64,000 nucleotides of DNA from Amblyomma americanum (taxonomy: Eukaryota > Arthropoda > Arachnida > Ixodida > Ixodidae), in NCBI RefSeq assembly GCF_052857255.1, contig NC_135506.1:80571618-80635617 (forward strand). The letters run 5' to 3'. Both the position numbers and the translations under genes were made by a program. Under the pieces are notes generated by a model. It saw nothing but the letters and a program-made list of their open reading frames with translations, was not told the DNA's origin and did no database searches. This document shows, one piece after another, positions 1 to 64,000 of the stretch; positions within the stretch are counted from its first letter, which is position 1, and each line of letters begins with the position of its first letter.

Positions 1-1858
1 GTAAACAAGTGCGCTTTGTTACCTTTTCCGGTTACTCAACAGGTACACATTTCATTGTCTTATCGTCATCGTGTCATTCATCAGGTATGTTTCCTAAAGT
101 ATCTCGGGGTAACTTATGACTCCTCTCTCTCTTGGGGGTCACATATAGATCAGGTTGCTGCGAAAGGGATTCGGGCGGTAGGCCTCCTGCGAAGGATGAG
201 TAGCCCTCGCCGCGGTATGCGCAGACATGCTCTTCTGCTGATTGACAAAATGTATATCCGGCCAATCTTGGAATTCGGTTGCGTTTTGTTTTCTGAAGCA
301 GCTGCATACAAACTGCGCCCACTTCTGCTCTTAGAGCGAGAAGCTCTGCGCCTGTCTTTGGGTCTCCCTAAATACGTGGCAAACAATGTTTTGTATCGGG
401 AAGCACGGGTGCCGTCTCTTACTGCAAGGTTTAGCCTTTTGACAGTACAAAGGTTTTTAAAGTTTTGTGACTCTGAGCAGCATGCATCCGAGTTGATCTT
501 CCTTGGGCAGTGAGCGGAGTTCTTGGGTGTCGAATAGTCTCGCCTTCAAACTCCCCAAATCTGTTTCGTTGAATCTTTGCTGGGCCCACTCAACGTGCGA
601 ATACCTGAAATTGTTCCGGTGCTGTCCATCCCCGCAACTGTGTCTATCATCTACGATGACATTTATCCATGTAATGCAAAATTACTGCCTTTCTCATGGT
701 TAAATGGTATGTTGCAGGGTTATTTGTCGACCTTCAGCTCACATGTTGCAATTGCGACTGATGGCTCGGTGTGTGCAGAAAAGGCAAGTTTAGGTATTTA
801 CTCCCAGTCCCTTGACTGGTCTTTTTCTCTCCGTCTCCAAGATGTCACTCCTATCTATCTGGCTGAGTTTCTAGCAGTGGTTCTCGCTCTGCGCAAGGTA
901 CCAATTTCTTTATCAGCAGTAATAATAATTACGGACTCGTTATCTTTATGAACTTCCCTCTCGGCGTCCACTGAATCGCAGCTCTTTCGGATACTAAAAT
1001 TTCTGATCCCTCCACGCATCACATCAATTCGATTTCTTTGGGTTCCTGGGCACAGGGATCTTCTAATAAATGAATCAGCTGATGCTTTAGCGAAGGCAGC
1101 CCTGAGTGGACCGATTGTTGACCCGCTTCCAGCAACTGCTTACATCACGGCGGCACGCATTCGACGGTACACTGTAATGAACGAATTGGGCGCATCAGCG
1201 CTAACTTCCTTGGACGACTTCCAGCACCTACTGTTCCCTTGTAGAAGCTCAGTCTGGCGATCGCGCAATCTTGCAGTTTCCTTCACGAGGCTTCGTTGCC
1301 GGGTGCCGCAACTAAATTTTTACCTCTACAGGCCTGGTCTGGCGATCTCCCCATTGTGTCCGTATTGTGCGGAGCCGGAAACAATAGAGCACTTTCTTCT
1401 TTTTTTGCCGTCGCTACTCATCGATTAGGAGGCGACTATTAGAAGTTCCAATACAGAATCTCAGCTTGCGCCTGTCTTCTGCGGTTGTTCTGTCTCTAGG
1501 CGCTTCTATGCTTGGCCATACCAATGGGAATGTTTGCTCTGCCATTCAAAATTATCTCCTAGAATCAAAACGACTACCATCATGAGCTTTCGTCCTGCTC
1601 ATCCCATTATCAGCTTCTGTATTTCGGTTTTTACAACCACTTATAGTAATCCCTACCCCTTCTTTGCCTAAATTTTAGTCTGTATGACCCCCCTAACCTC
1701 CTGCAACCACCTCGGCTACGGAAACTGTGCGATCCAAATTTTGGTAGGTCATCCCATGCTTGCCACATGCAACTGGTCATTTAAATAGTCACCGCCTGGT
1801 TATGGCCAATCCCCCTTGTGGGTATGTGCCATTGTGTGAGGTCAACAACAACAACAAC
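1..1858 (+). mobile_element. I-group LINE, 3' half, decayed
   Basis: The 3' half of a non-LTR retrotransposon entering from the left edge of the window. It shows the end of the RT domain, RNase H, the C-terminal zinc motif, a non-coding 3' region from about 1586, and ends in an (AAC)n tail near 1845-1858. RNase H placed downstream of RT is characteristic of I-group LINEs. LINE-A, a different family, starts directly after the tail. Confidence 0.8.
16..1585 (+). pseudogene. LINE ORF2 C-terminal part: RT thumb, RNase H, zinc motif
   Basis: One reading frame runs from 16 to about 1420, interrupted only by stops at 511-513, 535-537 and 949-951; a frameshift near 1425 leads to the probable true end, a TGA at 1583-1585. 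In order: RT thumb region (FLKYLGVTYDSSLSW), RNase H with ATDGS, a probable Glu region (LAEFLAVVLAL), IITDS, and WVPGHRDLLINESADALAK near 1040-1100, then a C-terminal zinc motif CPYC...EH near 1357-1390. The catalytic Asp-Glu-Asp-Asp set of RNase H looks preserved, so the decay is young: three stops and one frameshift. RT motifs A to C lie outside the window. Confidence 0.8.
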
Positions 1859-2028
1859 TCAGTAATTTTGCCTTGTTTTCTTGTTATTAACTAGGTTATT
1901 TCCATCCTTGGAAGACGGCCGCGTCTTTAAGGCTGTACTGTCTCTACGGGAAGGGTACGACAGCTCCGGCGCCGGTATCCTTAAAGGGACAGCGCCATCC
2001 GAATAAGCCCAGTGGGGCGGAGGCGGCC

Positions 2029-3222
2029 ATGGCATCACATGGCGGGGATCTGCCAGTCATCAGGGACGTCCAGCAGTGCAGTGCGTCATCATCGCTCAGT
2101 GGGGACGACTCAACTATTGTCGCCTCTTACGAGGAAGTGACTGACATGGCGGAAATGAACAACGATGGCTTCAAAGTGGTGAGTCAATGTAAGCAACGGA
2201 CAGTCGGCATCCCAGTGATAGTTCAGCCAAAAGAGAAAGGTGTCGACTTCAGAGAGTGGAACCCTATCAGGCTGTTCGATGATATTAAAGTACTACTGGG
2301 ATCTGCTCCGATTCGCAGTCGCTTCACAACGCAAGGGGCTCTTCATCTAGATATCTCAACGGAAGAGCAAGTAGACATTCGTCTGCGGTGCTCTCAGATC
2401 GGTGGCATACGAGTTCAAGCCCGGTTGCCACACTCCTACATGACTAACACATGTGTTATAAGGGGAGTACCAGTGTGGTATTCGGAAAGTGCCCTTCTTG
2501 ACTACTTGAAACTGCAAGGAGTTCTGCACGTGCGACGGTTAATGCGCCGGGTGGAGCCTGGAAAACAACAATGGGCAGTGAAGCCTACAAACTCTATTGT
2601 GCTAACGTTTGCTCCCAACATCGAGCGCCCTGGAATAATTGACCTTGGTTTCACCAAACATGCAGTCCACGAGTTCGTTGAAACTCCTCCCCGGTGCTTC
2701 AGGTGCCACAGCTTAGGACATGTAGCGAGAGTTTGCAACAAAGATCAACGTTGCAAGCGGTGTGGTGGTGGCCATGATTACAAAGATTGCAAGGCAGATT
2801 TTGCTTGCGCTAATTGTGGAGGTGACAATCCAGCGAGTTTCAGTGGCTGCACATTCCGTGTAAGCGCCTTGCACCGTCGCAAGTCCTTCATTAGAGGCCC
2901 CAAACCACAACCTACTGTGAAGCCGATACATGGAAGTGAAGAGTTCCCTGCGCTCGAGTCGGAAGCTCGGGACGTGGTAGCAAGCGACGTCGCTGCACGA
3001 CCTGATCCGAGCAAGTCGGCAACGGCCTCCGAGGGTGAGCTGGCTGTTCGATCTGCTTCTGCAAAAAGTGTCCATGTTCCTCAGCGACCAGATCACACCA
3101 AGATTCGACAACATGGAGGACATCCCCTTGCCTTAAAAGAGATGCAGACACCAGCTACCGTGGCCAAGAGTGGGTCCCAGTCCCCGTCTTTTGTCGAAGT
3201 GGTGCGCCAGTGCGTGCAGTAA
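2029..3222 (+). CDS. LINE-A ORF1, gag-like nucleic-acid-binding protein
   Basis: An intact 397-residue ORF. The N-terminal part has a short motif also present in LINE-E ORF1 (GFKVVSQCKQRTVGIPV here, FTVVPYKKKRATGVPV there), then an RRM-like middle region. Three CCHC-type knuckles follow at about residues 224-270: CFRCHSLGHVARVC, CKRCGGGHDYKDC and CANCGGDNPASFSGC. Such proteins bind the element RNA to form the transposition particle. The C-terminus is Ser/Ala/Pro-rich and probably disordered. The start ATG follows a GC-rich leader. ORF2 begins 168 bp downstream in another frame. Confidence 0.85.
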   Translation: MASHGGDLPVIRDVQQCSASSSLSGDDSTIVASYEEVTDMAEMNNDGFKVVSQCKQRTVGIPVIVQPKEKGVDFREWNPIRLFDDIKVLLGSAPIRSRFTTQGALHLDISTEEQVDIRLRCSQIGGIRVQARLPHSYMTNTCVIRGVPVWYSESALLDYLKLQGVLHVRRLMRRVEPGKQQWAVKPTNSIVLTFAPNIERPGIIDLGFTKHAVHEFVETPPRCFRCHSLGHVARVCNKDQRCKRCGGGHDYKDCKADFACANCGGDNPASFSGCTFRVSALHRRKSFIRGPKPQPTVKPIHGSEEFPALESEARDVVASDVAARPDPSKSATASEGELAVRSASAKSVHVPQRPDHTKIRQHGGHPLALKEMQTPATVAKSGSQSPSFVEVVRQCVQ

Positions 3223-3390
3223 AATAAGGAGCTCAAAACCCGGAATCTCTCTGACCTTCTATGCGTTTTGTTTGATGTCCGGCGTTCATATAGCCAAGCG
3301 ATGCAGCCTGGCACTTTGAAGAACTTTATACAGCTGGTGCTTTTCATTGAGACCTTGATCACCGCCTTCGCAGAGAACTTCAACTCCTAG

Positions 3391-4404
3391 ATGGCTAGTT
3401 TTCTTCAACCTGTTGCAACTAAAAACCCTAGAAAAGTGCCGTTTATCATGCAATGGAACTGCGCTGGGATTATAAGTCGATTAGATGAACTAAAATTGTT
3501 CTTGAAAGAGACCTGTGTTCCAGTACTGGCCCTCTCGGAGGCTGGCTTGCCAAGCGGGAGGTCTTTGCCTGGATACGTCGCTCACAAGAATTGCAGCATA
3601 AAGTTTTTTCCAGCAGGAAGTGCCGCCCTTTACATACGAAGGGAGATTCCTCATGTGGCTTTGAACGTCACCGATCTTTGCACCGACAGTATTGAGGTAG
3701 TGGCTGTGAGGATTCGGCTCGCCTTCCGAACTCTGTCCATTGCATTAGTATACGTGTCCCCGCGGAAGAAGGTCGATATGGCTTTGTTCCTCCAGCAACT
3801 TTGTGACCGCTGCCCAGCAAACAGAGTCATCTGCGGTGACTTCAACGCCCACCACCCTGCCTGGGGTGACAGGAACACAGATCCTCGCGGACGCCAACTT
3901 GTAGAAGTCATCGACAGTTTGGACCTTTGTGTCGCCAATGACGGAAGTCCCACTTTTTTTCGGCCTCCAACCTCACCCAAATCTATAGACCTAACCTTAT
4001 ATTCACCTGACGGCCGTGTGCAGTGGTCAACTAGAGCTGGCCGAATGGGAAGTGATCACTACCCGATATTTGTGTTTACTGCCGACTTCCATCTGCGTGG
4101 TCCTAAAATTTGCCATGTTGTTAATTGGGACAAATACAGGGAGCACTTAGCCTGTGTTTCCGGTGATGTGACAGACAAAATGATTTATGCTAAGATGGCT
4201 GCTACCACGGCGCTCAAGCTACCTGATCATTTTCCGACTCCGGATTTAAAACTCAGGAACCTCCACGCAGCGCGCAGAAGGGCGGAGCGACAACTGTTGC
4301 GGAAGAAGGACGATAGAGCCTTGAAGACAACTTTCAACAGGCTCAACTCTGCCATTAGACGTCATGCGAACAAGCTGTGTAGGTCCCAGTGGGCATCCTT
4401 TTGA
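3391..4404 (+). CDS. LINE-A ORF2 part 1: AP-type endonuclease
   Basis: The first 337 residues of ORF2 form an exonuclease-endonuclease-phosphatase domain that nicks the target DNA. Visible landmarks are QWNCAG near the N-terminus, ALSEAGL (the catalytic Glu region), CGDFNAHHPAWGD, SIDLTL, and GSDHYPI at the domain end. All expected acidic, Asn and His residues are present. A TGA at 4402-4404 interrupts the frame, which continues open in the same frame into the RT region, so this is a point nonsense change rather than a natural end. Confidence 0.85.
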   Translation: MASFLQPVATKNPRKVPFIMQWNCAGIISRLDELKLFLKETCVPVLALSEAGLPSGRSLPGYVAHKNCSIKFFPAGSAALYIRREIPHVALNVTDLCTDSIEVVAVRIRLAFRTLSIALVYVSPRKKVDMALFLQQLCDRCPANRVICGDFNAHHPAWGDRNTDPRGRQLVEVIDSLDLCVANDGSPTFFRPPTSPKSIDLTLYSPDGRVQWSTRAGRMGSDHYPIFVFTADFHLRGPKICHVVNWDKYREHLACVSGDVTDKMIYAKMAATTALKLPDHFPTPDLKLRNLHAARRRAERQLLRKKDDRALKTTFNRLNSAIRRHANKLCRSQWASF

Positions 4405-4410
4405 GCTAGT

Positions 4411-4932
4411 TTGACTGTTTTCTTACCGATAACGAGAATTTGGCGTGTCGTTGGCAGTCTTGCTGGTGGCTCGCGTCCGAGTAAACCTTTCGAGGCGCTT
4501 GCATTGCGCACGCAGAAACATCTCGTGTGCTTGGCAGAGGAATTTGCGGATGCATTTGTAAATTCCAGACCAGGCATTCATCCCTGCGCTCTGCCTGCTA
4601 CGTCTCCGTCTGTTATGGACGCCCCGTTCACACTTCGAGAACTACAGACAGCGCTCCGCAGCCTGCGGCGTCGCTGTGCACCAGGTCCTGACGGCATTAC
4701 CAATCAAATGTTACAGAACCTGCCTCTGGAACACCGGAAGATGCTCTTAACCTATCTCAATCGAGTGTGGGAGACTGGTGACGTTCCCCCTTCATGGAAG
4801 GTGGCTTGTGTAGTCCCACTGCTGAAGGCCAGCAATGAGTTGACAGACGCGGCCTCGTATCGTCCTGTATCGCTGACGTCGTGTGTGGCTAAGCTCATGG
4901 AGAAGATGGCACGTAAGCGTTTGTCTTGGTAG
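4411..4932 (+). pseudogene. LINE-A ORF2 part 2: start of reverse transcriptase
   Basis: In the same frame as the endonuclease, after the stop at 4402-4404. It carries the N-terminal RT motifs CAPGPDGITNQML and YRPVSLTSCVAKLMEKM, typical of LINE fingers motifs. It ends at a TAG (4930-4932); about 30 bp later, near 4960, the reading frame shifts and the RT continues in the segment starting at 4965. It is not a separate gene. Confidence 0.8.
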
Positions 4933-4964
4933 CTTGAGGATAGAAGGGCACTCTACCAACATGC

Positions 4965-6680
4965 ATGACTGGATTCCGCACAGGTTTAAGCGCGCAAGAT
5001 AGCGTCCTGGACTTGATAAGCCACATTGAACATCAGAGTGCTTTTGGACTTTCAACACTAGCTATTTTCCTAGACGTATCCAAGGTTTATGATAGCATCC
5101 TCCAGAGCTCAATACTGAATAGTCTGCAGGTCATAGGCGTACAGGGCTATCTTCTGCGATTCATTCACTCATTTCTCAGTGATCGTAAATTTAGAGTGCG
5201 GTTAGGCAGTACAATGAGCTCCGAAAGGGCGGTATCGCGAGGGGTACCTCAGGGTAGTGTCCTGTCCCCAACGCTCTTTAATGTTGTCATGGCTGGTCTT
5301 CTCGCAAACGTGCAACAACATTGTAGGCATGTCCGTATGACGATATATGCAGACGACATTTGTCTTTGGTTAACCGGATATCAACATAAACGCTTAGCTC
5401 TATTAGCGCGACAGGCCGTGCTTTCGGTTAAAAGTTACCTTCAAGGTGTTGAGTTGACTCTCTCGGTGGAAAAATCTGGCTTCGTCCTGTTTCCAGGTAG
5501 GGGACGACGGTATGCGCGGCTGAGCATAGACCTTGATCAGTCTTGCCTTCGTCAGGTTAACCACATACGTTTTTTGGGCGTCACTATTGACTCACGTCTA
5601 CAGTGGCGACGAGCTGTGGACTCGATTGTGTCTTCACTATCTTCGCGTCTCAATGTGCTTCGTAGAGTTGCTAGGGAGCAATGGGGAAACCATCCTGCTG
5701 CAATGATCAGGCTTCACGATGCCCTGATGACAAGTCGCATAATGTACCAGCTCCCTTTAATCTCCCCCTCGGTATCGCAGCTGGAACGCCTTGAGGTTTT
5801 GCACAGAATGGGACTAAGGAGGGCTCTCGGCGTTCCGCAGGCTGCTCCAAACAATGCAGTACTGTATAAGTCTCAATCGAAACCTCTTCTGCTAGCCGCT
5901 TCACAAAGACTTTTGCTGCAAATTGGCCGCCTCAGAGAGACCGTTGCAGGGAGAGCGCTTCTACAGCGCCTTCGAAAGAGATCTGAGTCCCGGGCGTACT
6001 TGGCTTTAAATACTCTTCGTTCTCTGGGTCTCGACCTTCGAGATCGACCTAAGACATTGAAGCCACCTTGGTCCTTTCCGAGCCTCGATTGTTCCTTGAC
6101 AATTCCCCACGTTCGCGCTAAGCGGAATTCTCCTTTAGCGGCAATGCGTTTGCACGTACTGGAACATCTCGAGAGCGAATATGCCAGTCATCTTCAAATT
6201 TTTACAGACGGCTCGGTGGACAAGGTCAGAGGATCTAGTACAGCTGCTTTTCATATTCCTTCTTTGAATTATGATTGGTATGTTCGTTTTACTAAAGTAA
6301 TGTCCTCCACAATGGCCGAAAGCGTTGTCATTGAGGCAGCTCTAAAGAAGCTACGGTGTTGTACGCCTCAACCTACTGTCATAATTACGGATTCAAAATC
6401 TGCCCTTCAAAGGTTAGAGTACGGGTTCCCCACTGATGCCTTGAGTCTTAGATCTCTACGTTTGGTGCAGAATCTACATAGCAAAGGCTTCTCTATACGC
6501 TTTCAATGGGTGCCCTTGCACATAGGTGTCTTAGGCAACGAGATAGCAGACAACTTGCCCATACAGCTCTCTCCGGGATTCCAGTACATGGAGTCCCTCA
6601 TGAAGTCAAGGAAATGTTCAGAGATGTGGTGTTGTGCCACTTCAGTTCTTTGTGGGGCTCGCCTCATCAGCCATGTGTGA
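4965..6680 (+). CDS. LINE-A ORF2 part 3: RT palm and thumb plus RNase H
   Basis: 571 open residues. RT motif A is FLDVSKVYDSI (Val-Tyr where LINEs usually have Ala-Phe), motif B is SRGVPQGSVLSPTLFN, and the catalytic motif C is YADDI, intact. RNase H follows, with FTDGSV, a Glu region (MAESVVIEAAL), ITDSKSAL and WVPLHIGVLGNEIAD (Leu where Gly is usual). A frameshift near 6555 moves the true protein into the frame of the next segment, so the last 40 or so residues here are out of frame. The polymerase core looks chemically competent. Confidence 0.85.
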   Translation: MTGFRTGLSAQDSVLDLISHIEHQSAFGLSTLAIFLDVSKVYDSILQSSILNSLQVIGVQGYLLRFIHSFLSDRKFRVRLGSTMSSERAVSRGVPQGSVLSPTLFNVVMAGLLANVQQHCRHVRMTIYADDICLWLTGYQHKRLALLARQAVLSVKSYLQGVELTLSVEKSGFVLFPGRGRRYARLSIDLDQSCLRQVNHIRFLGVTIDSRLQWRRAVDSIVSSLSSRLNVLRRVAREQWGNHPAAMIRLHDALMTSRIMYQLPLISPSVSQLERLEVLHRMGLRRALGVPQAAPNNAVLYKSQSKPLLLAASQRLLLQIGRLRETVAGRALLQRLRKRSESRAYLALNTLRSLGLDLRDRPKTLKPPWSFPSLDCSLTIPHVRAKRNSPLAAMRLHVLEHLESEYASHLQIFTDGSVDKVRGSSTAAFHIPSLNYDWYVRFTKVMSSTMAESVVIEAALKKLRCCTPQPTVIITDSKSALQRLEYGFPTDALSLRSLRLVQNLHSKGFSIRFQWVPLHIGVLGNEIADNLPIQLSPGFQYMESLMKSRKCSEMWCCATSVLCGARLISHV

Positions 6681-7009
6681 CCAAGGGTCTCAAAAGGTAC
6701 CAAGCCACCTTGCTGCACCGCGTTCGCACGGATTCTGCTCGTACGCCGGCGTGGATGTATAAGACTGGCCTAGCGTTGTCACCATTGTGTTCAACGTGTG
6801 GCCTGTGTGGTGACATAGAACATTACCTCTTGTGCTGTACTTTGTACAACGCGGAACGGGCTGTGTTATTCGGATCCCTCAAAAAGGCAGGAGTTCCTCA
6901 CAGTTCTCTTCAGGACATATTTTTCCCGCGCGGGAGCCAGTCGAGTAGAAGGGATGCTTCTCGCCTTCTACTTTACCTGCAGGACACGGATTTGGCCTCC
7001 ACATGGTGA
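6506..7009 (+). pseudogene. LINE-A ORF2 part 4: C-terminal zinc-motif domain
   Basis: From about 6555 this frame is the real continuation of ORF2 after the RNase H. It shows YQATLLHRVRTDSARTPAWM, then CSTCGLCGDIEHYLLCC, a CCHC-type motif found at the end of RNase H-bearing tick and insect LINEs, and ends with TGA at 7007-7009. About 135 bp of 3' UTR follow. Confidence 0.75.
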
Positions 7010-7257
7010 CCTCAGGAGTGTCTATTTGGGTTTTTGCGGACAGTGTTTCTGTGATTTCTATTTAAATGTCGCTACGGTGGAGCAATTGCCGGCAGAAACT
7101 GCAAGGCTTATCCCACCGGAAGTTTACAACCACTCAACTCAACTGCCTAGTTACCCCCGGAACCGATGCAAGTGCCGGCGGACCCGACACTCCATTGCTC
7201 TGACGTGCGTTTCACCGCCCTCGAAAATGCCCTCGCGCAGTTATCGACTGGTGATGG

Positions 7258-7458
7258 TAATAGTGTTTTTTGATTAAAATAATAGTAAAAAGGAAGGCAA
7301 AGATTTTTGCTAGCCCCAGCATCTGCCATCGATACTGAAGCACCTGAGCTGGGGTAGCGGAAATAAAGAATAACAGGCAGAATGGTGAACTGAAATGAAA
7401 GAGGCGAGGGGACATGAAGAGAGGAAAGGGGAGAAGTAATATATACAAACTGGGGTCC
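7258..7458 (-). mobile_element. LINE-B 3' UTR fragment
   Basis: Matches the last 200 bp of LINE-B (compare 10017-10206) in the same orientation, including the stretch AAAATCTTTGCCTTCC on the minus strand and the GCTACCCCAGCTCAGG segment. It is a severely 5'-truncated insertion. The neighbouring stretches 7143-7257 and 7459-7598 hold no gene I can identify. Confidence 0.8.
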
Positions 7459-7598
7459 AGTTCTGGTCAAATCCAAGACAACGTGCTCAAGGCAGCTACG
7501 GCCACAGTTACGCCCGCCGCGACAGCCAACGCTAATGCCTGCAGCCAACTTCTCTCTCACACCACCGCCACGTACCTCAAAGCGCGATTGAGGGCGTC

Positions 7599-7600
7599 CC

Positions 7601-7688
<88 letters not shown>

Positions 7689-7785
7689 CAGCCCCTCTTT
7701 ATTCCTTCTCTTATGGCGTGATTCAGGTGTCCGCCGATGTGTGAGATAGATACTGCGCCACTTCCTTTTCCACAAAACAAATTTT
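7599..7785 (+). mobile_element. (ATT)n microsatellite followed by a SINE tail fragment
   Basis: About 90 bp of nearly pure ATT repeats (7599-7689, two ATT-to-AAT breaks) followed by a SINE 3' tail at 7690-7785 (TTTATTCCTTCTCTTATGGC, then AGATACTGCGCCACTTCC). (ATT)n is also the natural 3' end of this SINE family, so the microsatellite probably grew from a SINE tail. Confidence 0.75.
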
Positions 7786-7805
7786 TGTCCACTGACCCAC
7801 TCCCA

Positions 7806-7965
7806 CGCCGCGGTGGCTCAATGGTTAGGGCGCTCGGCTACTGAGCTGTAGTACTCGGGTTCGAACCCGACCGCGGCGGCAGCGTTTCGATGGATTCTGA
7901 ACGCAAAGGCGCCCGTGTGCTGTGCGATGTCAGATGTGGGATACATTAGTATCCCTCCTCGTCCC
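7806..7965 (+). mobile_element. tRNA-headed SINE (Ruka-like), 5' half
   Basis: Starts with a tRNA-like head: box A as GGTGGCTCAATGG, box B as GGTTCGAACCC, and arms GCCGCGG and CCGCGGC that pair like an acceptor stem. The family body CGTGTGCTGTGCGATGTCAG follows and breaks off near 7965. The anticodon arm does not pair well, so it is not a functional tRNA gene. Confidence 0.85.
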
Positions 7966-8040
7966 CCGTGCCAGCGGCGACCGTGACTTTCACGCGCGCG
8001 CGCTACCTGGAATGTGGACACTGCGCCCCTAAAGCTTTGC

Positions 8041-9566
8041 ACCCTCATCATCATCATCATCATCATCAAAACGTTTATTTCCACCGAAATGAATCTCTTT
8101 TTTGGACCCCCCGGCACGCAGGCCTAAGGGAGCCCTACTTAGGAGCCTCGCAACTAAGGTCTGGTGAAGACACATTGTCGCTTCACGGCCTCAGCCGCCA
8201 GGCGGATGGCTTGTCGCTGCTTAGCGGGGTCCTCGCTCCGCAGCAAGGTCTCCCAGGCTTCTCTATCTTCTATCTTTTGCTCGGCGCCCAGGCTTCCAGC
8301 ACATTCCCATATGACATGGTCGAGAGTGCCCCTCTCCCCGCACGTTATACAATATTGGTCTTTCTCCTCTTTGGAGATTGTGATGTATACCCAGAAGGGG
8401 CTTATATGATTCCCCCCTTGCAATCTTCTGCACGCAATTGCCTCCTCTGTTGCGAGGGAACGGTCGGGCGGCGGATAGACCCTCCTGCTCAGCTTATAAT
8501 GTTCCGTGATCTCGTGGTATGAAATTAGGCCATCTTTCATGTCTATGCGAGAGGGCTGCTCTGCGGCCGCCTGGTGATAGAGAGCTCGGGCAAGCTCGTG
8601 TGCAGCCTCATTTACTGCAATAGATTCATGCGCTGGGATCCATATTATCTCTATGTTACGTTCTATCGGCCTCGCCTCGAGGACGTGTTTGGCCTCTTCC
8701 GAGATTCTTCCTTTCGCGAAGTTTCTTACTGCAGTTTTGCTGTCAATTAAAATCGTCGTGGCCTTAGTACCGACGCAAGAGAGCGCTATCGCCAACTCTT
8801 CCGCCGCATTGGCATCTCTTGTGCGGCTCGAAGCCGCTACCGTTGGTACTCCTGCCCCGTCGACCACAGCGGATACAGCCGCCCCGTGCTGTCCGCACGC
8901 CGCGTCTACGTACGCCACCTGGTCTGCCGGTCGCTCCTTCAGCTTCCTCTCGTAGGCCTTAGCCCTATCTTCTCGCCTTTCCTCGTTATACACGGGGTGC
9001 ATGTTCCGCGGCATAGGTGGGACGCATATCATGGCCCTGATTCCTGCCGGGATGTTTACCATCTTGTGCGTGCTACTTTCTGGCCGGATTCCTACCCATT
9101 CGAGTATTGTCCTGCCCGTTTCAGACTGGCCGAGCCGTTCTAATTGGGATATTCTCACCCTCTCTGCCAGCTCAACCCATCTGTTGTGTACCCCCATTTT
9201 TTCAAGCCGCTCCGTCGACGTAGATGTCGGGAGTCCAAGAGCTCGCTTGGCGCATTTCATCAATATTCTGTCTACCTTCTCTATTTCTGCCTTGTTCATG
9301 TTTAGGTACGGCGTCGCGTAGCAGATCCGACTTATTACGTACGCCTGCGACATTCTCAGGACATTCCTTTCTTTTAGTCCTCGCCCTTTTACCGCTACCG
9401 TCCTGAATATGCCTACCACTTGGTCTGCATATGTGGCTAATTTCTTTATGGTATTGGTGTTGTTTCCTTTCTTTTTGATAAACATGCCTAGGATCCACAT
9501 TTCCTCGACCGTGGGCACCTCCAGGCCTCCCACCACCACTTTCCACCAACACTGATGTGACGTCAC
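8041..9566 (-). mobile_element. LINE-C, 5'-truncated non-LTR retrotransposon
   Basis: A 1.5-kb LINE piece that starts inside the RT thumb (9566) and runs through RNase H to a short 3' UTR. On the minus strand the 3' end is a (GAT)n tail (CAT repeats at 8045-8069). Related 3' ends occur at 24744-24960, 47755-47970 and 57034-57250, so the family is repeated in the window. Confidence 0.85.
8154..9566 (-). CDS. LINE-C ORF2 C-terminal part: RT thumb, RNase H, zinc motif
   Basis: 470 open residues without stops. The first 190 or so are the RT thumb and connection region (FLGM-like WILGMFIKKKG, then KRALGLPTSTSTERLEKMG). RNase H follows: YVDAACG (Asp), AEELAIALS (Glu), ILIDSKTAV (Asp), then IIWIPAHESIAVNEAAHELA. 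In the last motif His stands where LINE RNase H normally has the fourth acidic residue (ExAD). The same Ala/Thr-His change is seen in the LINE-D copies, so it looks like a lineage trait. The C-terminal zinc motif is CITCGERGTLDHVIWEC. The palm with YADD is missing. Confidence 0.85.
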   Translation of the reverse strand: MTSHQCWWKVVVGGLEVPTVEEMWILGMFIKKKGNNTNTIKKLATYADQVVGIFRTVAVKGRGLKERNVLRMSQAYVISRICYATPYLNMNKAEIEKVDRILMKCAKRALGLPTSTSTERLEKMGVHNRWVELAERVRISQLERLGQSETGRTILEWVGIRPESSTHKMVNIPAGIRAMICVPPMPRNMHPVYNEERREDRAKAYERKLKERPADQVAYVDAACGQHGAAVSAVVDGAGVPTVAASSRTRDANAAEELAIALSCVGTKATTILIDSKTAVRNFAKGRISEEAKHVLEARPIERNIEIIWIPAHESIAVNEAAHELARALYHQAAAEQPSRIDMKDGLISYHEITEHYKLSRRVYPPPDRSLATEEAIACRRLQGGNHISPFWVYITISKEEKDQYCITCGERGTLDHVIWECAGSLGAEQKIEDREAWETLLRSEDPAKQRQAIRLAAEAVKRQCVFTRP

Positions 9567-9960
9567 GACGGAGCGCTGCCTACTTCAGGAAAGTTGTTAA
9601 CCATTACAAATTAGGACATAGGCTGGTACCCCCAGACCCAAAATTAAACAATAGAGAAGCTGTCCCGCGGAGGCGGCTACAAACCAATACATTTATTAAC
9701 CACGTATGGGCTTATCACGTGACATCAGAGCTGAGGTCGCATGATCGACGCCCACATTGTAGGGCATCGATGGGGCGAGAGGGACCCTCGACTGCATAAT
9801 TTGGGAGTGCCCAAATTCTCCCAGGGTGGGCAAAAATATTGACAGTAGAGAAGCAGTGTAGACCCTGCTAAGAAGCCCGGAACCTGAGCTCCAGCGCAAC
9901 ACAATCTATTAGGTGGAAGAGGCCTCTACCATTCAACGACTCCCAACCAACCTCTAACCG
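9557..9960 (+). pseudogene. C-terminal fragment of a LINE-C-related ORF2
   Basis: The first 55 residues (YFRKVVNHYKLGHRLVPPDP, then RRRLQTNTFINHVWAYHV) align by eye with the segment between RNase H and the zinc motif of LINE-C on the other strand (YHEITEHYKLSRRVYPPPDR). Later frames are broken. It lies head to head with LINE-C, so LINE-C probably inserted next to or into this older copy. The 3' limit is unclear; LINE-B's tail begins at 9992. Confidence 0.6.
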
Positions 9961-10266
9961 CCGACGCGCAAATCCCCGTCTCACAGGCCTGCGTGGCGGC
10001 GGCGGTGGTGGTGGTGGTAGTGGTTTTATTAAAAATAATAGCAAGAAGGAAGGAAAAGATTTTTGCTAGCCCCGGCATCTGCAATCGATACTGAAGCACC
10101 TGAGCTGGGGCAGCGGACACCTAGGATAGAAGGCAGAATGGAGAAATTAAATGAAAGAGGTGAGTGGACAGGAATAGAAGATAGGGGGAGAAGTAATATG
10201 TACAAACTCTTTACACAATAAGAAATGTGTCCAGGTTGTGCGCGTGATTAGTTCATTTTAGAGGAA

Positions 10267-10662
10267 TTAAATCACACACGCGCACAGCACTGTGTTGGTT
10301 ACAACTGGAGTGGGGCGTCCAGTTATTATTCGTTCAAGGTAGAACTCGCGGAGCGTTCGGTCACTGCGTATAACTACCTGACGGAGAACAGACGGGACGT
10401 CAAGCCCGTGTGTTCGAGGAATACACAGAGGCTCACCAAAGTTTGCTAACGAGTGCGCCCACTGCCCTGCGGCTACAATAGCGTCGTGATCGAGTCCGGT
10501 AGTATGAACCTGCGCCCTATAGGCCGCGAGCATATCGCGACGAGCATCGGCGAACGCGGCACAGTGAAGGAGCAGGTGTTCTAGTGTTTCCACTGCACCA
10601 CACCCGTCACACACATCACTCGTCGCTATTCCGTAAGGCACCCGTCGTTCCCCGGGCCACAC
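10267..10662 (-). pseudogene. LINE-B ORF2 part 5: C-terminal zinc-motif domain
   Basis: Reads GERRVPYGIATSDVCDGCGA, then ETLEHLLLHC (CCHC-type motif) and FADARRDMLAAYRAQ, closing ORF2 with LREFYLERIITGRPTPVV. Homologous C-termini occur in the copies at 45383-46372 and 51360-51774. The 3' UTR follows to 10023. Confidence 0.75.
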
Positions 10663-11279
10663 GCAGACAATGCGCGCGCAGAGGATCGTTGCACGTAGTG
10701 ACCGTGTAAGTGCGCGACAGCCGGTGACACTCTCGATGCGCTCACCTCCCGCAAAGCATGGGTCGGGGTGCTACTCTCGGAGATGGTCATGGATGGCCGC
10801 ACGCACGTCCTCCAGCGCAAGGGGCAGATCGCTGGCAGTAGTTGGTGTGCAGCGGTCGCGAGGTCGTCAGCTTCTTCGTTGCCTGCGATGCCGCATTGAG
10901 CGGGAACACACTGTGCACGCACGGCACAACCTCTCTGCGCGAGGCACTCGATGCGCGAGCGAATTTCCCGCACTAGTGGGGTACCGCGGCCGTTAGATTG
11001 CAGGCGGCTGAGGGCGGCGCGGTAGTCGCACAGCAGAGCACTCCTGGGCAGCGGAGGGCCGAGGGTGAGCAGCAGGTCCAGCCCGAGCCGGATCCCCATC
11101 AACTCCGCAGTGGTGGAGGAGCCCAGGGAGGTTGCGTGTTGCTGGCTGTGCAGTCGCAAGGCGGAGATGGTGGCCGCCGCAGCAAGGGAGCAGCTGTCGC
11201 GGGCCACTGAGCCGTCGGTGTACACGAGGAGATGGTCCTGGAGCTCCTCGTGTATGATGGCTCTGGCCAGCTGCTGCAC
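10626..11279 (-). CDS. LINE-B ORF2 part 4: RNase H
   Basis: 217 residues with RNase H motifs YTDGSVARDS, TTAELMGIRLGLDLLL, LLCDYRAALSRL and a terminal motif QCGIAGNEEADDLA. The Asp, Glu, Asp, Asp set is present, but the His-bearing WVPGH segment reads CVPAQ here; the truncated copies at 45383 and 51093 keep WVPGHCG. After about residue 150 the frame drifts away from the family sequence. Confidence 0.8.
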   Translation of the reverse strand: MQQLARAIIHEELQDHLLVYTDGSVARDSCSLAAAATISALRLHSQQHATSLGSSTTAELMGIRLGLDLLLTLGPPLPRSALLCDYRAALSRLQSNGRGTPLVREIRSRIECLAQRGCAVRAQCVPAQCGIAGNEEADDLATAAHQLLPAICPLRWRTCVRPSMTISESSTPTHALREVSASRVSPAVAHLHGHYVQRSSARALSACGPGNDGCLTE

Positions 11280-11543
11280 AGCACAGAGTGGTGTGCTCCG
11301 CTTTCCCGCAATGCCGACGATCTCTCGCTGTACCTCAGAGGCAGCAGGCTAGGGCGCGCAGGAGCCGTAGGGGGGTCGGCCTTGTGTCAATTGCTAACAC
11401 TCGAGCAGCGCCGCACCCATTCGTGAGCGCGGGTGCGAGCGCATACGCTGCAGCAGCGAGCCGCCGTCCGGTGCGTGGTGAAGCCGGTCGATGTGATTCA
11501 ATGCCCTGCGCGCTGCTTGGAGCTCAAGTGGCCACGCTCCTGC

Positions 11544-11849
11544 CTAGGCCAGCGTTGCGGCGCAATGCAAGTTTTTGGGCAGGCCTAGGCACACGTGCAG
11601 GGACTTGCGTTGCTGAAGCTCGAGTTTCTTCCAGCTCGGCTTGCGCACCGTGACGAGCGACAGCGTATAGAGCATCGCCCCCAAAGCTGCAGCATTGTAT
11701 AGCCGCAGCGCGGCTTGCTGGGAGATGCCCTGGCCTCGAGCGGTGAGCTTGTGCACGGCGGCGGTGATCCTCTTCATCTGCAGACAGGCCTTGGTCGCCG
11801 TGGGGCGGAAGGAAAGGCGCCAGTCGATGTCCAGGCTAAGGTGCCGCAC
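11544..11849 (-). pseudogene. LINE-B ORF2 part 3: RT thumb fragment
   Basis: 101 residues in the RT frame: LSLDIDWRLSFRPTATKACL followed by LRLYNAAALGAMLYTLSLV and CLGLPKN. This is the usual LINE pattern of a thumb helix region followed by the LGLP motif. Frameshifts lie on both sides (about 12000-11850 and 11540-11290). Confidence 0.7.
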
Positions 11850-11987
11850 CGATGTACGCCAAGGAATCGGAGTCCCGTCCAGTGACAGTGGAGCAAGGTG
11901 CGCACGCGAGCGCTAAGCGCAGGCCATGGCCACCGATTTGTGCGCTCAGCGAGAGACCAAGGCCGCGCAAGCTGGCGTCGATTGCGG

Positions 11988-13040
11988 TCAGGGCTCCCTG
12001 AAGGCACCCCCGCACGCGGAACGCCTCGCCCGGTGGTCCCGGCACCACAGAGCTATGTTGTCTGCATATATGGACATGTACACATGGTGTCGGCCGCTCG
12101 TGGGGAGGTAGGCCGGCACCACCGACATGGCCACATTAAACAGAAATGGTGATAGGACAGAGCCCTGCGGCACGCCCATGTTCACCGGGCGAGGCTTGGA
12201 TAGCTTACCCCCTACTCGCACGCGCATGGTTCGCCCGCTCAGGAAGCCATCAACGTATCGCAAAAGGCGCCCGCTCATGCCAGCCCCCTCAAGCACCGCG
12301 AGAATTCGTGCGTGGTGAACGTTGTCAAAAGCACCCGTTCCGTCCAGTAGTAGCAGCAGCGCAACCTGGCCTGCCGCCCAGGCATGCTCCAGCGATGTAA
12401 CACCGTCCGATATAGAATCAGCCGTGCACCGCATCCCACGGAAACCCGTCTGCCGCTCGTAAAACATATCAGCCTCCGCAGCCCGCTCGTTCAGGCGCTG
12501 CAACGTCATATGCTCTATGAGCTTACCTGCCGCCGATGTTAATGCCACTCCCCGGTATCCGCTCAGCTCCTTAGGTGGGCGCCCTGCCTTTCGGATGGGA
12601 CAAACGACCGCGGTTTGCCAATTCTCCGGTAGCTCCCCGCATTCCCACACCAGGTTGATCTGCTGCAGGAGGGTCTGTCGTTGCTGCGCATCCAGGTTTG
12701 GCAGCATCTGGTATGTCACCCCGTCCGGTCCGGGCGCCGAGCGGCGGCGGCAGCGCTGCAGCGCATTGTTCAGTTCAGCCGCGGTGAACGGCGCATCACA
12801 TGGACCTTCCGAGGCGACGGGCGAGGGACTGGCGTCGCTTCTGGGACTCTCAGGAGCAGCTATGTTAGCTGCCTTTGCGCGGATGGGCGGCGCGAATCGA
12901 TCGGAAAAACGCTCCGCCAATTCTACAAAGCTGAGCCCGCTGGAGACTGCGAGGGCGGCCAGCGGTTGACGGTTTTCCTGTGGTTCGGTGATGCGCCGCA
13001 GGGTGTCAAACAGCCTCCTCGAGCTGACATCTTCCTCCAT
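11988..13040 (-). CDS. LINE-B ORF2 part 2: reverse transcriptase palm with YADN
   Basis: 350 residues containing RT motifs in order: SAPGPDGVTYQML, YRGVALTSAAGKLIEHM, ERQTGFRGMRCTADSI, motif A LLLDGTGAFDNVHH, motif B NMGVPQGSVLSPFLFN, and motif C YADNIALW near 12060. The second catalytic Asp of YADD is Asn here (codon on minus strand AAC), which is expected to abolish polymerisation. The protein goes out of frame after about 12000. Confidence 0.85.
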   Translation of the reverse strand: MEEDVSSRRLFDTLRRITEPQENRQPLAALAVSSGLSFVELAERFSDRFAPPIRAKAANIAAPESPRSDASPSPVASEGPCDAPFTAAELNNALQRCRRRSAPGPDGVTYQMLPNLDAQQRQTLLQQINLVWECGELPENWQTAVVCPIRKAGRPPKELSGYRGVALTSAAGKLIEHMTLQRLNERAAEADMFYERQTGFRGMRCTADSISDGVTSLEHAWAAGQVALLLLLDGTGAFDNVHHARILAVLEGAGMSGRLLRYVDGFLSGRTMRVRVGGKLSKPRPVNMGVPQGSVLSPFLFNVAMSVVPAYLPTSGRHHVYMSIYADNIALWCRDHRARRSACGGAFREP

Positions 13041-13258
13041 CCTTTGGCATAGTGAAGCCCACTGCCGGCGGTATAGCTTGTTGGCGTGGCGGGCGCTTCG
13101 GCGTCGAAGTGGTTCTAGACAGTTCAGTCGGTGGCTGTGTCTGTCCGTCGCGCCCGTCGCTCTGCGCGATCTCTCTTCTCGCGCATATTGAGCAGCTTCA
13201 TATCAGGTGTGAGCTGCCCCGACAATTCCTCTGCTCGTTGGGTGGCTGCGACAGCGCT

Positions 13259-14107
13259 TCAGACTAGACTTGAAAAGAAATCTGCTCCAGTGGCCGCCGC
13301 CTCGTCGACCGCCCGCCTGAACGCACTCCAGTTGGTAATGGAGTAGGCACGTTTGGGGCGCGGCTCCAACGCAGTGGGTTCGATTAGGATGGAGTAATGA
13401 TCCGAGCCAAAGAGGGATGGTGTTCGGCGCCATGTCGCCTCAATGCCTCTTGATGCGAAGGCAGCGTCGATGCAGGAGCCGGTTGTTCGGCGTCGTCGAA
13501 AGGTGGGCTCGCCGGTGTTCAAGGGGGTGAGTCCCAGCTGTATTGCTGCGTCGTGCAGGTCGTCTCCACGCGCGGAGTGGCGCACACTGCCCCACGCACT
13601 ATGGTGGGCATTAAAATCACCACAGATGATTTCGCTCGGGGCACAGCACGAAGACACAGCACGAAAACACAGCGCGTTCCACACGACAGCTGGACGCACA
13701 TAAACACTGGCCACCGACGTATCAACACCACCGACGCGCACTGTCACCACCACGCACTCCTGGGCGTCAGATGTGGCCGCCACCAATCCGACGAGGGTGT
13801 GCTGGACGTCCTGCCGCACATATATCGCGCACCTTGATTTCCCTGATCGATGAGATGTGCCACAAGAGCGCACTGCGGTACAGGTGGGCTCCTCGCACGT
13901 GGTGGCTGAGTGGTAGCCAATGTAGCCTGGTAGCCGCATCTGGGGCTCCCCGTCATGTGAACGTATGTACGTATCCTGCAGCGCGATAACTTCCGGCGAA
14001 TCCTGTGCGATGCGAACTGGCATTTCGGCGTACCGCGCTGTAAGTGAGCGCACGTTCCACTGCAGGATGGATGGTATGCAGGAGGGAGTCCGGCGGCTAG
14101 CCGTCAT
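13259..14107 (-). CDS. LINE-B ORF2 part 1: AP-type endonuclease
   Basis: 282 residues with the endonuclease landmarks ILQWNVRSL, VIALQDTYI (Gln-Asp where a catalytic Glu is expected), CGDFNAHHSAWG, SCIDAAF and GSDHYSIL. The Glu-to-Gln/Asp position suggests weakened catalysis, but alignment is by eye. A frameshift near 13259 separates it from the RT. Confidence 0.8.
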   Translation of the reverse strand: MTASRRTPSCIPSILQWNVRSLTARYAEMPVRIAQDSPEVIALQDTYIRSHDGEPQMRLPGYIGYHSATTCEEPTCTAVRSCGTSHRSGKSRCAIYVRQDVQHTLVGLVAATSDAQECVVVTVRVGGVDTSVASVYVRPAVVWNALCFRAVSSCCAPSEIICGDFNAHHSAWGSVRHSARGDDLHDAAIQLGLTPLNTGEPTFRRRRTTGSCIDAAFASRGIEATWRRTPSLFGSDHYSILIEPTALEPRPKRAYSITNWSAFRRAVDEAAATGADFFSSLV

Positions 14108-14507
14108 GCTGGCTTATCTTTGCGGGAGCACCCTCTGCTTCGAAGCAAGCCCGGTGTACATCGGTGCCCTCCGGGAAAAGTGCGCTGAGGGCGCGCAATG
14201 CCAGCTTTAGGCACGCGATCTCCGTGTGCCGTGCGTCAGGGGGCTGACCATGAGAAGGGGCCGCAGGCTCGGGCCGCGCTGTACGGGACGCCGGGCAACC
14301 GGATGGCCGCCGCCGCTGCCAGTGCTGCCGTTACTTCGGTGGCTGCTGCTGCTGGGGTGCTCCGCTGACGGCGTGCGCATAAGAAAACGCGCGCGGTGCC
14401 TGCTGATGTTGCTGGGCTGGGGCCACTGTTTCAGCCTGGACGACGGCTCGGACAACCCGCTTGGACATCGGTGCCATGGATGTGGCCACTAAAGAGACCG
14501 CGTGAAG

Positions 14508-15356
14508 CTATCGCTTCCAGTGCGGGCACGATGGGTCAATGGCTGCGTGCCTTCCCCCCCCTCCATCGAATTTAATGCAGCGGGGCTTGCTCGCGCAGGT
14601 GCCAGGCTCGTGCGGATCGCCGCAGCGCATGCATCGGGCAGGAGCACGACACATCTCAGTGGCATGTCCCAGGCTGGCGCACTTGGCACAGTGTAGCGGC
14701 CGGGAATGGCAGGGCAGACCGCCAGCCTGCGCTTGAATATGGAGATGAACGCTGGTGGTGTCGGCGCCTAAAAACGGAGAGCGAATGTGCTGCCCGTCAG
14801 AGACGCCGATACCATCGGCACCATTGACTCCGCCGCCGCTAGCTGCTGCTCCGCCGTCCTGCGCCCGTCCACACAGAAGACTAGGCCGGAGCTTTGGTTC
14901 CGAGGAGGAGGCTCCTTGGCGAAGACCGGCACGCCGCGGATGACGGTTGTGGCTAGTAGGGCCTGGAAAACATCGCTGCTGCCCGCATCCACTGCCACTA
15001 CAGTGCGCCACTTGTTTCACGGGACGGCGAGGACGCCCGGACCGATCTCCTCGGCCAACTCCCAGCCCTGTTCCCTGGAAAAGGCGGTGCCCCGGTTCGC
15101 CAGCCGAACAGCACCTTAGCCACCAGGCTGGACGAGAACTCCATGACAGCCGCGGCTCGCTCCAGGGCAGCTCTCCGACGCCGCTGCGCCTTGGTAGTGA
15201 TGGTGCGCCACGGGACCACGCTGGTCCCAGAATCATCATCGCCGCTGTCTGCGGCGCATTGCTGCAGAGCGCCGCGGAATTTGGCGCGGTCGCTGCCAGC
15301 AGGCTAAGACCCAGCCGCAGCCTGGTCTCATGCGGCGGGATTTGGTGAGGTCGCAC
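14508..15356 (-). pseudogene. LINE-B ORF1 C-terminal part with zinc knuckles
   Basis: 282 open residues. The last 70 carry two CCHC knuckles, CAKCASLGHATEMC and CMRCGDPHEPGTC, and a degraded third (CIKFDGGGGRHAAIDPSC). It is gag-like and would bind the element RNA. The first half reads as low-complexity frame-shifted sequence, so the true ORF1 frame was probably disturbed between 15450 and 14770. Confidence 0.7.
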
Positions 15357-15458
15357 CCGGTTGTCCTCCGGACGCCGTCCCCCAGCAGCAACAACAGCAG
15401 GATCGGCAGCAGCCTGGAGGTGACCTCCATGGGCCTCGTGCTGGGCATGCCCTGCTGA

Positions 15459-16070
15459 TTAGAGTATGGAGGAAGAGGAAACAGTGACGGTGGGGGGCTT
15501 AAGCGCTGTCCGTTTGGCCACCGTGATGTACCTGTTGGTTTCCGCGTCCCTCTCCTCCTCGGACTCCGTTGAGCGTAGCCGTTTCCTGAGAACAGACTCG
15601 TCCATCAGGGTGCACATGCTCTCCTCGGCTGCAGATGTCCGCGGTGAGCCCGCAGCAGCAGCATCAGGCGGAAAGGGCATCACAGCCGGTTCCCCGGGAG
15701 TAGCAATGGCGGAAGAAAGCGCAGGGGTGGCCAGAAATGGTGGGGAGGGAGCCGCCATGGAGTCCTGCGCCTGGTGAATGAGCGTCATGGCCTCCCTCAG
15801 GGCTAGAACGCGTGGGTCCGCCGGCGACATGTCTAAGGTCCCGATGATGGACTCGAGGTTCTCCGAGGTGGTGATGAGCGCTGTCGTCAGGCACCTCACC
15901 GTGTCCCGCTGATCAGTGATCTCGGCCTACATTCGCCGTATGGTGCAGGACGACCTTGCTCTGGATGGCGTTCGTCTCTGTGATCGTGAGCGTGAGCGGC
16001 CTGCCCTGCGTTGCTCAGTGTCACCGCCGAACGCAGGCCGTCGCTCGTTCATGGTGTCTGTGGCCTCCAT
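15459..16070 (-). pseudogene. LINE-B ORF1 N-terminal part
   Basis: An ATG at 16070 opens a frame that begins with an Arg/Ser-rich stretch (RRAGRSRSRSQRRTPSR), is stopped by TAG at 15929-15927, and continues in the same frame to 15459. The continuation has a Ser/Ala/Pro-rich region and NRYITVAKRTALKPP, which occupies the place of the F-x-V-V-x-x-KKR motif of LINE-A and LINE-E ORF1. The 16070 start is an inference; the frame identity across the stop is seen directly. Confidence 0.6.
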
Positions 16071-16447
16071 GGGGAGACCCCGCAGCGCCGTGAAGCCTTA
16101 GGCCCAGTGTACGAAGGAGCGGAGAGCTAAGAACACGTCCGCTCGCTTCGAGCGCCAGCGGAAGAAAAAAAAGTGGAGCTGTAGAATGCCGATTTCCTGT
16201 GGATATACGAAGAAAGAAGAGAAACTGCCCAAAACATTTTCTGTTTTAAAGCGAAAACTATACTGGCCGCGAACTTGCGCATTTCGCCTTGACCGCACTC
16301 TGAGGAAGATCATCATCTCACAACGCGCACCTCACATATCTCGGTGGACACCCGAGTCACGTTTTCCTCTTTACCTCCCTCCTTTATACCTTACTTTACG
16401 GTGCGGTTCGGTTTTCTACCGAGATGTGTGAGACGGTTACTATGCTT

Positions 16448-16568
16448 GCTATCCTATATTTCCGCTGCCCCAGCTCAGGTGCATCAATATCGATGTCAGA
16501 TGCCGGGGCTAGCAAAAATCTTTTTCTTCCTTTTTGCCATTCTTTTAATAAAAACAACTAACACCACC
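16448..16568 (+). mobile_element. LINE-B 3' end insertion with 10-bp TSD
   Basis: 121 bp of LINE-B 3' UTR ending in the AACACCACC tail, flanked by TACTATGCTT at 16438-16447 and 16569-16578. The other P-block copies have a single TACTATGCTT at this position (near 30815 and 63520), so this is a clean insertion into P-block copy 1 after the block duplicated. Confidence 0.9.
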
Positions 16569-17207
16569 TACTATGCTTTGCGTGCTCGCCGCGCCATCTG
16601 GCATGAAGTTACACTGCGCGGCTTGCCGCCGCCGCCGTTTGGTATGACGTCACATCACGTTTCGCGTCGTTTGCGATCGCCTCCTCTAGCTTCGCCAGCT
16701 GTGCCGCGTCTGATAACATGTCGGAGGATTTGAAAGGAGAGGTCGCGTGCTCCGCAACCACAATTGTGTCGTCTTTAGTGCGACTACATAGCTAGACAAC
16801 CAGACTAACCTGAATTTGCAATCAAGGTTAACCAAGGCTAACCATGCTATTCCTTTGCTTTCGCTACGTTTATCCTGGCATAGCCGAGCTAAGCCACTGC
16901 CAGTTTTCTTTTGGAACTGGGCTTTAGGCTTGGCTGAAAAGGGAAGGAAAAGGGCTTTTGACCCCGCCTCCTTCCTGTTCCTGCATAGCCGCTGCAGCAT
17001 TGCCGAGAAAAGTAATTGAAGCAAGCCACTATCACGGCGTCCGATATAGTGCACCCTAGAATGAACTACGCACTATACCTCGGGAAGAGATTATTCGTTG
17101 TGACAGAATTTTGGGGAACGAAAAGGCGCATTATTTTCCCCGTCTGACAGCATGCTTTATGGCATAAAATTGTAATTTACAAATAAAGATACACTCAATA
17201 ACGAAGG

Positions 17208-17330
17208 AATCCGCCGTGGTGGCTCAGTGGTTAAGGCGCTCGTCTACTGATCTGGAGTGCTCGGGTTCTAACCCGACCGCGGCGGCTGTGTTTCGATGCG
17301 GGCAAAACGCAAAAAAAATGGCTGTGGTTT
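17208..17330 (+). mobile_element. SINE tRNA-like head in P block
   Basis: GCCGTGGTGGCTCAGTGG and box B GGTTCTAACCC with CCGCGGCGG, then sequence unlike the usual SINE body. The same head-only piece stands at 31603-31690 in the second P block. It is either a truncated SINE or a second SINE subfamily with a different body. Confidence 0.65.
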
Positions 17331-17450
17331 AGCTCCGGTTAACCCTAGTTGAATTGTGAAAGCTTTGTTTCCACGGCACGTTGTTTACCCAGCTTATCAA
17401 TGCGACGCTCTCGAGAACTCTAACTGGTCTCTTCCGCAGTTCGAGATTAA

Positions 17451-17756
17451 CCCGCCGCGCTGGCTCAGTGGATAGGGCACTCGGCTACTCATCCGGAGTC
17501 CGCGGGTTCGAACCCAACCGCGGCGGCGGCGTTTCTATGGAGGCAAAATGTTAAGGCGCCCATGTGCTGTGCGATGTCAGGACACGTTAATGATCCCCAG
17601 GTTGGCGAAATTATTCCGGAGCCTTCCACTACGGCACCTCTATCTTCCTTTCTTCTTTCACTCCCTCCTTTATTCCTTCCCCTACGGCGCGGTTCAGGTG
17701 TCCAACGATATATAAGACGGGAAGTGCGCCATTTCATCTCCCAATAAAACCAACCA
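17451..17756 (+). mobile_element. SINE, full length, P block copy 1
   Basis: Complete Ruka-like SINE: tRNA-like head with box B GGTTCGAACCC, body GATCCCCAGGTTGGCGAAAT, pyrimidine-rich stretch, and tail ending in AACCAACCAGCCAG rather than (ATT)n. The orthologous insertion is at 31855-32162. Confidence 0.85.
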
Positions 17757-18344
17757 GCCAGTTGAAGAGTCACTCTGGGACGTGGCACGACCTATAACCG
17801 TATCTTCGTTACGACGCTTCTCGAGTTGTGTGGTGCTTTCTTCTGGAGTCTCTTGAGTGCGTTCTTTTTTCCTTCCTTGGTTCTGTCGTTGTTGCGTCTT
17901 CTTTGCGCTTTCCATAACGACTATAATACAGTGACGTTGCTGTTGCCGATAGGAAGACAAGGAAAGTTCACGGGCCTGCCTACTGGCTCAAGACGCGCCA
18001 CGCTCGCTGCCGCGTGCTGAATATTCCCCGGGCCGATCCCGGAGGCAGTGCAGTACCGGGCCGGCCAGTGCCAGGGTGTTTCGCCATATTCCAAAAATAA
18101 GTTTAATATCTTGGGTCCAAGGACCCGCAGCAGATAATAAATCAGGTAATATGTCTGATGTTGCTGAGAGGAAGAAGGAAAAGGAACGTGCCCGGGCCTG
18201 CCTACTGGCTAAAGCCGAGCCACGCTCGCTGCCGCGATCAGAAAGTAGGAGGGGGTAAAGGATAGCAGAGTAAAGTGTGAAAGAAAAGACGCGCCGCGCT
18301 AATATCACCGGGGCCGATCTCCAAAAAATCAGGTATGAGGTGAA

Positions 18345-18345
<1 letters not shown>

Positions 18346-18435
<90 letters not shown>

Positions 18436-18563
18436 TTTAAGAGAAGTGGGCACTTCTACAAAGACCGCACCGCGGTTGAAACGTTGATAAATAAAAGTGT
18501 CTTTGTAGAAGTGCCCACTTCTCTTAAAACTTTATTCTGCGGAGCCAACGCAACCTACGTTCG

Positions 18564-18657
<94 letters not shown>
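18346..18657 (+). repeat. (TA)n microsatellite split by a fold-back element
   Basis: Two TA tracts of about 88 bp each (18346-18433 and 18570-18657) flank a 136-bp unique segment. Inside, AAGAGAAGTGGGCACTTCTA and seven more bases at 18440-18466 recur in perfect inverted orientation at 18500-18526. Between the arms is a small hairpin ACCGC-ACC-GCGGT followed by TGAAACGTTGATAAATAAAA, the kind of sequence found near PLE termini. It is probably a PLE-derived fold-back that inserted into the TA tract. Confidence 0.7.
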
Positions 18658-18659
<2 letters not shown>

Positions 18660-20250
18660 CCGCAAAGCGCCACCTCCTCTACCGCAGCGCAGCACATCTT
18701 GTGGAGCTTGCGGCAAAAGGCACGCGTGTGCTGTGCGATGTGAGTGCATTTACGCCTAGGTAGTAAAAATTTTGTGGAAACCTTCGCTGCGGACGACGCG
18801 TACTCGAGCGGGTTGTCATCGGCTACCACCGCCATTATGGCGACAAGCAAGTAATCCCGCGTAATGTCACGGACGGCATCTAACTCGCTCCAGTCCCACT
18901 AATCGTACACGCGGCGTATAATCAAGCCAGAAGACCGGCCAGAGAAACGGCCCCGCAGGGAGACAACGGAAGAGCGAGGGAAGCGCGTTTCGGGAACGGT
19001 GCCGAAGATCAAGAGGATCGACGATACGTCGTTGCGGTCGTCGACACTGGCGGAACGCTTATCCACTCCGCCAGCTTAAGCTCCCGACACGCCGAAGAGG
19101 CCGATGAATTAGCCATTGCACTTGCCATATCTGATCACGGTTGCGGGGTCGTTGGTAGTGACTAGCGCACACCGATAAAAAAAATGCGCCAAGCGGAGAA
19201 TATCCGCGGAAGCTTGCCGAATAATCAAGAACCTGAAACTCTCACCGGACAACAAGGTCGAACTTGTTTGGTTCCACCCAAACATGGGGGATGTTTCTCC
19301 GCACCTCACCAACCTCAGCGAGGCCGCTCACTCCGCCGCACGAGGACTCAGAAACCGTTCCGAAAAGAGCCATGGTGAAGACGTGGTGAGATATAGGCTG
19401 ACAGGCTTCAATGAATAACCAAAGGTTTCTACCTGGCCCGCCGGGCCCTTCCTCCGCTTAGCAAAAAACTATTCAGAGCTCAGGCAGTCGCCTGGAGGCA
19501 ATTAAAAACACGTACCCGAATCCGCTGCAATAAAGAGGAGGATCTACCCCAAATATATAACACCCCAACGTGCAAGGTCTGCAAGACAGATGTAGCCGTA
19601 ATTGAACACATACTCTGGGAGTGTAAGGCACAGCTAACCAATGTTGATCCCCAAACCCTCTCGTCCAGGTGGTCCGCCGCTCTTCGTAGCACCAGTCTAA
19701 ATGACCAACTCTAGGCTGTCCAGCACTCCCTCGAGGCGGCGAAGCGACAAGATCTCGACGACCCCACGTGGGAGTCCTAGGCTCGGTCGGACAAAAGCCT
19801 GGTGGACACTTATTATAATTGCTAGACACAAGTTATTATTCACTCACCACCAATGCGTCACCACTTTCTTCCTTTTTTATTTCGCTCCCTCCTTTATCCC
19901 TCCCTTAATGGTGCGGATAGGGCATCCACATAGATATAGAGACAGTTTTTGTCATTTCCTTTCCTCAAAATAAATTCTAAATTTATTTAACGCACCCTCT
20001 TCCATTCAGTGGTATCGGGCGGTTCTCATTTGCTAGCAGAGAATGGGTATATCACAATAGAGAAAAGTGTTTGTTCCTCTACCAAAGAGGAAAGAGATTA
20101 TCTCCTTTCAACTACCACCACCTGCTTTGTCACACTAGCAGGGTCACAAGAATCGGCCGACACCGTGGGCCCGAAGGGAGTCCCTTCACCAAGGGACAGC
20201 TGCTTCGTTTTTTAGGTGTATCCGGCTATTGTGTAGACCACACAGACAGG
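18658..20250 (+). repeat. D block, copy 1 (1.6-kb duplicated segment)
   Basis: Matches 43833-45382 over its length with moderate divergence, including the LINE-D remnant, a SINE-tail piece near 19870-19975, and the segment GAATCGGCCGACACC. Both copies begin directly after a (TA)n tract that itself follows a P block or an element inserted beyond one. Confidence 0.75.
18970..19816 (+). pseudogene. LINE-D remnant: RNase H and zinc motif
   Basis: Broken frames give RYVVAVVDTGGTLIHSAS (first Asp), ADELAIALAISD (Glu), TPIKK (remnant of the SKTAVKN region), ELVWFHPNMG and SEAAHSAARGL (the ExAH variant also seen in LINE-C), and then WRQLKTRTRIRC and CKVCKTDVAVIEHILWEC. The 3' end falls near a degenerate TTATTATAATT tail at 19810. 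Multiple stops and frameshifts show it is old. Confidence 0.75.
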
Positions 20251-20301
20251 AGAGGGAATGAAACGCCACTGGAATATGTTGTCGAAAACTGAGCAGCGAC
20301 T

Positions 20302-20597
20302 CGCCGCGGTGGCTCACTGGTTAGGGCGCTCGGCTACTGATCCGGAGTTCCCGGGTTCGAACCCGACCGCGGCGGCAGCGTTTTTATGGAGGAAAAACGC
20401 TGAGGTGCCCGTGTGCTGTGCGATGTCAGTGCACGTTAAAGATCCCCAGGTGGTCGAAATTATTCCGGAGCCCTCCACTACGGACCTATTTGTTCCTTTC
20501 TTCTTTCACTCCCTCCTTTATTCCTTCCCTTACGGCGTGGTTCAGGTGTCCAAAGATATGAGACAGATATTGCGCCATTTCTTTTCCCCAAAAACCA

Positions 20598-20630
<33 letters not shown>
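20302..20630 (+). mobile_element. SINE, full length with (ATT)n tail
   Basis: Head GCCGCGGTGGCTCACTGG, box B GGTTCGAACCC, body GTGTGCTGTGCGATGTCAGT and GATCCCCAGGTGGTCGAAAT, and tail CCAATTATTATTATT. One of the least diverged copies in the window and a good family reference. Confidence 0.9.
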
Positions 20631-20635
20631 CTGAG

Positions 20636-20874
20636 CAGCACGCAGTGGTTGACTGGTGATGGCGCTCGGCTGCTGTCCCGAAAGACTCGGTTTCGATCCT
20701 GGCCATGGCGGTCGAATCCTGATGGAGGAGCAATTGTAAAGCCGCGTGTACTGTGCGATATCAGTGCACGTTAATGTACTCCAGGTGGCCGAAACTTGCG
20801 GAGCCCTTCACTACGGCGTCCCTCATAGCCTGAGTTGCTTTGAGACGTTAAAAAATCAACAAACCATAAACCAA
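20636..20874 (+). mobile_element. SINE, divergent subfamily
   Basis: Directly follows the previous SINE's (ATT)n. The head is altered (CAGTGGTTGACTGGTGATGG, box B GGTTTCGATCCTGG), the body is shared (GTGCGATATCAGTGCACGTT), but the 3' end is different: GAGACGTTAAAAAATCAACAAACC without the pyrimidine tract. This looks like a second SINE subfamily. Confidence 0.75.
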
Positions 20875-20875
20875 C

Positions 20876-21361
20876 ATGAGAAGAAAATTTGCTGTCAATC
20901 CAATCTGCATACTTGAACAGGACCACTTGCGGAGCGAATTGCACGAAAGTGAAAGAATTACAAGGCACTGCGACAAATTACATACACCAGTATATGCCGG
21001 TTCCATTCTTAGAAGACAAATAAATTCTGGAAAACTTGAAGCTTCAAGGCCTTCCATTTGCGTCACTTTGATAGCACTAATTGGTGGGCGACTCGCACAT
21101 GTTGATTGTGACCAGCTCATGAGGCAGGCAGAAAACTCTCTGCGCTTTAGTAGCCTTACTAAGGATACAGATCCCTGCTGCCCGATCAACGCCTGCGGGC
21201 AGAGCATGCCGACCTCTTTTGAGGCTATGCTGCAGCTAATTCTCTACACTATGGTTGGAAACCACGCAATACAGGCAACAAAATTAGTATGTGTGTGTCA
21301 GAAGCTTAAGGTTATTCGACAGTTTTGCAGCCAGCAACAGATATCGTTGCACAGTTTGTAG
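20876..21361 (+). CDS. Unassigned 161-residue ORF
   Basis: An uninterrupted ORF between a SINE and a LINE-B 3' scrap; no stop for 161 codons. I recognise no domain. It is rich in Cys (9), Leu and Arg, with no signal peptide or membrane segment and no repeats. It has no second copy in this window to test for constraint. It may be an exon of a host gene, an unknown repeat-derived fragment, or chance. The opposite strand is also open for 119 codons, which argues for chance. Confidence 0.2.
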   Translation: MRRKFAVNPICILEQDHLRSELHESERITRHCDKLHTPVYAGSILRRQINSGKLEASRPSICVTLIALIGGRLAHVDCDQLMRQAENSLRFSSLTKDTDPCCPINACGQSMPTSFEAMLQLILYTMVGNHAIQATKLVCVCQKLKVIRQFCSQQQISLHSL

Positions 21362-21370
21362 TAGTAGTGC

Positions 21371-21600
21371 TTTTTCAATGAATAATAAAAAGGAAGGAAA
21401 AGATTTTTGCTAGTCCCCGCATCTGCCATCAATACCAAAGCACTTGATCTCGGGCAGCGAAAATTATGGGTAGCAGGCAGAATGGAGAAATCGAATTAAG
21501 GCGGTGAAACGACAGGGAGAGAGGATAGGGGAGAAGTAATATACTCAAACTTTTTACACAATAGGCAATGTTTCCAGGTAAAATGGGTTCTTTGAATTAG
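21371..21600 (-). mobile_element. LINE-B 3' UTR fragment
   Basis: Matches the LINE-B 3' UTR (minus orientation) from the AATAATAAAAAGGAAGG end up to TTTACACAATAGGCAATG; the last 30 bp before the segmental-duplication edge at 21620 are not recognisable. Confidence 0.8.
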
Positions 21601-22011
21601 ATGAGCGCTTTCTTCGGAACAGTTTCGTGAGCATTGAGCTGCATTGGAACACAGCTGAGGCAGTTATCTAGCTGTCTGGTTAACTAATACCAAATAAGTA
21701 ACTTTTAGGTAATAGTTTTCGGCTCCTTGTTGTGCTCAGAGGTTTGAAGCCTACCGTAAGCAAAATTCACATCAGTTTTTACATTTCACGAAAAAGCCCT
21801 TCTCGTCGCCGCTGCAACGACAACCATGCTGAAAGAAAGAGTGCTACCTGCGCCTGTTGTAAAAAGCGCCACCGGCCTCGAGAACAAAAATATGGGTAGC
21901 TTAGGGGCGTATGTACAGGCGTAACTATCAGACCTTGAAGAGAAGAAGGGTGTTTAGAAAGAAAGAGCCACTGAGAAAAAACTTGGGTTTCAGGAGCAGG
22001 AGGGGAAAGCT

Positions 22012-22239
22012 TTATTGTTTTCTGCAGTTCTGGGCCGTCTTTAGAGATGTTCTCATTTTCGTTGCATCCCGTGTAAATCCCTCATCCCAGCTCATAGTCA
22101 GCACGACGAAAGCCGAGCGAGCATCTGCACGTAACAAGCGATGCACAACTCTCAATGAAAAGTATTCCGTGGTCCAGACTGGCTGTAACACCAAGATTAA
22201 AATAACAAACGTAATCAACCTGAGAATGCGAGTGCGCAT
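22012..22239 (-). CDS. Possible small secreted peptide (75 residues)
   Basis: Starts MRTRILRL and has a hydrophobic run LITFVILILVLQPVW that looks like a signal peptide, followed by a basic 50-residue tail with one Cys. The TAA stop lies inside AATAAA (CAA TAA AGC on the minus strand), so a poly(A) signal overlaps the end. Copy 2 (54292-54519) differs at one residue. I recognise no family. A chance ORF remains more likely than a gene. Confidence 0.2.
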   Translation of the reverse strand: MRTRILRLITFVILILVLQPVWTTEYFSLRVVHRLLRADARSAFVVLTMSWDEGFTRDATKMRTSLKTAQNCRKQ

Positions 22240-23289
22240 TTCAGGGGGCGCGAAGTAAATCGATCTTGTACGGCGCTAACTAACGCAAATTTCAATTTCG
22301 GCTGTCATGAACGGCATAAGCGATATTTCTCGCCGCGCATCTACCTTGCAGCAAGAAAAAGCCAGCACACAGCAAGCAAGGAGCGGCCTATCATCACAGG
22401 TTTCACACCGATTGCCTTTTGCGCGCATTAGAAGCAACATAATGCGGACGGTTTGCGGGCGGCGCGGCGGTGGAGGCAATTCTACCACCGGACGGCGCCG
22501 TGGGACGGCACTCGGCGTTGTACATGCACTGCATTGCAAATAACTAAGATATTTTCAAATGAAGCTTTATTCCGCTGACCACCACGTTACTTCGTTCGTA
22601 GAACGCAGGGGCCGTTGGTTTCCGTAACCGAGAACTGTGGCAAGCTGTGTGACAACGGCGGACCGTGGTTAGACTGCCAGTATAAAACAGATATAAAACA
22701 GTGCTGTAAATGGCTGTAGCGCGGCGTGGATGCGAACTAACTGTAAAAGGGAAAAAGTTTACAAGCGGTCAGAAAATGAAATGACCAAAAGAGAAATATT
22801 AACGGAATTACGTAATCTGTGTAGGCAGATTAAAGGTATGCTGCATACCGCAAGTTTCTCTCACAGAACAACCAAACTGGAGGAAACAAGCGGCACCGGG
22901 AGAACATTGCGCTGATCCTTCCTTCACCAAAGCATGGGATGGAACTTAGCAAGCGAACAAAGCCGGACGACCGGTCGACTTCCACGGATGGCGTCACTTC
23001 CGCCAGTTCTTCCTTTTTGGCGAGCACCCCCCCCCGTTCCCCCATCCGCCCAGGTCTTCTGGAAGCCACGTGGCATTTCACCAGCCATTTTGGCGCATTG
23101 CACAGACTGAATAGAGAACAAAATTTAATTGCATGATTTATAAGGTCCTTCCTTCCCAATCAGCTTCCCTGAAGAGAACTAGAGAAGAGGACAGAAAAAA
23201 TAGAGGGAAAGTGAATACCTCCAACGCATGGTGCAAGCCTTTCAAAACGTTTGTAAAAGTTGACAAATGATTCATAGAAAATTACTTTT

Positions 23290-23582
23290 TGTGAAAGGAA
23301 ATGGCGCAGTATCTGTCTCACGTTTCGGCTGTCACCTGGACCACGCCTTATGGGAAGGGATAAGTAGGGACTAAGAGAAGAAATGAAGAAAGAGGTGTCG
23401 TAGTGGAGGACCCCAGAATAATTTCGACCGCATAGGGATATTTATCGTGCACAGATATCGCACAGCAAAAGCGCGCCTTTAAGTTTCGCCTCCATCAAAA
23501 CGCGGCCGCCACGGTCGGATTCCAACCGGGGTACTCCGGTACAGTACCCGAGTGCCCTCACCATTCAGCCGCCGCGGCTGGT
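23290..23582 (-). mobile_element. SINE, minus strand
   Basis: Reverse-strand SINE: tail GAAAGGAAATGGCGCAGTAT at the left, body CCAGAATAATTTCGACCGC and head ending CAGCCGCCGCGGC at the right. Box B is damaged (GGATTCCAACC). Same insertion in copy 2 at 55582-55866. Confidence 0.8.
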
Positions 23583-23768
23583 GCTGCTGAGTATCGGTCG
23601 GCTATTAATGCGAGAATTTTTCTTGTCCTTAGGAAGCAAAAGGATTAACGCATGCCACTGAGCAAGCGAGAAACGCGCACATGCTGACGTTCTGCGGCCG
23701 CCCTCAGTGCACTCTTGCAGGCGCTGCATTGATTAGACAAGTTGTCGGACTAGTTGGTGGTGATCCAT

Positions 23769-23876
23769 TCTTTTGTTGACAGCGCTTAAAAAACACGCAC
23801 AGTGGACACAGAAGACGACTGTGACGTCGTCTTCTATGTCTTCTGCCCGTGTTGTTTAAGCGCTGTCAACAAAAGA
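23769..23876. repeat. 108-bp imperfect palindrome
   Basis: TCTTTTGTTGACAGCGCTTA at the left end pairs with its inverse at the right end, and the pairing continues inward through the AACACG/CGTGTT step and GAAGACGAC/GTCGTCTTC around a TGTGA-like centre. Copy 2 has it at 56058-56165. It is probably a fold-back of a terminal repeat; I cannot name the parent element. Confidence 0.7.
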
Positions 23877-24182
23877 AAGGCGATTCGTGCTCCCAGTACC
23901 AGATGGCCATACCGTCTATGGTCATATTGAGCGCAACGGAGTGCATACTTCGCCGCACACTGTTCTTGCTCATTCATGTTCAATGCGGCACTATACAACA
24001 AGCTATGCGTTTTGCTTCTGAAAGAGTACACAACCAAAGCGCGCGAAGAAAGCGTGCGCTTACGGTGGCTGATTACGCAGCATAAGACGCCTGCGCCTGT
24101 GAGAGCCTTTTATGATTAGTTGCTGATTGCTGTATCTCAGTGCCTACGAGGGTATGCTTTCCACTATGCCGACAAAAACCTA

Positions 24183-24580
24183 CCGCCGCGGTGGCTCAGT
24201 GGTTAAGGCGCTCGTCTACTGAGCCGGAGTGCCCGGGTTCGAACCAGACCGCAGCTGCCGCGTTTCGTAAGGAGGCTGAGGCGAACGCGACGGCGCCCTT
24301 CGCCCGGGTTCGAACCAGACCGCAGCGGCCGCGTTTCGTATGGAGGCTGAGGCGAACGCGACGGCGCCCTTGGGCTGTGCGATGTTAGTGCACGCTAAAG
24401 AGCCCCAGGTGGTCGAAAGCATCCCGGAGCCCTTCACTACGGCACCTTTTTCTCTCTATCTTTAACTCTCACCTTCCCCCTCCCCTTACGAAACGGTTCC
24501 GTTGTCCACTGGCATTTTTGAGACAATTACGGCACCATTTTCTTCCCTCAAAAACCAAATTTGTTTGAGGCAGATACTGC
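24183..24580 (+). mobile_element. SINE with tandem duplication of its box B segment
   Basis: Head GCCGCGGTGGCTCAGTGG, then a 71-bp segment starting GCCCGGGTTCGAACCAGACC occurs twice in tandem (24231-24301 and 24302-24372), so this SINE has two B boxes. Body and pyrimidine tract follow, ending CTCAAAAACCAAAT; a second SINE tail (GCAGATACTGCGCCATTTCC) is fused at 24567-24612. The equivalent SINE at 46670 in the old paralogue has a single B box. Confidence 0.8.
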
Positions 24581-24743
24581 GCCATTTCCTTTCCCCCAAG
24601 AAACCAATTATTATTTTTTCTTTCATTCTAAACGAAAAAGGGCCGCATTTTATGCGCTTGTTTCTACAATTATTTCGCTTCCTTTCCATCGGTTGGTCCT
24701 CCATCCATGCGGCAGTGAGCGAACTGAGCTGCGGAGGACGATT

Positions 24744-24960
24744 GAGATGATGAGGTTGATAATACCAAGTTTATATCAACCAGATAAGGAGGCCGCCTAC
24801 TCCCCGTCCCCGGCACACAGGCCTGGGTGACGGGGGCTGGGACCTCCGCGGTTTGAAGCAGGCAAAGAGGCGTTGATTGCTCGCGGCTACTTCCGCCAGG
24901 CGGATGGCTTTTTGCTGTGATTCAGGTACCTTGCTCCTCAGGTTTCCCAAGCAGCACAAT
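24744..24960 (-). mobile_element. LINE-C 3' end fragment
   Basis: Minus-strand LINE-C tail and C-terminus: GATGATGAGG at the tail, then AGATAAGGAGGCCG and CCGCCAGGCGGATGGCTT, the same string as in LINE-C near 8190. The same fragment is at 57034-57250 and, with a fuller (GAT)n-type tail, at 47755-47970. Confidence 0.75.
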
Positions 24961-26492
24961 TGGCCCAACATTGGAACTGTATAGGCAAAGTTGGCCCTAC
25001 AAAGGAGAGTGATGGGACCATCCTCTTGCAATACTGGGCCGATGACCTGTGCTGCTTGGGTTCTCTGTACAGTTTATATTTTCTTTAGCAGCGGATTTAA
25101 GTCGCGGCGTCACATGTCGCGACAGAAAGTGGCAGGCGTGTGAAAATGTGACGCTGGCAACAATCTTTTCAAAATATGAATCTTGGCGAATCCATGTCAT
25201 CACCACCAGGGCCGCGCACTTACCTTTTTTCACAATTTAAGAGTTCCTTAAAGCTCAAGTCTACACTTATGGCGAGACAGTTACCGCACCTCGTCTTTCT
25301 CCATCACCTCCTCCTTACAGTATAGAAATAGGGAAAACGCTTCGCAAATAGAAATACGGTCCCACCAAATCAATACGTCGAAAACATATAAACTATGTGG
25401 TTGATTTCTATGCGAAATAAATGTAATGAACCAATGCCACAAATGTCTCTAGGGCTTAAACTTCTTAAAAGAGCGCTAAACAGTTTAAATCGGGCTGTAG
25501 AGAAATATTTGAAAAAAAGCTGGCCAGCTCATCTTGATTGCACATCCTCGCATATGCAAAAGATGGAATCTCCGCCGGATTTGCACTGACAGGCGACAGG
25601 AAAATTGTAAAAAGTTAATTATGAAAACTGTAAAATTAAATCTTATTGGAAAACAAATAAGCTACGGAATCAAATATTATCAGACAATAGCAAGCAACCG
25701 AACCTCAACGACCGAAGAGGTTTGTACACATTCGAATAAAGGCAAACTCCGAGGGGTGACCAAGAATTCTATACCCAAACTGGAGCTTTACTTGGGTGTC
25801 AATTGGTACGTATCGCGAAGAATACAATAGCCAATTTTTCACACAAAAACAGATCTAACAATCAATCACAATAAATATGCATAAGCACTGTCAACACACA
25901 AAACGTTGAAAAACGTAGAACTGAACTCTGATCAGCGTGGTCGCAAATCAATGAAGAAATTATTACAAATTAGCCAGAGGCATAAAAAAATCTGAGCATA
26001 ATCTTCGAACAGACGATGATAAAATATTTACAAGATTGTGAACCGGGTATTTTCGACGGCAATAGAAAAAGTTTCGCGTAGTGTGCGCTATCAGAGGAAT
26101 TTGAACACCAGGCGGCCGAAATTATGTCTGTGACCTCCACTGCATCGTCTTCGCCCTCACCAGTTCCGTCTCTTCCAATAACATTTCTACCATCACGCAA
26201 TGCACACTCAGCAATCGACATGAAAAAGCAAAAGCAATCGACACTATCGACATAAAAAAGCAAAAAGGACGAACGCTAGTAAACCGGGAAGTAGCTGCTC
26301 ACGCACTGCAATATACAGAATGAATAACTAGGGGCAGTAGATATGAAAAAAAATCAACAATGGCGCAAACCTCAATAACAGCAATTACACCAAATCACAT
26401 AAAAACCGCACTTAAGATACATAAGTACAATCAAACTGAAAATATATTCTGGGTGCACGGACGCTTGAAACGAGGCATGTTGTAAGTAGGCT
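24961..26492. other. Non-coding stretch downstream of the SENP-like gene
   Basis: No gene recognised. It is AT-rich and alignable to 47970-49370 in the old paralogue and 57251-58784 in copy 2, so it belongs to the ancestral segment and presumably holds the 3' UTR of the protease gene. A 64-codon ORF (25395-25589) stays open in the diverged paralogue (48302-48502), but most substitutions change the residue, so I do not call it coding. Confidence 0.5.
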
Positions 26493-27224
26493 TCACCATG
26501 AGAGGAGCCGGCGGTGTAAAATCTCGTACACAATACGGCCGCGGAAGTACGGCATGTGCTTCTCCTTGAACAAAATCGGTGCATCCCGGGTGAGACACTC
26601 AGCGTACTGACACAGGAAGACGCCGGAGTCGAAGGTGTCCTTCTGGAGGGGCACATTGGATGGGTAAAAATACCAGCCGCTCCAGTCCAGGTCGCAGTCA
26701 CGCCAGTGGCTCACCTTTTCCAGGTAGTCCGCCAAATCATCGATGATGTTGGCATGCTCATCGCGCGGACCCAGGCTGTCATAGATGACCATCTCGGGCG
26801 TGCAGAAATCCACCACGGCGAGACACCAGTGGGACGGGTCCTCGGAGTGCACGGGCACCAGTAGAATGTCGTAAGCGAAGAGGTCTTCGCCTTGCGTCCA
26901 GCGTTTCACGCCGTCAGGTCCACAGCTATGCAGCTTGGTGAAGAAAAAAGTACTGAACGCGTACACAGCCGGACCGCCTTGCCTCTTGGAGCGTTGCGCA
27001 ATCATGGCCAGGTAAAAGTTCACAATATTGTCATTAAGTCCCTTGCCTTCTCCTAGCGTGGCTATGTCATGTCGAGTGATAGCCATAGAGAAGGCCTCGA
27101 CCAGAACCTGTTCCGGTGGGCCCGGCTTCAGCGCTTCAGACACTTCTTCCTGCATGGCAGAAGTGAGTCGGCTACTATAGCTGACGTCTCCCTCGAGGTC
27201 GGCTGCGACGGTCATCGCCGCCAT
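26493..27224 (-). CDS. SENP/Ulp1-like SUMO protease, copy 1, active-site Ser
   Basis: 243 residues, uninterrupted, resembling the C-terminal catalytic domain of sentrin-specific proteases (peptidase family C48), which mature SUMO and remove it from targets. Landmarks: LNDNIVNFYL (62-71), AFSTFFFTKL (89-98), HWCLAVVDF (His132, Trp133), YDSLG (Asp149), Gln194, then DTFDSGVFLCQ. In C48 enzymes the residue before GVF is the nucleophilic Cys; here it is Ser200 (codon at 26625-26627). The other young copy has Cys. His, Asp and Gln of the active site are kept, so the fold should be intact and SUMO binding possible while hydrolysis is probably lost or very weak. There is no long regulatory N-terminus as in SENP1/2, and the ORF has no intron. 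The start is the first ATG of a Kozak-like AACATGG context, 94 nt into the predicted last exon. Confidence 0.85.
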   Translation of the reverse strand: MAAMTVAADLEGDVSYSSRLTSAMQEEVSEALKPGPPEQVLVEAFSMAITRHDIATLGEGKGLNDNIVNFYLAMIAQRSKRQGGPAVYAFSTFFFTKLHSCGPDGVKRWTQGEDLFAYDILLVPVHSEDPSHWCLAVVDFCTPEMVIYDSLGPRDEHANIIDDLADYLEKVSHWRDCDLDWSGWYFYPSNVPLQKDTFDSGVFLCQYAECLTRDAPILFKEKHMPYFRGRIVYEILHRRLLSW

Positions 27225-28480
27225 GTTTTCACTTCAGGTTTGCACAGGGGCGCTCAGGAGACAGGATCACTCTTCAAACAATCTGTTCTTGTCGACAGGT
27301 TGAAGCATCCCTCTGCAACTGAGAGGAGGCACAGAGCAGTCAGCGAACGTCACGGGGCTAGCGGCTGACTTAAACCAAAACTGCTGCTCGCTTTGAACGG
27401 TCAGCGTTCGTCTTACCTCGGAGGAGAAGACGCGCTGTTGCTTTTCGAACACCTCGTTGATGGTCAAACAGAATAGATAACTCTTCAAACTATCTGTCCC
27501 GATCAACAGGTGGAAGCGTCCCTCTGCAACTGACAGGAGACACAGGGCAGTCATGGAACGTCACGCGGCTAGCGGCTGACCTAAACCAAAACTGCTGCTC
27601 GCTTTGAACGGTCAGCGTTCGTCTTACCTCGGAGGAGAAGACGCGCTGTTGCTTTTCGAACACCTCGTTGATGGTCAAACAGAATAGATAACTCTTCAAA
27701 CTATCTGTCCCGACCAACAGGTGGAAGCGTCCCTCTGCAACTGACAGGAGACACAGGGCAGTCATGGAACGTCACGCGGCTAGCGGCTTACTTAAACCAA
27801 AACTGCTGCTCGCTTTGAACGGTCAGCGTTCGTCTTACCTCGGAGGAGAAGACGCGCTGTGGCTTTTCGAACACCTCGTTGATGGTCAAACAAAGTGGAT
27901 AACTCTTCAAACTATCTGCCCCTATCGACAGGTTGAAGCGTGCTTCTGCAACTGACAGGAGACACAGAGCAGTCAGCGAACGTCACGGGGCTAGCGGCTG
28001 ACTTAAACCAAAACTGCTGCTCGCTTTGAACGGTCAGCGTTCGTCTTACCTCGTAGGTGCCGACGGGCTGTGGCTTTCGCAGCACCTCGTTAGTGCTCAA
28101 ACAGACTGGATAACTCTTTAAACTATCTGTCCCGATCGACAGGTTGAAGCGTGCTTCTGCAACTGACAGGAGACACAGAGCAGTCAGGGAACGTCACGAG
28201 GCTAGCGGCTGACTAAAACCAAAACTGCTGCCCGCTTTGAACAGTCAGCGTTCGTCTTACCTCGTAGGTGCCGACGGGCTGTGGCTTTCGCAACACCTCG
28301 TTAGTGCTCAGACTGGATCAATCTTCAAAGAATGCGTCCTGAACGGCAGTTTGAGGCGTCCCTTTGCAACTGTCAGGAGACCCAGAGCTGTCAGCGAGGG
28401 TAACGGCGCTAGCGGACGACAAACGCAAAACTGCTGCCCGCTCTGCACGGTCAGCGTTCGTAATACCTAGGAGGTGTTGA
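27225..28480 (-). repeat. Tandem leader exon-intron array upstream of SENP-like copy 1
   Basis: Six splice-acceptor-bearing units at 211-bp spacing (the outermost 207). Each unit reads as an exon of 113 nt followed by a 98-nt intron. Donors are CCGAG/GTAAGACG-like, ending exons at 27417, 27628, 27839, 28050 and 28261; acceptors are TCTCCTGTCAG/TTGC-like, starting exons at 27318, 27529, 27740, 27951, 28162 and 28369. The outermost exon ends near 28467 with a weaker donor (GTATTA). The internal exon units I read contain no ATG; ATGs in the array fall in introns, and only the last exon gains a 13-codon upstream ORF. This suggests a 5' leader made of repeated mini-exons. Splicing is inferred from signals, not shown. 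Confidence 0.7.
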
Positions 28481-28756
28481 CAGGCTCTGGCTTTCCGAAC
28501 ACCTCGCCGATGGTCCAACAGTGGCCGACTGTTACACACGTGAAAGGCGACCCCGAGAAGGCACAACCGTCCTGAGACGCGCAAGGCGAGTGAAGCAAGT
28601 TTTGCGCACTCCTCTCAGAACCCCTCAACAAACGCTTCTGATATCGCCAAAGACCACAGTGCTGGTGTTTTTATATTTCATGGCTCAGGATTTCTTCCGG
28701 CCTGTTTGGTCGACGTCACTTCCTCCTGGTTGTTAAAAAATAAATATCGCAATATC

Positions 28757-28990
28757 GTGGCGGCCGCGTTTTGATGGAGGGGAAACGCAAAGGCGCCCGT
28801 GCGGTCTGCTATGTAAATGCCGCTAAAGTCACCAGGTGTTAGAAATTATATATTCCGGAGCCCTCCCCTACGGCCCCTATTTCTGTCTCTCTTCTCTCAG
28901 CCTCTCCTTTATCCCTTCCCTTTCGCCGCGCTTAAAGTTTCAGCCGAGGTGTGAGATACTGCCCGCTTTCCTTTCCCCAACAGCCAATTT
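28757..28990 (+). mobile_element. SINE, 5'-truncated
   Basis: Lacks the tRNA-like boxes; starts GGCGGCCGCGTTTTGATGGA and runs through TTCCGGAGCCCTCC to TTTCCTTTCCCCAACAGCC. Copy 2 at 61475-61708. Confidence 0.75.
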
Positions 28991-29187
28991 ATTCCCGCCG
29001 CCACAGATCATACAGCCTCTCCAGATTGGAAATACTTCGCGGTGGCAGCACCGCTTCTATTAGACAGCCCCGCGTTGCCACAGTACCTGCGTTTGTAAGC
29101 CGCATGTAAGAAATTGTGTTTTAAAAATGAAATTATCATAAATTGGTGTTCAAAGTTTAAATTGAAAAAAAATGAAAAGTGATTGTT

Positions 29188-29385
29188 TTTGAGGAAAGAA
29201 AATGCCGCTGTAAGTGCCTCAAAATTCTCGGTGGATACCTGAAGCGCGCCGTTATAAGGTAAAGCATAAAAAAGACGGTGAAGCGAAGAGAGAGGTGCTG
29301 TAGTGGAGGTCTCTGACATAATTTCGACCACCAGAGGATCTTTAACTTGCACTGACATTTCCCGGCACACGGCCGCCTTTACGTT
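29188..29385 (-). mobile_element. SINE fragment, minus strand
   Basis: Body and tail on the minus strand (TTTGAGGAAAGAAAATGCCG, TAATTTCGACCACCAGAGGA); the head is missing. Copy 2 near 61907-62100. Confidence 0.7.
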
Positions 29386-29563
29386 GGCAATGTTGGTGGC
29401 AAAATATAAGTGCTTGAACCGGTTTCTTGTGTTCTACAATATTTAAAAAGAGTATATATAGGCATTATTTTTATTCTAATATCTTTAAGAAATATAAAAT
29501 ACTTAAAAAGCAAGACGTATATCTTTTGTAATGTAATATGAGAATAAGTGACAGTATAATGTG
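29386..29563. other. AT-rich spacer
   Basis: AT-rich sequence without gene or repeat that I recognise, shared with copy 2 (62101-62287). Confidence 0.4.
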
Positions 29564-29588
29564 TATAAATAATAATAATAATAATAAT

Positions 29589-29619
<31 letters not shown>

Positions 29620-29925
29620 TTAATAATATTCTTTGGGGAAAGGAAATGGCGCAGTATCTGTCTCATATATCGGCGGACCCCTGAACCACGTCGTAAGAGA
29701 AGTGTTAAAGGAGAGGGTGAAAGAAGAAAGGTAGATGCGCCGTAGTGGAGGGCTCGGTAATAATTTTGACCATCTGGGGTTCTTTAACGTGCACTGACAT
29801 CGCACAGCAAACGGGCGCCTTAACGCTTTGCCTAGATAAAAACGCAGCCACAGGGGTCGAGTTCGAACCCGGGAGCACCAATCAGTAGCCGCGCGCCCTA
29901 TCCACTGAGCCATCGGGGTGGGTAG
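29564..29925 (-). mobile_element. SINE, minus strand, with (AAT)n tail
   Basis: (AAT)n of about 65 bp at the left is the tail; then GGGGAAAGGAAATGGCGCAG, body, and a head with box B complement GGTTCGAACTC-like (GAGTTCGAACCC) and CCACTGAGCCATCGGGG. Copy 2 at 62288-62625 has a shorter, purer (AAT)n. Confidence 0.85.
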
Positions 29926-30051
29926 CTAATGTGTATTTATTACACTTTTTAATGTTTGAAATATGAGAACAAGTGACAAGATAAAGCGTATATATAACAC
30001 TTTTTAATGTTTGCCGACAACCAAAAGCGATTTCAAGCCTTTTTGTCGGAC

Positions 30052-30374
30052 CCGCCGCGGTGGCTCAGTGTTTAGGCTCTCGACTACTAATCCGGAGTTC
30101 CGGGGTTCGAACCCGACCGCGGCGGTTGCGTTTTTATGGAGGAAAAACGCTAAGGCGCCCGTGTGCTGTGCGATGTCAGTGCCCGTTAAAGATCCCCAGG
30201 TGGTCGAAATTATTCCGGAGCCCTCCACTACGGCACCTCCTTCTTCCTTTCTTCTTTCACTCCCTCCCTTATCCCTTCCCTAACGGCGCGGTTCAAGTGT
30301 CTAACGATATATGAGACAGATACTGCGCCATTTACTTTCCCCAAAAAACCAATTATTATTATTATTATTATTTT
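30052..30374 (+). mobile_element. SINE, full length with (ATT)n tail
   Basis: Head GCCGCGGTGGCTCAGTGTTT, box B GGTTCGAACCC, full body, and tail CCAATTATTATTATT. Copy 2 at 62758-63076. In copy 1 box A is slightly altered (GTTTAGGCTCTCG). Confidence 0.9.
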
Positions 30375-30932
30375 TGTCGGCAGTTCAAAACGCATTTGAA
30401 ATGAAAGCTTGCGAAACGCATCGCAGCACGATGTGGCTCTTCCCTCAGTTCGCTTAATCGCTTGCATGTAAAGAATGTGCCCCCCCCCATGCGTCTACAA
30501 AGGCTGTGCAACGCTCGGGCTTTCTCTGTGTGTGTGCGTGGGGGGGGGGGGTGCTGTAGAATGCCGATTTGCTGTGGATGTACGAAGGAAGAAGCGAAAC
30601 TGCCGGAGACAATTTTTTTTCTTAAAGCGAAAGCTTTACTCGCTGTGAACTTGGGCATTTCGCTGTTTAAGCCCTCCGAGGAAGCACATCACGTCAAAAC
30701 GCGCGCCTCACATATTTCTGTGGACACTCGAACCGCGTTTTCTTCGTTCCCTCACTTCTTTATTCCTTTATTTACAACGCGGTTCGAGTGTCCACTGAGC
30801 TATGTGAGACGGCTACTATGCTTTGTGTGCTCGCCGCGCCTTCTGGCATGATGTAACACTGCGCGGCTCGCCGCCGCTGCCGTTCGGTATGACGTCACAC
30901 CGCGTTCCTCGTCGTTGCGCTCGCCTTCTCTC

Positions 30933-31058
30933 TGACCCCAGAACGCAAGTTTTGGCGGTGGAGTGGGCTGACAAAGTCGTCGAGGGCTATGTACTCTCGA
31001 CCACTTAACGCGACCTCTTGCCAAGCTCTTCCCGGCGAATAAAATGTTTTACAATCAA
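30933..31058. mobile_element. 126-bp insertion specific to duplication copy 1
   Basis: Absent from copy 2, where the flanks join as CCTCCTCTCGCTTCACC. The insert begins TGACCCCAG and ends ACAATCAA, with TCTC at 30929-30932 and 31059-31062 as a 4-bp TSD, and carries AATAAAA near its 3' side. TG...CA-like ends and a 4-bp TSD fit a very short solo LTR, but the exact ends are uncertain. It post-dates the duplication unless copy 2 lost it precisely. Confidence 0.55.
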
Positions 31059-31854
31059 TCTCGCTTCACCAGCTTCGTCGCATGCCTGTTAACATGTCGG
31101 AGGGTTGAAAAGGAGAGCTCGCGAGCTCGCGTGGTCCACAACCACAGTTGTGTCGTCTTTAATGCGACAACATAGCTAGACAACCAGACTAACCTGGACT
31201 TGCAATCAAGATTAACCAAGACTAACCATGCTGAGCCCTAGCTTTCGCTGCGTATATCCTGTCATAGCCGAGCTAAGCCACTCCCAACTTTTCTTTCGGC
31301 AATGTGGTTTAAGCTTGGAAGGAAAGGAAAGGAAATGGGCTTTGTGCCCGTACCCTTTCTGTTCCTGCATAGCCGCTGGAGCATTGCCGAGAAAAGTAGT
31401 TCAAGCGGGCCACTATTACGGCCTCTGCTATAGTGCACCCTAGAATAAACTACGCTCTATACCTCGTGAAGACATTATTCGTTTTGACGAAAATTGAGGA
31501 ACGAAAATGCGCATTTTTTTCTCGGGCGACAGCATGCTTTTTGGCATAAAATATTATTTTACAAATAAAGATACACTCAATAACGAAGGTAAGGAAGGAA
31601 TCCGCCGGGGTGGCTCATTAGGTAATGCGCTCGTGTACTGATCCGGAGCATTAATTCGTAGTTCCCGGGTTCGAAACCGACCGCAACGGTTGCGTTTCGA
31701 TGAAGGTGAAGCTCAAAATTTTGGCATTGGTTTAGCTCTGGTTAACCCTAGTTGAATTGCGAAACCTTTGTTTACTTGGCACGTCGTCTACGCAGCGTCT
31801 CATTCCGAAGCTCCTGAGCACTCAAACTGGTCTTTTACGCAGTTGAAGATTAAC

Positions 31855-32162
31855 CCGCCGCGGTCACTCAGTGGTTAGTGCTCTCGGCTACTGATCGGAA
31901 TTCCCAGGGTCGAACCCGACCGCGGCTGTTGCGTTTCTATGGAGGCAAAACGCTAAGGCGCCCGTGTGCTGTGCGATGTCAGCTCATGTTAATCTTCCCG
32001 AGGTAGTCGAAATTATACCGGAGCCCTCCACTACGGCACCTCTTTCTTCCTTTCTTCTTTCACTCCCTCCTTTGTCAGTTTCCTTACGGTGCGGTTCAGA
32101 GGTCCAACGATATATGGGACATATACTGCGCAATTTTATTTTCCATAAATCCAACCAACCAG
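31855..32162 (+). mobile_element. SINE, full length, P block copy 2
   Basis: Same insertion as 17451-17756: head GCCGCGGTCACTCAGTGG, damaged box B (GGGTCGAACCC), full body and tail ending in CCAACCAACCAGTTGAA. It shows that the P block duplicated after this SINE landed. A head-only SINE lies just upstream at 31603-31690. Confidence 0.85.
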
Positions 32163-32626
32163 TTGAACAGTCATTCCGGGACGTGGCATGACGTCTTCTA
32201 GCCGCATCTTCGTTACAACGCTTCTCGAGTTGCTCGGAGCGTTCTTCTGACGTCTCTTGAGCACGTTCTCGGTTCCTAGCTTCGTTCTGTCGTTGTTGCG
32301 TGTCTTTCGTGCTCTCCATAACGACTGCAATACACTGAAGTTGCTTTTCTGCTGGGAAGGAAAGGAAAGTGCACGGCCCGGCCTACTGGCTGAAGACTGG
32401 CCATGCTCGCTACCCCGTGCTGAAAGTAGGAGAGTTAAAGGATAGGAGAGCAAAGATAGAAAGAAAAGGCACCCGCTAATTTGCCCCGGGCCGATCCCGG
32501 ATGCAGCGAATACCGGGCAGTTCGTGCCAGGGTGCTTCAAGGGAAGCACTGCGCCATGTTCCAAAAATATGTTTAATATATTGGGTCCAAGGACCCCAGC
32601 AGATATTATTCAGTTATGAGGCGATA

Positions 32627-32630
<4 letters not shown>

Positions 32631-32662
<32 letters not shown>

Positions 32663-32853
32663 AGTGTGGTAATCTTCATCGATATAACCACTGACATGCG
32701 TCGCGTGCTGCCGCTCTCAAGGACGAAGAAGTTGTTCGCTGCCTTGCTCTTTCGCCACGCCTGACGCTTCGCTGCGAGTCTCCCCTGAGCGGCTGGAATC
32801 ATCTGGGTTCACCGAATAAACACACCCCTACAATATATATATATATATATATC
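32631..32853. mobile_element. Solo LTR inserted in (TA)n
   Basis: The segment 32660-32832 (173 bp) starts TGTAGTGTGG and ends CACCCCTACA, giving TGTAG/CTACA inverted ends, and has AATAAA near its 3' end (GAATAAACACACC). TA repeats stand on both sides (32631-32659 and 32833-32853), so any TSD is hidden in TATA. This is the structure of a solo LTR of a Gypsy- or BEL-like retrotransposon. No internal region is present. Confidence 0.7.
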
Positions 32854-32884
32854 AAAGTGATTTCTGGCAGCTGATTTGGTAAAT

Positions 32885-34520
32885 ATAATATAAAATCACC
32901 AAAATTGAAGAAACATAACAGGATTTAATTCACGACGTTTCGGCTGGAGGACCAGCCTTTTTCGAGTGTAGTACAGCGTTTGAAACACGTAGTTTTTATA
33001 GAGAATGCGCGAGGTACAACGTTTAGAAGTTTACAGCATAGCACTAGTTCAGAACACTTGGGGGGGAGGGAAGACACCAGGAAGAACATTTTTTTTTAAC
33101 AAAGGAAGAGAGAGAATTGGTGCAGGTGTTCTGGAGAGGCCGATTTTTTTTAATAACAAAACAACAATAAGATTAAGATAATAAAAATATAAAAAGGGAG
33201 ATTCTTTCCCACCACCTCAGGGCTGCCTTGAAAAGGCCCTCGAGGTGTCGCTCCTCTCAGGATTTTGGTGACAAGCGTGAAGGGCTCCACCCCGGTACAA
33301 TAATAATAATAATAATAATTGGTTTTTGGGGGAAAGGAAATGGCGCAGTATCTGTCTCATATATCTTTGGACACCTGAACCGCGCCGTAAGGGAAGGGAT
33401 AAGGGAGGGAGTGAAAGAAGAAAGGAAGAAAGGGGTACCGTAGTGGAGGGCTCCGGAATAATTTCGACCACCTGGGGATCTTTAACGTGCACTGACATCG
33501 CACAGCACACGGGCGCCTTAGCGTTTTTCCTCCATAAAAACGCAGCCGCAGCGGTCGGGTTCGAACCCGGGAACTCCGGATCAGTAGTCGAGCGCCCTAA
33601 CCACTGGGCCACCGCGGCGGGGCCTGTACAAGGAGGAAGCTACATTCCAGAGAAACTGGTAGGGGGGAAGGAGGGGGAGTATAGAGGAATGCAAACGAGG
33701 CCTCTAATAAAGAAAAAAAGACGAAAAAAAGAAAAAAGAAAAAAAGGAAAGTAGTGAAAAAAGGAAAGAAGAGCCATTGTACAAGGCTTGGTAATATGCA
33801 TTCAGAGAAGGGTGGTGGCAACACGAGAGAATACAAAATAGGACATTAAAAATGAAAAAAAAGAAAAAAAAAGAAGAAAGGGGGAGATTCTTTTGCACCA
33901 CCTCAGGGCTGCTTTGGAAAGGGGTGAAGGGCGCATTTTGGTGACAAGCATGAAGGGCTTGACCCCTGTACATGCAGAAGGCAACATTCCAGAGGAACTG
34001 GTAGGGGGGAAGGCAGGGTTAAAGAGGAATGCCAAAGAGGCCTCTAAAAAAAGAAGAGAAAAAAGAAGCAAAAACACAAAGACAAAAAGAATAAGAGAAA
34101 GAAAGAAAATTAGGGGAAAAAAGGAAAGAAGAGCCATTGTACAAGACATGGAAATATCCATTCACACAAATGTTGTGGCAAAACGGGAGAAATCAAATAA
34201 TACAAGTTCCTAATCAATCCTTAGAAGGGCACTCCATACACACGCATACAGATACAGACAAAAGACAAGGCCAACAATAAATCCAACACCAGAAGCGAAC
34301 TGCAATGAGTCGGAAGTACAATCTACCGCAAGACAAATGACCATTCAGAGTAAACAATTCATCAATGTATGATGCGAAGACCGACATGACAGCAAAAAAA
34401 TGAGGGGGGATAACAGTAATTGGGTGACAATATAATACAATGCGCGACAATACAAGATTACAATAATAATAAAAAGGGGAAAGAAAATAGCAGTAAATAT
34501 GGGACAATGCAAGTGAAAAA
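32885..34520. repeat. PLE terminal arm, left
   Basis: Reverse complement of 43755-42445, and 326 bp longer because of a SINE insertion. It includes GAAGGGCTCCACC, GAGCCATTGTACAAGGCTTG and the GACGTTTCGGCTGG box near 32934. A block of roughly 330 bp is repeated twice in tandem inside the arm (33196-33875 with SINE removed, and 33885-34200), seen from GGGAGATTCTTTCCCACCAC and GGGAGATTCTTTTGCACCAC. Rich in A/G on this strand. Confidence 0.8.
33300..33625 (-). mobile_element. SINE inserted in the PLE left arm
   Basis: Full minus-strand SINE from (AAT)n at the left to the head CCACCGCGGCGGGG at the right, with intact box B complement GGTTCGAACCC. GTACA occurs on both sides (33295-33299 and 33626-33630) as the TSD; the right arm has the uninterrupted sequence. 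It therefore inserted after the arms were formed. Confidence 0.9.
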
Positions 34521-34573
34521 AGGAAAACACGTCGGAAGGTATGCTTGTTATGCATGCTGCCGCCCGTTCTATG

Positions 34574-34642
34574 AGTCTGGGATAATTATTTTTGATAGTC
34601 TGGGATAATTATTTTTCCAGGAGTCTGGGATAACTATTTGTT
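34574..34642. repeat. Short tandem repeat, three units of about 25 bp
   Basis: AGTCTGGGATAATTATTTTT is repeated three times with small changes between the PLE left arm and the end of the PLE ORF. No counterpart is seen at the right arm. Confidence 0.8.
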
Positions 34643-34719
34643 ACATCTATTGAGTGTGTAAGCATGATAGCCGGCCTACTGTTTCTTAATGCCGCGCGAG
34701 ACTGTGTTAAATTTGTGAA

Positions 34720-35953
34720 TCAGGTACGATTCACAGCTTTCGCGGTCATAATTTGTTTTGAACCCCGATTGGAGTACAATAGCTGTAAAGTTATCGAATG
34801 GGTGCCCAAGGCTGTTGATGTGTTTTGAAAGTGGGAGATTTGGCTGTGTCCGCCATGTGATCTGTGGTTGTTGATGCGAATTCTAAATGGTGTAACTGTC
34901 TGCCCTACGTACTGAGCTTTACAGGTGCCACATTCCAGGAGGTAGACAACATTAGCGCTGTCGCATGAAAAGTTACCTTTTATCTTAAATGAGAAGGATG
35001 ACGCTGTGCTTTTAGCACTGGTTGTTGTTTTCATCATCGGACAGAGTTTGCACCTAGTTTTATGGCATTGCGCGGATCCTCTGAAGCTACGGTTGCCGAT
35101 TGTAGACGATGTTATCATATCCCGGATGTTCCTTGCGCGCCTATACACAACACGTGGGAGATCAGGGATAACTTCTTTCATCTTTTCACTCTGTTGAAGG
35201 ATGTTGTGGTGTTTTTTAAGAATTGTGCTAACATTGAGCATTGAAGCCGAATGGGTAAGGACCAGATTGAATTGATAGTCCGGGCGTGGCTGCTTTTTGC
35301 CATTTATGAGTTCGCGCCGGCCATGCTTTGAAGCTTTCTTGACTGAATCGTCGATGACTGACAATGGGCGCCTCTGTTGTGCTAGGTCCACACGGAGTTG
35401 CTCGCAGTTTGATTCAAAGTCGCCTTCTTTAAAGCAAATCCTACGGAAACGGAGGAACTGACTGTAAGCGATGGATGTTTTACAATGGCGAGTGTGACTG
35501 CTCTGGTAGTGCAGACACTGGTGACGGTCGGTGGGTTTTCTGTAGACTGTTGTCTCAAGTTTGTTATTCGTGATGGTCACCAGGACGTCAAGAAAATTCA
35601 TTGTCCAGTATGAAGGCGACGACGAAAACGAGATGTTAGGATGAGTGCTGTTGAAGTCCGAAATAAACTTAGTGAGTTTTTCTTCACCATGTGTCCAGAC
35701 CATAAATATGTCATCGATGAATCTTATGTAAAATATTGGTTTAAAGGGAAAATTGTCCAGGAATTTCGTCTCAAGCTCAGCCATGAATATATTAGCGTAA
35801 TTTGGTTCAATTTTGGTTCCCATTGACGTTCCACTTATTTGCACGTAGTGCTGGCCATTAAACTCGAAGTTATTTAACTCAAGTATCAGTTTTAACATCT
35901 CTGCAAGTGTGCTGCCGTCAACCGGTTGTTTAGATTCTAAGCGCTCATAAGCA
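34720..35953 (-). CDS. PLE ORF, C-terminal part: RT palm, thumb and GIY-YIG endonuclease
   Basis: Open from the LINE-E insertion point to the end, without stops. RT motif B region GTSMGTKIEPNYANIFM, motif C as RFIDDIFMVW (catalytic Asp-Asp), then NFLDVLVTI and VYRKPTDRHQCLHYQSSHT. The second half has a Cys cluster CHKTRCKLCP and the GIY-YIG core VVYLLECGTCKAQYVGQT with a downstream Arg. These domains together are diagnostic of endonuclease-positive PLEs. The frame joins directly to the N-terminal part across the LINE-E insertion when one copy of the TSD is counted. Confidence 0.9.
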
Positions 35954-36253
35954 TAGACGACTGAGAGAGAGAGAGACTCTTTAATGAAAAAACAGAGAAT
36001 TTAGCCGGCGTTTCAATATCGCTGGCATGCTACTCTGCGTAGGGAGGGGAATTTGGGAGATAAAGACTGAAGGAGAGCAGCGTGAAGAGGTGGAAGGGGA
36101 AAAAAAGAAGATAAAATGCAGCCATGAAATGGGTACTAAGGATGCAGTGGCGAGTATTGATGTAGCCTATGGAATGATGGAGTGCATAGTCCGACAAATG
36201 GGCTGACGAAGTTCACTGCAAGAAGAATGCATGAAGATAACCTGCAAGTGAAT

Positions 36254-36646
36254 TTAGAGCTTATCGAGATGTCCAATGTCTTTTAAATATGTTAAAAGAA
36301 AGCTCATTGCAAGTCTCTGTTGCCTGAAGCAGGCTAAGGGGCCTAAAACTTTGCCCATTGTTAGGGGCACTGGGCAGAGCTTCTGCATGCAATGTTCATA
36401 GTACGCACGCTCGTTAGCATACGCAGGGCATTCAAGCAGGATATGTTCCACAGTTTCTATCGAGGCACAGTTGTCACAATGCGGACTGTTCATTTGTCCA
36501 AAACGGTATCGCAGGCCATTTGTATATGCAGCATTCAGACGAAGTCGGTGATAAAGTGTTTCGAGTTGTCGAGGAATTCTGTTTGAGAGTCTTGATCTAA
36601 GATGTGGGTCGATTGAGTGAAGAAATTGGTGCTGATGTGTCGGCAA
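36254..36646 (-). pseudogene. LINE-E ORF2 part 4: C-terminal zinc-motif domain
   Basis: 130 residues: LYHRLRLNAAYTNGLRYRFG and the CCHC motif CDNCASIETVEHILLEC, ending TYLKDIGHLDKL. It closes ORF2; the 3' UTR runs to the (CT)n tail at 35964. Confidence 0.8.
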
Positions 36647-36682
36647 ACTCCAAAGCCGATGCGTTTTTTCGTACGCAAAACT

Positions 36683-38050
36683 TTAAGCCATTTGGGACGC
36701 ATCAGATTTCGTGAGAAAACTTCGAATGTATCTCTGATGTTGATGGTCCTTACGGGCCGCTTCATCTGCTTTTTCATTAGCCATAATGCCACAGTGAGCA
36801 GGCACCCACTGAAATGTTATGCAGTGGCCTGCGGCAATAGCTAAATGATGGATATACCTAATGTCCAGGGAAACTGGCTGGTGATTCGTTTTCTTCAGCA
36901 GGTTGGCCAGGATCTGCATAGATGCTTTTGAATCGGTGAAGGTAACCCAACGGCCGGCGGATCGGCGCAGGATGTAAGAAACAGCTTCCTTAATGCCGTG
37001 AAGCTCAGCTGTTGTAGAGGTGGTCCTCCGCTGCAGCCGGTAAGAAAGGGCATGGCCTGTTGAGGGCACATAAAGGCCACAAGAAGAAGTTTCTTTAGTA
37101 GTTGAACCATCGGTGAAGATATGAGTGTGCTGCGTATATTCTTCGATTAAGTAGGCGAGATTAGCTCGCAGAAGTGCTGCCTGTGGCATGCGGCTCTTTG
37201 CATTCACACCTGGAACAGACTTCTTCACCTTTAGAGGAGAGAGTGTCCATGGAGGAAAGGCCAGAGGGAGTAGTTTCTGTGGCTGATTAATAGTAGGAAG
37301 GGGCAGGAGCTGCACTGCCTGGCCAAAGCTAGAGTTGCTGTGAGTTAGGTGGACACGGTGTAGGAAGTGCTTCTTCCCTTGCAGGACATGGCGGAGATGG
37401 GCACGCATAGTTTCCTGGGCGGCAATTACCTCTAGTGGGAGACATCCTGCCTCCGCTACTGTTCCTGTTGCCGAGGAACCCTTCGGGAGGCCAAGACATA
37501 TTCGCAGGCAGTTGTTCCGAGCGGCATTAAGAGTCTTATTGCTTAATGTAGATAATCTTTGAAGCACTGGTAGACAGTAGCGCAAGGTTCCTTCAACGTA
37601 GGCTTTTTCAAGCAGAAGCATTGATCGGCAGTTGCTACCCCACCTTGTTCCCGCCATGAACCTGAATACTTGCGATGCTGCAGTAATCCTCGCACGGAGG
37701 TTTTTGATCTGAGGTGACCATGACAGATTATAGTCGATTACAACACCCAAGAATCGCTGAGATCGTACATATGGCAGCGATCGTCCGCCTAGGAGCAGCG
37801 GATATCGGGTCATCGTTTTTCTTGTAAACGCCATTGCAACACTCTTTTCTGGCGAGAGACGAAGACCTCTGGAAGCCAGGTACATCGAAATGTGCAATAG
37901 TGCTCTCTGAAGACGTTGCTGGGTAATATAGCGCGAACGTGACGCGGTCCAGATGCAGATATCATCAGCATAAATTGTTATGCGGACCCCTCGCGGAAGG
38001 TGTCTTCTTATGTGAATAAGGACAATATCGAACAGGAGAGGGCTGAGCAC
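36683..38050 (-). CDS. LINE-E ORF2 part 3: RT motif C, thumb and RNase H
   Basis: 455 open residues. Starts at the end of motif B (LSPLLFDIVL), keeps the catalytic YADDICIW, and has the thumb motif RFLGVVIDYNLSW and CLGLPKGSSA. RNase H: FTDGSTTKET, TTAELHGIKEAV, TFTDSKASM and QWVPAHCGIMANEKADEAA, so all four acidic residues and the His are present. A frameshift near 36690 leads into the C-terminal zinc domain. Confidence 0.85.
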   Translation of the reverse strand: MLSPLLFDIVLIHIRRHLPRGVRITIYADDICIWTASRSRYITQQRLQRALLHISMYLASRGLRLSPEKSVAMAFTRKTMTRYPLLLGGRSLPYVRSQRFLGVVIDYNLSWSPQIKNLRARITAASQVFRFMAGTRWGSNCRSMLLLEKAYVEGTLRYCLPVLQRLSTLSNKTLNAARNNCLRICLGLPKGSSATGTVAEAGCLPLEVIAAQETMRAHLRHVLQGKKHFLHRVHLTHSNSSFGQAVQLLPLPTINQPQKLLPLAFPPWTLSPLKVKKSVPGVNAKSRMPQAALLRANLAYLIEEYTQHTHIFTDGSTTKETSSCGLYVPSTGHALSYRLQRRTTSTTAELHGIKEAVSYILRRSAGRWVTFTDSKASMQILANLLKKTNHQPVSLDIRYIHHLAIAAGHCITFQWVPAHCGIMANEKADEAARKDHQHQRYIRSFLTKSDASQMA

Positions 38051-38152
38051 CGCTCCCTGTGGTACGCCCCTCTCTACTGCGTGAAAGCGTGTTGGACCGT
38101 TTGGAGTGGTAATAAAACTTTGTCGTTCTTTTAAATAAAGCCCAATCCACTT

Positions 38153-38701
38153 CTATAGCCTTCCAACAAGGCCAAGACTGCCAAAGGCTGCGAGAATTGC
38201 ATGATGAAAGACGGAGTCAAAAGCGGCCTTGATGTCTAGGAAAACGGCTGTTGGGATGTACCCAGCATGAAGGTACTCCTCAATTGATGAGACGAGGGCG
38301 ATGATATTGTCAGTCGCAGACCTGTTTTGATGGAACCCGTTCATTTCTTGGGGGAACTCATTTCGGCTTTCTAGGAACCAAGTTATGCGCTTGCAGATCA
38401 TGCGCTCCATGAGCTTACCTACGCAGCTCAGTAGGGCAATGGGCCGGAATGATGCGTAGCTTGTTGGCTGCTTACAGGGTTTCAAAACGGGCACGATTTT
38501 TGCCAGCTTCCATTCCGTGGGGACCTCACCAGCCATCCAGGAAGAATTGTAATACTCCAGGAGTCGAAGACGGGAGGTGTGGGGTAGCTTTGCAATGGCG
38601 TCATAGGTCACCTCTTCATGACCCGGAGACGTGTGCCTGTTTCTCTCCGCGATAGCTGTGGATAGTTCTTCCATAGTGAAAGGCAGGTCTAACGCTGGCA
38701 C
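38153..38701 (-). pseudogene. LINE-E ORF2 part 2: N-terminal half of RT
   Basis: 182 residues with HTSPGHEEVTYDAI (normally SPGPDGVTY; here damaged), FRPIALLSCVGKLMERM, EMNGFHQNRSATDNI and motif A AVFLDIKAAFDSV. A stop at 38153 ends the frame just after GSLGLVGRL, and the RT continues in another frame around 38150-37965. Confidence 0.8.
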
Positions 38702-39900
38702 TGCCGCCTATGGGATGCCTGTTTGATCATCTGCGGAGAGTGTCGAATGCCCTGACCCTTCCTACCGCAGCTTGCAGTATTCTTCTGAGACATAGATTTT
38801 TGTTCGTGAAGGGAAAGTGCAGCGAAGGGGGGGAGTTGTTGAAGTGGCGTGCGCATACCTCTAACTATCCGCCAAATAATGGTTACTGGTTTGCGCACAT
38901 CCAGCGTAGAACAAAAGTCACGCCACTTTTGCTGACTGAGTTTATCCATGTAGCGTCGAATGTGACGCTGTGCCCGTCGGCATGCACGTAGGTCACCGAG
39001 GCTTTTTGTGCGCAGAGCTTTCCTTTCAGCTCGCCTGCGTATAGCGCAAAGCCTTTGGAATGTGTCATCATTTGAAGGTAGGTTATCATTTTTAGCTGTA
39101 ATTTGTGTACTCGCCCTCAGACAATACGCAATTGTCGATGCTAATTCCTCATTGCGAGCTGCCGCAGTAACTCCTCTGCTTACAGCGTCCTTGTATGCGT
39201 CCCAGTCTGTAGATTTTATAAGGAATTTCTTTGGGTTCCTCTGCACATGGAAAGCCGATATCAGGGTTGGGTAATGGTCGCTTCCACGTGTCTCCAAATC
39301 AGTGCACCAGCGAAAGTTGTGGGCGAATGAACTTGTGACAAATGTCACGTCGATGCTGCTGGTAGTCGTCGGGCCTCGGAGGTAGGTGATGCTGCCGTCA
39401 TTTAATGGCTGAACTGAATGCTTAGAGAGAAGTTTTGCAAGCTTGGCACCTCGGGCACATGTATGTGAGCTGCCCCAAATTTCATTATGAGCATTAAGTC
39501 TCCCCAAATAATATGCGGAGAGGGCGTCCTTGCTATCAAGTCTTCAAGTCTCAAAGCATCAAATGGCGTGCCTGGCTCAAGATATACTCCAATCAGAGTG
39601 TACTGTTGTCCGGCAACAACTGTGACAGCGCATACGTATTCATTGTCGTTTTGAGGCGGGACATCAACCGGTGAGGCCGGGATATCCTTGCGAAAGCCAA
39701 TCAGCATTCTGCTGACGTTATCTGGTCGTTGTGAATGATGGAAATAGTATCCATTGAGTCGGAAAGTTTCCTCGACGCGTGATTCACAGATGACTATGAA
39801 GGGGAAGCGGTACGCTCGCACGAGCTGTTGGAAATCTGAGTTTAGAACGTAGCCCGCGAGCGTTCCACTGGAAAATGGTGCATGTACGAAAGATGTTGTG
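38702..39900 (-). pseudogene. LINE-E ORF2 part 1: AP-type endonuclease
   Basis: The domain starts at about 39870 with QWNARGL, then shifts frame into FPFIVICESRVEETF (Glu). A second shift near 39500 splits the GDFNAHNE motif: WGD is in the first frame and LNAHNEIWG in the other (39507 onward). SSIDVTFV and RGSDHYPTLI complete the fold. The linker after it (AIRRRAERKALRTKS, RRAQRHIRRYMDKLSQ) is the usual basic helix between endonuclease and RT. Confidence 0.8.
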
Positions 39901-40106
39901 GATTGTCAGCTGCGGTGAAGTTCTCGCTGTGGAAGCCATGATTACTGAAGTGTGGTATTACGCCCCTGCGCAGCATAGGAGACCGACACCAACGGCTCCA
40001 TTGCAAGGACAGCTTCTACTTCTGGGAGTCCTCCTGACGAGGGGTTTGCACGGATAATAGCCTTGATGGCTGCAAACAGCATCGGAATCAGTAGGCATGT
40101 GACATC

Positions 40107-41398
40107 TTATTCAGAGCTTCCGGTTTGCTGCCTGCCGCTGATCTTCTTGTCATGTTGTGGCGCCCTAGGGTCAGAGCGAGCGACGCTGTTTGTCGGGTCT
40201 TGTGTAGTGCGTTGCAGTAGCTTTGATGGAGAAGAACCAACGGACTTCCCACGCTTCTTTTTTACCGCATCTGCGTAGGTCTTGTCAGCTGCTCTGCCAC
40301 GATTTGCTGACTGATTCTCGGAAAGAGCTGCCGTAGTCGTGAAAACCACGTCGGGGTTAGGTGGTGGTTCATGGCGCTTAGGGGGTTTCCCTTGTGTTTG
40401 CTCTGCCGTGCGAGCAACTGTGGCTGCTTTCTTTTTATAACACCCTCCATAGGAAGCAGGGTGTGGGCCACCGCAGTTAGCGCATTTAGGTTGCGCTCTC
40501 GAAGTGCATTTTTTTTGCGAGTGGGGGCCACCACACACTTTGCAGCGCACGGGGCCGTTACAGTGTCTTGATATGTGGCCATGCCTCTGACATTTATAGC
40601 ACTGAGTTGCTGCGCCGACGTATTCAGTTACAGGGTAACTACAGAACCCCAGCGTTACTCGTTTTGGTAGCGGCGCATCTTTTGCGAATTCCAATATAAC
40701 TGTGCGACGGCGTACCTCTTTTATCTTTCCACCATCCTCAGGAGTGTAGGCGGTTAGCCTCCTTGCTGAGAGGACACCTTGGTCGCGTAGATACTCCTGC
40801 AGATCTTCGTCTGTGTAGGTGACAGGTACATCTTGTATTTTGCCATAGCTTGCCATGTAAGAGTATGGGACTCGGGCCTCTACAGCCATTCCAGCCAGCT
40901 TAGTTACCGTGAGCAGACGGTTGGCGGCGGGCAGCGTCGATACTGTAACCATCAGGCTCCCATCCTTGTGAATGCGATGGCTGAGGATTTTTCTTGAGCC
41001 GATGCTACAACCGCCGAAGCCACAATGTTGGGGTTGGCTTTCCATAGGCTTCCTCCTTCCTCAGTGGGCCTGAAAACTACAGGAACACCGGTAGCTCTCT
41101 TTTTCTTGTAGGGTACAACTGTAAATGATGCTTGGTCCATGTCCTCTGGATGGTCGGTCAGAGGCTCGTTGCTGGCTTGGTCGTCGCGCAGTCTCTTGTT
41201 TGGCGGGGCCTGGTCTGTAGCCGCAACTACAGGGGCCGCTGGACCCGCCGCTGGCGCTGCTGCCATCAGTGCAGCTTGGAGCTCAGCTGGCGGTGATGTT
41301 CCGTGTCGGCGTTGATACGGCGCACAGCGCCGAGGAGGTCGCTTGACGTGCTTTTGCCGGCGGCCAGGGACCCCCAGGTCGTCGCACGTCGAGGACAC
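40107..41398 (-). pseudogene. LINE-E ORF1, gag-like
   Basis: Two overlapping frames (41398-40952 and 41045-40107) joined by one frameshift near 41000. The first has FTVVPYKKKRATGVPVVFRP, the motif shared with LINE-A ORF1. The second has an RRM-like region (DVPVTYTDEDLQEYLRDQG) and three knuckles: CYKCQRHGHISRHC, CKVCGGPHSQKKC and CANCGGPHPASYGGC. A Lys-rich tail follows (YADAVKKKRGK), resembling the SYADVVK-type end of related gag proteins. Confidence 0.8.
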
Positions 41399-41501
41399 AC
41401 GCCAAAAAGACTGGAAAACCTCTGAAGTGAGAAAATAAAGCCGAAAATTACGGACCGATGTCAGACAGCCGGCCCACTAATCGCCGTTTTCTAGACGACT
41501 G

Positions 41502-42342
41502 CGTTGATGCCATCAGCATGCGGTATATTGGTGTACAGCGAAGCGACATCCAGGGTCACTAGTAAGGAATCATCTGGAATGACTAAGTCGAGAATTTCAC
41601 TCAAAAAATGTGCGGTGTCCTTAACATAGGAAATATATAAGGAAGAGATATCCCTGATGAGGCTGTCGACATAAGTCGAGATGTTTTCAGTAACGGTTCC
41701 AATTCCAGAGACAATTGGTCTTCCCGGATTATTTTCTTTATGTATCTATGGAAGAAGATAAAAACGTCCTGGACTTGAATGTAACGGAATTAGAGCTTTT
41801 GCGATCTTGTCCTCAATTTTCTTCTTTTTTGCCGAACCTAAATCAGATTCTGAAACTTTCTTATTATACTCTGGCGTAGGATCAGTAGGGAGAGCCTTGT
41901 AAAATGAGGAATCACTTAACTGTCTTTGGGCCTCATCAAGGTAATCCTTTTCATTCATAACTACGATGGCGCCACCTTTATCCGCTGGTTTTATTACGAT
42001 GTCAGATCGGCTGTTTAGAGCCTGCAACGCATTGCGTTCAAGCATTGTGAGATTAGGGCGATAAGAGCGTCGTTTTTGAAATTCGGAAAGGATATCCTTT
42101 TGCACTGCCTTTATGTATAAATCTAGACACTTATCGCGCTGCGGAGGTGGTGTCCAATGAGTAATAGATCGAAGTTTTGGACCAGGATCTAATGTTTGAA
42201 GGTGACCGTGGTAGTATTCTCTCAGTCTAAGGTTTCGGGAGAAATTATCCAGATCTTTGTATAGTTGAACTTCATTAATTATACCGCTAGTGGGGCAAAC
42301 ATTGAGGCCCTTGGACAGCACCATGCACTCATCGTGTGACAA
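41502..42342 (-). pseudogene. PLE ORF, N-terminal part
   Basis: The first 198 residues include SDIVIKPADKGGAIVVMNEK and DEAQRQLSDSSFY, a hallmark of the N-terminal RT region of PLEs. A frameshift near 41745 moves the frame to one reading GRPIVSGIGTVTENIS and then LVTLDVASLYTNIPH, which is RT motif A with its Asp. The ORF is then cut at 41501 by LINE-E. A single frameshift is the only defect I see apart from the insertion. Confidence 0.85.
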
Positions 42343-42444
42343 TGTTACTGACGAGAAATTAACAACATTGTTTGGTGTAGATTAGGTGACTTTAAAGGTT
42401 GATTGACATGCGCCTGAATTGGGTGAACTGGTTCTTATATCTGA

Positions 42445-43749
42445 TGCAGAGCTTGCATTGTCCCACAATTACTGCTATTTTGTTTCCCCTTTTTATTATT
42501 ATTCTAATCTTGTATTCTCGAGCTTTGTATTATATTGTAACCCATTTACTGTTATCCCCCTCATTTTTTTGCGGTCATGTCGGTCTTCGCTTCATACATT
42601 GATGAATTGTTTACTCTGAATGGTCATTTGTCTTGCGGTAGATTGTACTTCCGACTCATTGCAGTTCGCTTCTGGTGTTGGATTTATTGTTAGCCTTGTC
42701 TTTTGTCTGTATCTGTATGCGTGTGTACGGAGTGCCCTTCTAAGGATTGATTAGAAACTTGTATTATTTGATTTCTGTCGTGTTGCCACAACCCTTGTCT
42801 GAATGGATAATTCCAAGCCTTGTACAATGGCTCTTCTTTCCTTTTTTCCCCTAATTTTCTTTCTTTTTCTTATTCTTTTTGTCTTTGTGTTTTTGTTCCT
42901 TTTTCTCTTCTTTTCTAAGAGGCCTCGTTGGCATTCCTCTTTACCCCCTCCCTTCCCCCTACCAGTACCTCTGGAATGTTGTCTTCTGCATGTACAGGGG
43001 ACAAGCCCTTCACACTTGTCACCAAAATACGCCCTTCACCCCTTTTCCAAAGCAGCCCTGAAGTGGTGGAAAAGAATCTCCTTTTTTCTTTTTTTCTTTA
43101 TATCTTTTTTTTAAATTTTTGATGTCCTATTTTGTATTCTCTCGTGTTGCCACCACCCTTCTCTGAATGCATATTACCAAGCTTTGAACAATGGCTCTTC
43201 TTTCCTTTTTTCACTACTTTCCTTTTTTCTTTTTTTCGTCTTTTTTTCTTTAATAGAGGCCTCGCTTGCATTCCTCTATACTCCCCCTCCTCCCCCCCCC
43301 CTTACCAGTTTCTTTGGAATGTAGCTTCCTCCTTGTAGACGGGTGGAGCCCTTCACGCTTGTCACCAAAATCCTGAGAGGAGCGACACCTCGAGGGCGTT
43401 TTTAAGGCAGCCGTGAGGTGGTGGGAAAGAATCTCCCTTTTTATACTTTTATTATCTTAATCTTATTGTTGTTTTGTTATTAAAAAAAAGCGGCCTCTCG
43501 GGAACACCGTCACCAATTCTCTCTCTTCCTTTGTTAAAAAAAAAGAAAAAAATGTTCTTCCTGATCTCTTCCCTCCCCCCCAAGTGTTCTGAACTCGTGC
43601 TATGCTGTAAACTTCTAAACTTTCTACCTCGCGCATTCTCTATAAAAACGGCGTGTTTCAAACGCTGTACTACACTCGAAAAAGGGTGGTCCTCCAGCCG
43701 AAATGTCGTGAATTAAATCCTGTTATGTTTCATGAATTTTTGGTGATTT

Positions 43750-43755
<6 letters not shown>
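42445..43755. repeat. PLE terminal arm, right
   Basis: Inverted counterpart of 32885-34520. Includes two tandem subunits (about 42800-43130 and 43135-43450), the hairpin-GAAA box near 43680-43705 (CCTCCAGCCGAAATGTCGTG), and ends at TTTTATATTATATA where (TA)n begins. It is free of SINEs, so it gives the uninterrupted version of the arm. Confidence 0.8.

Positions 43756-43832
<77 letters not shown>
43755..43832. repeat. (TA)n microsatellite
   Basis: About 78 bp of TA repeats at the right end of the PLE, directly before D block copy 2. It is the right half of the tract into which the PLE inserted. Confidence 0.9.
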
Positions 43833-43835
<3 letters not shown>

Positions 43836-45382
43836 CACCGCCAAGCGACCCCTTCTCTCCCTCAACAGCAGCACAGCACATCTGGAGGAGCGAGCGGCAA
43901 CGGCAGCGACGTCGACGGCGGCGCCAGGTTTGCTTCCGCAGCTGGACACCTCCACTGCGGACAACGCATACTGGAGCCGCTCGTCATCGGCTAGCACCGT
44001 CAACATGGCGACAAGGAAATAATCCTGCGTAACGTCACGGATGGCATCTAAGTCGCTCCAGTCCCGCTAATCGTACACCCGGCGTATAATCAAGCCAGAA
44101 GACCGGCCAGAGAGGCGGCCCCGCTGGGAGTCTACGGAAGAGCTAGGGAAGTGCGTTTTGGGAACGGCGCCGAAGATCAAGAGGATGGACGATACGTCGT
44201 TGCGGTCGTCGACACTGGCGGAACGCTTATCCACTCCGCCAGCTTAAGCTCCCGACACGTCGAAGTGGCGGAGGAATTAGTAATTGCACTTGCCATATCT
44301 GATCACGATTGCGGGGTCGCTGTTAGTGAAGAGCGCACACCCATAAAGAATTGCGCCAAGCGGAGGATATACGTGGAAACTTGCCGAAAAAACAGGAACC
44401 TTAAGCGCTCACCGGACAACAAGGCCGAGCTAGTTGGGTTCCCCCCCACATGAGACACGTCTTTCCTTACCTCACCAACTTCAGCGAGGCCACTCACTCC
44501 GCCGCACAAGGGCTCGAAATCCATTCCAGAGAGAGCCATGGCGAAGACGGGGTGAGATAGAGGCTGACAGGCTTCAGTGAACTAGGCAAAGCCTTCTACC
44601 TGGCCTGCCGGGCCTTTCTTCCGCCTAGCAACAAGATATGCAGAGTTCAGGCAGTCGTCTGGAGGCAATTACAAAAACGTACCCGAATCCGCTTCAATTC
44701 TACCCGTGCAAGGTCAGCAAGACAGACGTAGCCGTACTTGAGCACATACTCTTGGAGTGAAAGGCACATCTAACCAAAGTTAATCCCGAAACCCTCTCGT
44801 CGTGGTGGTCCGCCGCTCTTCGTAGCACCAGCCTCAATGACCAACTCTGGTCCATCCAGCAGGCCCTCTCGATGTCCCCTAGTGGGAGGCCTATGTCCGG
44901 TCGGGCTAAGCCCTGCTGGGCACTATTATTATTATTATTATTGCTGCACACAAGTTATTACTCACTCACCTCCAGTGCGGCACCAGTTTGATCCTTGCTT
45001 CTTTCACTCCCTCCTTTATCCCTCCCCTATTGGCGCGGATAGGGTGTCCGCCTAGATATGGAGACAGTTGCTTTGTCAATTCCTTTCCTCAAAACAAATT
45101 TTGAGTTTTTTTTTTCAACGCACCCTCTTCAATCAGAGGTACCGGCCGGTTCTCATGCCGGTGCAGAGAATGGGTATCACAAAAGGAGAAATGTGTCTAT
45201 TCCTCTACCAAAGAGGACCGAGATTACCTCCTTTCAACAACCACTACCTGCTGTGTCAAACAAGCAGGGTCATAAGAATCGGCCGACACCATGGGCCCGA
45301 AGGTAGTCCCTTCACCAGGGGAAAGCTGCTCGGTTATTTAGGTGCATCCGACTATTGTGCACAGGAAAGGGAATGAAAGGCC
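43833..45382 (+). repeat. D block, copy 2
   Basis: Homologue of 18658-20250, sharing CGCTCCAGTCCCGCTAATCG, AAGCCAGAAGACCGGCCAGA and GAATCGGCCGACACCATGGG. It ends where truncated LINE-B has inserted at about 45382 (GGGAATGAAA junction). Confidence 0.75.
44020..44942 (+). pseudogene. LINE-D remnant in D block copy 2
   Basis: Frame pieces give RYVVAVVDTGGTLIHSAS, AEELVIALAISD, VSEERTPIKNCAKRR (SKTAVKN-like region with the Asp lost), ELVGFPPT and then, in another frame, SEATHSAAQGL and WRQLQKRTRIRF. The zinc motif is broken by a deletion near 44700. The 3' end has a small hairpin GCCC-TGCT-GGGC followed by (ATT)n at 44926-44941. Confidence 0.7.
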
Positions 45383-46372
45383 ATACACGAGGAGCTCCAC
45401 GAACATCTCGTGTACACCGACTGCTCAGTGGCCCGCGACAGCTGCTCCCGTGCAGCGGCGGCTACAATCCCCGCCCTGCGACTGCACAGCCAGCAACACG
45501 CAACCTTCCTGGGCTCCTCCACCACGGCGGAGTTATGGGGATCCGGCTCGGGCTAGACCTGCTGCTCACCCGCGGCCCTCCGCCGCCCAGGAGTGCTCTG
45601 GTGTGCGACTCCCGCGCCGCCCTCAGCCGCCTGCTATCTAGCGGCCGCGGTACCCCACTAGTGCGGGAAATTCGCTCGTGCATCGAGCGCCTCGCGCAGA
45701 GAGGATGTGCCGTGCGTGCACAGTGGGTGCCAGGTCACTGCGGCATCGCCGGCAACGAAGAAGCTGACGACCTCGCGACCGCTACACACCAACTACCTGC
45801 CAGCGATCTGCCCCTTGCGCTGGAGGACGTGCGTGCGGTCATCCACGACCATCTCCGGAAGCAGCACCCCGGCCCACGCATCGCAGGAGGTGAGTGCATC
45901 GACAGTATCACCGGCTGTCGCGCACTTACACGGTCACAACGCGCAATGATCCTCCGCGCGCGCATTGGCTGCATGTGGCTCAGGGAACGACGGGTCCGTC
46001 ACGGAATCGTGACGAGTGATGTGTGTGACGGATGCGGTGCAGTGGAAACACTAAAACACTTGCTCCTTCACTGTGCCCCGTTCGCCGATGCTCGTCGCGA
46101 TATGCTCGCGGCCTATAAGGCGCATGGCATACTACCGGACTCCATCAAGACGCTATTGTGGCCGCAGGGCAGTGCACGACTCGTGAGCGAATTTTGGTGA
46201 GCCTCTGTGCATTCTTCGAACACACGGGCTTGACGTCCCGTCTGTTCTCCATCAGGTAGTTACACGCTGTGACTGAACGCTCCGCGAGTTCTACCTTGAA
46301 CTATTAAAAGCTGGACGCCCCACCCCAGTTGTAGCCAACATATTGCTGTGCGCGATTGTGATTTAATTCCTC
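45383..46372 (+). pseudogene. LINE-B RNase H and zinc motif (truncated copy)
   Basis: The frame open to 46200 includes GIRLGLDLLLTRGPPP, LVCDSRAALSRLLSS, QWVPGHCGIAGNEEADDLA and CDGCGAVETLKHLLLHC. The first Asp of RNase H is disturbed (VYTDCS in another frame near 45412). A frameshift near 46180 leads to the family C-terminal end near 46365 (TVVANILLCAIVI-type ending). Confidence 0.75.
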
Positions 46373-46627
46373 TAAAATAAACTAATCACACGCACTACCT
46401 AGACGCATTTCTTATTGTGTAAATAGTTTGTGCATATTTTACCTCTCCCACTATCCTCTCTTCCTGTCCCCTCACCTCTTTCATTTCATTTCTCCATTCT
46501 GCCTGCTATCCTTTAATTTCGCTGCCCCTGCTCAGGAGCTTCAGAATCAATGGCAGATGCTGGGGTTAGCAAAAATCTTTTCCTTCCTTTTTACAATTAT
46601 TTTAATAAAAAACCACTACCACTACCA
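45383..46627 (+). mobile_element. LINE-B, 5'-truncated, plus strand
   Basis: Begins within RNase H (CATACACGAGGAGCTCCACG) and runs to the full 3' UTR and tail AAAAACCACTACCACTACCA. It inserted at the right end of D block copy 2 and borders the third protease segment. It is less decayed than the full copy in this region and gives a better reading of the LINE-B C-terminus. Confidence 0.85.
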
Positions 46628-46669
46628 CCAGTGCCTTCCATGGTATGTTTTCCACTTTGCCGACAAAAA

Positions 46670-46978
46670 CGTACCGCTGCGGAGGCTCAGTGCTTAGGGC
46701 GCTGGCCTACTGAGCCGGAGTACCTAGGTTCGAACCCGACCGCAGCGGCCCCGTTTCGATGGAGGCGAATGCGAAACGCAATGGGGCCCGTGTGCTGTGC
46801 GATTTTAGTGCACTGTAATGATCGCCAGGTGGTCGAAAGTATTCCCGAGCTCTTCACTACGGTACCTCTTTCTATCTTTCAATCCCTCTTTTACCTTTCT
46901 CTTACTACGCGGTTCCGGTGTCCACAAGCATATAAGTGAGACAATTACGGCTCCATTTGCTTCCCTGAAAAACCAATT
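46670..46978 (+). mobile_element. SINE, full length, single box B
   Basis: Corresponds in position to 24183-24580 in copy 1, but has only one box B (GGTTCGAACCCGACC), showing that the 71-bp duplication in copy 1 came later. Ends CCTGAAAAACCAATTGTG. Confidence 0.85.
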
Positions 46979-46984
46979 GTGCAG

Positions 46985-47640
46985 CCTTTTCTTATTGTGT
47001 AAAAAGTTTGAACATATTACTTCTCCCCCTATCCTCTCTTCCTGCTTCCTCACCTCTTTCATTTAATTTCTCCGTTCTGCCTGCTATGCTCTATTTCCGC
47101 TGCCCCAGCTCAGATGCTTCAGTGTCGATGGTGGTGGTCCCCGTAAGGGACCGATCCTTACAAACACTAGGTGGAGGTCCCTAGTTTGGGACCCCAGTGG
47201 CGGTAGCCGCCGCCCGGGCGCGCCCGACTAAGGCTTGTTGGGCCTGTAAGTCGTGGCAGCCGAGCAGGGTCGCCTCCCAGTCCTCCCGGGTTGGGTTGGG
47301 GATGGGGGGAATGACCGGGTTGGAGGGGCAGGCCCGCACCATGTGATAGGTGTCCGAAGACACCGCGCTACAGTGCGGGCAGTTTCCGCTAAAGGAGGGG
47401 TCGAAATGTTTTAGGGCTGCAGGGCACAGCAATGTATTGGTGAAGAGGCGGAGAAGGAACCGCTCATCTGCCTTCTTGAGGCCTTTACATGGGCTAGGGT
47501 AAAGGCGATGGCTTTATTTCCGCTGCCCCAGCTCAGATGCTACAGTTTCGATGGCAGATGCCGGGTCTAGCAAAAATTTTTTTCTTCCTTTTTACTATTA
47601 TTTTAATAAAAAAAACCAATACCACCACCACCTTTTCTTT
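46985..47640 (+). mobile_element. LINE-B 3' UTR, interrupted by LINE-G
   Basis: LINE-B 3' UTR from TTATTGTGTAAAAAGTTTG to the AAAAAAACCAATACCACCACCACC tail region (tail ending near 47633), split by a LINE-G fragment at 47132-47511. A stretch of about 41 bp of LINE-B (TATTTCCGCTGCCCCAGCTC and the following bases to CGATGG) is present on both sides of the insert. Confidence 0.8.
47132..47511 (-). mobile_element. LINE-G 3' fragment
   Basis: Minus-strand 84-residue C-terminus (47432-47181) with the zinc motif CPHCSAVSSDTYHMVRACP and QQALVGRARAAATATGV, then a short 3' UTR with CCCTTACGGGGACCACCA. It differs from the other LINE families here. It is flanked by the unusually long LINE-B duplication (47091-47131 and 47512-47554). 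Confidence 0.75.
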
Positions 47641-47754
47641 CACTCTTGACGATAAAGGACTGCATTTTTAGGTGCTTTTCTCCGAAATTATTTCGCTTCC
47701 TTACCGTCGGTTGGTCCTCCTTCCATGCGGCAGTGAGTAAACTGAGCTGCGGAT

Positions 47755-47970
47755 GACGACGATGATGATGATGAAGTTTATTTTCACCAGATAAGGAGGT
47801 CCTCTACTCCGCCCGCCGGCACGTAGGCTTGGTTGACGGGTGCCGGGTCCTCCGCGATTAGAAGCAGCCAAAGATGTCTTGACTCCTCGCGGCTACTTCC
47901 GCCAGGCGGATGGCTTCTTGCCGTGGTTCCGGGACCTTGATCACGAGCAGAGCTTCCCAGGTTTCTCTAC
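47755..47970 (-). mobile_element. LINE-C 3' end fragment in the third segment
   Basis: (GAT)n-type tail (GATGACGACGATGATGATGA), then AGATAAGGAGGTCCTC and CCGCCAGGCGGATGGCTT, as at 24744 and 8041. Shared position with copy 1, so the LINE-C insertion predates the oldest segment duplication. Confidence 0.75.
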
Positions 47971-49383
47971 AATTTATATTTTCTTTAGCTGCGGATTTAA
48001 GTTGTGACATCACAAGTCGTGAAAACTAATGGTAGAGGTGCAAAAGTGTGACGATGGCAAACAAGCTTTTCAAAGTATTACTCTTGGCGAATCCATTTGG
48101 TGACCACCAGGGCTGCGCACTTATCTTTCTTCACAGTTTTAGAGAGTTTCTTACAGCTCAGGTCTGCACTTATGGCGAGACAGTTTCCGCACCTCGGCCT
48201 TCTCCATCACCTCCTCATTACACTATAGTAATAGGGAAGAAGGCTAGGCAAATAAAATAACGGTCCCGCCTAATCGATAGGCTGACAATAAACTATGCCG
48301 CTTGATTCATATGCAGAATAAATGCAATGAATCAATGCCACAAATGTTTGTAATGCTTAAAAATGTCAGAATAGCGCTAACCAATTTAAATCCGGCTGCA
48401 GAAAAAGACTTGCAAAAAAGCTGGAGAGCTCATCTTGATTTCACAACCTCGCGTGTGCTAAAGATGGAATCTCGACCGGATCTGTACTGTCAGGCTACAT
48501 AAAAATTGTAAAAAATATTTAATTATGAAAACTGAAAAATGTAAAATAAATTGTTAAATAAATAAGCTACAAAATCAAATATTATCAGCCATTAGCAAGC
48601 AACTGAACCTAAACGAAAGAGGAGTTTTGTCCACATTCGAATATACGCAAACTCCTTGGAGTGAGCAAGAATTTCCGCAAAATATGTAAAGCAAATGGAG
48701 CTTTATTTGGGTGTCAATTATTACGTATTGCGAATAATAAAATAGTCAATTTTTCGCAGCAAAACAGATCCAACAATCAATCCAAATAAATTTAGATATG
48801 CACTTTCAATGCAGTAAAATTGTATGCAAAACATAGAACTGAACTCTGACAGCGCGGTCGCAAATCAATGAAGAAATTATTACAAATTAGCAAGTAGAAT
48901 ACAAAATCTTTACATAATCTTGAAACAGTCCATGATGAAATATTTGCTAGAATGAGGCTCGGATATTCACCACGGTGATGGAAAAATTTTCGCGTAGTGT
49001 GAGCTGTCTGCGGAAGTTGAACACCAGGCGGTCGAAATTATATCCGAGCCCTCCGCTGCTCCGTCTTCGCCCCCACCAGTTCCGTCTCTTCCAATAACGT
49101 TTCTACCATCAACCAATCTACATTAAACAATCGGCAGTAATAAAAACTATTTGCACACAATCGACATGAAAAACTAATTGCGAGATGAAAAAACTACAAA
49201 CACGAACGCTAGTGTGCCGACAAGCGGTTGCACAGGCCCTGAAATATACAGAATGAATACCCAGGGGCAGTAGATATGAAAAAAAATCAACAATGGTGCG
49301 AACCCCAATAAGAACAATTACACCAAATCACATATACTGGATACGCAGACGCTTGAACCGAGGCATGTTGTTACAAGTAGGCT
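47971..49383. other. Non-coding stretch downstream of the third protease copy
   Basis: AT-rich sequence alignable with 25060-26492. No gene recognised. Confidence 0.5.
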
Positions 49384-50115
49384 TCAGCATGGAAGGAGCC
49401 TGTGATGTAAAATCTCGTACACAGTAAGATTGCGGAAGTGTGGTATGTGTTTCTGCTCGAACAAAGTCTGTGCGTCCCGGGTCAGGTACTGGGCGTAGCG
49501 ACTCATAAAGACAGCCGAGTCTCTGGTGTTCTTCTGGAGCGGCACTATACGTGTGTACAAATGCGAGCCCCTCCAGTCCAGTTCACAGTCACGCAAGTGG
49601 CTCACCTCTTCCGGGTACTGCGCCAATGCGTCGATGCTTTCAGCATGCTCCTCGCGCTGGCCCAGGCTGTCGTATATGACCATCTCGGGCGTCCGGAAAT
49701 CCACCACGGCGAGCACCCAGAGAGGGGTCTTGAGAGTGCATGGGCACCAGTAGATATCTTGCCGTAAGAGAAGAGGTCGGCGCCGTGCGTCCAGCGTTTT
49801 CTGTCGCCAGGTCCACAGCGATACAGTTTGGTGAAGAAAAATGTGCTGAACGCGTATACGCGCGGACCGTCTCGCCTCTCCGAGCGTTCCGCGATCATGG
49901 CCAGGTAAAAGTTCACGATATTGTCATAAAGCCACATTGCCTTCTCTTAGCATGGCTATGTCACATCGAGTGACAGCCATAGAGAAGGCCTCGACCAGAA
50001 CCTGCTCCGGTGGGTCCCGCTTCAACACTTCAGACACTTCTTCCTGCATGGCAGAAGTGAGTCGGCTACAACGTTTGATGGCTCCCTCGATGTCGACTAC
50101 GGCGGTTATCGCCTA
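49384..50115 (-). pseudogene. SENP/Ulp1-like protease, third copy, dead
   Basis: Homologous over its length to the 243-residue protease. The start ATG near 50115 is followed at once by a TAG. Frameshifts lie near 49930 (after DIAMLREG) and around 49760. The catalytic His of HWCLAVVD is Leu (SLWVLAVVD), Asp is kept in YDSLGQ, and the nucleophile region reads NTRDSAVF, so Cys is Ser (TCG) and the next Gly is Ala. Conserved pieces DNIVNFYLAMIAERS, VYAFSTFFFTKL and VYEILHHRLL prove the origin. It is a pseudogene with at least two frameshifts, one stop and two active-site losses. Confidence 0.9.
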
Positions 50116-50345
50116 CATTTTGTCACTGCAGGTTTCCACAGGGGCGCTGAAGAGACTGGATCACTCTTCAAACAATCCGTCTTGAATGCCAGTTTGAAGC
50201 GTCCCTCTGCAACTGCCGTGAGACCCAGAGCAGTAAACGAACGTCACCGTGCTAGCGTCTGCTGCTCGCTCTTCACGGTAAGCGTTCGTCTTACCTCAGA
50301 GGTGCAGACGGGCTGTGGCTTTCCGAATACCTCGCCTATGGTCGA
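50116..50345 (-). repeat. Single leader exon-intron unit upstream of the third protease copy
   Basis: Contains one unit homologous to the 211-bp repeats of copies 1 and 2: exon end at 50295 with donor CTGAG/GTAAGACG, an intron of 82 nt (50294-50213), and acceptor TCTCACGGCAG/TTGC with the next exon from 50212. Retention of both splice signals in this diverged copy supports a functional ancestral intron, and the single unit is probably the ancestral state. Confidence 0.65.
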
Positions 50346-50575
50346 ACAGTGGCCAACGGAGGAACGCGTGCAAGACGACTCCAAGAAGGCACAACCGTCC
50401 TTAGGCGCGCAAGGCGAGTGAAGCTAGTCTTGCGCACATCTCATGACTCCTCAACAAACTCTTCTGATATCACCAAATACGACAATGCCAGCGTTTCTAC
50501 AGATCACTGCTCCGGGTGTGTTCCGGCTTTACTCTACGACATCACTTCGTCCCACTTGTCAAAAAAATATTAATA

Positions 50576-50957
50576 AGGATGACCTCAGGTAATCCAAGGT
50601 AATACAAAGCGGAGGATGTCGGCGTTCATTCTGTTGATTGTCGTTGGCGTTGACAATATTCTAGACGGCGATGGCTTTGAGGAAAGGAGCCGTGCACAAC
50701 TGGCTCCCTGGACATGAGGACGCCTCATTGGCGCTTTGATAACATGTGGCGGTGGTGAGAGAGATGTGTGACCTCAATATATTAGCAATGACAGCGTTGA
50801 GGCTGACATACGGCACTTCAGCAATAGCTAGGCCACAGCGTTCATTTGATGATGAATCTCTTGCGATCAATCATTAACTGCATGCCACCTCCAAGTGGGC
50901 AGGGAGGGTGCGATGCCTATCCAGTGTGTGGAACGCAATCAAAGCAGGCTTATGCAG
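50576..50957. other. Stretch with nothing recognised
   Basis: About 380 bp between the third segment and the next SINE. No ORF, repeat or RNA that I can support. Confidence 0.4.
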
Positions 50958-51092
50958 TTGGTGGCTCAGTGATTAGGGCGCTCGGCCACTGGTCCGGAGT
51001 TGCTGGGTTCGAACGCGACTTGGGCGGCTGCGTTTTTATGAAGACAAAACGCTCAGTCTCTTGCGTTCTTTGCGATGTCAGCGCACATTAAT

Positions 51093-52219
51093 AGTGGTGG
51101 TGTTAGTGGTTTTATTAAAAATAATAGTAAAAAGGAAGGAAAACATTTTTGCTAGCCCCGGCATCGGCCATCGATACTGAAGCACCTGAGCTGGGGCAGC
51201 GGAAATAAAGGACAGCAGGCAGAATGGAGAAATGAAATGAAAGAGGTGAGGGGACAGGAATAGAGGACAGGGGGAGAAGTAATATGTACAAACTATTTAC
51301 ACAATAAGTAATGTGTCCAGGTTGTGCGCGTGATTAGTTCAGTTTAGAGGAATTAAATCACACACGCGCACAGCACTGTGTAGGTTACAACTGGAGTGGG
51401 GCGTCCAGTTATTAATCGTTCAAGGTAGAACTCGCGGAGCGTTCGGTCACTGCGTGTAACTACCTGACGGAGAACAGACGGAACGTCAAGCCCGTGTGTT
51501 CGAGGAATGCACAGAGGCTCACCAAAGTTCGCTCACGAGTGCGCGCACTGCCCTGCGGCCACAATAGCGTCTTGATGGAGTCTGGTAGTATGCCCTGCGC
51601 CCTATAGGCCGCGAGCATATCGCGACGAGCATCGGCGAACGCGGAGCAGCGAAGGAGCAGATGTTCTAGTGTTTCCACTGCACCGCATCCGTCACACACA
51701 TCACTCATCGCGATTCCGTGCCGCACCCGTCGTTCCCCGGGCCACACGCAGCCAATGCGCGCGCGGAGGATCATTGCACGTTGCGACCGTGCAAGTGCGC
51801 GACAGCCCGTGACACTGTCGATGCGCTCACCTCCCGCGATGCGTGGGCCGGGTGCTGCTTTCGGAGATGGTCGTGAATGGCCGCACGCACGTCCTCCAGC
51901 GCAAGGGGCAGATCGCTGGCAGGTAGTTGGTGTGCAGCGGTCGCGAGGTCGTCAGCTTCTTCGTTGCCGGCGATGCCGCAGTGACCGGGCACCCACTGTG
52001 CACGCACGGCACAACCTCTCTGCGCGAGGCGCTCGATGCGCGAGCGAATTTCCCGCACTATTGGGGTACCGCGGCCGTTAGATTGCAGGCGGCTGAGGGC
52101 GGCGCGGGAGTCGCACAGCAGAGCACTCCTGGACGGCGGAGGGCCGAGGGTGAGCAGCAGGTCCAGCCCGAGCCGGATCCCCATCAACTCCGCCGTGGTG
52201 GAGGAGCCCAGGAAGGTTG
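51093..52219 (-). mobile_element. LINE-B, 5'-truncated, inserted in a SINE
   Basis: 1127 bp from the (CCA)n tail (left) to the middle of RNase H (right), with TSD ACATTAAT at 51085-51092 and 52220-52227. It is close in sequence to the copy at 45383-46627 and to the 3' end of the full copy. Confidence 0.9.
51460..52219 (-). pseudogene. LINE-B RNase H and zinc motif (second truncated copy)
   Basis: The RNase H part (52219-51771) reads TTAELMGIRLGLDLLL, LLCDSRAALSRLQSNG and QWVPGHCGIAGNEEADDLA, starting after the first catalytic Asp. A frameshift near 51775 leads to RARIGCVWPGERRVRHGI and CDGCGAVETLEHLLLRC. 5' truncation of the element removed everything upstream. Confidence 0.8.
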
Positions 52220-52327
52220 ACATTAATGGTCCCCAGGTGGTCGAATTCATTCTGGAGCCCTCCACTACGGCACCTCTTTCTTCCTTTCTTCTTTCACTAC
52301 CACCTTTTTCCCTTCCCTTGCGGCGCG

Positions 52328-52594
52328 CTTAATAATAATAATAATAGTTGCTTTTTGGGGAAAGGAAATGTCTCAGTATCTGTCTCATTTATCGTTGGAC
52401 ACCTCAACCGCGCCGTAAGGTAAGGGATAAAGGAGGGTGTGAAAGAAGAAAGGGAGAGGTGCCGTAGTGGAGGGCTCCGGAATAATTTCGACCACCTGGG
52501 GATCTTTAACGTGCGCTGACATCGCACAGCACACGGGCGCCTTAGCGTTTTTCCTCCATAAAAATACAGCAGCCGCGGTCGGGTTTGAACCCGA
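52328..52594 (-). mobile_element. SINE inserted in another SINE, 5'-truncated at box B
   Basis: Minus-strand SINE from an (AAT)n tail (52331-52348) to GGTTTGAACCCGA, where it stops inside box B. Flanked by GCGCG at 52323-52327 and 52595-52599. The host SINE continues on both sides. Confidence 0.8.
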
Positions 52595-52675
52595 GCGCGG
52601 TTCAGGTGTCCAACGATAAATGAAACAGATACTGCGCCATTTCCTTTCCGAAACAAAAACAATTATTATTGTTCT

Positions 52676-53104
52676 TTTCATTGACCCACGGAGCCGGTTG
52701 TGCGCCTTTTCTTTCGTCAAAATGAACAGCCTTTGCAAAGTTTTCAACACCTAAGAACTGTATGGGCGCCGTCGGCTCCTGTTTTGTTTGGCTTTTAGAA
52801 AAAGAAATATGACACAGTAACCGTCCCACATATCTCGGTGGACACCCGAACCACGTCATAAAGGAAGGGATTAAGGACATAGAGAAAGAAGAAAGAGAAA
52901 ACTGAAAATTGAAAGTTGGATTTTGAGGAAAGGCGCAAAGCGGTGCAGCGGCGGAACACCTGTGGCTCGGTGCTACTAGTGGCGCATGTGAATAGCGACT
53001 ATAGAGCGAGAGAGAAATATTCACGGCGAGGCGCGCGTTTTGACGTGATGTGCCGCCTCGTAGTACCACCGCGGCGAATTGGTAGGTTCGCGGCCAGTAA
53101 AGCG
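52676..53104. other. Spacer with a minus-strand SINE tail fragment
   Basis: Mostly unrecognised. At 52800-52890 a minus-strand SINE tail is visible (CACATATCTCGGTGGACACC, then AAAGGAAGGGATTAAGG). No gene. Confidence 0.5.
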
Positions 53105-53375
53105 TTCGCTATAATATCACAATGTCACGGCGGCCGCGTTTCGATGGAGGCGAAACGCATAGGCGCCCGTGAGCCGTGCGATCTCAGTGCAGGTTAAAGA
53201 TCCCCAGGCGGTCGAAGTTATTTTGGAGCCCTCCATTACGCCCCCTCATTCTCCCTTTCTTCTCTAATTCTCTTCTTTATCCCTTCAGTTTCGGCGCGGA
53301 TGCGTTGCCGGTCCATATGCGAGACAGAAACTCCGCCATTTCCTTTCCTCCAGAACAAATTTAATTTAATTCTGC
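53105..53375 (+). mobile_element. SINE, 5'-truncated
   Basis: Starts GGCGGCCGCGTTTCGATGGA without box A or B, continues GATCCCCAGGCGGTCGAAGT, and ends at CAGAACAAATTTAATTTAATT. A LINE-F fragment begins directly after. Confidence 0.75.
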
Positions 53376-53377
53376 CA

Positions 53378-53952
53378 TCTCAGCGCATGGATCCTCTTCA
53401 CGTCCCTGCATTTCGCATATTGAACTCCCTCGCCGCACATCCGCCCCGCCACATGGAGCTCATATGGGTGCCTGCTCACTTCGGGAATCCCGGAAACGAG
53501 GCTGCCAACGTTTTAGCCCGAGGTTCTCTCAACCGGGCACCGGCGGCCTCCGATCTTGGGTTCTCACGGTTGCGCTTGCATTCGTTCAGTGAGCTGACGC
53601 AGGCCTGCAAAGCCGAGCGTCAACTGTGCCACCACCCCATCCCTCCCTCGACAATTATCATAAAACAGTTTGGAGGCGGCTCCAAACACGCACCTTACCT
53701 TCCCATTATATATGCTTGCGCCATCACCAAGTTCACACAAACCCCTCCTGTACCCTCTGCCACCACCCCAAAGCCAGTCTCGATCATATTCCTTTCCTCT
53801 GCCCGGCGAATCCTCCCCCGCGGGGCCTAGAGCACCTTACCACTGGGGAGGCTTTAGTGACCCTACTGGGCTCCGAGGACCCGGCCAAGCAAGCCATCGC
53901 CAGTTTCGTGAGCATTGAGCTGCATTGGAACACAGCTGAGGCAGTTATCTAG
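53378..53952 (+). pseudogene. LINE-F fragment: RNase H end and zinc motif
   Basis: First frame: HMELIWVPAHFGNPGNEAAN and VLARGSLNRA (ExAN in place of ExAD). After a shift near 53640 the other frame reads TVWRRLQTRTLPSHYICLRH and CTLCHHPKASLDHIPFLCP, then ALVTLLGSEDPAKQAIASFV and a stop at 53950-53952. The segmental duplication starts at 53901 inside this ORF, so copy 1 at 21620 has only the last 17 codons of it. Confidence 0.75.
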
Positions 53953-54291
53953 CTGTCTGGTTAACTAATACCAAATAAGTAACTTTTAGGTAATAGTTTT
54001 CGGCTCCTTGTTGTGCTCAGAGGTTTGAAGCCTACCGTAAGCAAAATTCATATCAGTTTTTACATTTCACGAAAAAGCCTTTCTCGTCGCCGCTGCAACG
54101 ACAACCATGCTGAAAGAAAGAGTGCTACCTGCGCCTGTTGTAAAAAGCGCCACCCGCCTCGAGAACAAAAATATGGGTAGCTTAGGGGCGTATGTACAGG
54201 CGTAACAATCAGACCTTGAAGAGAAGAAGGGTGTTTAGAAAGAAAGCCACTGAGAAAAAAACTTGGGTTTCAGGAGCAGGAGGGGAAAGCT

Positions 54292-54519
54292 TTATTGTTT
54301 TCTGCAGTTCTGAGCCGTCTTTAAAGACGTTCTCTTTTTCGTTGCATCCCGTGTAAATCCCTCATCCCAGCTCATAGTCAGCACGACGAAAGCCGAGCGA
54401 GCATCTGCACGTAACAAGCGATGCACAACTCTCAATGAAAAGTATTCCGTGGTCCAGACTGGCTGTAACACCAAGATTAAAATAACAAACGTAATCAACC
54501 TGAGAATGCGAGTGCGCAT
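54292..54519 (-). CDS. Possible small secreted peptide, copy 2
   Basis: Same 75-residue frame as at 22012-22239, with one residue changed (Lys for Met at position 62) and the same stop overlapping AATAAA. Near-identity of the host segments means conservation carries no weight here. Probably chance. Confidence 0.2.
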   Translation of the reverse strand: MRTRILRLITFVILILVLQPVWTTEYFSLRVVHRLLRADARSAFVVLTMSWDEGFTRDATKKRTSLKTAQNCRKQ

Positions 54520-55581
54520 TTCAGGGGGCGCGAAGTAAATCGATCTTGTACGGCGCTAACTAACGCAAATTTCAATTTCGGCTGTCATGAACGGCATAAG
54601 CGATATTTCTCGCCGCGCATCTACCTTGCAGCAAGAAAAAGCCAGCACACAGCAAGCAAGGAGCGGCCTATCATCACAGGTTTCACACCGATTGCCTTTT
54701 GCGCGCATTAGAAGCAACATAATGCGGACGGTTTGCGGGCGGCGCGGAGGTGGAGGCAATTCTACCACCGGACGGCGCCGTGGGACGGCACTCGGCATTG
54801 TACATGCACTGCATTGCAAATAACTAAGAGATTTTCAAATGAAGCTTTACTCCGCTGACCACCACGTTACTTCGTTCGTAGAACGCAGGGGCCGTTGGTT
54901 TCCGTAACCGAGAACTGTGGCAAGCTGTGTGACAACCGCGGACCGTGGTTAGACTGCCATTATAAAACAGATATAAAACAGTGCTGTAAATGGCTGTAGC
55001 GCGGCGTGGATGTGAACTAACTGTAAAAGGGAAAAAGTTTACAAGCGGTTAGAAAATGAAATGACCAAAAGAGAAATATTAACGGAATTACGTAATCTGT
55101 GTAGGCAGATTAAAGGTATGCTGCATACCGCAAGTTTCTCTCACAGAACAACCAAACTGGAGGAAACAAGCGGCACCGGGAGAACATTGCGCTGATCCTT
55201 CGTTCACCAAAGCATGGGATGGAACTTAGCAAGCGAACAAAGCCGCACAACCGGTCAACTTCCGCGGATGGCGTCACTTCCGCCAGTTCTTCCTTTTTGG
55301 CGAGCACCCCCCCCCCCCCCCCCGTTCCCCCATCCGCCCAGGTCTTCTGGAAGCCACGTGGCATTTCACCAGCCATTTTGGCGCATTGCACAGACTGAAT
55401 AGAGAACAAAATTTAATTGCATGATTTATAAGGTCCTTCCTTCCCAATCAGCTTCCCTGAAGAGAACTAGAGAAGAGGACAGAAAAAAATAGAGGGAAAG
55501 TGAATACCTCCAACGCATGGTGCAAGCCTTTCAAAACGTTTGTAAAAGTCGACAAATGATTCATAGAAAATTACTTTTTGT

Positions 55582-55866
55582 GAAAGGAAATGGCGCAGTA
55601 TCTGTCTCACGTTTCGGCTGTCACCTGGACCACGCCTTATGGGAAGGGATAAGTAGGGAGTAAGAGAAGAAATGAAGAAAGAGGTGTCGTAGTGGAGGAC
55701 CCCAGAATAATTTCGACCGCATAGGGATATTTATCGTGCACAGATATCGCACAGCAAATGCGCGCCTTTAAGTTTCGCCTCCATCAAAACGCGGCCGCCG
55801 CGGTCGGATTCCAACCGGGGTACTCCGGTACAGTACCCGAGTGCCCTCACCATTCAGCCACCGCGG
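55582..55866 (-). mobile_element. SINE, minus strand (copy 2)
   Basis: Counterpart of 23290-23582, with the head ending CAGCCACCGCGGC. A C-tract of about 17 bp lies upstream at 55307-55323, against about 10 in copy 1. Confidence 0.8.
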
Positions 55867-56057
55867 CTGGTGCTGCTGAGTATCGGTCGGCTATTAATGC
55901 GAGAATTTTTCTTGTCCTTAGGAAGCAAAAGGATTAACGCATGCCACTGAGCAAGCGAGAAACGCGCACATGCTGACGTTCTGCGGCCGCCCTCAGTGCA
56001 CTCTTGCAGGCGCTGCATTGATTAGACAAGTTGTCGGACTAGTTGGTGGTGATCCAT

Positions 56058-56165
56058 TCTTTTGTTGACAGCGCTTAAAAAACACGCACAGTGGACACAG
56101 AAGACGACTGTGACGTCGTCTTCTATGTCTTCTGCCCGTGTTGTTTAAGCGCTGTCAACAAAAGA
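56058..56165. repeat. 108-bp imperfect palindrome (copy 2)
   Basis: Counterpart of 23769-23876, identical by eye in both arms. Confidence 0.7.
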
Positions 56166-56472
56166 AAGGCGATTCGTGCTCCCAGTACCAGGTGGCCATA
56201 CCGTCTATGGTCATATTGAGCGCAACGGAGTGCATACTTCGCCGCACACTGTTCTTGCTCATTCATGTTCAATGCGGCACTATACAACAAGCTATGCGTT
56301 TTGCTTCTGAAAGAGTACACAACCAAAGCGCGCGAAGAAAGCGTGCGCTTACGGTGGCTGCTTTACGCAGCATAAGACGCCTGCGCCTGTGAGAGCCTTT
56401 TATGATTAGTTGCTGATTGCTGTATCACAGTGCCTTCGAGGGTATGCTTTCCACTATGCCGACAAAAACCTA

Positions 56473-56870
56473 CCGCCGCGGTGGCTCAGTGGTTAAGGCG
56501 CTCGTGTACTGAGCCGGAGTGCCCGGGTTCGAACCAGACCGCAGCGGCCACGTTTCGTAAGAAGGCTGAGGCGAACGCGACGGCGCCCTTCGCCCGGGTT
56601 CGAACCAGACCGCAGCGGCCGCGTTTCGTATGGAGGCTGAGGCGAACGCGACGGCGCCCTTGGGCTGTGCGATGTTAGTGCACGCTAAAGAGCCCCAGGT
56701 GGTCGAAAGCATCCCGGAGCCCTTCACTAGCGCACCTTTTTCTCTCTATCTTTAACTCTCACCTTCCCCCTCCCCTTACGAAACGGTTCCGTTGTCCACT
56801 GGCATGTTTGAGACAATTACGGCCCCATTTTCTTCCCTCAAAAGCCAAATTTGTTTGAGGCAGATACTGC
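56473..56870 (+). mobile_element. SINE with duplicated box B segment (copy 2)
   Basis: Counterpart of 24183-24580, with the same 71-bp tandem duplication, so this change predates the recent segmental duplication. Confidence 0.8.
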
Positions 56871-57033
56871 GCCATTTCCTTTCCCCCAAGAAACCAATTA
56901 TTATTTTTTCTTTCATTCTAAACGAAAAAGGGCCGCATTTTATGCGCTTGTTTCTACAATTATTTCGCTTCCTTTCCATCGGTTGGTCCTCCATCCATGC
57001 GGCAGTGAGCGAACTGAGCTGCGGAGGACGATT

Positions 57034-57250
57034 GAGATGATGAGGTTGATAATACCAAGTTTATATCAACCAGATAAGGAGGCCGCCTACTCCCCGTCCC
57101 CGGCACGCAGGCCTGGTTGACGGGGGCTGGGACCTCCGCGGTTTGAAGCAGGCAAAGAGGCGTTGATTGCTCGCGGCTACTTCCGCCAGGCGGATGGCTT
57201 TTTGCTGTGATTCAGGTACCTTGCTCCTCAGGTTTCCCAAGCAGCACAAT
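57034..57250 (-). mobile_element. LINE-C 3' end fragment (copy 2)
   Basis: Counterpart of 24744-24960. The stretch 57251-58784 that follows is the non-coding region downstream of the protease gene, without a recognised feature. Confidence 0.75.
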
Positions 57251-58784
57251 TGGCCCAACATTGGAACTGTATAGGCAAAGTTGGCCCTACAAAGGACCAG
57301 GATGGCACCATCCTCTTGCAATACTGGGCCGATGATCTGTGCTGCTTGGGTTCTCTGTACAGTTTATATTTTCTTTAGCAGCGGATTTAAGTCGCGGCGT
57401 CACATGTCGCGACAGAAAGTGGCAGGCGTGTGAAAATGTGACGCTGGCAACAATCTTTTCAAAATATGAATCTTGGCGAATCCATGTCATCACCACCAGG
57501 GCCGCGCACTTACCTTTTTTCACAATTTAAGAGAGTTCCTTAAAGCTCAAGTCTACACTTATGGCGAGACAGTTACCGCACCTCGTCTTTCTCCATCACC
57601 TCCTCCTTACAGTATAGAAATAGGGAAAACGCTTCGCAAATAGAAATACGGTCCCACCAGATCAATACGTCGAGAACATATAAACTATGTGGTTGATTCC
57701 TATGCGAAATAAATGTAATGAACCAATGCCACAAATGTCTCTAGGGCTTAAACTTCTTAAAAGAGCGCTAAACAGTTTAAATCGGGCTGTAGAGAAATAT
57801 TTGAAAAAAAGCTGGCCAGCTCATCTTGATTGCACATCCTCGCATATGCAAAAGATGGAATCTCCGCCGGATTTGCACTGACAGGCGACAGGAAAATTGT
57901 AAAAAGTTAATTATGAAAACTGTAAAGTTAAATCTTATTGGAAAACAAATAAGCTACGGAATCAAATATTATCAGACAATAGCAAGCAACCGAACCTCAA
58001 CGACCGAAGAGGTTTGTACACATTCGAATAAAGGCAAACTCCGAGGGGTGACCAAGAATTCTATAACCAAACTGGAGCTTTACTTGGGTGTCAATTGGTA
58101 CGTATCGCGAAGAATACAATAGCCAATTTTTCACACAAAAACAGATCTAACAATCAATCACAATAAATATGCATAAGCACTGTCAACTCACAAAACGTTG
58201 AAAAACGTAGAACTGAACTCTGATCAGCGTGGTCGCAAATCAATGAAGAAATTATTACAAATTAGCAAGAGACATAAAAAAATCTGAGCATAATCTTCGA
58301 ACAGACGATGATAAAATATTTACAAGATTGTGAACCGGGTATTTTCGACGGCAATAGAAAAAGTTTCGCGTAGTGTGCGCTATCAGAGGAAGTTGAACAC
58401 CAGGCGGCCGAAATTATGTCTGAGACCTCCACTGCATAGTCTTCGCCCTCACCAGTTCCGTCTCTTCCAATAACATTTCTACCATCACGCAATGCACACT
58501 CAGCAATCGACATGAAAAAGCAAAAGCAATCGACACTATCGACATAAAAAAGCAAAAAGGACGAACGCTAGTAAACCGGGAAGTAGCTGCTCACGCACTG
58601 CAATATACAGAATGAATAACTAGGGGCAGTAGATATGAAAAAAAATCAACAATGGCGCAAACCTCAATAACAGCAATTACACCAAATCACATAAAAACCG
58701 CACTTAAGATACATAAGTACAATCAAACTGAAAATATATTCTGGGTGCACGGACGCTTGAAACGAGGCATGTTGTAAGTAGGCT

Positions 58785-59516
58785 TCACCATGAGAGGAGC
58801 CGGCGGTGTAAAATCTCGTACACAATACGGCCGCGGAAGTACGGCATGTGCTTCTCCTTGAACAAAATTGGTGCATCCCGGGTGAGACACTCAGCGTACT
58901 GACACAGGAAGACGCCGCAGTCGAAGGTGTCCTTCTGGAGGGGCACATTGGATGGGTAAAAATACCAGCCGCTCCAGTCCAGGTCGCAGTCACGCCAGTG
59001 GCTCACCTTTTCCAGGTAGTCCGCCAAATCATCGATGATGTTGGCATGCTCATCGCGCGGACCCAGGCTGTCATAGATGACCATCTCGGGCGTGCAGAAA
59101 TCCACCACGGCGAGACACCAGTGGGACGGGTCCTCGGAGTGCACGGGCACCAGTAGAATGTCGTAAGCGAAGAGGTCTTCGCCTTGCGTCCAGCGTTTCA
59201 CGCCGTCAGGTCCACAGCTATGCAGCTTGGTGAAGAAAAAAGTACTGAACGCGTACACAGCCGGACCGCCTTGCCTCTTGGAGCGTTGCGCAATCATGGC
59301 CAGGTAAAAGTTCACAATATTGTCATTAAGTCCCTTGCCTTCTCCTAGCGTGGCTATGTCATGTCGAGTGATAGCCATAGAGAAGGCCTCGACCAGAACC
59401 TGTTCCGGTGGGCCCGGCTTCAGCGCTTCAGACACTTCTTCCTGCATGGCAGAAGTGAGTCGGCTACTATAGCTGACGTCTCCCTCGAGGTCGGCTGCGA
59501 CGGTCATCGCCGCCAT
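58785..59516 (-). CDS. SENP/Ulp1-like SUMO protease, copy 2, active-site Cys
   Basis: 243 residues, differing from copy 1 only at residue 200. All C48 active-site residues are in place: His132 (HWCLAVVD), Asp149 (IYDSLG), Gln194 and Cys200 in DTFDCGVFLCQ (codon at 58917-58919). LNDNIVNFYL and AFSTFFFTKL correspond to the conserved SENP motifs. The reaction expected is cleavage after the SUMO C-terminal Gly-Gly (precursor maturation or deconjugation), in nucleus or cytosol; activity on related modifiers such as NEDD8 cannot be ruled out. It is shorter than SENP1/2, which have long N-terminal regions. The ORF has no intron, which suggests a retrocopy origin or intron loss. It is the best candidate in the window for a working host gene. 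Confidence 0.88.
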   Translation of the reverse strand: MAAMTVAADLEGDVSYSSRLTSAMQEEVSEALKPGPPEQVLVEAFSMAITRHDIATLGEGKGLNDNIVNFYLAMIAQRSKRQGGPAVYAFSTFFFTKLHSCGPDGVKRWTQGEDLFAYDILLVPVHSEDPSHWCLAVVDFCTPEMVIYDSLGPRDEHANIIDDLADYLEKVSHWRDCDLDWSGWYFYPSNVPLQKDTFDCGVFLCQYAECLTRDAPILFKEKHMPYFRGRIVYEILHRRLLSW

Positions 59517-61200
59517 GTTTTCACTTCAGGTTTGCACAGGGGCGCTCAGGAGACAGGATCACTCTTCAAACAATCTGTTCTTGTCGACAGGTTGAAGCAT
59601 CCCTCTGCAACTGAGAGGAGGCACAGAGCAGTCAGCGAACGTCACGGGGCTAGCGGCTGACTTAAACCAAAACTGCTGCTCGCTTTGAACGGTCAGCGTT
59701 CGTCTTACCTCGGAGGAGAAGACGCGCTGTTGCTTTTCGAACACCTCGTTGATGGTCAAACAGAATAGATAACTCTTCAAACTATCTGTCCCGATCAACA
59801 GGTGCAAGCGTCCCTCTGCAACTGACAGGAGACACAGGGCAGTCATGGAACGTCACGCGGCTAGCGGCTGACCTAAACCAAAACTGCTGCTCGCTTTGAA
59901 CGGTCAGCGTTCGTCTTACCTCGGAGGAGAAGACGCGCTGTTGCTTTTCGAACACCTCGTTGATGGTCAAACAGAATAGATAACTCTTCAAACTATCTGT
60001 CCCGACCAACAGGTGGAAGCGTCCCTCTGCAACTGACAGGAGACACAGGGCAGTCATGGAACGTCACGCGGCTAGCGGCTGACCTAAACCAAAACTGCTG
60101 CTCGCTTTGAACGGTCAGCGTTCGTCTTACCTCGTAGGTGCCGACGAGCTGTGGCTTTCACGACACCTCGTTAGTGCTCAAACAGATTGGATCACTCTTC
60201 AAACAATGCGTCCTGAACGGCAGTTTGAGCCGCCCCTCTGCAACTGACAGGAGACACAGAGCAGTCAGGGAACGTCACGGGGCTAGCGGCTTACTTAAAC
60301 CAAAACTGCTGCTCGCTTTGAACGGTCAGCGTTCGTCTTACCTCGGAGGAGAAGACGCGCTGTGGCTTTTCGAACACCTCGTTGATGGTCAAACAAAATG
60401 GATAACTCTTCAAACTATCTGTCCCTATCGACAGGTTGAAGCGTGCTTCTGCAACTGACAGGAGACACAGAGCAGTCAGCGAACGTCACGGGGCTAGCGG
60501 CTGACTTAAACCAAAACTGCTGCTCGCTTTGAACGGTGAGCGTTCGTCTTACCTCGTAAGTGCCGACGGGCTGTGGCTTTCGCAACACCTCGTTAGTGCT
60601 CAAACAGATTGGATCACTCTTCAAACAGTGCGTCCTGCAGGAACGGCAGTTTGAGGCGTTCCTCTGCAACTGACAGGAGACACAGAGCAGTCAGGGAACG
60701 TCACGGGGCTAGCGGCTGACTTAAACCAAAACTGCTGCTCGCTTTGAACGGTCAGCGTTCGTCATACCTCGTAGGTGCCGACGGGCTGTGGCTTTCGCAG
60801 CACCTCGTTAGTGCTCAAACAGACTGGATAACTCTTTAAACTATCTGTCCCGATCGACAGGTTGAAGCGTGCTTCTGCAACTGACAGGAGACACAGAGCA
60901 GTCAGGGAACGTCACGAGGCTAGCGGCTGACTAAAACCAAAACTGCTGCCCGCTTTGAACAGTCAGCGTTCGTCTTACCTCGTAGGTGCCGACGGGCTGT
61001 GGCTTTTGCAACACCTCGTTAGTGCTCAGACTGGATCAATCTTCAAAGAATGCGTCCTGAACAGCAGTTTGAGGCGTCCCTTTGCAACTGTCAGGAGACC
61101 CAGAGCAGTCAGCGAGGGTAACGGCGCTAGCGGACGACAAACGCAAAACTGCTGCCCGCTCTGCACGGTCAGCGTTCGTATTACCTAGGAGGTGTTGACA
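59517..61200 (-). repeat. Tandem leader exon-intron array upstream of SENP-like copy 2
   Basis: Same 211-bp exon-intron unit as at 27225-28480, but with eight acceptors, starting exons at 59610, 59821, 60032, 60243, 60454, 60669, 60880 and 61087 (spacings 211 except 215 and 207). The outermost donor (exon end 61185) reads GTAATA, stronger than the GTATTA of copy 1. The two extra units account for about 428 bp. Units mix two sequence types (donor-side GTAGGTGCCGACGGGC or GGAGGAGAAGACGCGC on the plus strand), which points to unequal crossing-over within the array. Confidence 0.7.
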
Positions 61201-61474
61201 GGCTCTGGCTTTCCGAACACCTCGCCGATGGTCCAACAGTGGCCGACTGTTACACACGTGAAAGGCGACCCCGAGAAGGCACAACCGTCCTGAGACGCGC
61301 AAGGCGAGTGAAGCAAGTTTTGCGCACTCCTCTCAGAACCCCTCAACAAACGCTTCTGATATCGCCAAAGACCACAGTGCTGGTGTTTTTATATTTCATG
61401 GCTCAGGATTTCTTCGGCCTGTTTGGTCGACGTCACTTCTTCCTGGTTGTCAAAAAATAAATATCGCAATATCG

Positions 61475-61708
61475 TGGCGGCCGCGTTTTGATGGAGGGGA
61501 AACGCAAAGGCGCCCGTGCGGTCTGCTATGTAAATGCCGCTAAAGTCACCAGGTGTTAGAAATTATATATTCCGGAGCCCTCCCCTACGGCCCCTATTTC
61601 TGTCTCTCTTCTCTCAGCCTCTCCTTTATCCCTTCCCTTTCGCCGCGCTTAAAGTTTCAGCCGAGGTGTGAGATACTGCCCGCTTTCCTTTCCCCAACAG
61701 CCAATTTA
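61475..61708 (+). mobile_element. SINE, 5'-truncated (copy 2)
   Basis: Counterpart of 28757-28990. Confidence 0.75.
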
Positions 61709-61906
61709 TTCCCGCCGCCACAGATCATACAGCCTCTCCAGATTGGAAATACTTCGCGGTGGCAGCACAGCTTCTGAATTAGACAGCCCCGCGTTGCCAC
61801 AGTACCTGCGTTTGTAAGCCGCATGTAAGAAATTTTGTTTTAAAAATGAAATTATCATAAATTGGTGTTCAAAGCTTAAATTGAAAAAAAATGAAAAGTG
61901 ATTGTT

Positions 61907-62100
61907 TTTGAGGAAAGAAAATGCCGCTGTAAGTGCCTCAAAATTCTCGGTGGATACCTGAAGCGCGCCGTTATAAGGTAAAGCATAAAGAAGACGGTGA
62001 AGCGAAGAGAGAGGTGCTGTAGTGGAGGTCTCTGACATAATTTCGACCACCAGAGGATCTTTAACTTGCACTGACATTTCCCGGCACACGGCCGCCTTTA
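61907..62100 (-). mobile_element. SINE fragment (copy 2)
   Basis: Counterpart of 29188-29385; body and tail only. Confidence 0.7.
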
Positions 62101-62286
62101 CGTTGGCAATGTTGGTGGCAAAATATAAGTGCTTGAACCGGTTTTTTGTGTTCTACAATATTTAAAAAGAGTATATATAGGCATTATTTTTATTCTTATA
62201 TCTTTAAGAAATATAAAATACTTAAAAAGCAAGACGTATATTTTTTGTAATGTAATATGAGAATAAGTGACAGTATAATGTGTATA

Positions 62287-62287
<1 letters not shown>

Positions 62288-62335
<48 letters not shown>

Positions 62336-62625
62336 TTCTTTGGGGAAAGGAAATGGCGCAGTATCTGTCTCATATATCGGCGGACCCCTGAACCACGTCG
62401 TAAGAGAAGTGTTAAAGGAGAGGGTGAAAGAAGAAAGGTAGATGCGCCGTAGTGGAGGGCTCGGTAATAATTTTGACCATCTGGGGTTCTTTAACGTGCA
62501 CTGACATCGCACAGCAAACGGGCGGCTTAACGCTTTGCCTAGATAAAAACGCAGCCACAGGGGTCGAGTTCGAACCCGGGAGCACCAATCAGTAGCCGCG
62601 CGCCCTATCCACTGAGCCATCGGGG
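62288..62625 (-). mobile_element. SINE with (AAT)n tail (copy 2)
   Basis: Counterpart of 29564-29925. The (AAT)n here is pure, whereas copy 1 has two interruptions (ATATTAAT), so the microsatellite has changed since duplication. Confidence 0.85.
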
Positions 62626-62757
62626 TGGGTAGCTAATGTGTATTTATTACACTTTTTAATGTTTGAAATATGAGAACAAGTGACAAGATAAAGCGTATAT
62701 ATAACACTTTTTAATGTTTGCCGACAACCAAAAGCGATTTCAAGCCTTTTTGTCGGA

Positions 62758-63076
62758 CCCGCCGCGGTGGCTCAGTGTTTAGGGCGCTCGACTACTAATC
62801 CGAAGTTCCGGGGTTCGAACCCGACCACGGCGGTTGCGTTTTTATGGAGGAAAAACGCTAAGGCGCCCGTGTGCTGTGCGATGCCAGTGCCCGTTAAAGA
62901 TCCCCAGGTGGTCGAAATTATTCCGGAGCCCTCCACTACGGCACCTCCTTCTTCCTTTCTTCTTTCACTCCCTCCCTTATCCCTTTCCTAACGGCGCGGT
63001 TCAAGTGTCTAACGATATATGAGACAGATACTGCGCCATTTACTTTCCCCAAAAAACCAATTATTATTATTATTAT
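62758..63076 (+). mobile_element. SINE, full length (copy 2)
   Basis: Counterpart of 30052-30374, with an intact GTTTAGGGCGCTCG box A region and a shorter (ATT)n. Confidence 0.9.
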
Positions 63077-63249
63077 TTTTGTCGGCAGTTCAAAACGCAT
63101 TTGAAATGAAAGCTTGCGAAACGCTTCGCAGCACGATGTGGCTCTTCCCTCAATTCGCTTAATCGCTTGCATGTAAAGAATGTGCCCCCCCCCCCCCCCC
63201 ATGCATCTACAAAGGCTGTGCAACGCTCGGGCTTTCTCTGTGTGTGTGT

Positions 63250-64000
63250 GTGTGGGGGGGTGCTGTAGAATGCCGATTTGCTGTGGATGTACGAAGGAAG
63301 AAGCGAAACTGCCGGAGACAATTTTTTTTCTTAAAGCGAAAGCTTTACTGGCTGTGAACTTGGGCATTTCGCCGTTTCCGCCCTCCAAGGAAGCACATCA
63401 CGTCAAAACGCGCGCCTCACATATTTCTGTGGACACTCGAACCGCGTTTTCTTCGTTCCCTCACTTCTTTATTCCTTTATTTACAGCGCGGTTCGAGTGT
63501 CCACTGAGCTATGTGAGACGGCTACTATGCTTTGTGTGCTCGCCGCGCCTTCTGGCATGATGTAACACTGCGCGGCTCGCCGCCGCTGCCGTTCGGTATG
63601 ACGTCACACCGCGTTCCTCGTCGTTGCGCTCGCCTCCTCTCGCTTCACCAGCTTCGTCGCATGCCTCTTAACATGTCGGAGGGTTGAAAAGGAGAGCTCG
63701 CGAGATCGCGTGGTCCACAACCACAGTTGTGTCGTCTTTAATGCAACAACATAGCTAGACAACCAGACTAACCTGGGCTTGCAATCAAGATTAACCAAGA
63801 CTAACCATGCTGAGCCCTAGCTTTCGCTGCGTATATCCTGTCATAGCCGAGCTAAGCCACTCCCAACTTTTCTTTCGGCAATGTGGTTTAAGCTTGGAAG
63901 GAAAGGGAAGGAAATGGGCTTTGTGCCCGTACCCTTTCTGTTCCTGCATAGCCGCTGGAGCATTGCCGAGAAAAGTAGTTCAAGCGGGCCACTATTACGG
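63250..64000 (+). repeat. P block, copy 3, cut by the window end
   Basis: Counterpart of 30540-31421, lacking the 126-bp insertion. It contains the SINE-tail fold-back near 63413-63515. The remainder of the block is outside the window. Confidence 0.8.

Follow-up and report, generated by a model that had tools for sequence, protein, structure and literature searches.

A 211-bp tandem array with putative leader exons and introns upstream of SENP1-like genes in the tick Amblyomma americanum

Repeated non-coding or leader exons are in print for the SNORD116 host gene and for Epstein-Barr virus. The SNORD116 host gene carries tandemly repeated non-coding IPW-A exons (PMC4742849, PMC9369261). In Epstein-Barr virus, the W1 and W2 exons belong to the IR1 repeat, and the number of repeats is not entirely stable (PMC12451641). 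Moreover, a tandem duplication that crosses an exon-intron boundary reuses the parental splice signals (PMC4974935).

The locus studied here lies in a window of 64,000 nucleotides from the tick Amblyomma americanum (contig NC_135506.1 of assembly GCF_052857255.1). The SNORD116 host resembles it in having a tandem array of repeated non-coding exons that alternate with introns. However, the introns of the SNORD116 host hold snoRNA genes and are part of a long antisense transcript, whereas the putative tick introns of 98 nt contain no Rfam family at its gathering score and the array leads a protein-coding frame. An Rfam scan of positions 26000-29000 with matches up to E 5 found no intronic small RNA of any family at its gathering score; the sole match (28278-28332, 18.5 bits versus a gathering score of 38) was located within a putative exon, not an intron. 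A SNORD116-like host of intronic snoRNAs was rejected, since no snoRNA was detected by Rfam in the putative introns. The W exons of Epstein-Barr virus are likewise repeated and are spliced along a tandem array that precedes further reading frames, but they are viral, each repeat provides a W1-W2 pair plus the promoter Wp, and the exons encode EBNA-LP. The viral and the tick array would be unrelated systems that work alike. In the duplication case of PMC4974935 one duplication gave one new intron, whereas in the tick an existing intron appears to have been copied whole, many times. No description of a tick SENP leader array was found in the literature among the matches listed, judged by titles and the starts of abstracts. 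The statement of the initial annotation that no described case was known in this family should be narrowed, repeated non-coding and leader exons as such being published. The tick locus would be new in its short units, in belonging to a protein-coding cellular gene and in having a single-intron relative nearby.

Two arrays and a single-unit copy

Tandem Repeats Finder reported 6.0 copies of the 211-bp unit with 88% matches in copy A and 8.0 copies with 86% matches in copy B (Table 1). Both arrays are on the minus strand, and each directly precedes a SENP1-like reading frame that has no interruption and starts at 27224 in A and 59516 in B. The repeat array that had been annotated upstream of a SUMO-protease gene is thus present, and a second one accompanies it. 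The gene strand holds 15 units, eight in B, six in A and one in the diverged copy C. Within A the units were 76 to 98% identical in pairwise comparison and the putative internal exons of A and B measured 109, 113 or 117 nt, so that "identical" leader exons, as first described, is not an accurate term. Units A6, B8 and C were 75-83% identical to the internal units. A coding array was rejected, since no stop-to-stop frame of at least 120 aa overlapped array A or B.

Copies A and B are contained in blocks that repeat head to tail (21620-31421 and 53901-64000, ∼32.3 kb apart), block B being cut by the window end. The flanks differed by ∼1.1-1.2%, with 60 differences in 5643 aligned positions on the gene side and 33 in 2751 on the promoter side. 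The blocks either arose by segmental duplication in tandem or are two haplotypes that the assembly has joined. The A and B leaders differed by 10 mismatches over 1476 aligned bases, and their alignment had exactly two gaps, of 215 and 211 nt, both corresponding to sequence absent from A. Because both gaps are in register with the repeat, every exon and intron is left intact. The arrays have the tandem units and the whole-unit change in copy number (6 versus 8, two whole-unit gaps) of a minisatellite or VNTR. The two extra B segments were at most 93-94% like any other unit, compared with ∼99% between the aligned A and B leaders; they therefore seem older than the A/B split and lost from A. On this sequence comparison, A probably lost two units rather than B having gained them; a gain in B from an array outside the window is a possible alternative. 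Recent expansion was rejected as an explanation, since the two whole units missing in A are not recent copies of other units and loss in A fits better. The array had been called expanding, a description not supported by this one comparison, in which A equals B minus two whole units.

In the alignment of copy C, the first exon of A was found on the far side and the last exon of A on the near side, with one unit and its intron between them. Read by eye, the repeat boundary in A and B falls inside the putative exon and joins a piece like the 5′ end of C exon 2 to a piece like the 3′ end of C exon 1. Copy C could represent the ancestral single-intron state or could have lost an array; both are compatible with the data.

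Table 1. Positions of the putative leader features of copy A and of the related features in the window
Feature	Position	Strand	Remarks
Copy A reading frame, 243 aa, SENP1-like	26496..27224	-	codon 200 = Ser
Putative last leader exon, 94 nt	27225..27318	-	upstream ATG 27308-27306, 13-codon uORF
Copy A array	27264..28521	-	6.0 x 211 bp, Tandem Repeats Finder
Putative intron A1, 98 nt	27319..27416	-	
Putative internal exon, 113 nt	27417..27529	-	between introns A2 and A1
Putative intron A2, 98 nt	27530..27627	-	with ATG
Putative internal exon, 113 nt	27628..27740	-	
Putative intron A3, 98 nt	27741..27838	-	with ATG
Putative internal exon, 113 nt	27839..27951	-	
Putative intron A4, 98 nt	27952..28049	-	
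Putative internal exon, 113 nt	28050..28162	-	
Putative intron A5, 98 nt	28163..28260	-	
Putative internal exon, 109 nt	28261..28369	-	
Putative intron A6, 97 nt	28370..28466	-	weak donor TAG/GTATTA (-1.94 bits)
Putative first exon, without ATG	28467..28640	-	upstream end presumed ∼30 nt below TATA-like site
TATAAAA	28669..28675	-	common to copy B (61393), different in C; putative promoter role
Copy C, diverged pseudogene	49370..50130	-	ATG then TAG, frameshifting gaps
Copy C single putative intron, 82 nt	50213..50294	-	
Copy B reading frame, 243 aa	58788..59516	-	catalytic Cys present
Copy B array, 8.0 x 211 bp	59556..61239	-	holds both segments absent from A
B segments without counterpart in A	60559-60773 and 60081-60291		as aligned; exact placement within units arbitrary

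Splice signals and variation of the units

A GT at the donor and CAG/T at the acceptor (the slash marks the putative junction) were found in 15 of 15 units of A, B and C, at a distance of 82-98 nt. The donor 9-mer GAG/GTAAGA was exact in 12 units, the exceptions being A6 (TAG/GTATTA), B8 (TAG/GTAATA) and B6 (GAG/GTATGA). Each repeat had been divided into a 113-nt exon and a 98-nt intron, and this division was reproduced for nine of the 12 putative internal exons and 12 of the 15 putative introns, but two of the remaining exons measured 109 nt and one 117 nt, and the remaining introns measured 97 nt (two) and 82 nt (copy C). Human splice-site weight matrices, not derived from a tool, served to score the sites in the tick DNA. 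The common donor reached 5.92 bits, which was matched or beaten at 32 of 7068 GT dinucleotides on both strands of the whole window, 12 of these 32 being array units. The best antisense donor of the unit scored 1.13 bits. For the common acceptor a score of 2.78 bits was determined, with 311 of 8064 AG dinucleotides as good, and another AG, 6 nt into the exon, scores slightly higher. When one unit was dinucleotide-shuffled 5000 times, an equally good donor occurred in 212 of the shuffles and an equally good acceptor in 2614; both together, at 60-180 nt spacing, occurred in 75. The donor of the unit is unusual and the acceptor is ordinary. The initial annotation had assigned each repeat a strong donor and a pyrimidine-rich acceptor; the donor stands in 12 of 15 units and CAG/T in all, but the acceptor is no better than chance. 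The rarity of the pair in the shuffles favours a real intron, short of proof, and on sequence grounds we consider splicing of the array plausible, with a somewhat better than even chance.

If transcription starts upstream, the donor of the distal unit is the donor of the first exon, and it is weak in both arrays: the A6 donor in Table 1 was equaled or exceeded at 1464 of 7068 GT dinucleotides, and B8 had a modest score of 1.04 bits, with 398 of 7068 equal or better. The third copy, said to keep both signals in one unit, does retain GT and CAG, but its acceptor region scored a poor -1.77 bits. Mean divergence between C and the arrays was 0.048 in the donor 9-mer, 0 in the acceptor 4-mer and 0.345 in the pyrimidine tract, compared with 0.184 in the putative intron and 0.20-0.23 in the exons. 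In the one unit measured, G+C was higher in the putative intron (0.56) than in the exon (0.49).

No ATG was present in any of the 12 putative internal exons, whereas five of the 14 array introns contained one. The reported start codon contrast between exons and introns therefore holds for the internal exons, but nine of the 14 introns are also free of ATG, the last exon of A and of B has an upstream ATG opening a 13-codon uORF, and the absence of ATG from one exon (A4) had a P of 0.37 in shuffles. ATG depletion was accordingly rejected as a mark of spliced exons, as it does not discriminate. With introns included, the whole leader of A contained 3 ATG versus 7.8 expected in shuffles (P 0.026) and that of B 4 versus 10.5 (P 0.005), the repeats not being independent. 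The uORF (27308-27267 on the minus strand, stop included) is identical in A and B, and its ATG is absent from C. The leader looks untranslated, as had been proposed: an in-frame stop is the fourth codon before the ATG in copies A and B, and exon lengths differ by 4 nt. One relative, P0008, has a frame that continues upstream of the ATG. When its N-terminal extension was compared with the last exon, 14 (A) and 21 (C) of 500 shuffles were as good; with the spliced exon added, the numbers were 49 and 99, and with the unspliced upstream sequence 102 and 79. Since the shuffles do not separate the spliced and unspliced models, P0008 was rejected as support for a spliced leader.

Among the 12 internal units, 44 of 112 exon columns were variable versus 13 of 98 columns in the putative introns; the printed Fisher p of 0.0000 overstates the significance because the units are related. 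The introns were likewise less variable than the exons in the pairs A5-A2 and B4-B3 (p 0.015 and 0.0001), and no difference was found for A1-A6, A1-C and A6-C (p 0.61, 0.86 and 0.19). Introns that are more uniform than exons are the reverse of what is expected for protected exons. The simplest reading of this uniformity is that recombination homogenised the core of the unit, which is preferred because the units A6, B8 and C vary freely; the core may alternatively be regulatory. RNA folding of the 12 internal exons gave z-scores from +0.08 to -2.06, 10 of them below zero. Four internal exons of one sequence type have a long hairpin in common and the others fold differently, hence no RNA structure common to all 12 internal exons was found.

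The SENP1-like family

All three copies matched Peptidase_C48 (PF02902), with E values of 1.3e-27 for A, 5.5e-29 for B and 4.6e-07 for a fragment of C. The best solved relatives of copy B were SENP1 structures (E 9.7e-64), in agreement with the original assignment to the SUMO-protease family. In copy B, HW, YDS and DCG align with SENP1; we take these to be the positions of the catalytic His, Asp and Cys. The 243-aa tick frame resembles SENP1 and SENP2 (Ulp1 family C48) in being almost all catalytic domain, but the long N-terminal region of SENP1 and SENP2 is absent from it. Named homologues from ticks other than Amblyomma measured 353-454 aa in five of six cases, the sixth, P0044, having 204 aa. 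Nine of the 16 related proteins found are from Amblyomma americanum, and the closest of them, P0001, shares 99% identity with B. No relatives in prokaryote and viral contigs were confirmed in searches from which records near the window may be excluded.

Over a 769-nt stretch made up of the reading frame and the adjoining end of the leader, which was chosen after seeing the data, A and B showed 2 differences versus 9.15 predicted from the flanks (P 0.0055). The stretch is thus constrained or converted. One of the two differences is synonymous, and the other is TGC (B, Cys) versus TCC (A, Ser). The latter, at codon 200 (26625-26627 in A), replaces the catalytic Cys by Ser and is the only amino acid difference between A and B. 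Judged from its sequence, copy A is a family member by descent and probably not an active cysteine protease. Between B and C, dN was 0.186 and dS 0.293 (ratio 0.63) over 238 of 243 codons, one C stop codon and four codons at gaps being left out. The catalytic Cys is replaced in four (P0003, P0004, P0007 and P0012) of the nine Amblyomma americanum proteins (P0001-P0007, P0009 and P0012), and P0003 and P0004 are full length. Loss of the catalytic Cys in several tick SENP members raises the question of whether catalytically dead SUMO proteases are retained.

Possible origin of the arrays

The reading that we favour, at barely more than an even chance, is a tandem duplication across one ancestral 5′-leader intron that gave rise to a chain-spliced leader. 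A young, tandemly duplicated tick SENP1-like family would originally have had a single short 5′ leader intron, as copy C still shows. A segment from ∼55 nt before the donor to ∼57 nt past the acceptor would have been duplicated in tandem and multiplied to at least eight units, and because such a segment spans the whole intron, donor and acceptor would be kept in each unit. At each junction the 5′ portion of the former exon 2 would be joined to the 3′ portion of the former exon 1, and an additional internal exon without coding function would result. Splicing would then turn the transcripts into a series of ∼113-nt leader exons with the start codon in the last one. Recombination by whole units would alter the exon number and leave the splice sites unbroken, and A probably lost its two units in this way. 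We infer that the ancestral intron was real and that the array is transcribed and spliced. The array is expected to be close to neutral, a passenger that would add ∼113 nt to the 5′ UTR for each unit, and exon skipping would be likely. It had been suggested that the number of leader exons could tune translation or splicing of the protease. No evidence for such a role was found, and a spliced, copy-number-variable chain that changes length by in-register recombination with all splice sites preserved, and in which exon number and uORF set the amount of active (or, for copy A, dead) SENP1-like protein is improbable.

The main competing explanation of the unit structure, which we regard as rather unlikely, is that the array is nothing but a minisatellite, located in the upstream flank or in a 5′ leader that is not spliced, and is either carried as unspliced UTR or untranscribed, with sites derived from one ancestral chance match or a dead intron. 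The weak distal donor, the poor acceptor of C, the ordinary common acceptor and the higher G+C of the measured intron compared with its exon would all be accounted for. Nor would upstream starts be an obstacle, since the whole leader is poor in ATG and would have few of them even if unspliced, and most array introns lack ATG altogether. However, an ordered donor-acceptor pair of this quality is rare in shuffles, and the donor 9-mer is kept in C despite a difference of ∼20% in intron and exons. Some LINE elements carry tandem monomers at their 5′ end, a precedent for promoter-monomer arrays. In the same way, each unit could be a promoter or enhancer monomer that has the putative intron as its conserved core, and transcription would start within the array or below it. 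The position directly upstream of the start codon would suit this, the weak distal donor would be irrelevant, and the variable columns per base in the putative introns of internal units amount to about one-third of those in the exons. The core is variable in A6, B8 and C, so homogenisation by recombination explains the uniformity equally well, and in both A and B the TATA-like site precedes the array; monomers of this kind are quite unlikely.

A further possibility, doubtful but compatible with the other readings, is that the assembler put two alleles of one locus, A and B, one behind the other, 6 versus 8 units then being allelic length variation in one tick. The low flank divergence, the sharp head-to-tail junction at 21620/53901 and the cutting of the second block by the window end are in line with this, but a true head-to-tail duplication would look alike, and relatives seem to form clusters elsewhere (V5799_012745 and V5799_012746, both listed with contigs of length 290231). 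The allele reading would leave the anatomy of the array unchanged. If the array is spliced as in the favoured duplication scheme, it would be a natural and clear example of how a tandem duplication spanning one intron produces new non-coding exons, with a relative that has a single intron adjacent to it, and leader exon number could change in whole steps without harm to splicing. If it is unspliced, it would be an ordinary minisatellite and a caution against taking repeats for exons.

Other elements were recorded elsewhere in the window. Retroelement frames (endonuclease, reverse-transcriptase, RNase H) are located at 3391-4404, 4944-6680, 11988-13202, 34723-36000 and 36686-38152, of which 34723-36000 matched RVT_1 only below the Pfam cut-off (24.4 versus 29.6 bits). 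A 298-nt interspersed repeat, family D7, occurs in six copies (17476-17773, 20325-20622, 30075-30372, 31878-32175, 53083-53380 and 62783-63080) and is presumably a tRNA-derived SINE of ticks.
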